A stretch of DNA of 64,000 bases from Ectocarpus siliculosus. Taxonomy: Eukaryota; Sar; Phaeophyceae; Ectocarpales; Ectocarpaceae. Below the pieces are notes generated by a model. That model worked only from the letters and a program-made list of their open reading frames with translations. It was not told the DNA's origin and searched no databases. Within the stretch, counting starts at the first letter, position 1, and every line of letters starts with the position of its first letter. Where the stretch lies: contig FN649749.1 of assembly GCA_000310025.1 (NCBI GenBank), positions 2,724,297-2,788,296 of the forward strand, given 5' to 3'. This document shows positions 1 through 64,000 of this stretch, in pieces. The translations under genes were made by a program, and so were the position numbers.

Positions 1-189
1 AGTAGTGATGACGTACCACTACAATGTATCGCTGGTTGGTGGCCATGTTTGCGTGTTTGCTTGTTCGTTAGTGGTCTGTCCACCGTGTGGCTGTTTCTGT
101 CTCTTACTTCTTGTTATTTTCGGCCTGGTCCCTTTTTGTCCTCGCTCTTTTTCATTTTAGTTTCATTTTATTTTCTCTTCTTCTTACTG

Positions 190-598
190 TTTCCATTCTT
201 ATTTTTTCTCTTTTTTCTCTTTTTCTCTCTTTTTTTTTCTCTCTTTTTCTGTGCCAGATGGCCTTGTCTCTGCTTGCGTTGTGAAGTACCAAGATTGAAC
301 CAAGGGGGTGTACCTCTTTCTCTCCGGCCCATGATAGTGACTCCTAGTCTCAGTTGATAGCGCGCAGAGGGAGTGGAGGATTCCAGAATATCTGTCGTTG
401 ATTTCTATTGACTTGCGGACCCCTCGGGGCCAGTTTATTTGAGTATACCTTATTAGGGTAAGTTAACCTGTGACCACGGGAATCGACCGCGTCGAGTGTT
501 GGATCAGTACGGACATACGAAGGTACTGGGTAGAGAGAGATCGGAACGGTTTTTATTGTGAAGACAACAACAACAACAACAACTGTAGTCATGCAACG
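190..598 (-). repeat. Repeat A, copy 1 (dispersed repeat, inverted relative to copy 2)
   Basis: The reverse complement of this stretch matches 26018-26470 over almost its whole length. It starts with a GTT-triplet run followed by a segment reading TCTTCACAT then AAAACCGTTCCGATCTCTCT, passes through GACGCGGTCGATT, and ends in a long purine-rich (on this strand pyrimidine-rich, about 190-250) tract. A third, shorter copy is at 17168-17312. No coding capacity is seen. The family is unknown; matched ends suggest a mobile element, but no target duplication was identified. Confidence 0.7.
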
Positions 599-2723
599 CA
601 GCAACACATCAATCGTGCATATCCTGCGTTATTGGGGGTCTCGTAGGGCGACGTGCAGAGCAGCCGGCACAAAATCCTTGTGGTGTATAGTCCCACGATG
701 CTGGTGAAGGAAACTACAGGGGTGCTCATCTTGCAACACACAATTTACCCTTTCTTTTCAGTACAGTAGTGGTCCCGATATAGTGGCACCCTGAATAGTG
801 AAATGGCCTGAATTGTGGCATCAAAATCCTGCGGGATAGTTGTCAACGATGTAGAGTTTGGGATGAAATGAGGCCTCCGGCTGCGAAAGCCCGGAGACTC
901 CACCCAGGGTTACTACCCCCGCGTTGACGCCCTCCGTGTCGTCAACGCGGCAGTCGCTCAGTTACTAACCCCTACTAACCCCAGTCAAATCAAATACCTA
1001 GCACAGTTGCGTGGGCGGGGACGGCTGTTCTTCCTACCGTACTCTCCCTCCGTTAGGGTTGGGAAGGCTTGTCACGAGTGGGTGCTCTCTCCAAGCTTCT
1101 CTGCAGTCAGTCTGTTCTCATCTGCAGAACCCCTTCGCAGTTCCATGATTTCGACAATATTTTTCTGCGGGATAGTTGTCAACGATGTAGAGTTTGGGAT
1201 GAAATGAGGCCTCCGGCTACGGCACGGGATCCACCCATACTTTGCCTTTCAGCTATTCATGCTGTGTCGGTGCCCGACTGGTATTTTATCCCAAACTTCC
1301 ATAAAGAAAACAGGTAAACCGAGTGTCGAGCCAATCCCCTCACGTTGCCGTGCACCACGAAGTCGCGAATCGTGCTCCCCTTGTCTCAACCGTCTTGCAG
1401 CACCCCCCACCCCCCCCCACATCCTTTCTCCCCGCTGCGGCTCCGGGCTCCATGCGCTCCAACGACATCGAACAGCGGTCATGAGCGTTTTCTGAGCGCA
1501 CCTTCCGAAGCTCCTGTATTTTTGCAGGTCAAAATTCAGCCCACGGCGAGCGGCGAGGGAAGAAATTTGAGGAGGGTCAGGGATCGGGGACACTGCTGAA
1601 CGCACAACGTCTCTCGGGAGGCGCGCGCCGGGGGGGGGGTGTTTTATATATGGGGGGGTGAGGGCAAGGTACGGGAGACAACAGACAGAATGCAAACATG
1701 GGAGAAAAAACACGAACGAAGGGGTTTGTGCTGCGCTCAAGTACTGCTGTGTGGCATGACAACGAAAGCACAGGGGGAAAGCAGCAACAGAGCACAGCGC
1801 AATACTGGCACACCAAAAAAAACATTCGGTCGTTGTGTAGTGAATTTTTATGGTTGTTTTTGTGTGTCATCAGAGAGCAGGCGAGGTGGGCTACACAAAA
1901 ACTAGCATGTTTTTTTCAGCCGTTGCCTCGCTTTGGCTGGTGCTGTTTGGTGGAGGCAACCAAAAGAAGGCAAAAAAGACTTGGGCGCTCAGAGAGTTCA
2001 GAGGCACCCCAGGTGCTTCGGCCGTTTCGGATCCACAGCAGATGGTCGATTCTGGTGCTGTGAGGGACCAAATCGTGCTCGATGCACAAGGAACCGCGGG
2101 ACCTATCCTGTTGCACAAGGCTCCTACAATAATAATAGGGAGCACACTTTTCTGGTGCTTGGAGAGAGCAAGACCTACCCACACAACCCACTGCCGTGCT
2201 TCCGCTGCAGCACACGAACCCACAAGCGCACTGCTGCCACAGCTCTCCAATTGTGTGCCCGGGGGGTATCGGGCGTAATTGTCCTGACGACGCCAGCGGC
2301 TCGACGCAGCTCGCCGTTTACGGAATCCTCTCGGAATTGTTTTCTGCGGAGTATTTTTTTGGTTCCCACTCGACTTGATTCCTTTTGTGTCTGTGTACGA
2401 TTGTATGTCCGCCTCATCAGCTGCGCTGGCCCTTGCTGGATGCACGGCATCAAGTACATATACACTTGTGTACCGATCCGAGTCTTGTAGAGCGAGATCC
2501 AGGTGGTGGGGTAGGCGCAAGGCTATATCTACTGCTGTACCCCACCAGGTAGCTGTGTAGCCACCCCCACAACGAAATTTTTGTTGTACGTTGGATTCCA
2601 TAACCGGCAAGCTGCGTCAAGTTGACGTTAGCCGATACCGCTGGATTTTGGGTTTTTTGGATTTGGACGGAGTAAACTCCGTATGCATGCAAGGGCCGCC
2701 ACGCAAATACGGCGTTTCTACCG
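599..2723. other. Gene-free stretch with a 54-bp direct duplication
   Basis: No convincing gene. An identical 54-bp segment (beginning CTGCGGGATAGTTGTCAACG) occurs at 829-882 and again at 1165-1218, 336 bp apart, which indicates a recent local duplication. Open frames here (for example 1891-2610 on the minus strand, 239 codons) show no recognisable domain and no flanking splice structure, so they are not called as genes. Confidence 0.5.
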
Positions 2724-2844
2724 TATGCATATTGATGAGGCTAGTCTCCAGACTGCTCGCCTCCAGCTCGATCTCTGACACACACACCAACTTTGAGGAC
2801 ACAGAGTCTCGTTTGAGGTTGCGATGCTGCCGTCTCCTTCGCAA

Positions 2845-3204
2845 ATGCTGCCGTCTCCTTCGTTGCGGTACCAACGGAGGAGGAGTCGTTTTCGGGTAGC
2901 TGTGGTGGTGGCTGTAGCAGTGGCAGCAGCTTTGGCTGCATCTCTTGGTTTTGCAGTTACCGCACCCGCTGCGGCCGCTCAGGAAGCCACCAACCTGCGA
3001 GAGCTCGCGGTTAGCCGTGGGCAGACTCAAGACCAAGGACGGGTGGAGTCTGTGCCACGGCAATATCCTGGGAAGGGGCCAGGAGGCTACAACGAGTTCA
3101 GCTCTCTCCCCATGATGGACGTGGGTGACGAGTGTGCACCTAGCCCTCTCTGGGTCAAAGACGTCGACCCGTCGAGCTATGAGCTGGGGTGCGAAGAGAT
3201 TGAG
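2845..3204 (+). CDS. First exon of a secreted/membrane-anchored protein, copy A of a tandem pair
   Basis: A 120-codon exon ending in GAG|GTGCGT, phase 0. It encodes a basic N-terminus (RYQRRRSRFR), a long Ala/Val-rich hydrophobic segment (about residues 13-40) typical of a signal peptide or signal anchor, and a polar segment containing RGQTQDQGRV, PGKGP and a conserved motif (PSPLWVKDVD, SSYELGCE) with two cysteines. The start at 2845 is chosen because it aligns with the only start of the paralogue at 12417; an in-frame ATG at 2824 lies in a duplicated 21-bp segment and is an alternative. Homology to the paralogue begins near 2725, just upstream. The same kinase exons follow downstream in both duplicates, so this may be the N-terminal exon of a receptor kinase, but connecting exons were not found. 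Function is otherwise unknown. Confidence 0.6.
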
Positions 3205-4374
3205 GTGCGTTTCTGCTGTGAGTGTTTTTTCACGGTCGACTTCCAGTGTAGTCCATGAGATGAATGACGACCGTACTACGAAGTACTTATTATGTAGCCC
3301 CCGGGCCTCAGAGTGATGGTTTGAGTTACGTTGCCGTTTAAAGGTGGGAGTCTACCGCTCGCTGTAATTGCATAGATTCAGGGTATAAGAATGGTTTTTT
3401 TTTTCCCCACAACTGGCTCTCTGTGGTCAAAGATCTTCCAGCATGCGTGTGCACCCATAAATCACGGCGGCAAGGATGGTGCAGCAGTGAGTCCATGTGT
3501 GGGGCTCACAGGGATGGGGACGCGATATATGTAAGGGTGACGAACAGGAGTAGAGTAGTACTGCTGCTGTACAGCAGTAGCAGCTATGCGGAGAGAAATA
3601 GACTACTTGCAGCAGTAGTAGTTCTGAGCAGGTGTGCATGCCTGTCTCCGACAGCAACCGTCCGCACAGAGGATGTACCTGTACAAGCAATACCTGTTGG
3701 CACATCGTCTCCACCTCATCCTTGAACAGAGCATACGGCAAGCGCATATTTATGCTAGCGGCGGAAGACGCGAAGATGCTGACGGGAAACCGCCTCACAG
3801 AAGCGCCAGATCGACGAAAAAACGGCCCTCTCATCAGAGAATCGAGACCATCATCCCACCATCGCACGCACAAAATGCATAAAAATCGTGAAATGTTCTG
3901 CTAATACAAATAAATAGAGAGTTACGTCAACCACACAGACAGCATTGTTCTGTGATGCAAGTGCATTACCGTCGTCGTGCAAGGAACACTTGAGCCGTCG
4001 TGCACACTCTCTCGTCTGGCTACACTGAGACCTGCGCCTTGATTTTCGTTGATAACCGGATGATTCGCGTCACCCTGAAAACAATAGAGAGAGCTGGTGC
4101 CCGTTCACGAAGACCTTGGAAAAATCGAGCCTCGATAAACTGAAAAATTGAGAAATCGAGCGCCACTTACTACTTGTCCCCGTTGTTGTGTACCCCAACA
4201 CAAAAACACCTTCATTTTTACAAGCATGTATGTGCATAGCATAACCAACCCTAGAAACCCCAGCCTCGGCCAAAACTCTAGAGGTTTTTAGTGTGGGCGC
4301 TCAACTATGTAACCAACTGGAGCCACAGGCCAATCGCGGTACAAGGTAGGGAGGGAGGACTTTCTTTAAGGTAC

Positions 4375-4700
4375 TCCTCGGTAACACCGTCTTTTTACGC
4401 GGATACAGGCGGGGCGGTATTCAATTTTGCGGTTCTCTTTTCGGCGGCTCCCGGTAGTTCGTTTTTCGGCGGTACCGTCTTTGTTTAACGGGTCCCGGTA
4501 TTGCCAAACATGGCGGAATTTTTCTGGCAGTTATGAACTATGGCGGTACCGCCTTCGGCGGTTCCCGGTACTGCCAAAAATGGCGCCGTGTTTGCTGCAG
4601 TAATGAAATATGGAGGCTTTTACCTGGCGGTAGTGAAATACGGCTGTATCGCGTTCGGCGGTCGCGGGAAGACTCGAGGATATCTTAATATGGCGATGCC
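4375..4700. repeat. Degenerate GGCGGTACC / GGTTCCCGGTA repeat, block 1
   Basis: Short words such as GGCGGTACCG, GGCGGTTCCCGGTA and GCCAAAAATGGCG recur in shuffled order. The same words recur at 5222-5455, about 850 bp away. No coding signal. Confidence 0.6.
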
Positions 4701-5059
4701 AAACTACATTCGGTGCCCTTGGGCGCCCCAAAACCGGCGAACCTCTTTTTATATTTTCTCAGTATGACCCAACGAATCCATCTCCATCTACAGAGAAGAG
4801 TCTAAGATAGATTAGCAATGAATTCGTAGCGTCAGCGAAAGCTCTGTTGTAATGTAGTATACCGTTGAGAACGTAGTATACAAGTTTCCCCATGGCTTCA
4901 TTATTTCAAGATGCTAGCATACCCATGGTCAAATTAAGCAGCCTCGTTTACGCTGGGGCAGGTAGGTGTGTGTGCGTGGACAGGAGGCATCCCATCACGG
5001 CGAAAGATAAGAAACGGTTCTATACCGAAAAGGAACACGACCGAACCGAAAACATAAAA

Positions 5060-5225
5060 ATACAGGAAGAAAAACAAGATACTTTCAAACTTCCAAAAAA
5101 AACAAGGGAAAGAAAGGAAGACAAGCTAGATTCGAACTCGTGTTCTTAGCAGATACCATCGTCCATCGTGGACTCTATTAGAGGAAGTTCCAGACGCGAC
5201 GCAATTACCCCACAGTGGAACGACA
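5060..5225 (-). repeat. tRNA-derived SINE-like sequence (tentative)
   Basis: On the minus strand a box-B-like motif (GAGTTCGAATCTAGC) lies about 70 bases after an A-box-like stretch (GGGTAATTGCGTCGCGTCTG), with an anticodon-arm-sized segment between, followed by an oligo-T/A-rich tail. The acceptor stem does not pair well, so it is not called as a functional tRNA. Confidence 0.3.
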
Positions 5226-5455
5226 TGGCGGTGCTTTGCGGTGGTACTGCAGCATGGCGGCTCTTTTTAGGCGGTTCCCGGTACTTCGTTTTTTGGTGGT
5301 ACTTTTTCGGCGGTCCCGCAATGTGACGGTACGTTTTCGGCGGAAGGCGGTATTTCGGTTTTCGGCGGTACGGCCTTAGGCGGTTCCCAGTACCACCAAA
5401 ATGTGGCGGAAATTACCGCCAGTACCGGGCCCGCCCACCACGGCGGGAACCCCCC
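5222..5455. repeat. Degenerate GGCGGTACC / GGTTCCCGGTA repeat, block 2
   Basis: Same word family as 4375-4700: GGCGGTTCCCGGTA, TTTTCGGCGGTA and GGCGGTACGGCC recur. Confidence 0.55.
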
Positions 5456-5516
5456 CCGGGAATTTTCCCGAGGAATACCCTGCTTCTTTTCAAGATGTCA
5501 AATGTGATCCCCCCAG

Positions 5517-5648
5517 GCATACGCACAGGAGATAAAGACGAGGATCTCAGGCACCAATTCCGTCCCCGTAGATGTCACCATCCTTGACCCCGCAATAGAG
5601 GAGAAGCATCCACTAATCGATCCAAACACCAGGATCCGCCTTCGATGA
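5517..5648 (+). CDS. Exon-like stretch, possible terminal exon (unassigned)
   Basis: After a pyrimidine-rich acceptor (ATCCCCCCAG) an open phase-0 frame of 43 codons runs to a TGA. It encodes a coding-looking sequence including VPVDVTILD and DPAIEEKHPLIDPNTR. Its phase matches the phase-0 donor of the exon at 2845-3204, so it could be a terminal exon of that protein, which would separate it from the kinase. No counterpart was found in the duplicated unit, and no family is recognised. Confidence 0.25.
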   Translation, partial: AYAQEIKTRISGTNSVPVDVTILDPAIEEKHPLIDPNTRIRLR

Positions 5649-6708
5649 GAGAGGATCAAACTAGCAAAGTTCCGACCCGTCTGGGTCTACCCTCCGCACT
5701 ACTTCTTTTTCGTGGGCTTGCCGAAACACCAATAGCTACCGTCGACCAGAGGCATTGGACTACACCAACACGATTCGCAGACGGTTTAACCTTGGAGCTA
5801 CTTCTAGTTTCCAATGTGTGCGAACTCGTGATGCCATGGATGAATGATCGACCAAATCCCACCACGGCCAATTGGTCGGAATATTGACCGTGCCGGCGAT
5901 AAGGAGGATGGAGGTGGCATAGACGGGAATATATGTTGTAGTGTACGAAGGAGGAGGAAGCGGGAGAGAAGAGAGGGGTGGAAACAACGACGGGGAGGGG
6001 GAGGAGGAGCAAGAGTTTGGACACAGAATACCTTGCGCACAGAGAACGACGGAGGCATAGAGAGCTGCCCAAAAGTCAGTAGCCTTCGCAGGGTTCTTCT
6101 ATTCAGATATATCATGTTGGATTAGGGTTAAGGATAGGGATAGCCCCCTTCTAGTTCTATTTCCTCATAAACTTATTTCTCGCGAATGCCGTCCCAGTAG
6201 CCTAGAATGTTTTTCGGGGAGAGTAGTACACATCGGGAAAAAGAGCAACAAGAGGGCTGAAACGCACGCGGATACAAAGAGTAGCAGCCTTGGTAGATCC
6301 GTCCAGAATTCTGTGTTTGCTTCCATTTCTGCCATTATTCCAGAGAGCAGCTTGGCCTCGACCATAGCGCGCCCTTACGGGATCCCAGAGAATGGTGGAT
6401 TGCGACGGACATATTTTCATTCGTCAGCCGGTTGGCGCCGCGGATGTCATTATTCAAGCAACACAAACATACAAATTACTATCCTTCTTGAACTGGAATT
6501 TAAATCTAAATAAACCTCGGATATCGAGAGGTTGGAGCATCGTGTAGGACCGGTAAACGGTAAGCACAACAAGGGGGGAACATGTCGTCCACGCCAGCAC
6601 CGCCGAGGCAGTCGTATCTCGCAATAGTCTGAGCATGTTTCGTACCCGGTACAACGCATGCGTTTTGCTTGCGGCTGACCTCTTGTGTCGGGGGGAAATG
6701 TTACACAG

Positions 6709-9700
6709 GATATGCTGGCAAACAACACGAGACTCGTCGGGGAGGGCCGTGTACGAAAAGTGTACTTGGCAGAGTACGGGGATCAGACGGTAGCTGTGAA
6801 GGTACTCCAGCACGAAGAGGAATTTCGCGGGCATCGGGTCGAGGTGGCAGCCATGGATGCGGTGAGTTGGTTGAAAGAGTAGGCCTGTCTCTCGCCCAAG
6901 ACGACACCTATTGGGCGCTCATTTTCGTCGACCCTTGGAGGGCTACACGGGTGCATCATTTTTTCTTCGCGGTTGGCTGGCTGGATGTTTTTTGCCTTGG
7001 TCCGTGTATGCCCCATTGCCAAAACACCTGAATGCGTGAGTGTGGGTACCTGGTGGGTGGCGACGTGAGAAAGAGTGCCCCAGGCATGGCCGTGGTCGCA
7101 AGGAAGTACCGCCTAAAGTGAGGCGTACGTTTGTTTTGTGATGTGTCTGGACACGTCTTGTATTTTATCATAAGTGCCCCTCGCGTCTCCCAGGTGTTGC
7201 GAGGTGTGCAGCTGGCCTACGGTCACCCCAAACTCAACATGTAGCCGGCGTTGTCGGGTGCGAGGAAACTTCCCGTTCGCATTTTGCTACATGGCAATAG
7301 TTGTTACTAGGGACGCCAACAACAACCACGTTGATGTCGTCGTAAAATAGACAACAGGATCAACATCACCACCAAAAACTACAAGTGCGACCCTGATGGT
7401 ATCTAGAAATAACAATCCTGGAACGTACGCGGGATAGGGTACACCGCATCCCTGCACGGTCCCTTTAGCATTCTTAGCGCATTTTGACTATTCCAAGGAC
7501 GGGGGTATGCACTGAGCCATCGGACTCATGCTCAGGAATGGTTGGGTGTCACGCTCATCACTGGCGTATATTCCTAGCTGTGTCCCGTAGTCGACGAACG
7601 GCACCAGCTGAGAGTGTGTGGGTGCTATCTCAGACTCGCCGCATCTGCGCCGTCAAGCAGACAATCAGAACCAATATATTCCGTGCCGTCACCTCATGAC
7701 GAGGGGTGTGATAAACGCCACCGCTCGGAACGATGGTAAAAGCACGTCAGGTTTTGGCGAACGTTCGTGCCATATCATAGTATTTAGACTGATTTGATCT
7801 GTATTCGAAACCAGTAGACCACCCGAGAGTCTAAATCGTCGATGTTGGGCGTTGTAGAATACTCACCACGACAGATGGTAGCAATGATGTGAAAGTTCCG
7901 CCCTGCTCTCGGTATGTATGGCGCTCTCAACCATACACCTGCGAAGGTGTACCGATTCTGGTAATCGGGTCCTCCTTAGCAACACCGTCGACCCCCCCCG
8001 ATTCATGCTCGTCCGTCATGACGCCGATCGCGAGAGAAGGTCAGAGGCAATCCACACATCGTCCAAATGCTGGGCATTTGCAACACCACGGTGGTAACCG
8101 AAGCCTTCACGCTTACTCTTCAATCCGCCGTGCACCGCAAGGGCACGACGGCTCTATCGATAAGCGAGGCCGTCAACATGTCCTTGGACGCCGTAAGAGG
8201 CCTGCAAGCCCTTCACGAGGCTGAGGGAGGGCCAATCGTACACTTCGATGTGAAGCCGACCCAGCTTATGGTGACAGACAGCGGGGGACTGAAGCTCAAT
8301 GACTTCAACGTTGCCTGGTTCATGAGCCAAGGACCAGACGGGAAGCCGTGTCCTTTCAACATGGAGGGCAAATTTCGGGGGCACGGCTCGCCCTGGAGAT
8401 CGCCCGAATACCTCACCCGAAAGGTCAGCGACAGTAGGAGAGGTGTTTGTTCCATGGGTTGTTTCTATAGAGCGGTCGCGGAGGAGGCTGGCTGAAGCAG
8501 ACAAGTTCGTGGTAGGCGGCAGGCGACAGCGATGTTGACGGCCTCACCGGAGGATAGAAGTATCTTAAGAATGAAAACACCGACGAGGATCTTCATCAAG
8601 GGTATTAAGCTGAGGAAAACCAGGGATAAGTACCCGTCCGTCACCCAGCCCGTGCTTTAGGGGCGCCCCTGAATGTAATGCACCATGGCAATGGCGAGTA
8701 TCATGGGAAAACCCAACCGGGCTTAAACTTCCCTCCAACAGCGGTGAACACCAAGAACGGAACTTCTCCGGAGAACCGTGAAGATCGCTGGAAATTAATG
8801 CGGACGGTAGGGTCACGTGTGTGGAACACATCACGTCTCCACTTGTCAAGCTGGTTGAATATGACATTCACGGAGGAGGGGTTGGTCGGCTTTGACGGGC
8901 GTCGGTTCCGTCTTCTGAGGCGCTCGCAAGTTCGTCTCCACGAAACGACGACAAAACGTGCAGTCTTCCTCCTGCATTGCGCCAGCTGGTGCGCCTAAAC
9001 GTTCTAAACAGGATACATGCTCGCGTCCAGCATCGATGGGATTTCAACACACACCTCAACAGCAGTACGCGTGCCTTGTCCCAACGACGTTTGTCACGTC
9101 CCCATCGTTCTTGCCCCTTCTCATCGTCGTTTGGAATTGTTTCAAGCCCATGACGGAGAAAATCGATATCTACAGGATGGGTCTAGTCTTTCAACAAATT
9201 TTGGCTGCCGCCGGCGTGAAGATGCCAGTTGCGCAAGAGTCGAAGGATGATGTCCCCGTCGTCGCCACAACGTGGCACTGGAGCTACTATGAGGTGCGTG
9301 GGTGTAGTTTGTGTTCGTCGACGTCGCTTACCTGCTGACAAATGCAAATTCCTCCCTTTCAAGCGGGATGGTGGAAACGAACGCGTGTTGTGGTCAGCGG
9401 GCGTGCGGGCGTGTCGCGTGTGTGTGTGAATCCCATGCCGCGTCTGCTTCGTACGAGTAGGCGCCACCTCCGCACAAAATGTGTGCGCGGTATGTGTGTC
9501 CCTCTACCGTGTGCACTCGTCGCTTCCACGGAGGAACACGCCAGTTGTCTGTCTGAAAGGCTTGGTAAGGCCTCGTACGTTTTGTTGTCACTTGAAACAA
9601 CACAAAGAGGCGACTTACGACTTGAGTGGTTTGCGTCGCTCTTCCAATCGTTCCATTGACAGGGCGTTTATGCACTAAAGTTGTGACAGAAGACGATTGT

Positions 9701-9887
9701 CGCCCCGATAACAACCCATGGTCGTTGAATGCTGATGTGGTCTGACAACTGCGCGGACACCAATATGCTTGCCGTTGGAAAGATCGTTCAAGACATGATT
9801 GCGATGGAGGCCACGCAAAGACCGTCCGCTCGCGAAGTCGCTTGGCGGTTAAGGGGGATCCTGGAAGAGCTACCCGAACTCCCATAG
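6709..9887 (+). CDS. Divergent protein kinase domain, copy A (four exons, 5' part missing)
   Basis: Exons 6709-6861, 8040-8423, 9147-9293 and 9783-9887 (TAG at 9885), all joined in phase 0, encode about 262 residues of a protein kinase domain at the C-terminus of a larger protein. Visible motifs are a glycine loop (VGEGRVRKVY, third Gly replaced by Arg), the beta-3 lysine in VAVKVL, helix-C glutamate in VEVAAM, NPHIVQMLGIC, a hinge-like VVTEAF, catalytic loop HFDVKPTQLMV, DFN in place of DFG, WRSPEY for the APE region, KIDIYRMG, and the late arginine in TQRPSAREV. The lysine, both aspartates and the APE glutamate are kept, but the catalytic-loop Asn is Gln, so activity cannot be judged by eye. 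The first exon begins at an acceptor with an upstream in-frame stop, so more 5' exons exist. Paralogue: 18719-22002. Confidence 0.85.
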
Positions 9888-10921
9888 TCTCGGGACGGCC
9901 CGGTTATGGGGGAACGAGGGTTAATAAAGGACTCTGAACCTCACCGCTGTATCGTTTGTCGTCGTCGTCGCCCTTGTGGCCGTGGCCGACGTTTACTGGA
10001 GTGTGCTACATAAGCCCTCGTACAGCATGGACGCTAAAGGTATGATATGTTGCTTGTTCACGGATTGTATGCGTTTTGCGCAAAGAGGTGTCCGGCCTGA
10101 GTGGAGGAGTCTGGTGGTCGTTGAAGTTTCGTTGTCGCGGAGATTCACGCAGCTAGTGTCGGGGAGTTAGGATGTTTCCAACGCCAACTATTCATGGTGA
10201 TGGTCCCGTGTGTCGTAGAGTAATATTTAAACAACAATATCATTTCCGATGGGGTAGAGTAGGTGCCTTTATGACGGACAATGTGCAGCCCTGACGGGGG
10301 AAGTGTGCCTCGCGATTCGGGGAATGATGTACATTCCCAACAGCTCTTTGCCTCGGGTGGAACCTCATGTGTCACGCGGGGTGGAATATATCAATGCATA
10401 CATACATGCATATTGAAAAGTATTGCAATTCAGAGCAGCACCGTTCTGGGTACGGCGATTGTACATGCCAATTTCATCAAAAGTGTCAGTGAATGAAAGT
10501 GAGGTTCTAAACGGAGCAGGAACAGGAACATCAGTCGGTTTCCGCCCTTTCTAAGCAGCGGGGGGGTTCACGTGAACTATTCGCAACGCCCCAGATAAGC
10601 GGTGGGGTGTGGTATGTCGTCGTGTTTGTTCTGGAGGACGGAATCGTCGAAAGTGGCACCCTGAGATGGGGACCCTGTTTTGTGGTCATATTCTGATTCA
10701 GTTCTTCGCTAGCGCTGAGACGCAAGAGTTTAACCATTAATTCATTCTTTACGTAAGACATTTCTTGAGGTGGGCAGTTTTCTTTTGCTTACCTGAGCGT
10801 GTCAGCCTATCCAAACCAGGAGGGAAATCGAGATTCGAAAGGCGAGTCGAGTGACAGTACGGTGAAGCACGCAGCCACTATTTGCAGTTCGTAAGTAAGA
10901 CGTTGAGGTACAGTTCATCGA

Positions 10922-11260
10922 ATTGAAATGGGACACGTGGGACGTCTAATGGGACCCGTGGGACGTCCAATGGGACCCGTGGGACATGCCATGGGACGGC
11001 TGGAACGACGGATGGGACGTATGACGCGCCCATTTCAACTTCTCAATAGACAAAACATCTGTGGCCCGCGCGTTTTCTAGACTAAAGGTCTATAGCTAAT
11101 TGGGCGATGGCGGCATGGGACTCCCCAGGGACGCCCGGAAGTCGCGCGTACCATGGTTGTCCCATGGGACACAAGGCACGTGCCTCCCCCATGGGACGCC
11201 TTGGATATCTACGTCCGGTGGAATAGCCACTGGAGGTCCCATGTGAAATTCCAATAATGT
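10922..11260. repeat. ATGGGAC-word array with inverted ends
   Basis: The word ATGGGAC, usually followed by CGTGGGAC or CGTCCA, recurs many times on both strands. The first half (10922-11042) is bounded by TTGAAATGGG and its inverted complement CCCATTTCAA, and the second half ends in an inverted CCCATGTGAAATTCC. No coding signal. Confidence 0.6.
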
Positions 11261-11388
11261 CGCGATCACGCTCCAAAAACTGCAAACAACCCCCCCATCG
11301 TTCGTTGTTGTTGTCTTCCTCAGATTGAGGCACAGCCTACGTGATGCAGATTTGCTGCAAATTTGCGACAGATGAAATAACTCTTGTT

Positions 11389-11391
<3 letters not shown>

Positions 11392-11446
<55 letters not shown>
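11392..11446. repeat. GA/CT microsatellite
   Basis: Perfect dinucleotide run of about 27 GA units. Confidence 0.95.
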
Positions 11447-11448
<2 letters not shown>

Positions 11449-12088
11449 GATGGAGAAAAAATATGAACGAAAATATGAAAACAGTATCAATAACCCATAT
11501 TGACACTTTCTTCGTTTCACTGAATTTGAGAGTGCAAACATGTGGGGTTGAAATACCGGGAAGTACTCGTGAGATACATCATATCTAAATTGCTGCCTAT
11601 GAATGTCGCGACGGTCGGCACGGCACTGTCGGTCGGAAACAACTACCCATCTGTATTTACTTGAAAAAAACTGGGCCTGCCTGTAGAGGCATATACTTCT
11701 AGACCATAATTCTTGTGAAATGTTTCTTATGAACCGGCCGGCACTGTTGCTGTCCATGTCTCCTCTCCCTTCGTACTTTCACATACTCAGGCCGAGCACG
11801 CCTGCAGTTGACCGAAAAGGTTAGTTACATCAAACATTAGACTAAAATGTCTGGTTGTTGTCTATTCCGATATTATCTCATCTATTTCTGTACCTCCTCT
11901 CTCGGCTCTTCTTGAACACTTGATCATGTGATATTGTGGGATGGCGTGAAAAACGAGAGTATCTGCACCACCCACCATGTTGTGGTTGATTAAATCTCGA
12001 CGACAAAATGTGTCAGACTGCTGTATGCACCTTCCGTCGAGAGCTAGAGTGGCAGTACCGCTGCTGTAGTCGCGTCGTGGGCAGCCGA

Positions 12089-12207
12089 GTGGAGCGCAAA
12101 TCTCCCACATCTCCAACATCTCCGAGTTTTTGGAGAGATGTGAGAATTGTGGAGCGCAAATCTCCCACATCTCCAACATCTCCGAGTTTTTGGAGAGATG
12201 TGAGAAT
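12089..12207. repeat. Two identical 59-bp tandem copies (period 60)
   Basis: The unit beginning GTGGAGCGCAAATCTCCCAC occurs twice without a mismatch, one base apart. Within each unit CTCCAACATCTCC and TGGAGAGATGTGAG can pair as a hairpin. It lies about 200 bp upstream of the start codon of secreted exon B and is absent from the matching place in unit A. Confidence 0.85.
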
Positions 12208-12416
12208 CTGAGTGCCGGAGATCAGAACGAGGTGTTGAGTCATCACGGGTCATCACCCATCACATCTCTCTCCCAAAGCCGCAAGGCTGGTAATCGGGCA
12301 GCTATTCTTCCTCAGGACAGCATATGAGGCTTGTTCGTAGGCTGCTCGACTTCGCACACGCTCCAATTTCACAATAAAGGACAGAGCCCCGATTACCTCG
12401 TTGGGTTCTGGCGGCG

Positions 12417-12749
12417 ATGGGGCGGTCTCACTCGTTTCGGTATCGACGGAGGCGGAGCCGCTTGAGGACAGCCGCGGCGGCTGCGGCATTGGCTGCATCT
12501 CTCGTGGCCGGCCAGGAAGCCGTTGTTGACCCATCAGAGCACACGGGTAACCGTGGGCAAACTCAAGACCAAGGACGGGTGGACTCTGTGCCACGGCAAG
12601 GTCCTGGGAAGGGGCCAGAAGGCGACACTCTGTACAAAGGGTTCAGTGCTTACGGCATGAGAGACGTCGGTGAGGAGTGCACACCCAGCCCTCTCTGGGT
12701 CAAAGACGTCGATGCGTCGAGCTATGAGCTGGGGTGCGAAGACATCGAG
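12417..12749 (+). CDS. First exon of a secreted/membrane-anchored protein, copy B of a tandem pair
   Basis: A 111-codon exon ending in GAG|GTGAGT, phase 0. It encodes a basic start (MGRSHSFRYRRRRSRLR), an Ala-rich hydrophobic segment ending near VAGQEA, and a conserved polar segment with RGQTQDQGRV, PGKGPEG, GEECTPSPLWVKDVD and SSYELGCED. It aligns with 2845-3204 through the whole exon, and the splice donor is kept. The match outside the signal segment is far better than in the surrounding DNA, which suggests selection on the protein. Several kb downstream lie the kinase B exons in the same order as in unit A. Role unknown; a receptor ectodomain is an inference from that order. Confidence 0.6.
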
Positions 12750-13117
12750 GTGAGTTTTTCCTCTTTGCTTGGCGGTGATGTGCAAGTTGAACCTCATGTA
12801 TATGATGCATACAATGGCAGAGGGCAGAGGAGGTCCGTGACTGCTGGCTGTTGTTGCTCTTGCAGGAGATGATTTTTCGTGTCTACTGCTGCCTCTACAT
12901 AACCATGCATGAAGCACGGAAGATTCCAAGAACCGGTTCCTCCATCCTGTGCTGTTGAGGTGCAACATCAATTCTTACCTGGTACACCATGGTACTGCTG
13001 AGTTGTAGACTTAATGCTGTATACGTGAGTGTACCGCAGTTTGGTCTGCACAGCTGCAAAGTAGAGATTGTTCCGAGGGCTCGCGCATTCAAGTACAGTC
13101 GACCCGCATATCGTTTT

Positions 13118-14905
13118 TCTTTTGGGTGTGTCTAACCCCCCCCCCGTCTGTATCTCCGCCCACAAGGCGCCAATCGAGCCAGGACATGCACGGCTGTGTT
13201 GCTGTGATGTAGGGCTATCGCGAGACCCACCGAACAGCCGAAACGGTGAAGGTTTGGTGCAGCCATGGCTGATGGGCAAAATATATCTGTTCCCCCAACC
13301 TGCCCCCCGGGGAAGGGATTAGTGTCTAAATCCCCCCCCGTCTGTATCTCCGCCCACAAGGCACCAATCAAGCCAGGACATGCGCGGCTGTGTTGCTGTG
13401 ATGTAGAGCTATGGCGAGACTTACCGAACAGCGGAAACGGTGCAGGTTTGGTGCAGCCATGGCCCATTGGGCAAAATATGTCTGTTGCCCCAATCTGCCC
13501 CCCGGGGGGGGATTAACCACTAAATCCCCCCCCGTCTGTATCCCCGCCCACAAGGCACCAATCGAACCACGAACACCGGTAGAAGTGTTTGAAACATGCG
13601 CGTAGAGCGCACAGCAGCGGGCAGCAGGTGAGGCGACCAGCACATCAAGTATTCCTGCCCACAACTTTACACGCACCCAAAGGGAACCGAACACTGCCTT
13701 CTACTCTTCTCGTGGCAGACTTCTTTCAGCTTTACAAGAAAGAATCCCACTGCTGTACATGTATGTAGCGCTTCAAGGCACCAATGAACTGTAGACGTGT
13801 GTGGAACGTGCACGTACTGCACACAGCAGCGGGCAGCAGGTGAGGCGACCAGTACATCAAGTATTCCTGCCCAGAACTTTTCACGCACCCAAAGGGAACC
13901 GAACACTGCCTTCGTCTCTTCTTGAGGCAGACTTCCTTCAGCTACACGGAATCCGACTGCTGTATGTAGCCCTTCAAGGCTTCCGTCGACACACAAACAC
14001 CGGTAGAAGCGTGTGGAATGTGCACGTACTGCACACAGCAGCGGGCAGCAGGTGAGGCGACCAGCACATCAAGTATTCCTACCCACAGCTGTACAGGAAC
14101 CGAACGCGGCCTTCTCACTGGTGGGGCAAAAGCCTTCCTTGCTTTCCCCTCCCCAGCGGTATGTTGTCACACAAGACTTCAGTCGACACAGGACATGATC
14201 AACTGTGTTGCTTCGCTGTAGGGCTACCGTATGACCCATCGTTGAGCCCCACCGGTTCCGTTCAGGTGGTACCACGGCCGGTGGCGTAAACTACGGTTGT
14301 GCCCCTGCGGGTGGGTGTGGGGTGGGGGAGGAAATGTGTCTAATACCCCACCATGGACCTCGCACCTCTGTACAAGGTTCCGATGGCCACACAAGAACCG
14401 CAGTAGAAGTGTAAAGATGATGCACGCACAGCACACAGCACACAGCTGCACTACACCACTGCAGCACAGCAACCAGGAGACACGGCACAAGGAGGGGGGG
14501 GGGACCTAGTACAGAATTTTGCGTGCATCATCTTTTACACTTCTACTGTGCGGTTCTTGTGTGGCCATCGGAGCCTAGTACAGAGGTGCGAGGTCTCGCG
14601 ATAGCTCTACATTACAGCAACACAGCCGTGCATGTCCTGGCTCGATTGGTGCCTTGTGGGCGGAGATACAGATGGAGGGGGATTTAGACACTAATCCCCC
14701 CCCGGGGGGCAGGTTGGGGCAACAGATATATTTTGCCCATCAGCCATGGCTGCACCAAACCTTCACCGTTTCGGCTGTTCGGTGGGTCTCGCGATAGCCC
14801 TACATCACAGCAACACAGCCGTGCATGTCCTGGCTCGATTGGCGCCTTGTGGGCGGAGATACAGACGGGGGGGGATTTAGACACACCCTTTTCTTTTTCA
14901 AAGCG
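13118..14905. mobile_element. Fold-back element with nested inverted and tandem repeats
   Basis: Outer arms: 13118-13330 is the near-perfect inverted complement of about 14683-14900 (GGGTGTGTCTAA at one end, TTAGACACACCC at the other). Inner arms: 14354-14425 is inverted at 14520-14596 around a loop of about 95 bases. The left arm contains a unit of about 190 bp repeated head to tail (about 13128, 13320, and a partial copy at 13513). A second tandem unit of about 200-220 bp follows (starts near 13578, 13797 and 13998; shared words GCAGCGGGCAGCAGGTGAGG, AAGTATTCCT). No transposase is seen inside. It is absent from the paralogous unit A, so it inserted after the duplication. Non-autonomous fold-back DNA transposon is the best guess. 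Confidence 0.7.
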
Positions 14906-16280
14906 TCTTTATCGCGGGGAACCGTCTTTAATATTCCGGGGACGATAACTCACCACCCCCGGGGTCAATGGAGGTGTACCATACGTCGAAAGACGCCCCG
15001 TTGCAGCAGGGATACATAGCACGAAACGAGAACACCGTACACTGGCGGTCACATCGTGGCAGGGGGTGAAAGTCGAATGTACTATATAACCGAGTTTGAA
15101 GTTGCTGCACCACTAGCAGTCACACACCACCCCCAGCAATACACTGCTGAGAGGTGGGTAGTATTGCATGGCAACGTTTTGCTAAGACAGCGTGGTCTCT
15201 ATATATTGTCATTGTTATGTTGTCGTTGTCCCCAGGTTGAAAATCTTGCCGACAGCTTTGACACACCGAACAAGTCCGCTGTTCCAACTCAAGCACGGAA
15301 CACGTGCTATGCCACACGCCACCTACCCGACAGGGACAAAACGACGAACATAAACCAGAAATTATCGGATAAGACAGACAGCACCAGAAACAAAAACAAG
15401 GCACACTTGAAAGAAGAAACAGATTCCATCGCTTTACGCGCCCCCCCCAAAAAAACTACCCCCTCCACATGTCCCCAAGAGTGGCCTGCACCTCACCCCC
15501 CCCCTTCGCTCTTCGCTTGACTTGAGTTTCATGGGTAAACGAATGCACAGTCGAAAGAAGGTATAGTGTTTCGCCGTACTCCCCGTCCTTCCCCTTCGCG
15601 TTCAAGAAGGAGCGGCAGTCCTCGAGACGAGAGCGGACGTCGGCCTCTGTAAACGACGTTGTCATGCACGACCCTGGCCTACCGTCGCCGTCTTCCTCTA
15701 CTCTTCACTGGACACATCGTCATCGAGGTCTATGTTGTCAAGGTCCTCCTCTACACCCCGCAGCTCCATTTCTATCTCTTCCTCCAACACCTCTGGGTCA
15801 TCCTCTACACGAAGCCACGTCTTCACTGCCTCACGGACTTGAACCTCATTGTCTTCAGCTGTTCTCTTCTGGCAATCGGTACACTCTCTCTGCTGCCCGT
15901 AGCCCTCCGCTCCGATGCCCCGACCACAAAACGCATGCATGGATCGCCCGCAAGGGCACAGATGAACCCCTGACCCAAGTTGAGACTTCATCGTGCACGT
16001 TGGTTCACCATATACTGTCAAGCCGGCGGTGGACGAGCCGCCAGCAGACGAGAAGAATCTCTCCATACCCACACGAAGTAGTAACGCCAGCAGCAGCAGA
16101 CAGCTTTCTGTGCTGTCTACACGGGCGTGCTGGTGTGCTGCACCATGAATTTTGGGAGGGGGGCCGAAAATAACACCTCCCCCCTATGTTGTATGTCTGC
16201 GGGGCACCCTGGTTCAAGATTTTGTTTCCGTCTTTATCGCGGGGAGTTGCCTTAAGACGAGCGTCTTTAAAGCGGGGACG
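14906..16280. repeat. Segment bounded by two similar GC-rich motifs in direct orientation
   Basis: CGTCTTTATCGCGGGGA is followed by a second CGTCTTTAA..GGGGACGA motif at 14906-14947, and the same pair recurs in the same orientation at 16222-16276. Such motifs resemble terminal repeats of small DNA transposons, but here they are direct, so either two element ends or a composite insertion is present. The zinc-finger ORF lies between them. Confidence 0.4.
15698..16072 (-). CDS. Hypothetical zinc-finger protein with acidic tail
   Basis: An open frame of 124 codons. It contains a Cys/His cluster (CTMKSQLGS, then HLCPCGRSMHAFCG, then ECTDCQ) that could bind one or two zinc ions, and an acidic C-terminus (LEEEIEMELRG, DNIDLDDDVSSEE). 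It lies between two transposon-like motifs and just beyond the fold-back element, and has no counterpart in unit A, so it is probably mobile-element derived. A separate small frame at 15456-15665 on the same strand (69 codons) follows. The 5' end is uncertain; no family is named. Confidence 0.35.
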   Translation of the reverse strand: MGMERFFSSAGGSSTAGLTVYGEPTCTMKSQLGSGVHLCPCGRSMHAFCGRGIGAEGYGQQRECTDCQKRTAEDNEVQVREAVKTWLRVEDDPEVLEEEIEMELRGVEEDLDNIDLDDDVSSEE

Positions 16281-17167
16281 AGTGTAATGGATGCAATGTA
16301 GCGCAGAAGAATTTTTGACGCTGGCTCTTTTCTCATACTATAAATCCAATACGGAGAGAGAAAACAACCTTCCCTCCGGTAACCTGGTATTTTGTACTTA
16401 CAGTGTAGCACAACACGTAGTTATCAGTAAGACGCCATGAAGAGGCGTCGTGCGTGCTGGCACGTTCAAGTTGCTACTGGAGCTGAAAAAAACAGTCCGA
16501 TTTCTGCACCGGAACCAAGCGGAATCTATAACATTTGTGACAGCCGTGCTCACCGCCACGAACCGTCAGCAGTAGCTACATAGTGGCATCAGCTACTACA
16601 GAGGAAACCCGGATTTCAGGAGATTTGGGTCAGTGGCGGCGAGCACACCCAGTACAAGACACCGTAATTTGCGGAGATTTTCCGGAGATTGATTAGGTCA
16701 CTGCTACAGCACAGAAGCAGATTTGAGATCACCAACGCACCCCCCCCGCTGCTATAAGACCTCCTACATGTAGTGATTATTAGTTCTTTGCACCAGGTTC
16801 CTGGCAACACCGACCTTTCGAGCGCCTGCCGTTCTGGCCCTTTTGGAGTGTGATTTCAAAGGAGGCGTGTGGAGGTAGACGCGTGAAATGTATGTTTTGA
16901 GCAACCGCTATTGCCGCCCTGTGCGTGAATCAACGATTTTTGTTTTTCGCGACGCCATCCGACTGGTATTGTGTGTCTGTCGTGCAATTTCCGCTGGTGC
17001 TCTTTCGTTTGTGTGTTTTTCAAAATTTGTCAACATCGAAATTCTCACTTGAAAATTCTTCTTGTTAGTGTGGTATTGTGGTATTGTGGTATTGTAATAC
17101 CTTTATAGGATTTAGTATGGTTAAACTTAAACTATACACCTCTTTGCTATATGGGTTCTTACCAATC

Positions 17168-17312
17168 AATGTTGTTGTTGTTGTTGCTGTCTTCACATTA
17201 AAAACCGTTCCGATCTCTCTCTATCTAGTAGCTTCATCTGTGCGTACCAGTCTAACACTTGACACTTGACGCGGTCGATTGCCGTGGTCACAGGCTAACC
17301 TTCCCTTGGCGC
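17168..17312 (+). repeat. Repeat A, copy 3 (partial)
   Basis: GTT-triplet run, TCTTCACAT, AAAACCGTTCCGATCTCTCT and GACGCGGTCGATT appear in the same order as at 26018. The purine-rich end is missing. Confidence 0.7.
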
Positions 17313-18718
17313 GAGAGTCTGGCATAGCCCGAAAAAAAAACGCCCCGTCTGTATGCTGGGATGTGTTTCTATTTTTTTTGTCCCAGGCGGTAGGTTGGTT
17401 TACAGCAGTACCGATGATCCCTCCCCACACACCGAAGCAACAACAATGACGATGACATCTGCCACGAGCTGTGTGTTTATCGCTCCCTTTCCTCGCCAGT
17501 GCTGTCTTTCGCCTCCTAGAAGTGTTGCGTGTTTAGCTGAGTGCTTCCTCTGTTTCTCCTGGTTTGGGGACAATTACCTGTCAAGCACGGCCATCTGTTG
17601 TCGGAGCGCGACAAAACCGGTGTGACGAAGAGTGCCCAAATTATCTTCCTCGTAAATCGGTGCTCTGCAGACCTCATTCTCGTCTAATGAAGGCGATAAT
17701 CTGAGGATGAAGGGAAAAATGTCGCGCTTCGCTCTCCGCGGCTCGTCATTAAAGCTCTGCGTACGCGCGTTACGTTTTTTGGTCTGCTACGCCCTGCGAC
17801 TACCACCAGTCCCCCCCCACGTAATACTTTCAACAGTGTGGACGTAACGGTGTGGTGTATAAACGTATACACCCTTCCATACCTAAGTGTACAGCTGTAC
17901 TTGCATAAATTGAAACATCCCCTCAAACAAACAGAAAAAACAAGCATTTGCAGAATCACAGAAAGAGGTCTCTCTTTCATTTTTCCTTTGCTTCTCTCGA
18001 CCCGTGCTTGTTCACCCAAACAAGCTTGGCTTTACGAAGATGATAGGAAACGTCGGGCATGCCGCCGTATTTTGCCGTTTATGGGTGGGTCTATGTTCGC
18101 CAGACTCTGTTTGAGAGGATTCCTCTGGAACAAGGCAATCCTTCTCTTGTATCGGTTTTCGCCGTGACCAGGGAATCCATTCTTCTTATATCCGTACTTC
18201 TTCCAATATCGATTGCCTTTGATCGTAGCCCGCACTGTATTGGACTCGATGAAGCCCTACATTGAGAACGAACCAGGGACATCCGGACCAAGAGATAGCA
18301 TGCATATATATGTACGCGAGAAATGGTGACACGAACCAACGGTGCCAAGAATAAATGTGGGCGGAATGAGGTCTCCGCTGGACACTACCTTGATAACCCG
18401 CAGCACATGCTGTTTGACCTGTACGACATCACCCCGAAGTAGTAGCTGCTTATGCGAGGTGAATATGAATCAGGGCGGTTCTAATCATCAACCTTTCGGG
18501 ATCTTGAGCCGGACTCGAATCTCGAATCTCGGTATCGAGGGTAGACTGAGCATCGTACCCGACCGCGAAACACAACAACCGGTGCAACCTGAGAGGAGAA
18601 CACGCCGTCCTTGACAGCACCGCAAAGACGGGCGTGCCTTGCAACAACTGTCAGCATAGGTCGTACCTTGTACGTATTGTTCGGCTGACCTCTTGTGTCG
18701 GCGGGAAATGTTTCACAG

Positions 18719-21700
18719 GATATGCTGGCAAACAACACGAGACTCGTCGGGGAGGGCCGTGTACGAAAAGTGTACTTGGCAGAGTACGGGGAACAAACGG
18801 TAGCTGTGAAGGTACTCCAGCACCAATCGGATACTCGCTTGCAGCAGATCGAGGTGGCAACCATGGATGCGGTGAGTTGGTTAAAAATGTGGTCCTGTGC
18901 CTCGCCCGAGACGACACTTGGGCTCGCATTTTGGCTTCACCTTTGCATCACTGGTCCTTGGCGGTTGGCTGTCTGGATGTTATTGCATTGGTGTCCCTGT
19001 CGTGAAGGTATACACATTTCCTGTTTGCGTTCTTATTTCTTCAGAAACCGTGTTGCCTCGTCCTTTGTTTTTTTCAAGTCCGCACCGGCCAAAACAGCTA
19101 AATGCGTGAGTGTGGTTGGCAAGTCGGTGACGACGCGAGAAAGGGCACCCAAGGTATAGCGGGGACGCAAGAGGTGCTCCCTAAAGGAGGGCATACGTTT
19201 GTGGTGTGCCTTCACGTATCTTGTTTCGTATCGTAAGTTACCCCACGTCTCCGGGTGTGACCGGGGGTCCAGCTGGCCTACAGTCACCCATTCCTCAGCA
19301 CATACCCGTCTTTTTGACATCGATCATTTTTTTTGTTCGAACTATGTGTAGTGTAAATGTTATCATTGTCGAAAAAGAGACATCGGTCCTCCAAACAACA
19401 GGACCGCCAGTAACAGCTAGAAAAGCAGCCCGAGGAACAGTGAAGTCGTAGCGCGACCCCAGCTAGTAGCGAGAATCAATAAACCAGGAACGTGCGCACC
19501 ATAGGTACACCGTATCCCTGCACGACCCCCTTAGCCTTCTGCGGTATTGCAGTCTGGATTCTTCCGAGGCGGGATGTGCAGTGAGTCATCTGATTCATGC
19601 TGGGGCATGGTTGGAGGTCGCGCTCATCACTAACGTATATTCCCAGCTGCATTTCAATATCGAACGGCACGAGTTAAGAGCGCGTGGGTGTTTTATCTTG
19701 CTCGCCGCATCTGCGCTACGGCAGAAGCCCTGTTGATACTGATGACATGTGATAAAAGGCCACCGCTCTAAACGTTGGTAGGAACACGTGAGATATTGAC
19801 TTGTTTGTGAGGCGAGCACACCACGTGAGAGCGTAAATCGCCATCGTGGGAGTTGTTGATTCCTCACCAAGGCGGATGGTAGCAGTGACATGAAACTTCC
19901 GCCCCTGCGCTCGGTGTATTTGGCGGATGCCACCAAACGACGTCAACCCACCCGATTCCTGCTCGTCTGTCTTGACGCCGATCGCGGGAGCAGGTCAGGG
20001 GCAATCCACACATCGTTCAAACACTGGGCATTTGCAACACCACGGTGGTAACCGAGGCCTACATGCTGGATATTCAATCCGCTGTGCGCAAGCGCATGAC
20101 GGCTCTACCGATCGGCGAGGCCGTCACGATGTCCTTGGACGCCGTGAGAGGCCTGCAAGCCCTCCACGAGGCTGTCGGAGGCCCAATCGTACACTTCGAT
20201 ATCAAACCAGCCCAGCTTCTGGTGACCGGCAACGGGCGAGTGAAGCTAAACGATTTTAACGTTGCCTGGTTCATGAGCCGACGGCCAGACGGGAAGCCGT
20301 GTCCGTTCAATATGCTGGCCCAAATACGGAATAGCGGCCCCTGGAGAGCTCCCGAGTACCTCACCCGAAAGGTCAGCGACAGGAGACCGCGCGAGTCGAG
20401 GTGTTTGTTTTATTTGATTGGTTCACTGTTGCGGTCGCCGAGGATGCTGGCTGCAAGACAAAGTCATAGTAGGCGGCAGGCGACAGCGTTGCTGACGGCC
20501 TTACCGGAGGATAGAAGTATATCTGGCGGGGCCACTGTTTTGTTTTGCGAATGTTACATGCCTTGTTTGAGTATGACCTTGTAGGACCGAATGGCGGCAG
20601 ATTCATTACGCCGATGGCGTTCATTGATGGAATACGCTGGGGACAACCAGGAAGACGCTGAGGACAACCAGGAGGTACGTCCCCCGCCCCCTCACCCAAG
20701 CACGTGCGTCAGCAACGTCCCCGAATGCACCTGCACCATGGCAATGGCGGTATCACAGTAAAACCTGACGGGCTGCAACTTCCCTCCACAGCGCTCAACA
20801 CCAACAACGGAACACCTCCGTCCAACCGTGAAAGAGCGGTGGAAATTCATATGGATGGTATGAGCCGCGGCTGTGCGGAACACATGACGTCGCGATTCTG
20901 TCAAGTCGGTTGCCGGTTTGAGACTTAACCTTCTGACTGGAAGTCTCAAGCTTTCTGAGCATGGAACTCACGGAGGTGTTGGTTAGCTTTAGGGGCGTCG
21001 GTTCCGCCTTCTGAGGCAATCACAAGTTCGTCTCCACGACACGACACCACGGAATGATAACAATATATGCAGCTCCTGCATGACCCCAACTGGTGCGTGT
21101 TCCAAACAGTTTATATGCTCATGTGTATCATTACAACACCCCCCCCCCCAACAGGACGTGCGCCTTGTTCCAACGGCGTTTTTCGCATCCCCATTGTTTT
21201 TGCCCCCTTTCATCGTCGTTTTGGTATCCTTTTTAGCCCATGACGGAGAAAATAGATATCTACAGGATGGGTCTAGTTTTGCGAAAATTTGTAGCTGGGG
21301 AAGGCATGCGCATACCAGGGGCGCGGGAAGCTAAGGGTGCTATCCCCGTTTTCCGCACAACGTGGCACAGGAGCTACAGTGAGGTGCGTCCGTTTAGTAT
21401 GATTTCGTCGTCCTCGCTAACCGCCTGACCAATGAACATTTCTCACTTTTAATGCGGGACAATCTAACGTGAACATAGGTCAACGGGCGTTACCTTGTCT
21501 GTATGTGTGAATCATATGTTGAAGCTGCTACAGTAGTGCGGGCAGTCGCCGCCTCCGCAAAAGATGGGTATGATCACGTCATTTAGTATGTGTGCCTCTC
21601 TATCGTTTGCATTATTCGCTCCCATGGAAGTACACGCAAGTCGCCCACCCGAAAAACTTGGTAAGAGTTCAGAACGTCCTTTCATCAGTTTGAAACCTGA

Positions 21701-22002
21701 ACGGGCTACATGCGATTTGAATGGGTTGTCAGCTTTGCCAATCATTCCATTGACAGCCCTTTTGAAGCACTGTTGTTAACGGGACGGCGACGTTGGCCGC
21801 CCTCCAATTTCGCCGACCCTGGTAACTACCCGTGGTCGTTGTTTTGCTGACCCTGCCTGACAACCCCGTGGACACCAATGTGCTTCCCATTGTATAGATC
21901 GTTCAAGACATGATTGCGGTGGAGGCCACGCAAAGACCGTCCGCTCGCGAAGTCTCTAAGCGGTTAGAGGTGATCCTGCAAGGGCTACCCCAAGTCCCCT
22001 AG
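18719..22002 (+). CDS. Divergent protein kinase domain, copy B (four exons, 5' part missing)
   Basis: Exons 18719-18871, 19994-20371, 21237-21383 and 21898-22002 (TAG at 22000) have the same lengths as in copy A except for a two-codon difference in the second exon, and the same phase-0 junctions. Motifs: VGEGRVRKVY, VAVKVL, NPHIVQTLGIC, VVTEAY, HFDIKPAQLLV, KLNDFN, PWRAPEY, KIDIYRMG, TQRPSAREV. As in copy A, DFG is DFN and the catalytic-loop Asn is Gln. Both copies have diverged (introns clearly less alike than exons) without frame damage, which argues that both are functional proteins. The acceptor at 18718 (TTTCACAG) shows that upstream exons exist. Confidence 0.85.
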
Positions 22003-22365
22003 ACAACAACAACACATCATTTTGGTGCCCAACCGTTTCAAGCAAGTGTGGTTGTGCACCTAGACTTGTCCCAGGACGGCCGGGTTCTGAGAGAACGACT
22101 CTGATCCTCCATGCTGTTGTGTCGACTTTGTTGTCGTCGTTGTGGCCGACGTTCGCTGCAGTTCACTAATGTAGGCATGAGCCGTCGTGCAAAACGGATG
22201 CTGAAAGCCTTGTCTGTAGCTTGATTTGAGATTGCATGCGTCCGTGAAGACGTGTCCGGCCGGAGAGAGAGACGAAATGAGTCCGCTCGCCAGTGAAGTC
22301 CCTGTAGTCGCGGAAACTACTCAAGAACTCGATGACCGTTATTCAGTCAGCTTATTTCGGAGGGG
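22003..22365. other. 3' flank of kinase B
   Basis: Homologous to the flank of kinase A (about 9888-10160), which marks the right limit of the duplicated unit near 22330. No gene. Confidence 0.5.
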
Positions 22366-22919
22366 GGGGGGGGGGTGTACTCATACTCATACTCATAGTC
22401 GTGCATGCCGTAGTCGTTTGACCATTGACCTCGCATCCCTACAAAGCCGGGACGGAGCACGCCGGGTTCTCACCGGACCAGGCTCTCACATCACCAAGCG
22501 CGAAGCGCCGTGAGGTATTTGGCGAGTCGCATGAAGGGTGAGCTGCATCCTGCTAAGGGTGTTCGGCATCTTGTGCTTACTTCCTTGCGTACGGATGACA
22601 GCTACGTATGACTTAATTTATTTTCTGGTGCTTTCACTTCCAGAGACAGTTATAAGCACTGTGTAACTGCCTCGAGGAAGCTTGACCATTTTAACACAAC
22701 GTGGTGCGATCATCCCCCGTTGCGCGGAGTGAGGTTTCTCGACCCCGCACAACATGATCTACTCGACCACCATTATGGTTACCGCCAAAAAAAAAACCAG
22801 AGGTGAAAAAAAAAGACGGTAACCTGGTTGCCGAGTTCGAAGTGAATTGGCTTGTTTTACAACGTCGTTGCCAAGCGACGAAAACCCAATCCCGATGGCA
22901 AACACCGAGTGGGGGGGGG
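22366..22919 (+). repeat. Repeat B, copy 1
   Basis: An element of about 550 bp starting after a poly-G run with ACTCATAGTCGTGCATGCCG. It contains CCGGGACGGAGCACGCCGGG, a hairpin GGTTACCG(A)n...CGGTAACC, and ends ACAACGTCGTTGCCAAGCGA..GATGGCAAACACCG and a poly-G run. Copies at 29058 and 48196. Immediately after this copy (22919-22955) a diverged copy of its own first 35 bases begins, a head-to-tail junction. No coding capacity. Confidence 0.85.
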
Positions 22920-22955
22920 GGACTCATAGCCGTGCAGGCCGTAGTAGTTAGACCA

Positions 22956-23933
22956 ACGCTTGTTTCGGCAGGGGGAGACGATTTCAGTTTTCAACGCCAA
23001 TCGGTCCTGGTAAGGTGCGTGTGTCCTATTAAAATTGCGACATGAAAGAAAGAACGCTACGAACAATTTATTGCTCATTCTTTCCCAGACTCTGTGGAAG
23101 GGATTAATTCGTTTTGGTATTGTGCCAAAAACACATTTCCGAGTCGGGTAAACGAGAGAGAGTACTTCGTTGTCATTGTGACGTGCAATGACCATTTTTT
23201 ACGGAATCTGAATAGATCAGCTGCGCCACGAGACGTTGCCTCTCAAGGTGCCGCTGTTGTTGCTGACGTTCTCTCGGTCGTGCGTGAGGTGGTTAAAAAG
23301 GATCATGCGTGTGTGCCAATCTTTATTTTGTGTTTTTTTTGGTTTGTTTTGGTCAGACTTTTGTTTCTTGTAACTTTTGGGGACCCAATATCTGCGTATG
23401 TGCAGCCCTCTGTGACTGGGGGAGATAAGATTTCCTCATGATTCGGGGTATGATACAGACATACCATACTGACTGCTGTCAGCACTGGTTTGCCCATGTA
23501 GCTATTGGTAAAGGCGTCACGCGGCGCATATATTCATTGGCATGAATAGTTGACATAACAATCGCCATGCTTGTGCGACGATTCTTCCAACCCAATTTGA
23601 ATCTGTTATTTGAAAGGCCCATTCGCGAAAGTTGGAGGCAGAGGGTTGTTGGTGGCTCAGATCCTGTGGATAAAGGATTTTTTTAGGGGTATAATTAACG
23701 GAAGCCAATTTCTTCGTTTTACAACCACGAACGGTGAAAAGAGAACAACATTGAAACTGATTTCGCGGAGACATTATTTTTTTTTAGTCAAAAACTAGGC
23801 TGCTTGCATAGCTTAGCAGTAGACTAAGCAACCGCTAGAGTGAATCCATCTCCATCCACGGATGGATGTGAGTCCAGATACACCCACTTATATCATGAAC
23901 CCATAGTAAACGGAGCGCACCTTTGTTTCTACG
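22956..23933. other. Gene-free stretch
   Basis: No gene, repeat family or RNA recognised. Open frames are short and unsupported. Confidence 0.4.
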
Positions 23934-24154
23934 TACCGTATATGACACAAGATAACACACCCCCTTGACCGATTTTCAAAGCTCGATTTCTCAACAGCAG
24001 GAAGAGTCACAGCGCCGAAAACGGCGGCGTTGGAACCGTCTCGTCGAGAGCTGTTCGAAAACGTATTGTTTCATTTATGCATCCTCTTCGTCGTGGAGTA
24101 ATCGAGCTTTGAAAATCGGTCCAGGGGGTGTGTTATCTTGTGTCATATACGGTA
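23934..24154. mobile_element. MITE with ~55-bp inverted ends and TA target site, copy 1
   Basis: 221 bp. The left end (TACCGTATATGACACAAGAT, continuing AACACACCCCC and GATTTTCAAAGCTCGATT) is the inverted complement of the right end. Flanking TA on each side fits a TA target duplication, as made by Tc1/mariner-type transposases. No coding capacity; non-autonomous. Confidence 0.85.
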
Positions 24155-24289
24155 TGGTGGTTCCCCGATTGTTTGTTTCGTTTGTTTGCCAGTTCTTCGA
24201 GATGATACTTTGAAGTATGCACGACGAGCGAGTGGATCACGTTTTTTTTGGGTGTCGTGTGAGACGGTGCAGGAAAAATTGTTCCGCCA

Positions 24290-24405
24290 GTAGTTACGAA
24301 AGCAGGGGCGGGGGGCGGGGGGCGTACTCTTACATTTTGCATGCGTTCGCGGCCAGACCATTGACCATGCGTCCTCGAGAGGACGGAGGGTTTCGTTCCC
24401 ACAGG
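24290..24405 (+). repeat. Repeat C, copy 1
   Basis: A G-rich run, then GTACTCTTACATTTTGCATGCG, GGCCAGACCATTGACCATGC and the palindrome GTCCTCGAGAGGAC. Inverted copies at 35041-35147 and 39497-39570, both inside introns of the LNR gene. Its beginning resembles the start of Repeat B. Confidence 0.55.
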
Positions 24406-24943
24406 ACCGATCACCGATGGGCAATCGTTCCTTGATTCTTGTACCATTTTTGCCAAAGGTGGCTCAAAAATGAACAATTAATAAATGTTTTCCGTCGGGC
24501 CTATTTTCTGTCCTAACGAAATCAAATCCTTCCCGCCTTGTCAACCCCAGCAGCTGCTATATATATATATATAGACTATACCGTCTTCTCCTGGCTGTTC
24601 CATGCCTCAAACATCTCCCTGTACCTTCCTTCTACTATTTTTCCCACAGCTATATATAGCTGTATTGATTATCATCAGTCGTCGTGCTTCGCTTCCTTCC
24701 TCATCTCCTTGTTGTACGGTACATAACAACGGACACACACTCAATATTGGACACACATGGACTAACTAAAATACTCCGGAGTACATAACTTTTAACTACC
24801 CCGCGGTCTTCGCACTCCCGGAGCCGCGTGTGCTGCTTCATTCTGTACCTTCGAATCCTCGTCTACGTTCTCGAAAGCCAATGTCCCCGGTCATGTCCTT
24901 CATTCTTCAGCTTCCCTGCATCTAGTCAGTGGTCGTGCAGGTA

Positions 24944-24968
24944 CTGCTGCTGCTGCTGCTGCTGTTGT
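24944..24968. repeat. CTG/TGC microsatellite
   Basis: Run of about eight CTG triplets. Confidence 0.9.
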
Positions 24969-25045
24969 ACTTGACTATTCCTTGAATCATTTTTTTCGGT
25001 CTTTCAACATTCCGCAGCACACATCGACTACAATACAACATGTAT

Positions 25046-25195
25046 GTGGAGACCACCTTCATAAAGGTAGAAACTCCCCAACGTCTGTCGAGGACGATTC
25101 CCTCTTTTCACAATGGCGTCGACGTGAGATGTCAGGGTGTCTGCTTTTGGTTGCAAAAGACACGGGTTCAAAACCCGCTGGTCACTAAATTTTCT
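25046..25195 (+). repeat. SINE-like tRNA-related repeat, copy 1
   Basis: Starts GTGGAGACCACCTTCATAAAG and runs into a T-arm-like hairpin (CGGGTTCAAAACCCG) preceded by TGTCTGCTTTTGGTTGC. The first 68 bases are repeated exactly at 25426-25493, and a diverged inverted copy is at 27690-27856. Pol III box-B resemblance suggests a tRNA-derived SINE. Confidence 0.5.
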
Positions 25196-25425
25196 TCCGG
25201 ATAACGGAAAAAGAAAAACGGTGGGTGGGCCAAGGGAGGACGCACTGGCTATCGAACTCGGAACTTCTGAAAACGTGGCGGACGTAGCGAACCCGTAAAA
25301 CACGTACAGAGGATTGTGAGGAATGTGAATCGCCCCGCCGCCAGCCGGTCGGGTTCCGGTTACCCCAAGAAGACTTCTCTTGCCTGGGCAACAAGAAAAA
25401 GTCTCGAAAAAAGGGGGGGGTAATG

Positions 25426-25493
25426 TGGAGACCACCTTCATAAAGGTAGAAACTCCCCAACGTCTGTCGAGGACGATTCCCTCTTTTCACATG
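25426..25493 (+). repeat. SINE-like repeat, partial copy 2
   Basis: Identical to 25046-25113. The 312 bases between the two direct copies include a second box-B-like motif in inverted orientation (about 25255) and end in a short poly-G run. Confidence 0.6.
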
Positions 25494-25533
25494 TAATGTA
25501 CTTTTTTTTTGTACTACAGCAGCAGCATGCATG

Positions 25534-25771
25534 TACCGTATTTACAGTATATTACACAAGACAACACACCCCCAGGACCAATTTCCGAAGCTCGATTACT
25601 CCACGACGAAGATAATGCATAGATAGACGAAAGGATACGTTTTCAGAGAGCTCTCGACCAGACGGGTTGACCGCCGCCGTTTTCGGCCCTGCGACTGTTG
25701 CTGCTGTTGAAAAATCGAGCTTTGCAAATCGGTCCAGGGGGTGTGTTATATTGTGTCATATACGTACGGTA
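25534..25771. mobile_element. MITE, copy 2 of the TA-flanked family
   Basis: Ends TACCGTATTTACAGTATATT and TATACGTACGGTA, with the same subterminal blocks (AACACACCCCC, AAGCTCGATT and their complements) as 23934-24154, but with the interior in inverted orientation. Moderately diverged. Confidence 0.75.
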
Positions 25772-26017
25772 TATTGTACACGGACCTCTCCTTTTGCTTT
25801 CAGCTTTAGGCGGGGGGGGGGCGGAAGGGAGAATAACTAACATACGTACCCTGTAGCGTTTGTACTTACATCGCCTGTCAATGCACCGGTAGGGTTTGCT
25901 TTTTTGTACATGTATGCATAGTATCGTCCTGTTTGCGTTGGAAGACGAAACTGCAACAACGCAAAGTGACACCGTGAGATGGGAACCCTTGATGATGCTA
26001 TTATTATGTGTATGTGC

Positions 26018-26470
26018 ATTTGTTGTTGTTGTCTTCACATGTAAAACCGTTCCGATCTCTCTCCTCCCAGTACCTTCATATGTCCGTACTGATCCAACGC
26101 TTGACTGACGCGGTCGATTCCTCCCGTGGTCACAGCAGAGGCCAACTTACCCTAAAAATGGTACACAAATAAAATGGTCCCGAGGGGTCCGCGAGTTTTA
26201 CGAAATCAACGACAGATTATTTTTTGGAGTCCTCGGCTCCCTCTGCGCGCTATGCAAGGTAAAAACTGAGACTACGCTTTCTTTATGAAACAATAAACGA
26301 AAAAATTCAGGAGTCAGCATCACGGGTCAGAGAGAAAGAGGTACACCCACCCCCTTAATTCAATCTTGGTGCTTCACAGGCACAAGCAGAGACAAGGCCA
26401 TCTGACACAGAAAAAGAGAGAACAAGAGCGACCAAGAGAAAAAAGAGAAAAGAAAAAATAAAAAAATAGA
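26018..26470 (+). repeat. Repeat A, copy 2
   Basis: The inverted counterpart of 190-598: GTTGTTGTTGTCTTCACAT, AAAACCGTTCCGATCTCTCT, GACGCGGTCGATT, then CTCTGCGCGCTATG, and finally a purine-rich tail (26405-26470). Confidence 0.7.
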
Positions 26471-27689
26471 AGGAATCAGGAAGATACAGAATACGATAGT
26501 GTGTAGAATAGCGCTACCAGCTCGCTCCAGTAGTACAATGTTACCGTGGCCCTTTCAAAAAATTCATCGGGGAAACTACTCTAATTTCCCCGAAAAAAAA
26601 AGTATATTGTATAGTGTTCGAGGACTCTGGCCCCGGGACCACTGCTACGTCACCCGCCTGCAAAGAGAGTTTGCATATCATATATCTATGACCGTTGCCA
26701 CGAAGACAGCGACAAGACATGTCTTCGACACAGAAGAATCGGATTGTCGCTTGCTTGCGTATGGACGCGGATAGTTTAGAAGCACTCTTACCGTATAATA
26801 TCTTGGTGCTATAGATAGCCCGCAGGTGGAGTTTTGGTCCCCCGCCGTGATTTGCGTCGCTTGCTGCTGACTGTTGAATGTTGACGGGGTATTTCGCCTT
26901 CTGTCACACACAGACAGACGGTAACTACCGCTTCCTCTTTTCCAGCTGCTCTTTTCCTCTCACACCCGCACTCTTCTCACAAGCTCCCAACACAACCACA
27001 ACAGCGAAGGGACAAGAGCTCTTCTTCCTCCAGGTACAGAGAGAAGTGCTTTTGTCTATGTAGGTGGTAGGCAGTGTGTGAGCGCAGTCGTGGATGAACT
27101 ACAGCAGAACTGCTACAGACCTACCTATTGCATCTGCGATTTACATTTGGGAGCCCTGCTGCTGCCACAAGGAGTATTTTTTGCCTCTCGCATCTTCTCG
27201 CTTCTACACAAACATTTTGGAGTTCGGATGTCCCCCCGCCGCACGATGGCATGACATGACCTGTGGAGAGGGCAACCCAGTACATGGGGCGAGGATTGCT
27301 CGCGTGCTTACGCTGCTTACGGCGGTCCCGGCGAGAACAAGCGTAGCGAGGTAGCGATGTAAAGGGCGGAGCTGCTCAATCGACAACCATTTCTTCATTT
27401 TTGAGCTGATTTGGAAGTTTGGAAGCAGGCGCACCATCGCAACTCCGAACTCTACCAAAAGCAAACTGCTGTTCGTTCGTCGCTCGATGGATACTTGTTG
27501 CCGGGATGATACCAGAGCATCATCGCACCCCAACAGCCCACTGGGCAGAATAGTGACTGAAGTTAGACAGCGCTCCATATTTGTGCAAGACCCCCACTTG
27601 AAGTTCGGCAACTGCTGTCGCCCGCGTCCGCCCGCGGGTTCCTCTTGCTCCCTTTTTTTTTATTGTACCCATGTGTATGAATTCGAAAG
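26471..27689. other. Gene-free stretch
   Basis: No gene or recognisable repeat seen. Open frames of up to 135 codons here lack domains and splice support. Confidence 0.4.
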
Positions 27690-27856
27690 CACAACTGGTC
27701 CCAACCACACGGCGGGTTGCGGGGTTTGAAGTCGTCTTTTCTTCCACCAAAAGCAGACAACGTGATCTCTTTCGTCGGCCGCCACCGTGTAAAGAGGGAG
27801 GATCATCCTCGGCAGACGAGGGGGAGATTGCCCCCTTTCTGAAGGCGATATCCACA
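27690..27856 (-). repeat. SINE-like tRNA-related repeat, copy 3 (diverged)
   Basis: On the minus strand this follows 25046-25195 in order: GTGGATATCGCCTTC, GTCTGCCGAGGATGATCCTC, CCCTCTTTACAC, TGTCTGCTTTTGG, ending in a T-arm-like GGGTTTGAAG/CGGGTTGCGGGG region. Confidence 0.5.
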
Positions 27857-28867
27857 CATCACATTGGTACAAAACGTGGAGTTTTTCTACCGCGCAAGCA
27901 AATACCACACGTTTTTTGTACAGCCTACATCAGCAGCAGACCAGCAGAATTTAGAGACGGAGAAAGTGTTCCGCGACGACAACAACAACCGTACACGGTG
28001 GCGCATGTTCCCATTTTCCGCTAGGCAATTATTCTTCATGCCCCTGCTTCAAAATGACACTGACTACTGTCGTGCCCTCCCGTCCTTGGTGGGCGCATCT
28101 AGACTCTGTAGATGGTTGGTCACTCCCTCTCAAAACCTGAATCATATGCCGCGTGGGAGTGCTGTACACTCTGTACATGCTTCAACGCCAGATTGGTCGG
28201 CTTGTTTTTTTACCAACGCAAAGCATCAAATATTGGATACCCCGAGCCGATAGGACGAAAACGCACAACACACCCGTTTGACGGTCAGTGAGAACAATGG
28301 CGGTGTAAGGAAGGAATATGACGGCAAAAGCACTCCAGAACGAACTAGAGTGCAAGGTAGCATCCTTCATCGACACATGCATGTTTTCTGTCTTCGATCC
28401 GGAGAAAAGCTTATCCTCCCCCATGCCGCCCCCTCAACATGGCATTTAGAAGTGTTTTGTGTTTTCACCGGCACTGAGACCGACGTCTTACCTTTGGTCA
28501 GCCGGTTAGCATGGTAATTTAGTAATAATAAAGAACGGGTAGATTATGCTTGCTTTCTATGCAAAAAAAGGCGCACACACCCCGATCCGATCGGCGTGTT
28601 GCGCCCTTAAAAACATGAGCCTCAAGAACTCAAAAGCCTATAAACCTGGCCATAAAAGCAAAGGTGCTCAGTCAAGAAGCCCTACACTTAAAACCTATAT
28701 AGTGGCCGTGGTAACATGAAACGAGCCTCGGCCAACAATAAGATGTTCGTAAGCGGTGGCGCGGTCTCTTTGCGAGAATGCTTCACGTGGGGCCTCTTGA
28801 AAAATTGTAAACCGGGACAGATCATGGACTATTTAATGCTCACCTGCCGTACGCAGTAGATCATCTC

Positions 28868-28985
28868 GGGAAAAACACGCCCCGATCACCTATTTATGTG
28901 TCCTTCAGATAGTCTCGGGCTAATATGTTACCCCGATCACCTCTGTCTTTCCTTCGGATCAAGCCTGGCAGAGACACCGACGTAC
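28868..28985. repeat. CCCCGATCACC minisatellite, left part
   Basis: Two to three units of about 45-50 bp, each with CCCCGATCACCT, then TCCTTCAGAT or TCCTTCGGAT, then CTCGGG. The same units resume at 30345-30595. Confidence 0.65.
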
Positions 28986-29057
28986 CGTGTACGACACCAC
29001 CAGCTATCATACTCCGTGTAAAAAGTATCAACGGAAGCAGCCGGGTGTTGTATGCGG

Positions 29058-29672
29058 TGGGGGGGGGGGGGGGTGGGGGGGTGTACTCATAGTCGTGCAT
29101 GCCGTAGTCGTTTGACCATTGACCTCCCATCCCTACAAAGCCGGGACGGAGCACGCCGGGTTCTCACCGGACCAGGCTCTCACATCACCAAGCGTGAAGC
29201 GCCGTGAGGTATTTGGCGAGTCGCATGAAGGGTGAGCTGCATCCTGCTAAGGGTGTTCGGCATCTTGTGCTTACTTCCTTGCGTACGGATGACAGCTACG
29301 TATGACTTAATTTATTTTCTGGTGCTTTCACTTCCAGAGACAGTTGTAAGCACTGTGTAACTGCCTCGAGGAAGCTTGACCATTTTAACACAACGTGGTG
29401 CGATCATCCCCCGTTGCGCGGAGTGAGGGTTCTCCACCCCGCACAACATGATCTACTCGACCACCATTATGGTTACCGCCAAAAAAAAAAAACCGAGGTA
29501 AAAAAAAAAACGGTAACCTGGTTGTCGAGTTCACGAAGTGAATTGGCTTCTTTTACAACGTCGTTGCCAAGCGACGAAAACCCAATCCCGATGGCAAACA
29601 CCGAGTGGGGGGCTTGTTTTACAACGTCGTTGCCAAGCGACGAAAACCCAAACCCCGATGGCAAACACCGGG
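29058..29672 (+). repeat. Repeat B, copy 2
   Basis: Very similar to 22366-22919 from the poly-G start to the ACAACGTCGTTGCCAAGCGA block. The last ~63 bases are present twice in tandem (from about 29546 and about 29609), so the 3' end was duplicated in this copy. It lies between two parts of the CCCCGATCACC minisatellite. Confidence 0.85.
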
Positions 29673-30344
29673 GGGGGGTGTATGCGGTGGGGGGGGTGTT
29701 ATCTCGTGTGGCCTTAGGTGATAGTAGTGCAGATCGCGGGAGCAATGACGGGTGTGCGACACCCAGGGGACGTGATACCACTGCCTGCAAGAACTGCTGT
29801 GGTACTTGCAGGGTGTGAGGTACTGAGCGGGGGTGATATCACGGACACCTTGTTGCCTGCTATGAAGTTCCTGCCGAGCGTAGTTGCAGTCTGCTGGTAG
29901 TAAAGCGGGGGGCAGTCAGGGGAGGCGATAATACCGCCCGAGCCGTACGGTAAACCTTGCTCGGGTTGATCGGTCGAGCCTGCCCTCCGCTGCTGTCGAA
30001 ACAGCTGCCGAAGCAGCACAAGTTACAGCGATGTTGTGTTCTCTGCACGTTCATGTTCTGTTGGAGAGGTGTCCGTACGGGGCGGTTCCCCCGCACTCAG
30101 AGGGTGTCCTTCGGATTACACCAGTGGCCATCCTTGGTGTGATCGGGGTCCACCGCTGTCATATGCAACCGAGGTGGAAATTAAAGTTTTGGGCTCTCTG
30201 ATTACACGGGACCTCAGGGGCGTGCTATCTTGCGAAACCCGGGCGGTGTTTTGGCTCCTCGAATGGATCGAAAACTAAAACTACTAATATTAATAGCACC
30301 GGGTGTGGTATTCTGTGGTGGGTATGTTATTTTGTGTCGTTTTG
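29673..30344. other. Gene-free stretch
   Basis: One isolated minisatellite-like word pair (GTCCTTCGGAT, GTGATCGGGG) occurs near 30108-30150. Otherwise nothing is recognised. Confidence 0.35.
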
Positions 30345-30595
30345 TATGCGGTGCACCGATCACCCACCGATGTCCTTCAGACTACCTTTTTCAAGCATAT
30401 ACCCCGGTCACCTACACGCCTTTCAGATCGTCTCGGCCGAACTCACCCCGATCACCGATGACGTTCAGATGACCTGGAAAAGAGCATACCCCGATCAATG
30501 TCCTTCAGACCACAATGAAGAGAAACATAACCCGATCACCTATGTCTTCCAGGTCACCTCGGGCAAACGTACACAGGCCACCTACAGGGCGTTGC
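30345..30595. repeat. CCCCGATCACC minisatellite, right part
   Basis: About five units of 45-50 bp with CCCCGATCACC, a CCTTCAGAT/CTTCCAGGT block and CTCGGnC. Diverged from each other. Confidence 0.7.
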
Positions 30596-31473
30596 ATGCA
30601 TACCGATCACAAGGGACATACCCTTCGAAAGAGCAATGCACAGCTCAATTTGTACAATCTGATATGTCCTGGGCGTGGAATTTTTATTTTGTCGGGTTCC
30701 TTGTTATCCCTGGAGCCCTCCAGCTTGCCCAGCAACCAAGACAGAGAGAGCTTGCTTAGCAACCAACACTTGAAAAGAGGGCGTGGTGGAGATCCCCTTC
30801 ACTAAGTCAACTAAGAGTTACGACGGGTTGAGGTCTCCAAACTTGTACAAATCGACCCACATCCAAGGGCGGTGAAACCAAGGCCTAACGCCTCGTGCCA
30901 GCCTTTGGCGATTCTCGCTTTACGGTTGACCGTTTACGTCGAAAATCGCAGACACGACGCCGGCGGCGTACGGGGTGTCGTCCCCTGTTCGTTCCATGGA
31001 CGTCCGCTAATGATGACGAGTTTGCTTGGCCTCGCCTGTCGCTCGAGGGTCGACAAAGCGCTGCACGTCGATCCTTTGTTGGGCATATCACTCTTGCGTA
31101 GTCTGACTGTTGATGAAGTATCTTTCCTCTGTAGGATGATATCGCGTATGTGTTGATTTGTCTTGGTCCTGCGTTTCATTTACTTTCGTCGTATGCACCA
31201 TCCTTTGAAGGTACAGCGGTTAGCTTGCGACCACGGATGGCGTCATCGTTCAGTTACCCAGCACGCGCGATCAAATATTTGGAGATTAGAGGGTTTCTTT
31301 CGCTAAGACAACAACACCTAATATTCCTGTTCGTGCGACCACGCTGAGATTCCGAGCCTGGTCTCAAACCTGACAAGGTTGCGAGGTTAACTGACCGTGT
31401 AGTTCAATCGCTCTGCGATGCTTTGCTTTCCTCAAGCAGGCCACACTTCCTGGAGAGGCGTGGCGTAGTAGCC
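30596..31473. other. Upstream region of the LNR gene
   Basis: About 880 bases between the minisatellite and the start codon. An open frame at 30872-31156 (94 codons) has no recognisable domain. No promoter motif can be named with confidence. Confidence 0.35.
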
Positions 31474-34400
31474 ATGACAAAACATTCCAGCCGCCTGCTG
31501 GGCGCCCTCGGTGCAGCGGTCGTCCTGTCCAGTGTCGCCGCCTACTCCTGGAGCAGTTCGGGCTGCTGGGAGGGTGGCTACGGAGACGGGTACTGCGAGC
31601 AGCAAAACAACAACGCAGAATGCGGTATGTGTACTGCACCTCCTGGTGGTGTGACGTGCTCATCTTTAGAAATATTGTTTAAGAGTGACCTCCTGCGCAC
31701 GTTCCTGCGAGTGGTAGTCATAGCTGCAAACCCTGCTGTGCGATTAGCAATCGCCCTTAGGTTAGATTAGTACGTGCTGAAGGCGCAACGACCCGAGCAT
31801 GCAGCTACAGTCTCAACCTACAATACCCTCGTTGCATCGGGTTCGAGCTGACTCGTCACTATCTTCCTGAGGTCCGTTCCCTTGTTTCCTGTTGCCATTC
31901 GATGTCGTCCCCCCATTGACCCCGGCCTTCGCAGGCTACGACGGCGGCGACTGCTGCGAGTGTACTTGCCAGGTACGATCGGTTTCACCCGTTGTACTCT
32001 TTCGAGATGTTGACTCTGCTCTCTGTGTTTTGTGTGCCCCATCCGCCCTCGACACGGTCTGATTTTCCAATCAAGCGCACCGGTTCGTACTGACATACTG
32101 CACGGCGGATGCAAGCCCGATGCGTTTTCACGTTTCAAATACTCATGCAAGAGGATTCCATGTAGCATGGCCATAGTTCTCTCTCTCTCTACCCTTCCCT
32201 CCGGCTCGAAGTGCCCTTGCTGAGAAATGAATTGCCCGTTCAAACTATGCTGCCCCTACCCATTCCAGACTCAGAGCGATGACGACTATTACTCTTGGGG
32301 GTGCGACAAAGATTATATGGCCTGCATCGACCCAGACGCCTCTTGCGTCGACGATGACGACGTTACTGCTGAAATGGTGGAGAACTGTGACTGGGTTGGC
32401 GGTATCGGAGACGGTTACTGCCACGATGGGAACAACAAAGCAGAGTGCGGTACGTTGGCCCGGGAAACGAGTACACCCCACGGGATGAAGTATCCAACGA
32501 AAAAAAGAGGTTTCGCTCGATTTCGTGGACATGACCACACCCCCGAAACACTTTTCAACGGTTTCGTTAGGGTTAGAATCAACAAGATCACGCCATCAGA
32601 GTAAATCAGCCTTGTGACAACTTGACCCTTTCAATTTGTGACCTCTCGATACATGCTGCTGTTCTTGGTCACCATTTCACCTTCCTTCATGTCACTGTTC
32701 GGATGCACCCGCCAGGTGGCCATGGCGTTGATGGTGTAGAAGCTGATCTCTCCTACGACCGCATTTATTCCGATGTGTCCTCTGTCGCCGTTCTCTTTCT
32801 TTTTCTCCCTCCCTCACCCCCCCCTACGTATCTATCTATCTGTTCGCAATCCATCAGTCAATCTTCTGCATCTCCTTTTGTTATCCCATCCAATCTCAAT
32901 ATCCGACGAAACTGCCACGGGTGCGATGACGGCTGTATGCATAGGACATCCCCAAACCAAAACGAGAACTAGACCCATTAGTTTGCCCATCGTTGCCTCC
33001 AAAGCAACCTGAGGGTTGCATGAAATTCGAATATAGAGCAGGCGCTATTTAGGCTGTAGCGGGAAAGGAAGAACGTCAGCGATTACGCGTGAGTCGGGGG
33101 TGAGGGAGAGGGATGGGTTCGAATTGAGGTTGGAGGTAGCATGGCGAATAACCCGTTGTACTCGGCAATCCCTCTCGCCGTACCTGCCCTGTCCATGCCG
33201 CCGTTGTCCTTCCTTTCACGTTGGCCGCCCTTTCATGAAGCGGTCGGTGGGCAGTGGTGGCTCAACACCAGACGTGAAGATGTTAAAAAAATCATGCCCT
33301 TCCTCTTGCAAAGGTGGCTATAATTTGGGTAGAATGCAAGCCTGCTCGACCTCATCCCAACGGCAAGGTCAGGTGCGACCATGTTGTTGACCGCCTGCCC
33401 TCTCCCCCATTCTGTTGTTGTTTGTCCGTGTCTCCCAGGCTACGACGGCGGTGACTGCTGCGAGTGCACATGCGTGGTGAGAACTATGAAAATTGTGAAT
33501 CGTGAAATGATTCTCCTAAAGAAGGTTGCTTCTCCATCCTCAGTAGAATTCTCTCCCCTCGCCCTTCCTCCACAACCCTATTTTGCCACCAATCTGAATC
33601 TGACCTCGGACTATATTCTTTCTCTTCGTGTCCACGAGTGTACACACCCTAAGCACCAAAAGCGCTCGAACTACCCGTAAGCATTACAAGGGGCAGTCAA
33701 TGTAGTTACTCTCGATGTGGGTTTCCCCTCCCATCTCTCAGGCCGAACAATCCCCTCCTCTCTCACCATTTTTCCGAGACATCCCTTCTCTTTTTTTGGT
33801 ACGCATGCACACGGAAGGTGTCCTAGGCGATGTCCCTGCTTTTCCTCTCTTCACCTCTCACTCCCACGCCTCTCTCTCATTTCGAGATCCCCGCGGTTGT
33901 GATAATTAAATGGTCCTCTCTTCGCCGCGCGCGCGCTTCCAAAACCAGAACCCGTGGGGCGACGACGACGACTGGGTCTGCTCCAAAGACGGCTCTGGGT
34001 TTGCCTGCATCGACCCGGACGCACCCTGCGTTGAAGACGACGATATCACCGTCGAAATCGCGCAGAACTGCGACACTTCGGACTTGGGGGACGGCTGGTG
34101 TGACCAGGACAACAACAACGAGATATGCGGTAAGTGTTTCATATGGCCATGGGATGTAAATCTATTGCACACGTGAACGTATGCAAGCACATCGACCTAC
34201 GCACACCCGTGTCAGACAACCGCTTGACAGATTTTAACGCAGCGGTGGCCTGCTTTGTGTCCCTCTCTTTTCTCTCTCTCTCTTTCTCTTTCTCCCGCTC
34301 TCTCGCTCTTGCTCTCGCACCTAAACGCCCCTCTTGCTGCTCCAGCGCCCCCTTGCGCACAGAGACCCCTTCATTTCCCCCACCTCCTTTACCTTTGAAG

Positions 34401-37400
34401 GGCGGCATCACTCACCCCACGCGCGTTGTGTATTCACTGCATGTTGGAAATCTCGTGCGGATATTTAGTTTCTGGTTGGTCTCATACCATTACCCGGACG
34501 TGTGAGGTTTGCTGTACTACGATGGGTCGCGGGTCTTGAACCAGAGGAAGCCGTAAACCTATGCATACGAGTCATTTCCGATGTTCTTCGACGTGGGCGT
34601 ATACATCAAACAGTTCCCTCATCCCTGCTTGATCGTTGGCGTGCCTTCTTGCCTCAGGCTACGACGGCGGCGACTGCTGCGAGTGCACTTGTGTGGTAAG
34701 TTAATCGAAAAGCACGTGGGAGGTCTGAAGAATGTGTGGTTTGGACCCTTTGTGGCCTTGGTAGATATGCGCATTTCTCAGCTCAGCATCCGCCGTCTCA
34801 ATTCTGAAGAACCCTTCAGTCTAGAGACGTTTGCAGTTCTGCCTTCGCACGTGTGTGGTGATGCCCAAAGAAGGCACAGGTTTTCACTTTCAGTAGCAGT
34901 AGGGTCTGCAGAAAGAAAACAGATACTCGAGTAGCCGCTGAACAAGACGAGGCTTGAAACTTTGTCGTAGCGCTTGTACGCTCTGCACTTGCTGGCGTTG
35001 GTTGTCCGAGAAAATCCGTCTGTAACTCCTCCCCCCCCTAATGTCCTCGCGAATGCTCCGTGACAACAATGCTCCATCCTCTCGAGGACGCGTGGTCAAC
35101 GGTATTCATTTGCAATTAAGGCATGCAAAACATGAGTACGCCCCCCCCCCCTCCCCGCCGGCCCTCGCGAATTCTTTGAAAACACAAGTTCCTGCTGCTA
35201 GTGCTAGGACGAGTCCTGCCTATGTTAGCCTTGACCCCTCCCTTCCAGTCCGCCTTCTTTAACCCTTAACAAGTCTTTTGTCTGTTTCTGCTCACGCATG
35301 TGCCAGAGCCCATGGGACGACGACAACTGGGCTTGCAGCAATTACAACGCCTGTATCGACCCTGAGGCCCCCTGTGTTGACGACGACGATATCACCGCCG
35401 TGATGGTGGAGGAGTGCGGGTACGTCAAAGCTGCAACTACCGCGATTGAGTCTATGCACAATTTCTTCTTGGTGCCGTCGAGGAGCGTCTCCAATGTAGT
35501 GCTGCGTTTAGACGTCCACCGAGCAGCACAACCAAGGGCGTGATGCTTCCACTAGTTTTGCTGCTTTGCCACATGTTGTCGCTGACACCCCACCTTCGAA
35601 AATCTGTACGAACACGCCTGGTTTTTGGGGAATGACTTTTCCCTGCCGATGTGTTGTTCGGCGTGGCATGGGTGTACGTGCCGTGACAGCGATATGTCTC
35701 CGATATGATTGCGAAGTTTCCCACATGTGTGTGTGTGTGTGGTTTTTTAGCATCGACCGCGCTGACTGGCTGACCAATGAAAATACGTCAGTCTCAGTGC
35801 GGTTGAAAAGTGTGTGTGCGTTTTTTTGTTCGGCCTTGCTGAGCCCTCAAACCCATGTTCGCCATCATGATGAGATGTTCAGATGTAGCCCGCGCGGAAT
35901 GAGTTTCGGATTTCCCGGTTCAGGCGCGTGTCCAGCCGTTTATTTGCCGGCTCGCTGCTACGCTCCAGTACTGGAACAAACCTGAAGTTCATTTTTGCTG
36001 CCTTGACGTATAACGCGCTTGACGCCACTGACGGCAGGCGGGTGAGAGATGTGGGCGATGGATGGTGTGACGAGGAGAACAACAACGAACTGTGCGGTGA
36101 GATTGCGTTGAGCTGTGGAGCACTTGTGCGGAAGCCGACGTGGCTTCCCGTCCACAGGTCGGCATTTTAGATATAATTCGGAGGTCAGGGACTCAATCGG
36201 TGTCATTCGACCAAACCTCTTGGCATCACCATCCTCCTGTAAGTTTTTCATGCCCATTTTTTCGCCCCTGCACCCTGATTCGGCAGGCTACGATGGCGGT
36301 GACTGCTGCGAGTGCACATGCGAGGTGAGCAACCTTTCCACTACGCATGCCCCCAACTTATAGCACCTTTTCGTGTCCTTGGTAGATAACGCATATATCT
36401 CTTTGCCCCCACCTTTTCATCGGCTGCTCCGATTACCTCATCTCTGGATCTGCACGAGCATTTGTTTTCTTCGCCGCGATATTTCTGGTAAGCCCTTGGA
36501 ATCCGCAATAGGTCTACCAAAGGAGTTCGATCGGCGTTCTTTCGGTACGTATCTTTCTTAATTCTCTGTCCCAATGGTCAGATATGGTATTTTCTCGCAC
36601 CAACCCTTATCTCCCATTCGTTGCCTTGGAAACACACCCGTCAGGCCCCACCTGCGGACGATGACTGGGACGACGACTGGGATGACGACTGGTACGGCGC
36701 CTGCGGCGACGGCTTCGCCTGCATCGACCCGAGCGCCCCTTGCGTCAACGATGACGACATCACTGTCGATGTCGACGAGAGCTGCGACGCTGTCGGTATG
36801 GGCGACGGCTACTGTGACATGGACAACAACAACGCAGCCTGCGGTGCGTGCTCATGGCTCTCGTGTACGGTAGATTGTCTTGCCTGTATTGCCAGCAGGC
36901 CATGAAAGGTGCAAGCCCTGTATCCTTTTTGCCACCCAGGCGGAATCAAATGGCGGAAAGAAAATGATGGAAAGGCGCAAGCCATGTCAAGGAAACGTGG
37001 AAGCCCGAATTTGACTGTGACACGCGGGCGGTAACGTTAGTGAAACACTGCTGTCGAATGACAGAGAGGGCGTGGTGTGGTATGGTGTGGTGTAATGTGA
37101 TGTTTACTGAATAATTCTCCACCGTTCGTGTTGCGTATGCCCCCCCCGCCCCGAACTATCCTCAGCTTACGATGGCGGCGACTGCTGCGAGTGCACCTGC
37201 GAGGTATGGGAATCATTTATTTTCCTTGCCCATTCTAGGCGAAACGCTTTGAAAGGCATGAGACTAGCTGTAGAGTTAAACAGCGCTTCCCGCGGGCCAT
37301 CACCACGCGTTCTCGTTTCAAGCTCTCTCTGAATCAAGTTTTCTGTTGGGTTTTCTTCCTCGCTTTGGTGCGAGTAGTTCTTCCTGTCGGCATTGCGGCT

Positions 37401-40400
37401 CTTCGCCGACCTTAGATTAAGAAACACTGCCAAGGCTGCGGGTCCCCGGTCTCGCTCTTCCTTACCCTGTGACTGCTCCGTCGTGACTGTGTACGTGGTT
37501 TTCGGCCTGGACCAGGGTATATGCGACCTAGAGAATTATCCAACCTCACCCAGTAGTTGAAGTAGGACGATCGCATCAAATGCTGTGGTAGTCGGACACC
37601 CAGGAAGCAAGTTACATGACTGTAGGTGACGTAGGGTATCACTGGACAGCCCCAAGGCCGATTTTTCAAAGCGAAGACAAAGCGAACTGATGAATGAAGC
37701 GGTATGTTTTCGGGTAGCTCTAAACGATATGGTTCTAACATTGCCGTGTTCGACCCCGCCACTGTTGCTACTGCTGTGGAGTAATCCGAGCTTTGAAATT
37801 CGGGCCAGGGGGTGCGAGGTTTGACACCTTATGTCACCAACGGTAGCGCCTCACAGCTGTCTCCGGGAGCATGCAAAGCAATGTAGCCGTTTGAAAACCA
37901 GTCAATGCAAGGAATGGAGCACGGAGTAAACGAGCCTAACGTTCCGTTGCTTGGATGCATGGCACGTACCCTTCGTGCTGCCCGCCAAACACCTCGCGGC
38001 GTTTCGCCCAGTGATAGTATGCCTTCCATGTCGACAAAACCCCGTCCCATGTTCCATCCCGGTGCTATGGTTTGTGGTGTCAGTAGTACGGCCAGGCGTG
38101 ATGGTGATGTCGCTGTCCCTGCCGCTTTGTTACTCGATCTCTTGCACGTGTTCGCGCGTTTCTCCGGCTAACGTATTGCTACGCATGTGCATGTCAGGAC
38201 ACGCCAAACAACAAGTGCGGTAGGTGGAGCGGCTTCGCCTGCATCGACCCTGAAGCACCCTGCGTCGATGACGATTCATTCACCGTGGATATGATCGACA
38301 ACTGCGACTACCCAGGGGGAATCGGGGATGGCTGGTGTGATGAAGACAACAACAACGAGCTATGCGGTAAGCCTCGTGGTTCTTTTTAGTATCGGAAGGC
38401 GGTGAGTTGCTGCTTCTTGAAAACGTGCACCACCGTGCTGGAGCAGGCGCAGTCGCAAGCAGAATGGACCGCGACAGTTAACCTTGTCAAGCACCATTGA
38501 TCGCCCAGCTGGCTGAATCCCTTCTTGTTTGATGCGTCCGGATGGGTTTTCGGTGAATTAAGTAGTGTAGCTCGTTCGACACTTGACAGAAATCGCAAGC
38601 GTCGCTGTCTCAAGCGAATGCCTATGCACGGAAAATACAGGGTGGCGTTGGCGCTCTGACCCATGTGTTCTTCCCGCGTTGGTTGTCTTAAGACCAAGCT
38701 ATGTATGTAGCGCTACTGGCCAAGAAACAACCTCTGTCGTTCTGTCGTTTATGTTTCTCTGCTTCTCTCTTTGATCTGTGCATGTTGGCAACAAATGCGC
38801 GGAAGCGATTCTATGGGCGTCTATTCGTTTGAAGTTGATGATGCCGATTCCATTACTTCCGCTCGCCCATTTCGTTGTCGTACTGGCATGCGAGATTTGC
38901 CGCATGCAAACAAACTATTTCCGCAGGGATCAGGCTCAACCAGCCAACAGCGACCCCTCCCCCTTCTCCTCCTTGCCTTGTGATTCCCCCTCGCTGTCGA
39001 ACTATCCTTCTGTTCCTCAGCGTACGATGGCGGCGACTGCTGCGAATGCACTTGCGAGGTACGCGGGACCAATTCAGTTGTTTTGCCTGCCAAGCGAACC
39101 CGCTTGAAGTGCGTGGATCCGGAAGACATGTTGGGTTTGCCCCCTCAGTAGATACGTTTGCCCCGAAGCTCTTCATGCGTTGTTCTACGTCCCTCTTTTC
39201 TACTCTGAAGAATGTGTTCCATGTTGACAGCATGAAACATTTGGAACCCACGAGTTCTAGAAATCGGCCATTCTTTTGGACGGGAATACCGCCTTTGTTT
39301 TGCCCTTTCCGTCGAACTGTGCATTTTTCTGACACGTTTTACCCACTTTCGGACAGTGTGTGCCTCTGCCACTTGTCCCTGCAAATTTCGCGTGTGCAAG
39401 GTGCATTTCACGGTGCGTCCGCGTGCAAGGGTTCGCAATGTAGCTTGGTGTTTTCAGCATCCCCCTCTCTCTCAAGGTTAGGGCTAGGGTAAGGGCTAGT
39501 CCTCTCGATGACACGTGGGTACTGGTCTTACCGCTAAGGCATGCGAAACATGAGAGCCCCCCCCCCCCCCCTTCCTCTCTCAAGACTGAGCTGCTGCCGC
39601 AATTGTTTCATTTTCCTGTTGTGCGCTCACCGTTCAGGGCAGCGAGGACGACGACTGGCACTGCCGCAACTTCGCCTGCGTCGACCCGAACGCTCCCTGT
39701 GTGGACGATGACAGCGTCACCATAGACATGATCGAAAACTGCAGCTGGTCGACAGGCATCGGCGACGGATACTGCAGCGAAAATCTCAACACGCCGGAAT
39801 GCGGTAGGTCTTTGCCCAAGAAGCTCGCTTTCCCGTACCGTACTCGTGACCTATAGTGACATTCTTGGAGGCAAGCTGAAATAGGGATTGGGTGCCTTGA
39901 AGATGGTGTGAGTGTCGATTACAGACATCCGACGACCTGTTGCCAATAGATGCCAGCGCTCAAATGAGCTCCAAAGTCGATGAAGGTCGCAAGCTCCTTT
40001 GATTGGTTATCTTGGTAGCTGTTGCGGCAAAATCATGGTGCGCGTGTTGGTGTTCGTCCCATTTCCTCTGGCGCGGCCAATCTATGAACGTCTTGGTTCA
40101 TATTTGTTTGACTTATTGGCGGGGGGTCACATGGGCGGAAGGTCGTTGAGGAGGTTGTTTGATTACCCTGGGGTACGCGTACTTTCCGCGAATGTCGCCT
40201 GAGCAAGCAACTTCGTCGTTGACGCCCTTCGACGACCTTGTGTCGCCGTCAGCAGTGGCAGTAGTGGCAGTGGTGGGGAATGAAGCCTAATGCGTCAGAA
40301 CCGCTGTTTAGTATGTCGTACCTCTTCGCCACATGATCCTACTCCTGTGCGTCTCCCTTGGCGACTATGAGCTCGCTCCCTCATTGTCTCACGACTGCAC

Positions 40401-43400
40401 ACGTGGCGTAGGCTGCAACCAACACAAGTGGACCGCGATGTCTCTCTCTCTTACCTGTCCTGCCACGTTCGTGTTTTCCAATTTCCGCAGCCTACGACGG
40501 GGGCGACTGCTGTTCTTGCACTTGTGAGGTAGGGACCACTCATACGAGGACTGGCTAGGTCCTCCCCCCTTTGTGATCGTTGTTCTCGGATGCTAAAATC
40601 ATTTATTGTGTCTCTTCGGTAGGTGGTTTTCTTTTCCCTGTGCCCGTGCTTTTTCTTCGAAGACTGCGACGGCAATTCGGGAGAACATTCTTTCATCGGA
40701 AGCTTTGGTATACGAAAAACAGCTCATCGCGGGCTCGGTATTGTTTTCGGAAGGTCTTCCGTCGAAGTTTCCGGTCGAAGTCTGACGACGCCGAACATGT
40801 GACACGAGTTCGCTACCGCGTGGGCCATAACCTTACAGCACACGACTGCAATGCTAACTGCATGTTTTTGCGCTGTATTTGCTGACCTGACATGTGAGGG
40901 GCGTTGCCGTAACAGAAGGTGCCCGCCTAACGCGAATCACGTTGGGCAAGCGCTGCTTTTCGTGTGCAACCGTTTGGACGTCCCCGACTAGCCAAGAAGT
41001 GTTTTTGCCCATTGCACCACCACAACGGTCTCGACGAAACGACTTCTTGTCTTAGCCTTTTTCCCTGCCGTCGGGGGCTGGCCGCGGTATCAGGCCTTCC
41101 CGTGGAGCCTGGGTATATACTGACCCTCATTATTTTGAATTAAGTTTGGCACTATCACGGCTTGCTTGGACAAAAAGGCCATTTCTGGGTTGGTGCGTCT
41201 CCCCACCCGCTGCCCCTTTCGTTTCTCTTCAAACCGTCTGAACAAGGATATCCCTCCATTTGCCGCTCGCCCTCCTGCCAGAGTCCTTACGACGACGACT
41301 GGGGTTGCATGTGGTTCGCTTGCATCGACCCAGAGGCAGCCTGTGTTGACGACGATGACATCACCGTCGACATGTTCGAGAACTGCGAATACCCGGTGGA
41401 CATCGGAAACGGCTGGTGCGACGAAGCAAACAACATCGAGGCGTGCGGTAGGTTCCTTTCCCACCACGTGCAGCCCATTTCCTTGTTGATCGTCGTGGAG
41501 GCCTTAAGTGTGTTCGTCGGAGAGGCCTTGGGATTGATTGCCTGATTGCCTTTGAGCCAAACACTCAGCGGAAACACACATCCACGTGGTGCAAAACAGC
41601 GTACGCCTTGCTCTCGACAGAGAATCTCCACAAATCCCCCCCATATGCCGGGGAAACTTTGTTTGCCGGTTGCTCGTCCATTTCGGCATCCAACCCCTGA
41701 ACACCCAGATTCCAGGGCGTGGGGGTGATATCAAGTAAGTAAAAAAGCCGTGGGGTAAAGAGATCTCGCCGAAAGGTTGGCATTCGACACCAGCACCAGC
41801 ACCATAGATGCACGCTCACGGTAGGTGACACAAGGTGTCACCCTCGCTGGACGGACTTGACGACGAATGGTGTACAAATTGAACGGTTCGGTTTTTCGTC
41901 AAGCCGTTCACGAGACGTCTCTAACGCCGCCATTTTCCGACGTCACCCTTTGGGCCCCATTACTCCACTCTTTCAGCTGTGGGGTAACCGAGCCGGGACA
42001 GAACGTATGAACTCCTTCTCCCGATGGCTGGAAGGGCCAACTGCTGTACATACAGTCCTTGAAAATGGTCTCAGGGCTCGTATATTCATCAGGCGTGGCA
42101 CTACGATTGACGCACTGTTGTGCCTCCATTTAATGCTGTGTCGTCGTCGTCGTCGTCTTCGCCCTTCCCACCCCGATTCGGCAGGCTACGATGGAGGCGA
42201 CTGCTGCGAGTGCACGTGCGAGGTAAAGTACGCGAAGCGTATGGATTCTCACCACATACTTGGAGTAACGGGCCTTCAAAGCAATGTACTTTTAGCTTGT
42301 CATCTTCTCCTACTTCCATCGGCCTGTGAACCTACCCGCCGCCGATGGCTTCCTATATGGGACACTGCCTTCTCCACGAGCGGTCATTTCCGTTCGTATC
42401 TGGTTTGCTGCGAATGTACATGCCCATCAGCAAACCATTGGGAATCCGCATGGATTCCTCTTGGTAGAAGTACTAATAACCTCTTCTCTTGCCTACGGTC
42501 TCTTGTCTCGTAGTCTTGGGTAAACGCCTGCTATCTGTTGTTGGTGCGAGGTATTTTAGCGCGGTGGTTTCGGTTGGCGTTGGGTCCGATCCGAATAGAA
42601 AACACCCGCGCCCTGGAATCACCTGTTCGACATGTTGGCCAACATCCTCCGTACTTCTTGTCCCCAACACTCCATGCTGCGTCCTCCCTGATCTTTGTAC
42701 TTGTTTTCTGCTCTCTTGTACTCGCCCGCCGCCTTTCAGTATGAATCTCCTTATGATTGGGATGATGATTGGGACTACCACTGCATGGAGTTTGCTTGCA
42801 TCGACCCCAGCGCGCCCTGTGTAGACGATGACGACATTACCGTCGACATGGTCGAGAACTGTGGCTACGTCTCCGGGATAGGCAACGGCTGGTGCGATAG
42901 AAACAACAACAAGGAGGAATGCGGTGAGACCATGCTTCCTGAAACGGCACAAGATACCGTTCCCGCACAACTGCGTGATAAAACATGCACCTGTCAGGGA
43001 CGGAGGTCGGTATTTGTTTGGCTCAGCAGACATCCAGCACGTCCGACTGGTATGCCCCGCCGGTTGGAGCCTATTTGGCTTGACAATGCGAAAAAATTGT
43101 GGTTCAATGAACAATCTGTGCTGGGGATTGACGGCAGAGCGCACTGCACCGCACTGTTCCCAGGAACTATTTCCGCCATATTCGCTGAGCCCGAAACTAT
43201 AGTTTGAACCCAACTAAGCTCGATGTATCCTTAGCTGTATTGGATTGTAAGTATATTGCAGCTTGTGTTTCGTTCCTTACCTCGACGACGTGAGCACGGT
43301 ACGATAACACCTGGCGTCGTTGTAGACGCGTCACAAACCCATTGTACGCGCGGCGTCCGTCGGCAAGAGCCCGATCATTCGGGCTGACTGAGGAGGATCG

Positions 43401-45447
43401 CCCGCAATGTTTCTGGGTCGTCTCCCTCCTTGGCTCCGTCTACTTCGATTTCGGGCCCTATACGCTGCTCCCGACGTACCAATATTGTCAGGGTTGGGGT
43501 TTGCCCAGCGCCCTTTCTCTTGTCTCTCGCGTCGTTGTCAAGCAGCGTACGGTGGTGACAAGTATTTCGCAATGCTGCTTCTCCCAGTTTGTAATTCCTG
43601 TAGAAGGCGCTCTTGTTGTGACAACAACGGTAGGTGGACAGCTCCTCTCCTGCGCTTGCCATCGATTGCGCTCGAATATATAGTCAAGTGACGATATGCA
43701 CACCACATGGACCCAGCGACCAAAACACGAGCGTGTTGACTTTGTACTGGTATTTTTTCGGTTTTCTTCTGTCCAGCAATAACCGTTTTTCTCTTGCGCT
43801 CATGTGTTGGAATCTGGTTCAACTTTGGATGCAGTCTTAATCGACGGCTCCGAGGCTTGGTACAATAACTTGCTGCGATTCTGGCGGCGTTCGTGTTTCT
43901 GTTGCCTTTGTTCGTTGTTGGTCATTATAACCCTATCGTTGGTCGTCCTGACGTGGAGCAAGAACAACTGTGATGTTCGAGCGCTTATAGCGTCCTCGTT
44001 TCCCTCTGTGGCTATCTCTTAGGCTACGACGGCGGCGACTGCTGCTCTTGCACATGCGAGAGCCCGTATGATGACGACTACTCCTGCAGCAGCGAGTACG
44101 GCTCCTTCGACTGCAAAGACCCGAACGCCTCCTGCTTCGGCGAAGAACCTACTGGGAGCGATGACTTCAGCACCGACGACCAGCCAATGTCGTACGAATT
44201 CGTCCCCTGGGAAGAGACAGAGGCCCTGCCGACGGTCGACGGTGCTGTTGAGGTGGGCACCAAGACCGAAGTCGGCGTATCATCTACCGCCCACGACGTG
44301 CGGCCCGGCATGAGCAGCGGCGACGCTGGGTGCGGAGAGGTCGGCGGCCTTGGCTGCACGGCGACCAACACCCGTGACGGAATTTTCTCCGAGATCGAGT
44401 CGAGGTGGTCGTGCGCCACGAAGCTCGTGGATGACGAAGGGCCGTGCCAGATCGAGTTCACCTTTGCCGAACCCCAGACCATTATGGACATTCAGGTTGC
44501 CTTCTGGAAGGGCAACGAGCGCACCCGTACCCTAGAGGTGAGGGCGACACCCAGCAGGCTGAAGGTTACCGAAACAAGCCCTCTCTTTTAGTTACTGGTA
44601 GCCCCCAACAACACTTCTGCGACTGTGAGCCACCATGAGGACTGCATTTCGTAACGTGTAAATGAAATGCTTGGAGGTGTTGACCGCTCCTAGCGATTGA
44701 GTTGAATGGCGATGGCACGTTCGCCGCGGGCTGGGAATCCACCTCGAAGCGGGCTATCGTGCCGATACGTGTGACACCCTCCCATCCCAAGCGGCTTCCG
44801 TGGGCGCTTTCCACGGGCGGTGCTCGAAGCAAGAGTTTCATCTTTCATACCTCGCAAACCTTTCCCCACACAGGTCCACATCAACGGCGAGATGACCCAC
44901 ACTCACGAGTCCTACGCCGATGCCACCTTCAACACGCTCGGTGTGACGGCTACTGACGTCAGTACTGTGATGCTCGAGTCCGTCGCTCTCCTCTCAGACG
45001 AATGGATCAGTCTCATCGAGGTGAGCGTTGTGTCCACGATTGCTTGTTGCGAGGGCCTGGGAAATTTGCCAACCGTTGGTGTCGAGGGGATTATGTTTGG
45101 TGTGCCTCTGGTGTCATCAGGCATACGTGGACAGAGCAAGGTAGTTGTATACCCACCAGGTCAATATTGGACACAAACTCTATCGAGCAGGGCAAACACT
45201 TGGGCAGCAATGGAAAATGTTGGACTCCAAAGGCTTCTCTTGTTTGTCCAGTAGCATCCATTTCGCAACCAGTTCGCCTTTCGGCGCGAGCGAGTCTATC
45301 GCGCAGTGCTCACAAATACGTTTCTTCGAACGTTTGTTCGGACAAATCGCTCGTCCCTTCTCCCTTTCGTCTGTCCCTGTCTCTCTGTGTGGTATTGTAT
45401 TCCGCTGCGCACCTTCACAACAGGTGCTCATCTTCGTGACACCTTGA
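31474..45447 (+). CDS. Secreted protein with eight LNR-like modules and a discoidin (F5/8C)-like C-terminus, 21 exons
   Basis: Exons: 31474-31624, 31935-31972, 32269-32449, 33439-33476, 33949-34129, 34658-34695, 35307-35419, 36038-36096, 36287-36324, 36645-36843, 37166-37203, 38198-38366, 39021-39058, 39638-39803, 40491-40528, 41282-41447, 42185-42222, 42740-42923, 44023-44537, 44874-45020, 45424-45447. All borders are GT-AG; the coding total is 2559 nt, 852 residues plus TGA. Residues 1-25 form a signal peptide. Residues 26-63 are half a module; residues 64-637 are eight modules of 68-79 residues, each with CIDPxAPCVDDDD, GDGWCD, NNN and YDGGDCCxCTC, resembling Notch/LNR repeats with acidic, probably calcium-binding runs. 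Residues ~700-850 form a discoidin-like domain (SRWSCATK, QIEFTFAEP, DIQVAFWKG, ESYADATF, EWISLIEV), a fold often binding carbohydrate. No kinase or membrane segment is seen. Wall or matrix protein is an inference. Confidence 0.9.
35041..35147 (-). repeat. Repeat C, copy 2 (in intron 6 of the LNR gene)
   Basis: CTCTCGAGGACG, GTGGTCAACGG, AGGCATGCAAAACATGAGTACG and a poly-C run: the inverted counterpart of 24290-24405. Confidence 0.55.
37622..37853. mobile_element. Diverged MITE of the TA-flanked family (in intron 11 of the LNR gene)
   Basis: The right end (GGAGTAATCCGAGCTTTGAA, CCAGGGGGTG, ending ACGGTA) matches the right end of 23934-24154. The left end (GTAGGTGACGTAGGGTATCA, CCGATTTTTCAAAGC) is its degraded complement. 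Clearly older than the two copies near 24-26 kb. Confidence 0.55.
39497..39570 (-). repeat. Repeat C, copy 3 (in intron 13 of the LNR gene)
   Basis: CTCTCGATGACACGTGG, AAGGCATGCGAAACATGAGA and a poly-C run: the short, diverged inverted copy of Repeat C. Confidence 0.5.
42139..42158. repeat. CGT microsatellite in intron 16 of the LNR gene
   Basis: About six CGT triplets just before the acceptor of the exon at 42185. Confidence 0.9.
43546..43629 (+). other. Possible cassette exon inside intron 18 of the LNR gene
   Basis: A pyrimidine-rich tract and CAG precede an 84-base open stretch ending at G|GTAGGT. It begins and ends in phase 1, exactly like the junction between exons 18 and 19, so inclusion would add 28 residues without a frame change. 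It reads AYGGDK at its start (compare AYDGGDCC of the family) and CNSC, CCDNN at its end (compare CD..NNN). It may be a decayed or alternatively used module piece. Confidence 0.35.
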
Positions 45448-47154
45448 GTGAGTGGTGGATACACGGGCCCAAGGCGATTGATTCCAACACGAACCAAGCT
45501 TCGCCCTCGACGTGCGTGGCACAACCTGTCGTTTGGATGCTGACGAAATTTCATGGAACACTGTCGTCGAGAACGGGGTTTTGGGAACGAACGCGTATCA
45601 CGTAGGGACATTGGGCCTGACACCCTCGCTGATAGTCACCGCGTTTGCTATCAAGCATTTCTTCCTATTTACGCCTGACTGTGATAGTGACTGATGGACA
45701 AGCGCGGCCTAGTTTCTTGTCTCTGGCCTCTGCGGGCGTGTGTGTTTCTTACCCGGATGTTTCTTTTGTTTGCGTCCGTTTTAAGGTGTGTTTCTTCGTC
45801 ACTCTTCCTGGAGGTTCATGAATAGCTGAGTAGAGAATTGGCCGCAGAACGCTTGTGATATGCGGCCAGGGGTCGATTGATCAGTTCTATTGGCATACAG
45901 CCTGATGTTGTTATCTCTAGCTTGCAACGTATTAATATTGTTCGTACTCGTGGCATTCTGTCGCTACGCATGATCTGAGTGCCGGGTATGTCTTGTAACC
46001 ATTGAGGACTTTTGTTTGGCTAACAATGGCGTTTCTGGAAGGCCCTTTCCCCTTCCAGCAAATGCTCTCTGTGCGTACTGCCGGTTCCGGGTGCACATTT
46101 CATTCTCTGCACGAGTTACTTATTGTGCAGAATTTTTCCCACCATTATTTGGGGTTTCTCTCTAGAGTTGGGCGATCTCCGGTTGCTTCGAGGTAGATTG
46201 CTCTATTAGACGTTCGAGCGCGGTAGGTAGAAACGCGACCGTTCGCCCTTTGTGCAAGTTTGATGCGAAAGGTATTTATTGGCAGTTGTATGGGTTTCCT
46301 CGTTTCTTCGGCGGTATTCTCTGCAGCCAAGTGCATTGTTCCTGCGATATCGCAACCTCCTTGGTCGATGCTAGAGGCCCAAGCAGCGGAGCAGGCATCG
46401 CATCGCCCGTCGGTAGAAGAATGGTGTGGCGTCCTAAGGCATGCGGGAGCATGAACCCGAACGCCTGCGAGTACCTGGAAATTCGTTCACATCTTGTGTT
46501 ACAGGCCGCGGAACTCCAGGATGTGTCTGTCGAGTTCCATGGCTGCCGTGGAGCCGCATGTCAACGCCATTGAACCCCATGGAGAGTGAGCCATGGAGCT
46601 GCACGGAGTGCCAAGAGAATGCGGCATGCGGCTCCATATTGGACGCTATGGGTTCCATGGTATTCTTGGAATATTCCACGGCGGTTTCCGCCGTTTCCGT
46701 TGCGAAACCCAAGGAACATTGCACGAATACCTCGTGGAAGCTCAACGTTTCGTATTCGTATCATTAGCAAGAAGGCCGGCATTCTCAGCACGTACAAACC
46801 CTTCCGCATGACGTTGGCTACTACAGTATTTCATCTAAAAATGGTTTCCTGTTTTTTACCTTGGCAGCGGTAAATGACCTCTTTCCCGAACTTGGATCGA
46901 GTGCCAGCTTCGGTCTTCGAAAATAACTTTCGAAGTACCTCGCAAGCGATGTTCAACCCTTGGTTCACCTAGTAGTAATTTTTCCGCTTGGGGGTAGCCG
47001 CGCTACACGATCGCTACAGCGTGCTATCACGAGAGACAGACGAAAAGCCACGGTAATGCTATTTAGGACACCGGTGTCGTGATTACATTCACTGTGTTCC
47101 TACAGCTCTTTACCTGTCAAACGACAAGCCCTCGTTCGTGCCAGACATTTTGAC
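45448..47154. other. Gene-free stretch after the LNR gene
   Basis: 3' flank of the LNR gene, then unassigned DNA. A patch at about 46530-46700 is unusually rich in CCATGG, GGAGCCGCATG and their complements. No gene recognised. Confidence 0.4.
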
Positions 47155-47580
47155 TGGTGGTTACCGAGATATGGTCCAAAGTGATGTCACGGCACCACCT
47201 CCGCGGTGTGTCGTAAATAGGACGACCGCGTCGCGAAATTTTCCCAAAACACCTCCAACAGGCACGAAACTTATTGCGCTGTGTTCCCCAGCCCCACCAG
47301 CTGTCGCGCAAGCCGTCAGTTGGCCGATACCAATGTATATGTGGTTCTTGAGATACACCCAAGAATGTGGCCGCAACACCACCTCGGCGATGTCTTAAAT
47401 AAACATGGCAAATTTTCGACACCGCGCGAAACGTTCCGAGAGCACATCTTATGAGCACAAATTTGTTTTTGTGGTGTTCTCACGCCCACCACCTGTCGTG
47501 TAGTTATTATAGTCGTTATTTGGCCGAAACCAACATGTGATTCCCGAGATACACGTGGTTGCCGCGATAAATGTAGACCT
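47155..47580. repeat. Degenerate ~185-bp tandem repeat
   Basis: Three diverged units begin with GGTTACCGAGATA, GGTTCTTGAGATACAC and GATTCCCGAGATACAC. Between them CACCACCTCCGCGGTGTGTC / CACCACCTCGGCGATGTCTT and GGCCGATACCAA / GGCCGAAACCAA recur at matching distances. Confidence 0.6.
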
Positions 47581-48128
47581 ACATGTTGCCTTTCGCTGAA
47601 AGGTGGGGTGGTATATGTAGGAGGTGGACGTACAGGCCGCAAGGGGTCGCCCTCACTTGCCCACGGGGTTGGGGGAAGCGACAACCCTCAATTTCCACGA
47701 GCGAAGCGTGAGGGGTTGTAAAGCTACACGCGCGTCCTTCACCGAGTGCGCCGGAAGGCATCAGTGACGGAACGCCGAGTCGGAGCAACGTCAGCAAGAG
47801 CGTGCGAATCGGAACCTGTTTCGGACCGTGCATATATAAGCTTGGGGAAAGAAAGTCGATTGGGTTAGGCGCGCAAGGGGGTCGATAGACGTTTTTTTCT
47901 TCGCCTGTCACAGTTGATGTACAGAACGGGCTCGAAAAATTCTGTTCACAAAAAAGGCTCAACTTTTCACGAAAATAAGAAAACAGAGGGCTAAGAAACT
48001 CAGCTCAATCTCGGCCACGACGACACCATAAGAAACGTCCCAAAAAGAAATATGATCGTGCGATACCTTCCAGGTATTAAAAACAAGGGGTTGTTGGGGG
48101 AGCGTGTCCAACAAGAAACGTCCCACTG

Positions 48129-48159
<31 letters not shown>
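48129..48159. repeat. GCT microsatellite
   Basis: Run of about ten GCT triplets. Confidence 0.9.
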
Positions 48160-48160
<1 letters not shown>

Positions 48161-48195
48161 GTGCTCCCACCCCCTACTACCTGCTCATCATGTAA

Positions 48196-48735
48196 ACATA
48201 TTTTGGAGTGTACTTATAGTCGTGCATGCCGTAGTCGTTCGACCATTGACCTCACATCCCTAAAAAGCCGGGACGGAGCACGCCGGGTTCCCACCGGACC
48301 AGGCTCTCACATCACCAAGCGCGAAGCACCGTGAGTTATTCGGCGAGTCGCATGAATGGTTAGCTGCATCCTGCTAAGGGTATTCGGCATCTTGTGCTTA
48401 CTTCCTTGCATACGAATGGCAGCTGGTTATGACGTAATTTATTTCCTGGTGCTTTCACTTCCGGAGACCGTTGTAGGCGCTGGGTAACTGCCTCGAGAGT
48501 GCTTGACCGTTTTAAAACAAAGTGCAATTATCCCCTTGGCGCGGAGTGAGGGTTCTCGGCCCGGCACAACTTAAACCTGCTCGACCACCATTCATGGTTA
48601 CCGCAAAAAAAAAAGCCAGAGGCAAAAAAGAAAGCGGTAACCTGGTTGCCGAGCTCACGAAGTGATGGCTTGTTTTATAACATCGCTGCCAAGCGACAAA
48701 AATCCAACCTCCATTGCAATCACCGGGGGGAGGGG
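48196..48735 (+). repeat. Repeat B, copy 3
   Basis: Shares CCGGGACGGAGCACGCCGGG, the GGTTACCG..CGGTAACC hairpin around A-rich DNA, and the CATCGCTGCCAAGCGAC end with the other copies, but has more substitutions, so it is the oldest of the three. Confidence 0.8.
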
Positions 48736-49049
48736 AGAGGTTATTTTCGCGACACCCCCCGCGCCCCAGCGCCGCCGCGGGCTGCGCTGTACCCACCAGT
48801 CATGGCTGCTATACTGGTGTGTTGTTTTCTTCGCCAGAAATAAGAACATGAGAAAGTAAGAGAATCACCACGAGGCGACAGCCCAAAGGAATAATAAAAT
48901 ACATCCGTTCTAAGAAATTGAGCCGACTTTGGCTGGTCCTTCTGCCATGAACAAGAAATTGAGGGTCGACCCGATTTTCAGGTTTTTTATCCCCGGGCCC
49001 AGTCTGTAGGGTATTTCTCCGAATATCGCCGAAGCTGTTGCGAATTTCA

Positions 49050-50870
49050 TGAACGAAAGGAGTGAAATTGATCAGGTCCGTTTGCAGTACTGTAGTCAAC
49101 ATTTGTCACCGACATCGTACCCTTTTACCATGGGTCATCCTGGTGGGCTCGCAGTATGTTCGCATCCTGTTCTTCAAGAGTGTCGTGCTATCGAAGTGCT
49201 GAAAAGGCAGAGTGAGTTCTGGCTTCAGATGCACATGGGTTCCCTCGACGATGAAGCCTCTTCGAAGCCAGTGAAACACGATTTGCTCAATGACGCCCTG
49301 CGATCGTTTGTCTGTGATTTGATCAAACAAGGGAGAAAAACGCGTCAGGGTCGGCCCTCGGTGTGATATCGGGACTTTGGGCACATGCAGCCCTCATTCG
49401 AATGTCAGGGAGAGAAAGAATAAATTGTCACGCAGGGTTACTTCAGTAAAACAGCATGTATTGAAGAAGCGAAGACTCGGGTTTACACCGCAATGTGGGA
49501 CACTGAACGCCCTGCCTGTGACTGTGATCGGCGAGAATGAATGAAGGAACTTCGTGAAGACCGTGATTCCGTCAAGCTCTATTTCTGCAACGCCATCGTA
49601 CCACTTGGTTTGGGAAATCACAGATTTTGAAGAATATTCACTCCTAACCCATCGTGTTGTGCTACCGAAAAAGCAGAGTCTTGTTTCAGATGCATTTGGA
49701 TTCACTTGACGTGTGGCCCTCCTCGAAGCTGACAGTGAAACATGTATTGTCCACCGACGCCCTGGATGTTATGTCTTTGGTTCGATCAAAGAAGAGAGAT
49801 ATGCGTGTCGGAGTCTGGGCTTGGTTTCAGACTGGGACTTCCGGCATAGTCAGCCCTCGATATGAATATCATGACCAAGAAGGAAAGGGTGAAAGTCATA
49901 TGTAGAGTTACGACAGCGGAACAGCATGTTTGGAAAGAGTCGAGACCCGGTTTCCCACCTCAAGTGGGAACATCGAAAACCTGCCTGTTAATGTCATCGC
50001 CAATAATGTATGAGTGAACTTCGTGAAGACCGTGTTTCCATGGCACTCCATTTCTTCAACGACTGTACTATTTTCTGTGGGATTTCACAGACGTTTTGCA
50101 CCACATTCACTCCCAGTCACACCGATCTTGTCGTGCTACTGAAAACGCAAAGTACGGTTTCAGATGCTTGTTGGAATCTCTACACTACTGACAGTTTTGC
50201 TACTCCGCCCGCCCATGGGGCACCCATGGATCACCCATGGGTCACCCATGAGCTCTTCATGGGCTCTTCATGGGCTCTTCATGGGCCGCCCATGCAGTGC
50301 CCATGGGCACTTCAACCTAGAACGTCGCCACGCCAGCGGCATATCAACCTAGAACTTAGCCACCCTAACATCAACCTACATGGAACTTAGCCACCAGCGC
50401 CAACCTGCATGTAGCACGTATCGTGTGGGCTTGGGGTTAGGGTTAGGGGTAGCGTCAGAGTTAATTGCCGTGATAGTGCCCGTTCCAAAGCGGATAATTG
50501 TTCTGTTGTTTAGGACTAAAGGTTCGGTTCAACGGCTCTCAATGGCTGCCCATAGGCTTCCCATGGGTCACCCATGGGCACTTCGTTGCCCATGGAGCAC
50601 CCATGGGGCAACCATGAGTCACCCATGGGTTGCCCATGGGATGACCCATGGGTGATCCAAGGGAGTCCAATGGGTCGTTTGGGAAAACTGTAGAAAGTGT
50701 GGGAGACCCATTGGTTCCCTCGACGAGATACCCTCCGCGAAGCTGACAGTGAAACTCCTTTCTGACAACGAGACCCCCTATGATAATATGCCTCTGATCC
50801 GATCAATCCAGGGAGATATGCATGTCGGAGTCGGGACTCGGTTTGACATCGGGACGTAGGAAACCGAAAT
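49050..50870. repeat. ~475-bp tandem repeat, about three units, third unit interrupted
   Basis: Anchor blocks recur in order: TCAGATGCA plus TTCACTTGACG/TTCCCTCGACG, then TCGAAGCTGACAGTGAAAC, then GATCAAA, then GTCGGAGTC, then GAACTTCGTGAAGACCGTG. Unit 1 lies around 49185-49650, unit 2 around 49650-50125, unit 3 around 50125-50870. Units 1 and 2 hold related open frames (49049-49366 and 49654-49905) whose differences fall partly in threes, so an old coding origin is possible. Confidence 0.7.
50205..50690. repeat. CCCATGGG-word array inserted in the third 475-bp unit
   Basis: Blocks of CCCATGGG with variable short spacers (CACCCATGGG, CTCTTCATGGG) at 50205-50310 and 50545-50670 flank three copies of a TCAACCTA..ACTTAGCCACC word. 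The part of the 475-bp unit expected at 50205 resumes at about 50700. Confidence 0.65.
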
Positions 50871-50936
50871 CTTGGCATTGGAGCCGTTTGCAAGGTCAAC
50901 GAGGATGAAAATCTCGAACCCGCCTCGTGCGATGAG

Positions 50937-52109
50937 GTGATGGATTCGAGAGTTTACATGCAGACGGTTCTTCCTGGTCTCGTCGACGCCACAGTAGCGC
51001 ATGCCAGATCGATGCCGGTACACCAACAACCACCAAACCGGCAGGGGAAAAGGGTGGGCAGGGGCAACAATTCGGGGGTGTGCCCAGTGGTTAGCAGTGA
51101 TACTGTCACCAACGACGGTGGGATCGACGGCAGTCTGCCGAAGAAAAGCGTGGAGAGGGAGGGAAGCGGGAATGGTAGCATCAAGGGGCAGGATGACGAC
51201 AGTGACGACTACTCGGGCAAGGATAGGAGTAGCGGCGACGACCAGGAGGACGACGGCAGTGATGCTTACTGGGGCAGGGATTGGAGTAGCGGCGATGACG
51301 ATCACAACTGGGGGCCTACGTTCGACGACCAGTGGGACAACGAGGGCGTGCACCCCGCAGAACGTACAGAACGTGCGGCAGAACGCCGCAAAGCATTCGA
51401 TCAGCGCCGAGTGTTCGCCACGATGATAGAGCAGCGCAAGGAGAACGTGTTCGAAATCTTGCGTTCACTTCTACCTGCCTGGATATGTACTCCCCAAACC
51501 TGAAAAATATACTTAAGTACTACTGTAATATTGAAGTATTTCTTTCCGATGCATGCAGCATTCTGAAAATAGTCATCATTGGTACACAGGCCCAAAGTCG
51601 GGGCATTCGTCCAGTACCTGCTCGGTGGGCAGACGACCGCGAATCCAGCGCAGCCCGCCAATAAACGGAGGCCGTAACATGGGGTCGTGTAGGGCAGAGG
51701 GGTATACTCTGAATCAGGTTTACCCTTTGAAAGATCGTCGAGCTTTTCGCTTTCCTTGCCCACCATGACCACATGCGGATGCACCCGGATGGGCGTAGGA
51801 CAAACAAGACCCAGCGCCGCCTGCGCCGCCTGCTCGAGATGCCCTTCCTCCAACGGCACGGGCTGTCTGGCCCTCAGTACAACTGCCTGTTGGAACTCTA
51901 CGACGGCAGCGAGCTAGAGGGCCTGGGTGTCTCGCCCGAGGACGCCTTTCCGCAAACTTGCGCTCCTACGGAAGACATCGCGCCATCGTTGGTAGATCGA
52001 TACTTCGTATGTGATTTCGGCCCGACCTGCGGCGGACGGTCAGTGTGCATTAGCGAAATTGACACCGTAGCCCACACCATAGGCAGCTCGTTCGCGGAAA
52101 AACACGGTA
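50937..52109 (+). CDS. Hypothetical acidic protein, two candidate exons
   Basis: An open frame at 50937-51503 encodes a Gly/Asp/Ser-rich segment with an internal duplication (SGKDRSSGDD, GRDWSSGDDD), followed by a charged, probably helical stretch (ERTERAAERRKAFDQRR, MIEQRKENVFEILR). A second open stretch from about 51773 to 52109 ends at a good donor (CACG|GTAAGA) and encodes RRLRRLLEMPFLQRHG, LLELYDGSELEGLG and a Cys-containing end (CDFGPTCGGR). A possible acceptor is GGCGTAG at about 51799. Joining the two is an inference. No family recognised; a mobile-element origin is possible in this repeat-rich setting. Confidence 0.3.
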
Positions 52110-52310
52110 AGAAGCTGTGTGTTTGAGCGTGCGAAAGCGTTTTATATCTCAATATAAGGATGTACCACGAGGAACTCGGAGAGGATGGACTCAGGACACA
52201 CACGTTCTACCCATGGGTAGGCGGTGAACCAGAATGGATTGCCTCGAAAAGGGGTAAAACAGTGACTTCTACTTCACTGCTCACGAACTTCGCGATGGCA
52301 CAACGCACTT

Positions 52311-54078
52311 TGAGGTGAGACTCACTGCGCCTGTCTGTACGCACATGTCGAACGTGATTTTGTTCTCTTGGATGACCTCCGAGGCGAAGTATTCGCGGTT
52401 GCAAACTGCACAGGTCTTCCGTAACTGCCACCCCTCCATAATCTCACTTGTTCGACGTCGAACGCGCGTCCAATTTTCGCTATCCCGCTGCAATCCCCTC
52501 CCCCCCAGCACCCCCTCTCCTCCTCCGTATCTTCGTTCGCGTCGTCCTCCGAGCTGTGGCCCGTTCCCTTTCCGCTCCCGGTTTCTGGTCATGCAAAAAA
52601 AAACGCGTAACAGCGGCCCTAAATCGCGATGGTCGTGCCCGCAACAAACGAGGCTCACCTTCTGGTCCGTGCTTCCTTGGTCTCCGTCCGAGAACCCGTC
52701 GGAATCCCCGTCGGGGGAACCACCCACGCCCTCCCACTCGCTCCCCTTCGCTCCTGCCTTCTCAGGCCTCGACCCATTCATCGCACCTGACTGGCTGCCC
52801 TTCCTGCCCTCGACGGACTGTGATCCCTTCTCCAGCCCGGATGTGTCCTTGTTCTTGACCCCGCCCCGCCCGCTCGCCCCCCCGCCTACCCGCGCGCTGC
52901 TTTTCACTACCTCCCTGGCATGCTCTACATCCATCTCCACATCGTTCACGGTCATGGTTGATTCGCGAGTATGCGACACCATGAAGACATCATACGACAC
53001 CACGTTTCCCTCTTCGTCGGCGTTCTCCCTCGCGACTGTCCCCCAAACTGGGTTCACGGCCCATGCTCCCGTGTGAAGGCACACCTATTCGAAAGTCGCC
53101 CTGCAAGACAGACACAAGGAGAAGCAACGCAGTGTTTCGTACCGGGAGATGGAGGCAGCGCTCGATAAGAGGCACGTAAACGATGCAATCGGGTATTAAC
53201 ACGTCCCAACACATCCGTCGTTGATGTACGAGTTGCTTTCGCCAATTTCTTGCGAAAACACGCACGAAGAATGGACCCTACCCACGCGCAAGTTGCTACC
53301 GGAAAGATCCGCGAGGACGGTGCGGCAATACACGGCTCGTCCCTCTGTGCTCTGCAACGTTTTAATGGGATTTCGACGTTCCCTTGCAGTGATTGCCCCC
53401 CTGCTTGACGTCATCCTTACGGCCTTCGCCCGGATCGGAAGGATTCGCGGTGGAGACCGTACCAAGTTCGCCCATTTTCGAACAATTTCATTCCGCTTTC
53501 AATGCGCCGTCTGGACTGGGCTTGACGATAACACCGGTGTGGGTATTCCTAAGAAGGTATTTGACTCACCTTTGCCTCTCGAGATTCCGCGAGTTTTTTC
53601 AACCCGTGAGCTTTCCTTCGTAGGAGCCTGGTGTCCTTCTCCTTCGCCTCCTCACTATTCTCTGCCGGAGCGCCCGATGAAAGTCCGTCCTTAGCCACCT
53701 GTTGCTTGCCGCCCCCCGCAGTGTCGTCCCCACCCTTACCGTCGCTTCCTCCAGGCGCCCTCCTCCGATCCCCGTGTACCACCTTTGCCACGTTTGATGC
53801 CCTCCTTACCCTCCCTTTTGTCCGGTCCATCTTCACTGCCCTCCTGCCGCGCGGCACTTCTCTCGCTCCCGCCCCCTCCACCAGGCTCCTTCTCGTCGAG
53901 CCCGCTGCGGGATGGCTTGCCCCCGCTGCCCCCTCTGTCTCCAGACACCCCCGCCTCTCCATCCTTATCCCCATCGCCCGAACCCTCCTGTCGTTGCCGT
54001 GATCGAGCCCGCGCCTCGGCCTGAGCAACCTCTTCCTTCCGTTTTCTTTCGGCAGCCTCTTCCTCCTGTTACGAAGTT
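52311..54078 (-). pseudogene. Lys/Glu- and Gly-rich coding remnant with a CxxC motif (possibly Helitron-like)
   Basis: On the minus strand, 54078-53736 encodes a charged segment (EEEAAERKRKEEVAQAEARA, then Gly/Ser/Arg-rich), and 53084-52311 encodes further Gly/Ser-rich sequence ending in RKTCAVCNREYF, ASEVIQENK and FDMCVQTG before a GTGAGT donor at 52310. The paired CxxC with an R-x-x-F pattern recalls the segment before the Rep-like region of Helitron proteins, but no Rep or helicase motif is present here. Not a continuous gene. The opposite strand has an equally long open frame (52315-53076) that is its shadow. Confidence 0.3.
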
Positions 54079-54720
54079 CGGCAACGACCGAAGGCAGGTG
54101 GAAACGCGATGCATGACGGAATCAGGTACTATGTAGGTTCCGATTCGCACCTAGGTGGGAAAATTCGAGTGCGAGTGTCAGCGGCGTCAGCGTCAAAGGA
54201 ATAGTTGCGTTGTGCTTATGGCCGCCAAGGCTTTGGAGACTTCGGTCTTACCCTGCATTTGTCGTGGGCTTCCTCTTCCGCCTTAGCTGCCGCCTTCGAT
54301 GATGCTAGGGGCACCTGCAAGCATTCCCATCACCATAGCCGCCACGTCCACATAATGAGCACGTGCATCCTTCAGCGTGCGCGCATCCGTGTACTATTCA
54401 ACCCCAGCGTCGACAACGTAATCCGGACAAGCAGGCAATATAACACTAGGTGAAACTCAACTCCGACGTCGTTCTGACGCAGCCATTACGTACCCGCCCG
54501 ACAAGGTCTCGGGACGGGGGCGGGTGCCTACGGTGAGTACTCACGAAGTAGGTAGGTTGTAGCCGCGCTCGCGCAATTTCTGGTCCTCGCTAGCCTGTAA
54601 GCGCAGGAAGGGGTACAAGTCGAACCGTCACGACGAAACCAACCATGAACATGGACGACGTCCCATGAAAGAGTAATGTGACAAAGCTAGCGTGTGATTC
54701 ACGTCCGGCGGCAGATGTAT

Positions 54721-55299
54721 CTATGCGTCATTATAGGCAACAACGTATACCACAGACTTCGTATCCCCAGCGTGAGGAGCCACAAGTAGGCGACCGTACA
54801 TTCTCGTTTCATTCTTGCCAATTGTGAACCGTAACTTCGTTCGCATTCTTACCGTCTCCACCTGGGCCATCATGCCACGGAGGACCGCTTTCTCTTGGTC
54901 TGGGTTCTGCTTTGCTACGTTGAGGGCGGCAACAGCTTCCCGGTAGGTGTCCGTCGCGCTCCGTAGCCTATCCTCGAACCTCTGCACGGCGAGGGCATTC
55001 GCTTCTGCGGCCCTGTCAGGGGACATCGCCACGAAGTGGTTGAGGCGTGGCAACCCTCCCATGCCCACTTGTCGCACCAAACCGGCTGCATCCGCAAAGG
55101 TCGGCACGTAGTGCGCAGTTGAGTAGGCTGTGAACACGACATGGACCGCATCACGTTCAGGCCCTTGTTGATAAAGGGGTCGGAAGAGGGTGTGGCCCCA
55201 CCATCCTCCGAAGGAGATGTCACGCTGTGGTCTGCGTTCAGAAGCACGACGGACATGCGAGCACGAAGGAAGCACGGAAGCACCGCGCATAAAGGACAC
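54721..55299 (-). pseudogene. OTU-like protease C-terminus plus coiled region (fragment)
   Basis: The open frame contains FGGWWGHTLFRPLY and AVHVVFTAYSTAHYVPT, where a hydrophobic strand followed by HY resembles the histidine motif at the end of OTU-type cysteine proteases. Downstream is a helical segment (RFEDRLRSATDTYREAV, NPDQEKAVLRGMMAQ) and a C-terminus MYGRLLVAPHAG. The cysteine half of an OTU domain was not found. OTU domains occur in several mobile-element proteins including Helitrons, and the CxxC remnant lies just downstream on the same strand. Confidence 0.3.
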
Positions 55300-57129
55300 G
55301 AAAGCCGGTTACAGCATATTGGATTTCGGTGGAAGCAAGGGGAGCGCCAACGGACGGGGCTAGGCAACGACGATGAGGAAGTACTCGACAGTTTCCACAC
55401 AGCGCCACGCGCTTCCTGATGTGACAAAACTTTGGGACCCTAACCTCGGTGTGCGAAAGGCACCGGCAGCCTCACGACCAGCGACGTCAACACAATCAGC
55501 GCTGAAAATTTCGTCAAAGCCTTGCGCAAGTGGTGTGGGTGATCCCGTGGCGGTCGCCGTGAAATCACCGACACTCTATTGGTCGAGAGGCCCTCACCGT
55601 CCGAGATCGCCTCGTGACGCACCCGACCAACGTCAAACTACAACGATACCGGGCCAACATCACTGCCGTACGGAAAGCGTCCGAAACGACGCAGCCATAA
55701 ATCTCTCCACAGGTAGACACCCTCATCGCGAACGAACGACTTCTTCCGTAACTCCGCCGCTCTTCGACCATGCACTCACATGGAACAAAGACACGAAGGG
55801 GCGCTTGGATAACCGTTGCCAGGATTGGCAGAACGAATTGCTGGAGCCATTGTCCCTTGACGGCTATCTCGCGTAGCTGTGCAACGAAAAACAGCCGCGC
55901 AGTCTCACACGAACCCACACGGTGCGTGTTTATCGTGTCGGGGCCAATATACCACCCGAAAGAGGTGAGCCCATCGTGAACATCGCCCGTGCAGTTGCTC
56001 CAACAGCAGAAGACATCTTCGTGCACGGACAACTATGCCTACATGTGCCGAAGCCCTCAGAGAACCATGCTCAGCCGCAGCTTCGCGGCCAACTTTGGGA
56101 CGGCGGCCCTTATCCCCCGCCCTTCCCTCACAAACAGTAGCGCTATCGAGTTCAACAAGCAGTTGCCGTCACCTAGCGTGATGAACGGTGTGCCGGTGCC
56201 TCCGCCGCCTTCTGGATGTATCCCCTGCATAAGGGTCGTTCTTAACGAAGAAGTCAGATCTCGAAATCACATTTCGATTTAAGAATAAACGAGTCGGATC
56301 TACCCAAATCCGGACAGAAATGGCCTGTGTGTCTTAACGGGAGATCTGCCAAATGGAAACGAATCTCTGCAGTCCACCACGAACAACCCGAGAGGTCTGT
56401 CGCTTGCCAACTGCCAGATTGCTGTTGTGACGTACTGTTATGACGTGGCCACACCACATGGGGAGCTATCGCTCCCGAGAAGCACACACCAAACGCGTAC
56501 ATGGCCTCTGTGCGGTACTGACACGATGTCTATGCATGTGACACTTTGAATCGACCCTCGTCCGACGGAAAGCCGCCAATTCGTCTGTGCATTTGAAGTT
56601 CGACAACCCACCGGAGATTGCCCCACAGACCAACACATCCCACACACGTTTTTTTTCGGGACCAGTCACGTGCAACAACGATGCGCAGTCACCCTCCCTT
56701 TGGGTTGTATTTTTGTGCTCTTTCTTTCCTCTGTGGTCGGCGGTGGATGGAGTTCGTGTGGATTGGCTGGGATTTGTCCCAAGGACATCTGTTTCCTATC
56801 GTTCTGCTGGACGGAACTCGGGGCTGCGCTCCGCTTACGGCGGTTCAGATGACGGCTGCCCTACAAGGGCATTTGCGAGCGCACAGGGGGTTCGTCTTAT
56901 GTATGCGGCGCACAACACGTACGGGCTTTCCTGCCCGAGGATCGCCATATCGCAATTACCTGCGTCACGTCATGCGCCTGGAACCTGTAACTGAAGTTGC
57001 ATATTTCTATGATGCAATGATGCGCTTGGGCAAGTATGTGCTCGTCCCATCGTTCCGTTTCTTGATGAGAGCTGCAGAACTGCTCCAAAATCAAAGCCAT
57101 TTTTACCGCCTGGTTGTTAAAGGTGACTT
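55300..57129. other. Unassigned stretch
   Basis: Several open frames of 100-230 codons on both strands overlap here. None has a recognisable domain or a clear splice structure. Confidence 0.3.
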
Positions 57130-57420
57130 GCACGACAGTCGTTTCACTATTATAAAAGTCCCCAAACTGACTGTTAGTAATGTGCACCCACCTCACTTTC
57201 ATAAGAGTCAGCTGACTGTGTTAACCTTAACAGTGTGTGAACTGACACCTCACTTTCATAAGAGTCAGCTGACTCTTATGAAAGTGAGTGAACTGACTGT
57301 CATAACAGTGAAATATCGATGACTGTAATAGGAGTGAGCCGACTGTTATAACAGTCGCTTCACTGTTATAACAGTCAAATATTCACTTTTATAACAGTGA
57401 ATCCATATATAAGATTGTGT
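57130..57420. repeat. Cluster of perfect palindromes, including one of 40 bp
   Basis: 57249-57288 is a perfect 40-base palindrome (half-site CTCACTTTCATAAGAGTCAG). Around it the words ACTGTTATAACAGT, CACTTTCATAAGAGTCAGCT and ACTTTTATAACAGTGA recur, each with a TTATAA or AGCT centre. Confidence 0.85.
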
Positions 57421-58199
57421 GGGAGCCCGGGCCGGCGCAGGAGGCCTCACCCAACCAAATCCAATACTTACATCGAATGATCTGAGTAAGGGATAAGAAT
57501 ACAGCAGGAAACTAAAAGAGCCGGTAATACAGGCAGATGGCACCAACGCACGGAGCGCTACATAAAATACAGCACACACGCACAGATAGGTTAAAGGCTG
57601 TGATCTGATTGATCTGGCCCCTGCAAGCTAAACCCAGGAACTCGTGTTGAACAAACCTGCACTGAAATGTTCACATGATACATGTTGTACCTATGTAGCA
57701 GCGTGTGTGTGCTGCAGCTGTGGCTGTGGCTGCGGCTGCCGCCGTGCCGGCCGCCGTATGCACCGAGAGCTTTCAAGAGCTACAAGTAGCGCTACTGTTT
57801 TGTCTACCGCGGTTTACGTAGATCCATCACAAGCCTGCAGGGAACGTAACGCACCATCCAAGCAGCCGCTGCCTAAATGCAACCGCTTCTCAATCTCCTG
57901 TTGCCTCAGTGTAACCTCACTCTGCTGTACCTCACCGAGGGGAACAGTACTTCAAATGCCCACCTCCTTCCTGAAAGACTAATAGCGCGCTTCAGTTTGT
58001 CGGGATGCCCGCCTGCTGTTGAGTTGGTGTAATGAAATTGGCGTGAGAGGGCTGCCGTGGGGTGAGGTGTGTCGTTCACCAACGATTGAAAACACCCCGC
58101 TGCTTCTTCCTTGGTTGACCTGCTGGCCTGCTGACCTCCTTGACTACTATTCCGTGAGATTTGTTTTGAAACTGGGGGTTGGTCGGGTTACCATTTTTT

Positions 58200-58440
58200 G
58201 GTCGCTTCATGAGATGATTATCATTGGACGTCATGATACCTCATGGTGTACGATGGTTCGTCATTTTACCCACATGCAGCAAGTTCATGAGAATCTCAAT
58301 GGGCCCATGAAATTTCTCCTCATGGTGCCCCGTGAGAATCTCATGGCTTCTCGAGACCACTCATTCATTGCTCCCCGCGAGACACAACGAAAATGAATGG
58401 TGTTATCGAGAGAACGTTTCTCATGGGGTACCATGAGCTA
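58200..58440. repeat. CATGAG/CTCATGG-word array
   Basis: The words CATGAGAATCTCA, CTCATGG, CATGGTGTACG and GGGTACCATGAG recur in both orientations over about 240 bases, with no coding signal. Similar in style to the arrays at 10922-11260 and 50205-50690 but with a different word. Confidence 0.55.
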
Positions 58441-61400
58441 TTCCCAACGGGCAAAGGGTCCAGAATGTGATGGAAGGGAGTGGAGATAATTTTAGGGTGA
58501 GGTTGAGACCAATATTTGACGGGTGTTTCGAGAACCTTTCACTGCTCTCGAATTAGAGGGCGGTGTGACGGTGGTCATTATTTTCCAGCATCGACCATGA
58601 GAAGAAACCGGGTGTCATTAATGCATTACAGCGTCTTAGCGGATACAAATCTGAATAGAGTTTGTATACAATGGTGTTGAAAACAGCAGTACCGGCGGTC
58701 CAAACTGGAAAAAGTATCATCGGTGAGAACATGTACGTATGAGATGCCCGACCCGGCCATCGGACACACACGCACTTGTCACATGGTAGCAGTTAGCAAC
58801 GTTGTCGAGGAGACACAGGGGCATTGGCGGCCTGCCCAGGTGAACGAATCGATCCGAATGGTGTTTTCATGATCTTCACATTGAACCTCGCTGTGACTTC
58901 TGTTCCGCACATCTTGCATACACATACATACTCTAACTAACCCGATACAAGGGCCAAGCGCAGAGAAAAAAACAAAAATCAAAGTCGTCCTCGAGAGAAA
59001 ATGCCCAATGATCAAACTCAGCGAATGCCTGCACACAATGTAGGACAATTCACACTTCAACCCATCGCTACGACCACTCCGAAGCTAGGCACGAACCACA
59101 CAAACTCAAAAGTTCGTCTACGATCACCTACAAGCACACACCCTACAGAGTCATTCCCGCACCCGTTGTGATTAATGTTGAGCAAGCATAATCTTTCTAG
59201 TGCCAAAATACACAACAAGCTGTTCTATCAAGCCGGCGTACATACACATATCCGTGGAGGTGACGTGAAGAACACGCGAAGTATCGCCGTACCAATAGAT
59301 ACGAAGAGGTGGGAAAAGCACTGCCCACACATACATGCGCAGTGCGAAACAACTTTTTTGCACGCCAGTGTTGAGGTGGGGGAAATCATCAATCCCCCAC
59401 CACACCACTTTCAAAAAATGCAAGCAGAGAGAAACTTCGTGCGCAAAGCATAGGCAACCTGGTGCAGGTGGCACGGCTTCCAGCGTATGGGAGTGAATGG
59501 CCAGAGCCCTTCACAATACAGTAAGGCAACGTGAGATCGATCCCCGGCACGTGTGCTACTCTCACGCGATATCGATCATTCCTGAAAATATTGCCGAATC
59601 GATGCCTTCCGCAGCGAGTGGAGCGCTACATGTATCAGCACCCGAGAAGAGTACGTGCCGGGTTGAGCGGCAAGACAATCGGAATCAGAGAGAAAGGTGT
59701 GCAGCAGAGGTGGCCCTCCATCAGGCTGCACCGATTTGGTAGGACTCCCCCCATAGCAGTACCCCCTTCTGGGCACGAAAACACGAAAACATTGTGCCGT
59801 CAGCGCCAACAGAAATCATGTATACGTAGAACGTCTAGGCACGGACGCCCTTATACTCTGCACAAGAGCGACGTCCAAACCACACATTGCGGCGGCCAAG
59901 GTTGGTTTGGCTCGACTGCGTTGGAGTTATCGCGGGCATCGCGGCCGCTCAGGGTGAAACGAATATCAGCACCTGTTGGAAGGAGCAAAGCAAAAGGCGT
60001 GGAGGAACAGGCGATTTCGGGACTACAGTAGCGTAGAGGAAACAAGGATAGGAAATTTGGCTTGTATCAACAGTATGTTGCACGTGACATACAAAAAAAC
60101 GTGCGTATTAATTCTATTAATAGGGCGAGAAAGATGCTTGCGGCAACCGGAAATCGTCGGGTGGATCACGTATGACGGAGGTGCTTTGCGGTGGGGTAGC
60201 GGTATATTGTATTCCATTTGATGCCCACTCTTCTGCGTTTGCCCGATGATGCGGAACCCTTGTTGAACTTTGGTGTCGCCAGTGGCCAAACGGTGGGTCC
60301 GACCCGACCATGAGATGATGCAACAACAGCCTCTGCAGGGCGTTTATGACGGATTGTTAATTATTGATTTGACTCCAAGTCTGGCAAGCCAGGCCCGGGT
60401 AGTTTCGTCCCGACAGGAAGATTATTGGCGCACTTCGTTATGCAGCCTGACACCCCATGCATCACATATTCCCCAACTTGGCACTAAAAAAAAACTGTCG
60501 TCACAAAAATTGACAGATACAGACTGAGGCGAGACGTCCTCGCATTAAAACGGTTGCCCGTTCGGCGAGGGCAAGTTGAAAGCATTCGACCGTCGATACA
60601 GTGCGATCTCATCGCTAGCCTCGATTTCACCGCCTGATACAATCGCTGGCCTCGACCGGGCCGAATGGTGGAAATGAATTGCTGTCTAGACAACGGCGAG
60701 ATGCTCTTGTGGCTGGCTGCAAGGAGTGCGCCGAGAAGGACGAGATGTTTAACATATGCTACTATAGCTATAACGCGGCATAACGTCCTGAGTCCAGCAA
60801 CCAATTGGCGCCGTTGCACTAGTCAGCAAAATATATAAACAATTCTAGTTAAAGAACCACATACAAAAGCTACCCGATGATTGCTCTGAAATCGTTGCAT
60901 AATAGCCCTTCACGTGCCCTGCGGCGCCGGTGTGCGGGTTTAAAAATATCCTAGCGTTTCGACACCCCAAACACATTACGTCATCGAATTTCTCAGCCGG
61001 TTAGCGCGGTTATTGCTCGCTTGAGCCTCACCCTCACAGCGGCATCCCCTGCCAGTGTGTGGCTCTGTTTCTGCTCGGTTTAAGAGGCCACATGTGCTTT
61101 TCGCTGCCTTGTTTCAACCACTTGAAATTTGGGGTGTCTGAACCCATAGTGCTTGGACAAACTTTGACCCGTTCTTGGTGGCTTGAAAGGTGCCGGGCGG
61201 CATCCTCACGGTGTTGCAAACCCTTGCGGCTCAAACTATTCAGACGGGTCGGAAAATGGACAAAACAAGACGGGGTCTCTCGGAAACCGCGGAGTTTCCT
61301 TAGCCTCAACGTTGAACAGGCCAGCTCGACATCCTTTCGACTCGTAAAAGCACAAGTTGGAAGGGGGTTGCCACCCCCTACGCGGTGTCACCATGGTGGG

Positions 61401-61488
61401 TATCATGTCACCAGGGTCCGCCTTGCAGATAGGAGGGCGAAAGTTGGCCACGACAGTGCTGTAACTCGGTATGTACAGCAGAACGCAC
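58441..61488. other. Gene-free stretch downstream of the second LNR gene
   Basis: It should contain the last exon of the minus-strand LNR paralogue. A candidate is CAG|GGGATGCCGCTGTGA at about 61037-61051, but this is weak. An open frame at 59531-60031 (166 codons) has no domain. Otherwise nothing is recognised. Confidence 0.35.
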
Positions 61489-63676
61489 CTCGATGAGACT
61501 GATCCATTCGTTCTCGAGCAGATCGACCGACTCGAGCATCACCGAGCTTATACCGGTGGCCGAGACACCGAGAGGGTTGAAGGTGGATCCGGCGTAGGAC
61601 TCGTGGGTGCGGTACAGGGTGCCATCGAAGTAGACCTGTTGGAAAATGTGTGTGAAGATGTTTGATAGCATGCGCTTGGACGCCGCTTGTAGGAACATTG
61701 GTGGAAGACATAAAGAGCTACGGGATCATAGCGTCGTTTGCCTACAAATACGAGGGTCCTCCTGGTTCCCAAAATCGGTGTAGTGCTGGGCGAGAAGCAC
61801 ACCTCGCACGGCAGAGCATAATTGAGGGTGACATTATCTACACGACTGAAGAGGTTGACCACTCCTTGGGTCGACACCAAGGGCAACTAATCACACCTCA
61901 ACTGATGCGTCAGGCGTGGATGTACTGAATACCGCGTCGGAGCACCTGTGAAGTGTGATGTGCCACGCGGTCACTATCGTTGTCCGAACACCGCGTGGGA
62001 ATATCCGCACGGGTTCGGCGACACAGGTCCCGCTTTCACAGGCTGAGCACGTATCCCAACCAGTGAAATCTCATCCAAGAACGATGTATCCTGACTTGGC
62101 CAGTTCTGTTTTTTCAGCCAATCTGACATGAACCTGACCTAACCTGAGACCGTTCAAATTTTGGCCTGACCTCCTTATCAATCACCTTATTCATGGCCCC
62201 ATGGAAAGCCCTGAAAAATACATCTGACGCTGGACCGGCAAAGCCGTTGCAGCCTTATGTAGTGTGTGACACAAACAATACTCCACCGGGACAGAAGTAG
62301 TATCGGGTCCTGTCGTACAGTGTCGCTGCCAGAGGCCCTCGATCTCAGTATTCGGGGGGACTTCGTCCGGAAAATGTGCTATTGCTTCAGAGCTACTCGT
62401 TCGAATTGATACAGGCAGCAGTGATATCCCACGCTTGGTGGTAGTTACTCCCATCTCACCTCTAGCGTACGGACGCGCTCATCGCCCTTCCAGAAAGCCA
62501 CCTGGATGTCTTCTATGTCCTGGGGCTCTCCGAACACGTACTCGATCTGGCAAGGCCCTCCGCCGGGCACGATCTTCGAGGCACACGACCACCTGGACTC
62601 GGCCTCGTTGCTGATGCCGTCACGGGTGTTCGCCGGCGTACAGCCATTACCACCGGCCTCTCCGCACCCGACATCGCCGCTGCTCGAGCCGGGGCGTGTG
62701 TCGTGGGCGGTGGCAGATACACTTACGTCGGTCTTGGTGCCGACTTCAACGGCATCGGTACCGATGTTCAGTAGGTCGTCTTCGTCCAAGAACTCAAAGG
62801 ACATCGATCCATCGTCATCCTCATTTTCCGGGAGGGTAGGTTCCTCGCCGAAGCACGGTGCGGTCGGGTCTTGGCAGTCAAAGCCGGAGGTGCATGAGTA
62901 GGAATCATCCTCAAGCCCGGTTGGCTGACACACGCGAAGAGCAGCAAACGCGGAGGCGTGAATCGATCATCAGCCAGAGGGGGCAGTGCGCGATAGACGA
63001 AAAGAGAGAAGGAGGAAACCGCGAGCCGAGAAAAGTCCTGCAAGTCCCGATGAACGTTGAAATTTCGTTAACTGACGTGCGTACTCGGCAAAATACTTAT
63101 TGAGGGGAAGGGGAGAGAATCGGGTGTATGGGGATTAGTATAGGAGGGGGCAACAGGTACCCGTAGAAAAGCGTTCGTTAATCAAGGTTGCACGTGAGCG
63201 GGCTCTGAAAAGAGCAGCATTTGTAAAACTTTGTGGGGTGTAGACTACATGAAGCAGAACGTATTGCATCGAGTCTGAAGTGGCGGCGTGAGTCAGAATT
63301 TCGAAATCTCCAGCCGCCTTACGTTGGGCACATGAATACCACCGGGCACTGCGTGCAATCAAATCAACCAAACTACACACGAAAGTACGGTCTGAAGCCT
63401 TCCAGAAAGCACCTTGTCTCGAGAGTAAGCTCTCTCTCCCGAACATCCTGCCATTATCCCGTGCGACTCCCAGCTGAGACATTTGCGAAACCGCGTGCCT
63501 AAATGCCCTCCACTCTACCTACAACCGCAGACTATTGTTGAAAAGAGGACGACTCCAACGCGGGCAGTTGAGGAGGGGAGATACTTCCAAATTCTAGGCC
63601 TTCAATGCTCCGACCACATTTTCAAGACTTGCACTTGCCTCGCACGTGCACTCGCAGCAATCGCCGCCGTCGAATG
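61489..63676 (-). CDS. Paralogous LNR/discoidin-like secreted protein, 3' part (runs off the window)
   Basis: Three exons read from right to left: 63676-63639 (38 bp, phase 1 to 0, encoding AFDGGDCCECTCE), 62924-62460 (155 codons) and 61635-61489 (49 codons). The first donor is GC (GAG|GCAAGT), the others GT. The middle exon encodes DSYSCTSGFDCQDPTAPCF, an acidic linker, and most of the discoidin-like domain (SRWSCASK, QIEYVFGEP, DIQVAFWKG); the last encodes HESYAGSTF and NEWISLIE. Exon borders, phases and even the 38- and 147-bp exon sizes equal those of 31474-45447. Upstream modules lie beyond 64000; the terminal exon was not identified with confidence. The two genes converge tail to tail about 16 kb apart. 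Confidence 0.85.
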
Positions 63677-64000
63677 CTGAGGAAAAGCGTCGAGGAAGGG
63701 AGGGAGGGAGGCAGCAGAAGAACAACATCATTATGGAAGAACCTCCAAGAAAACCGATCCGATACAAGCTCAGGCATCAGACTGTTCAGCGAGGGCTCCC
63801 ATAGACACACCAGCTGACCATCAATGTGATACATCGGGGAGATGATGCAGGAAATAGTCAAATAAGGGAAGAAGGTATGCGCGATAATTGTCTGGTAGCA
63901 TTGCCAACGTCGTCAGTTGAAGTGATGATGGATATGGACGAACAACAGTACACCACGGAAACGTTCAGCCGAAAAGCATCACAGATTTTTTATCCTCAGA

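Follow-up and report, generated by a model that had tools for sequence, protein, structure and literature searches.

The window, i.e. the whole analysed stretch of 64,000 nucleotides of Ectocarpus siliculosus DNA, contains on its forward strand a gene of 21 exons (31474-45447) and on the reverse strand, at its end, exons of a neighbouring paralogue, most of which extends past the window end (Table 1). As read from the sequence, the joined exons of the window gene encode 852 amino acids in a frame that is open throughout and carries a single stop at its end, and GT-AG borders are found at 20 of 20 introns, so that the coordinates and product given in the initial annotation hold. Neither RNA families nor tRNAs were found within the window.

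Eight exons are exactly 38 bp long, entered in phase 1 and left in phase 0, and first exons of 166-199 bp show the complementary phases, 0 in and 1 out. One first exon, M4a, is split in two (113+59 bp) as had been described, a feature common to all six paralogues with a mapped M4 (C236, C39a, C39c, C138, C39e and C39d). The motif annotated as (Y/F)DGGDCC starts with Y in 8/8 of the 38-bp exons of the window gene; F occurs within the window only in the neighbour, at 63639-63676. While the cassette exons of the eight modules initially claimed are present, the LNR units number nine, matching nine Pfam stretches: unit 1 combines a 151-bp signal-peptide exon with 38 bp, units 2-8 are full two-exon cassettes, and in unit 9 a 184-bp exon is followed by the 515-bp exon 44023-44537, into which the 38-bp partner has been merged. 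Exons of the type AG-(38 bp)-GT coding for (Y/F)DGGDCC were observed eight times in 31474-45447 and in none of 100 dinucleotide shuffles, and the series is thus not a product of chance. The linker-plus-LNR frame in which the modules were first drawn is probably shifted, since an LNR opens the protein and a linker closes it, and since some marine bacterial proteins consist of an LNR and a following C-x-D-P stretch.

Table 1. Exons of the window gene and of the neighbouring paralogue.
Feature	Positions	Strand	Remarks
M1a	31474..31624	+	Signal-peptide-like start (N-terminus hydrophobic, hydropathy only) and first half of LNR 1
M1b, 38 bp	31935..31972	+	GYDGGDCCECTCQ
M2a, first exon, 181 bp	32269..32449	+	
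M2b, 38 bp	33439..33476	+	
M3a, first exon, 181 bp	33949..34129	+	
M3b, 38 bp	34658..34695	+	
M4a, first exon, part 1, 113 bp	35307..35419	+	
M4a, first exon, part 2, 59 bp	36038..36096	+	
M4b, 38 bp	36287..36324	+	
M5a, first exon, 199 bp	36645..36843	+	
M5b, 38 bp	37166..37203	+	
M6a, first exon, 169 bp	38198..38366	+	
M6b, 38 bp	39021..39058	+	Left side of deletion junction in six-module copy C236
M7a, first exon, 166 bp	39638..39803	+	Missing in C236
M7b, 38 bp	40491..40528	+	Missing in C236
M8a, first exon, 166 bp	41282..41447	+	Missing in C236
M8b, 38 bp	42185..42222	+	Missing in C236 and C39e
M9a, first exon, 184 bp	42740..42923	+	Missing in C236 and C39e
E19, 515 bp	44023..44537	+	LNR 9 DGGDCC segment, last linker, acidic spacer and most of C-terminal domain; right side of C236 deletion junction
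E20	44874..45020	+	C-terminal domain
E21	45424..45447	+	Final 7 codons and stop
Neighbour, equivalent of E20, 147 bp	61489..61635	-	
Neighbour, last linker and C-terminal domain	62460..62924	-	Separate from the 38-bp exon
Neighbour, 38 bp	63639..63676	-	AFDGGDCCECTCE; GC donor

The assignment of the modules as LNRs was confirmed by profile searches. PF00066 matches the 852-residue protein with an E value of 9.6e-16 and 58.4 bits against a cut-off of 21.2, and a module profile built from 12 sequences (A5) matches the LNRs of PAPP-A (3.3e-14) and Notch1 (1e-8), with both the DGGDC end motif and the cysteine spacing fitting solved LNRs. In Pfam scans of two single modules, M8 passed (23.5; E 7.9e-05) and M2 gave no match at E<=10. 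A search of the whole genome with PF00066 yields just 2 places at E<=0.001, presumably because the domain is interrupted by the mini-exon. In place of the six cysteines and three disulphides of a Notch-type LNR, the invariant columns of A5 keep four of the six positions. Among PDB entries the module profile fits the pappalysin PAPP-A best (7y5q), with YDGGDCC in the best-matching stretch. PAPP-A LNRs, with two or one disulphide, are reported still to bind Ca2+ and to contact partners (PMC9579167). The four-cysteine state therefore argues against a Notch-type domain, not against an LNR. PAPP-A differs in having three LNRs within a metalloproteinase and no tandem array. The same LNR sequence type is found in proteins from metagenome-assembled genomes of marine bacteria (L046-L055, including 5 Neomarinimicrobiota and 3 Myxococcales), three of which (L046, L048, L050) have a C-x-D-P stretch after the LNR, mostly judged by eye; these genes differ in the absence of introns and in their other partner regions.

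The protein is highly acidic (141 Asp and 68 Glu, net charge about -188) and, from its sequence, is probably a secreted, cysteine-rich one. In a hydropathy scan its start is hydrophobic, and the only other equally hydrophobic 19-residue window is the C-terminus, residues 832-851. The proposed resemblance of the C-terminal domain to F5/8C was not borne out, as there was no match of note in Pfam, NCBIfam or the PDB, and three versions of the domain gave only DUF5918, at 0.18, in Pfam at E<=10. We dropped the F5/8 type C (discoidin) identity on profile searches only, the AlphaFold model of exon E19, made from two input sequences, having a pLDDT of 40 and offering no usable fold. No viral relatives of this domain or of the linker exon were confirmed, nor any bacterial or archaeal relatives of the domain, and the best E value in PHROGs was 0.26. 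In the host genome (189 Mb), whose richness in EsV-1-7 domains marks a brown alga, the C-terminal domain is carried by about 16 further loci.

Joining the exons of three paralogues yields open frames of 847 (C39a), 847 (C39b) and 632 residues (C236), with exon-length differences that are multiples of 3 and with nine modules in C39a and C39b, as in the window gene, and six in C236. Open frames are stated for these copies only; the exon sets of C138, C39c, C39d and C39e were mapped in part. C39d shows frame-breaking exon-length differences and its 5' exons are unmapped, C39h and C39g contain stops, and exon M3a of C39a has GC behind it where GT is expected. Contig C39 carries a tandem cluster of genes, and in a paralogue on C27 the 38-bp block and the next exon form one open exon. 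Note that the contigs C236, C310 and C419 are small and may represent diverged haplotypes instead of extra loci. Modules 2, 3 and 5-9 group by position across paralogues, not by gene, with 13 label changes where the minimum is 12 and the shuffled mean 38.4. Because of this clustering, the sequences support a nine-module array that is old, the whole gene having been amplified afterwards into the C39 cluster and onto other contigs. A recent expansion of the window array was rejected, as its own introns do not resemble each other and have no more than about 30 bases in common, next to the exons (E<=1e-4); the tandem growth described initially is thus an old one. Synonymous variation is lower in the 38-bp block (0.23-0.28 vs 0.44-0.48), but constraint on codons or on splicing may account for this instead of exchange.

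Three changes in module number were found among the copies in this one genome. C236 lacks modules 7-9, with a junction within the 38-bp DGGDCC block; C39e lacks one unit, M8b-M9a, at its 3' end, with breakpoints in phase-1 introns; and the neighbouring gene contains a 3.0-kb direct repeat of 89.4% identity that holds two modules. For C39e and C236, the direction of change was assigned by parsimony. Repeated addition of a phase-symmetric exon pair had been proposed, and phase-symmetric units are indeed gained and lost between copies, but the moving unit differs: rather than the 0-to-0 pair, all three events fit a phase-1-to-1 unit made up of the 38-bp exon and the first exon after it. As in genes of the ROCO-LRR type, the repeat exons are phase-symmetric and repeat number is unequal between paralogues. 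That the six-module copy arose when the assembly collapsed between near-identical 38-bp blocks is very unlikely. Its junction does sit in a repeated block, on a contig of 43 kb, but C236 and the window gene are about 5-6% divergent over the length of the gene. The same junction recurs on contig C310, which is 99.7% identical to C236 across 3.0 kb, and a 701-base piece of intron from the missing part has no matches other than C24 itself and, at 65-70%, C39. In M6 of C236 the acceptor AG is absent at the expected place, and an in-frame AG follows 6 bp downstream; this copy may therefore be impaired. Import of its modules from the sampled paralogues was rejected in a comparison of M2, M3, M5 and M6, the first three being nearest to the window gene's own modules, with the window gene and C39b tied for M6.

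Between the window gene and C39a, Ka/Ks is 0.27 in first exons, 0.07 in 38-bp exons and 0.31 in the C-terminal part, and the C39a-C39b pair, with 58/1548 differences in first exons versus 686/10579 in introns and a Ka/Ks of 0.48, shows purifying selection; two of the three pairwise comparisons gave this result. The window gene and C236 differ by 104/1035 in first exons versus 258/5537 in introns (Fisher p 1.4e-10); amino-acid change in their module exons is 2.3 times the intron divergence, and the cysteines are unchanged in the alignment shown. First exons M1-M6 show 72 amino-acid differences, of which C236 accounts for 50 and the window gene for 3, with 19 ambiguous. Intron changes also lean to C236 (135 vs 77), Ks is 0.111 against 0.050 in introns, and Ka/Ks is about 1, not clearly above. 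The excess is confined to this pair and absent from C39a-C39b and window-C39a.

We are fairly confident that the gene belongs to a brown-algal family of probably secreted proteins, with tandem modules of a four-cysteine LNR and a C-x-D-P linker, a family-specific C-terminal domain, an old array altered by phase-1-to-1 unit exchange and loss, later gene amplification and a putative extracellular role. The moving genomic unit supported by sequence would be the 38-bp DGGDCC mini-exon with the following exon, phase 1 to 1, and breakpoints between introns or inside the near-identical mini-exon would remove or add whole modules in frame. The protein would be exported, its LNRs are predicted to bind Ca2+, and it may be a multivalent binding protein of the cell surface or extracellular matrix, whose disulphide scaffold stays fixed while the surface loops can change. 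Judging by the hydrophobic start, the composition and the identity of the domains, an extracellular Ca-binding recognition or matrix protein is likely; the wall or matrix role named in the initial annotation may be envisaged.

We lean slightly away from a static structural Ca-binding protein of the wall or matrix, in which C236 is a copy freed from constraint. The acidic composition, the hydrophobic start, the purifying selection and the lost M6 acceptor of C236 agree with it, but released constraint alone should neither raise amino-acid change so far above intron divergence nor spare the cysteines. That same excess, on the C236 lineage, together with the tandem cluster on C39 and a report of 16 Notch-domain genes in gametes of Ectocarpus (PMC3879662), speaks for a diversifying recognition repertoire in defence, self or gamete recognition, with repeat number and loop residues tracking changing partners, parallel to the proposal for the LRR-ROCO genes of brown algae. 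We regard this as rather doubtful, given the purifying selection on C39a-C39b, the raised Ks of C236, its similarly biased introns and a signal that comes from one pair. A Notch-type receptor under regulated proteolysis is extremely improbable: LNRs are present and gamma-secretase components are reported in Ectocarpus (PMC3879662), but the LNR is the only Pfam domain in the 852 residues, EGF, heterodimerisation, transmembrane and ankyrin parts were not found, hydrophobic windows between the start and residue 832 never exceed 1.46, and the nine LNRs alternate with C-x-D-P linkers.

Exon shuffling is the mode of evolution reported for the repeat arrays of brown-algal LRR-ROCO genes (Teng et al. 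2024, PMC11378527). These genes likewise have one repeat per phase-symmetric exon and a candidate recognition role, but according to that report comprise 72-bp phase-2 LRR exons, encode ROC-COR proteins and undergo alternative splicing, whereas the present family has two-exon phase-1 LNR units, a probably secreted product and an array order conserved between paralogues. The 90-bp-exon LRR genes of Tetrahymena are also alike, with uniform repeat exons for which unequal crossing over was proposed, repeat numbers that vary between inparalogues and mostly purifying Ka/Ks (PMC6564038). It is an unlikely but conceivable extension that the 38-bp mini-exon, being almost the same in all modules, also serves as a built-in recombination site, permitting in-frame gain and loss of modules whose loops diversify afterwards, and that the family would form a second, extracellular exon-shuffled recognition repertoire beside LRR-ROCO.

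Protein growth by exchange of exon units is usually inferred from old arrays. Here, a single genome shows an old nine-unit array together with two losses, one in frame and readable within the coding block and the other intronic, and a gain of two modules at 89% identity, and the brown-algal Notch-domain genes reported in gametes now have a concrete architecture.

The gene on the plus strand of the window is read in 21 exons separated by 20 introns, all 20 of GT-AG type, and the joined exons form 2,559 nt with one stop and 852 residues, the product length initially annotated. Eight of its exons are mini-exons of exactly 38 bp, entered in phase 1 and left in phase 0; their earlier description is confirmed, and an AG-38-GT stretch coding for [YF]DGGDCC arose in none of 100 dinucleotide shuffles. 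The initial annotation counted eight modules, but there are nine LNR units, a number that matches the nine LNR stretches of the Pfam scan (E 9.6e-16), where LNR was the only domain reported for the protein. Unit 1 directly follows a signal-peptide-like start, and in unit 9 the DGGDCC segment is fused into the following exon. The split first exon already noted for one module belongs to unit 4 and recurs in all six paralogues in which that unit was mapped. The structure of the array and the mechanism of module change are well supported; the function of the protein is what we infer.

Features of the window and of two related loci
Feature	Position	Strand	Remark
LNR-array gene	31474-45447	+	
Neighbouring paralogue	61489-63676, on past window end to ~C24:2798000	-	Six LNR units by eye, three-exon modules
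Kinase fragment	8022-8495	+	Pkinase E 3.4e-12
Kinase fragment	19976-20584	+	Pkinase E 2.4e-11
ORF upstream of first kinase fragment	2797		Signal-peptide-like start
ORF upstream of second kinase fragment	12378		Signal-peptide-like start
Tandem arrays	13128-14095		Periods 194 and 212 bp
ORF	15698-16183	-	SCAND3-like zinc finger PF23663, 26.9 of 27 bits (just under cut-off), E 4.6e-06
L028 (on C24)	4242-6077	-	Chlam_PMP repeats, PF02415 E 1.5e-8
L045 (on C351)	557-1600	+	Open frame

Elsewhere in the window, the two kinase fragments are similar, as are their upstream ORFs, and together they look like a duplicated kinase gene; the minus-strand ORF is perhaps transposon-derived.

When the PDB was searched with a profile built from 12 LNR halves, PAPP-A LNRs matched at 3.3e-14 and those of Notch1 at 1e-8, which bears out the resemblance first proposed. 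Of two modules scanned singly by Pfam, M8 exceeded the cut-off and M2 gave no match. Of the six cysteines of the Notch LNR set, four are retained in the modules. According to PMC9579167, PAPP-A LNRs have two or one disulphide, yet retain Ca2+ binding and partner contact. After every LNR comes an acidic linker that carries C-x-D-P-x-A-x-C. Among 54 bacterial pattern matches, ten loci, all metagenome-assembled, were confirmed with the LNR profile, and in the marine bacterial loci L046, L048 and L050 the LNR precedes a C-x-D-P stretch (one segment was picked up by the pattern itself, the rest being judged by eye). This order, and the fact that the algal protein has an LNR first and a linker last, suggests that the domain is an LNR plus the linker following it. 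L050 carries ten DGGDC segments within 4 kb. The C-terminal ~150 residues, for which F5/8C had been raised, matched no described family.

In the genome (189 Mb, 492 contigs; the window is C24:2724297-2788296), a 21-base DGGDCC pattern occurs at 107 places and its reversed control at none, and with one module as query at least 131 hits reached E ≤ 0.01 among 150 candidates scored out of 174. The C-terminal domain gave 18 matches, taken to represent 17 loci with the window gene among them, on contigs C24 (2), C39 (7 loci from 8 rows), C138, C236, C310, C9 (3), C19 and C33; C236 and C310 agree at 99.7% along a 3.0-kb stretch and may represent a single locus. A cluster of at least seven family loci in both orientations, some degraded, spans C39:147000-437000. 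Copy C39h has a stop at a mini-exon end (position 241804), C39g a degraded exon set, and C39d exon lengths that differ by numbers not divisible by 3, its 5' exons being unmapped; C39a has GC instead of GT after the first exon of module 3. A joined reading frame that stays open is claimed for four copies alone, namely the window gene, C39a, C39b and C236. The EsV-1-7 family is expanded in brown algae, and its domain gave at least 150 matches here (150 of 150 candidates scored; 880 at first look) and none in 14 control genomes, which points to a brown-algal host. Another architecture of the same genome has an LNR-like segment (score 10.2, below the cut-off of 21.2) at the head of the L028 protein; L045 appears alike by eye.

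Among the matches listed, no description of a brown-algal LNR exon array was found in the open-licence literature. In Ectocarpus gametes, PMC3879662 reports 16 genes with a Notch domain, of which one is down-regulated in the etoile mutant according to work cited there. The closest known parallels are the exon arrays of the LRR-ROCO genes and of the Tetrahymena LRR genes.

Ka/Ks between the window gene and C39a is 0.27 in first exons, 0.07 in mini-exons and 0.31 in the C-terminal part, which argues that this sequence is coding and constrained; between C39a and C39b it is 0.48, 0 and 0.12. Against C236, the first exons of the window gene gave Ka 0.115 and Ks 0.111, with intron K 0.050, mini-exon Ka 0.007 and C-terminal Ka 0.030. 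Raw counts give 104/1035 differences for first exons and 258/5537 for introns (p 1.4e-10), the latter leaving out the deletion-spanning interval (44/672; 302/6209 with it), whereas C39a and C39b show the reverse (58/1548 versus 686/10579). Polarised by C39a/C39b, 50 changes fall to C236, 3 to the window gene and 19 are ambiguous, as against 135, 77 and 45 for intron bases; the alignment shown contains no cysteine change. This is consistent with loops diversifying on a kept scaffold in C236, in one pair only and with synonymous change raised too. Between modules within each of three genes, synonymous third-position differences amount to 0.23-0.28 for mini-exons, against 0.44-0.48 for linker cores; exchange among modules, codon preference or splicing signals would each lower the mini-exon value.

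By self-BLAST at E ≤ 1e-4, introns between modules of the window gene have no more than ~30 bases in common, and these lie beside exons. Between copies, in contrast, the summed BLAST matches, which also take in exons, align the gene with C39a over 10.1 kb at 78% and C39a with C39b over 18.9 kb at 92%. A tree built from 53 module cores (modules 2, 3 and 5-9 of ten copies; 44 columns) requires 13 changes for its 13 position labels, the minimum being 12 and the shuffled mean 38.4; no shuffle out of 200 reached so low a figure. Of its 48 inner branches, 9 are strongly supported and 19 open. Six C39h rows are long-branched, four inside their own position's group and two apart. Dissimilar introns within the gene, long paralogue alignments and grouping by position together indicate that the nine modules arose first and that the whole gene was amplified afterwards. 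Module 8 of C138 is placed with the module-9 group; repeats (95.5%, 98.8%) lie in the intron between its first exon and mini-exon (C138:619491-623374), and given both, conversion is possible.

Module number has changed in three copies. C236, and C310 with it, aligns at 88-95% to the window gene and to the flank upstream of that gene, but has no modules 7-9; its junction joins the module 6 intron and mini-exon to the 515-bp exon of LNR 9 (window 44023-44537), switching inside the DGGDCC block, and the joined exons remain open (632 aa). The acceptor AG of its module 6 is absent at the mapped place, another lying 6 bp further in frame. In C39e mini-exon 8 and first exon 9 are absent, and both flanking introns meet within ~75 unaligned bases (C39c 366502 and 367585); this loss is stated for the mapped 3' part of the copy. 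The neighbouring minus-strand gene, which starts past the window end and whose last mini-exon is followed by a GC donor, contains a ~3.0-kb direct repeat of 89.4% (C24 2794770-2791794 and 2791470-2788534), read by eye as modules 3 and 4 copied to 5 and 6; its module 3 has DWGDCC in the mini-exon and its module 5 DRGDCC. All three events start and end at or beside the phase-1 side of a mini-exon, and in a gene on C27 DGGDCC, linker and LNR half lie in a single open exon, twice in full and a third time in part. The proposal of growth by phase-symmetric exon pairs thus holds in that module number differs among copies, but because of these borders and the C27 exon the moving unit is best described as a mini-exon plus the next exon.
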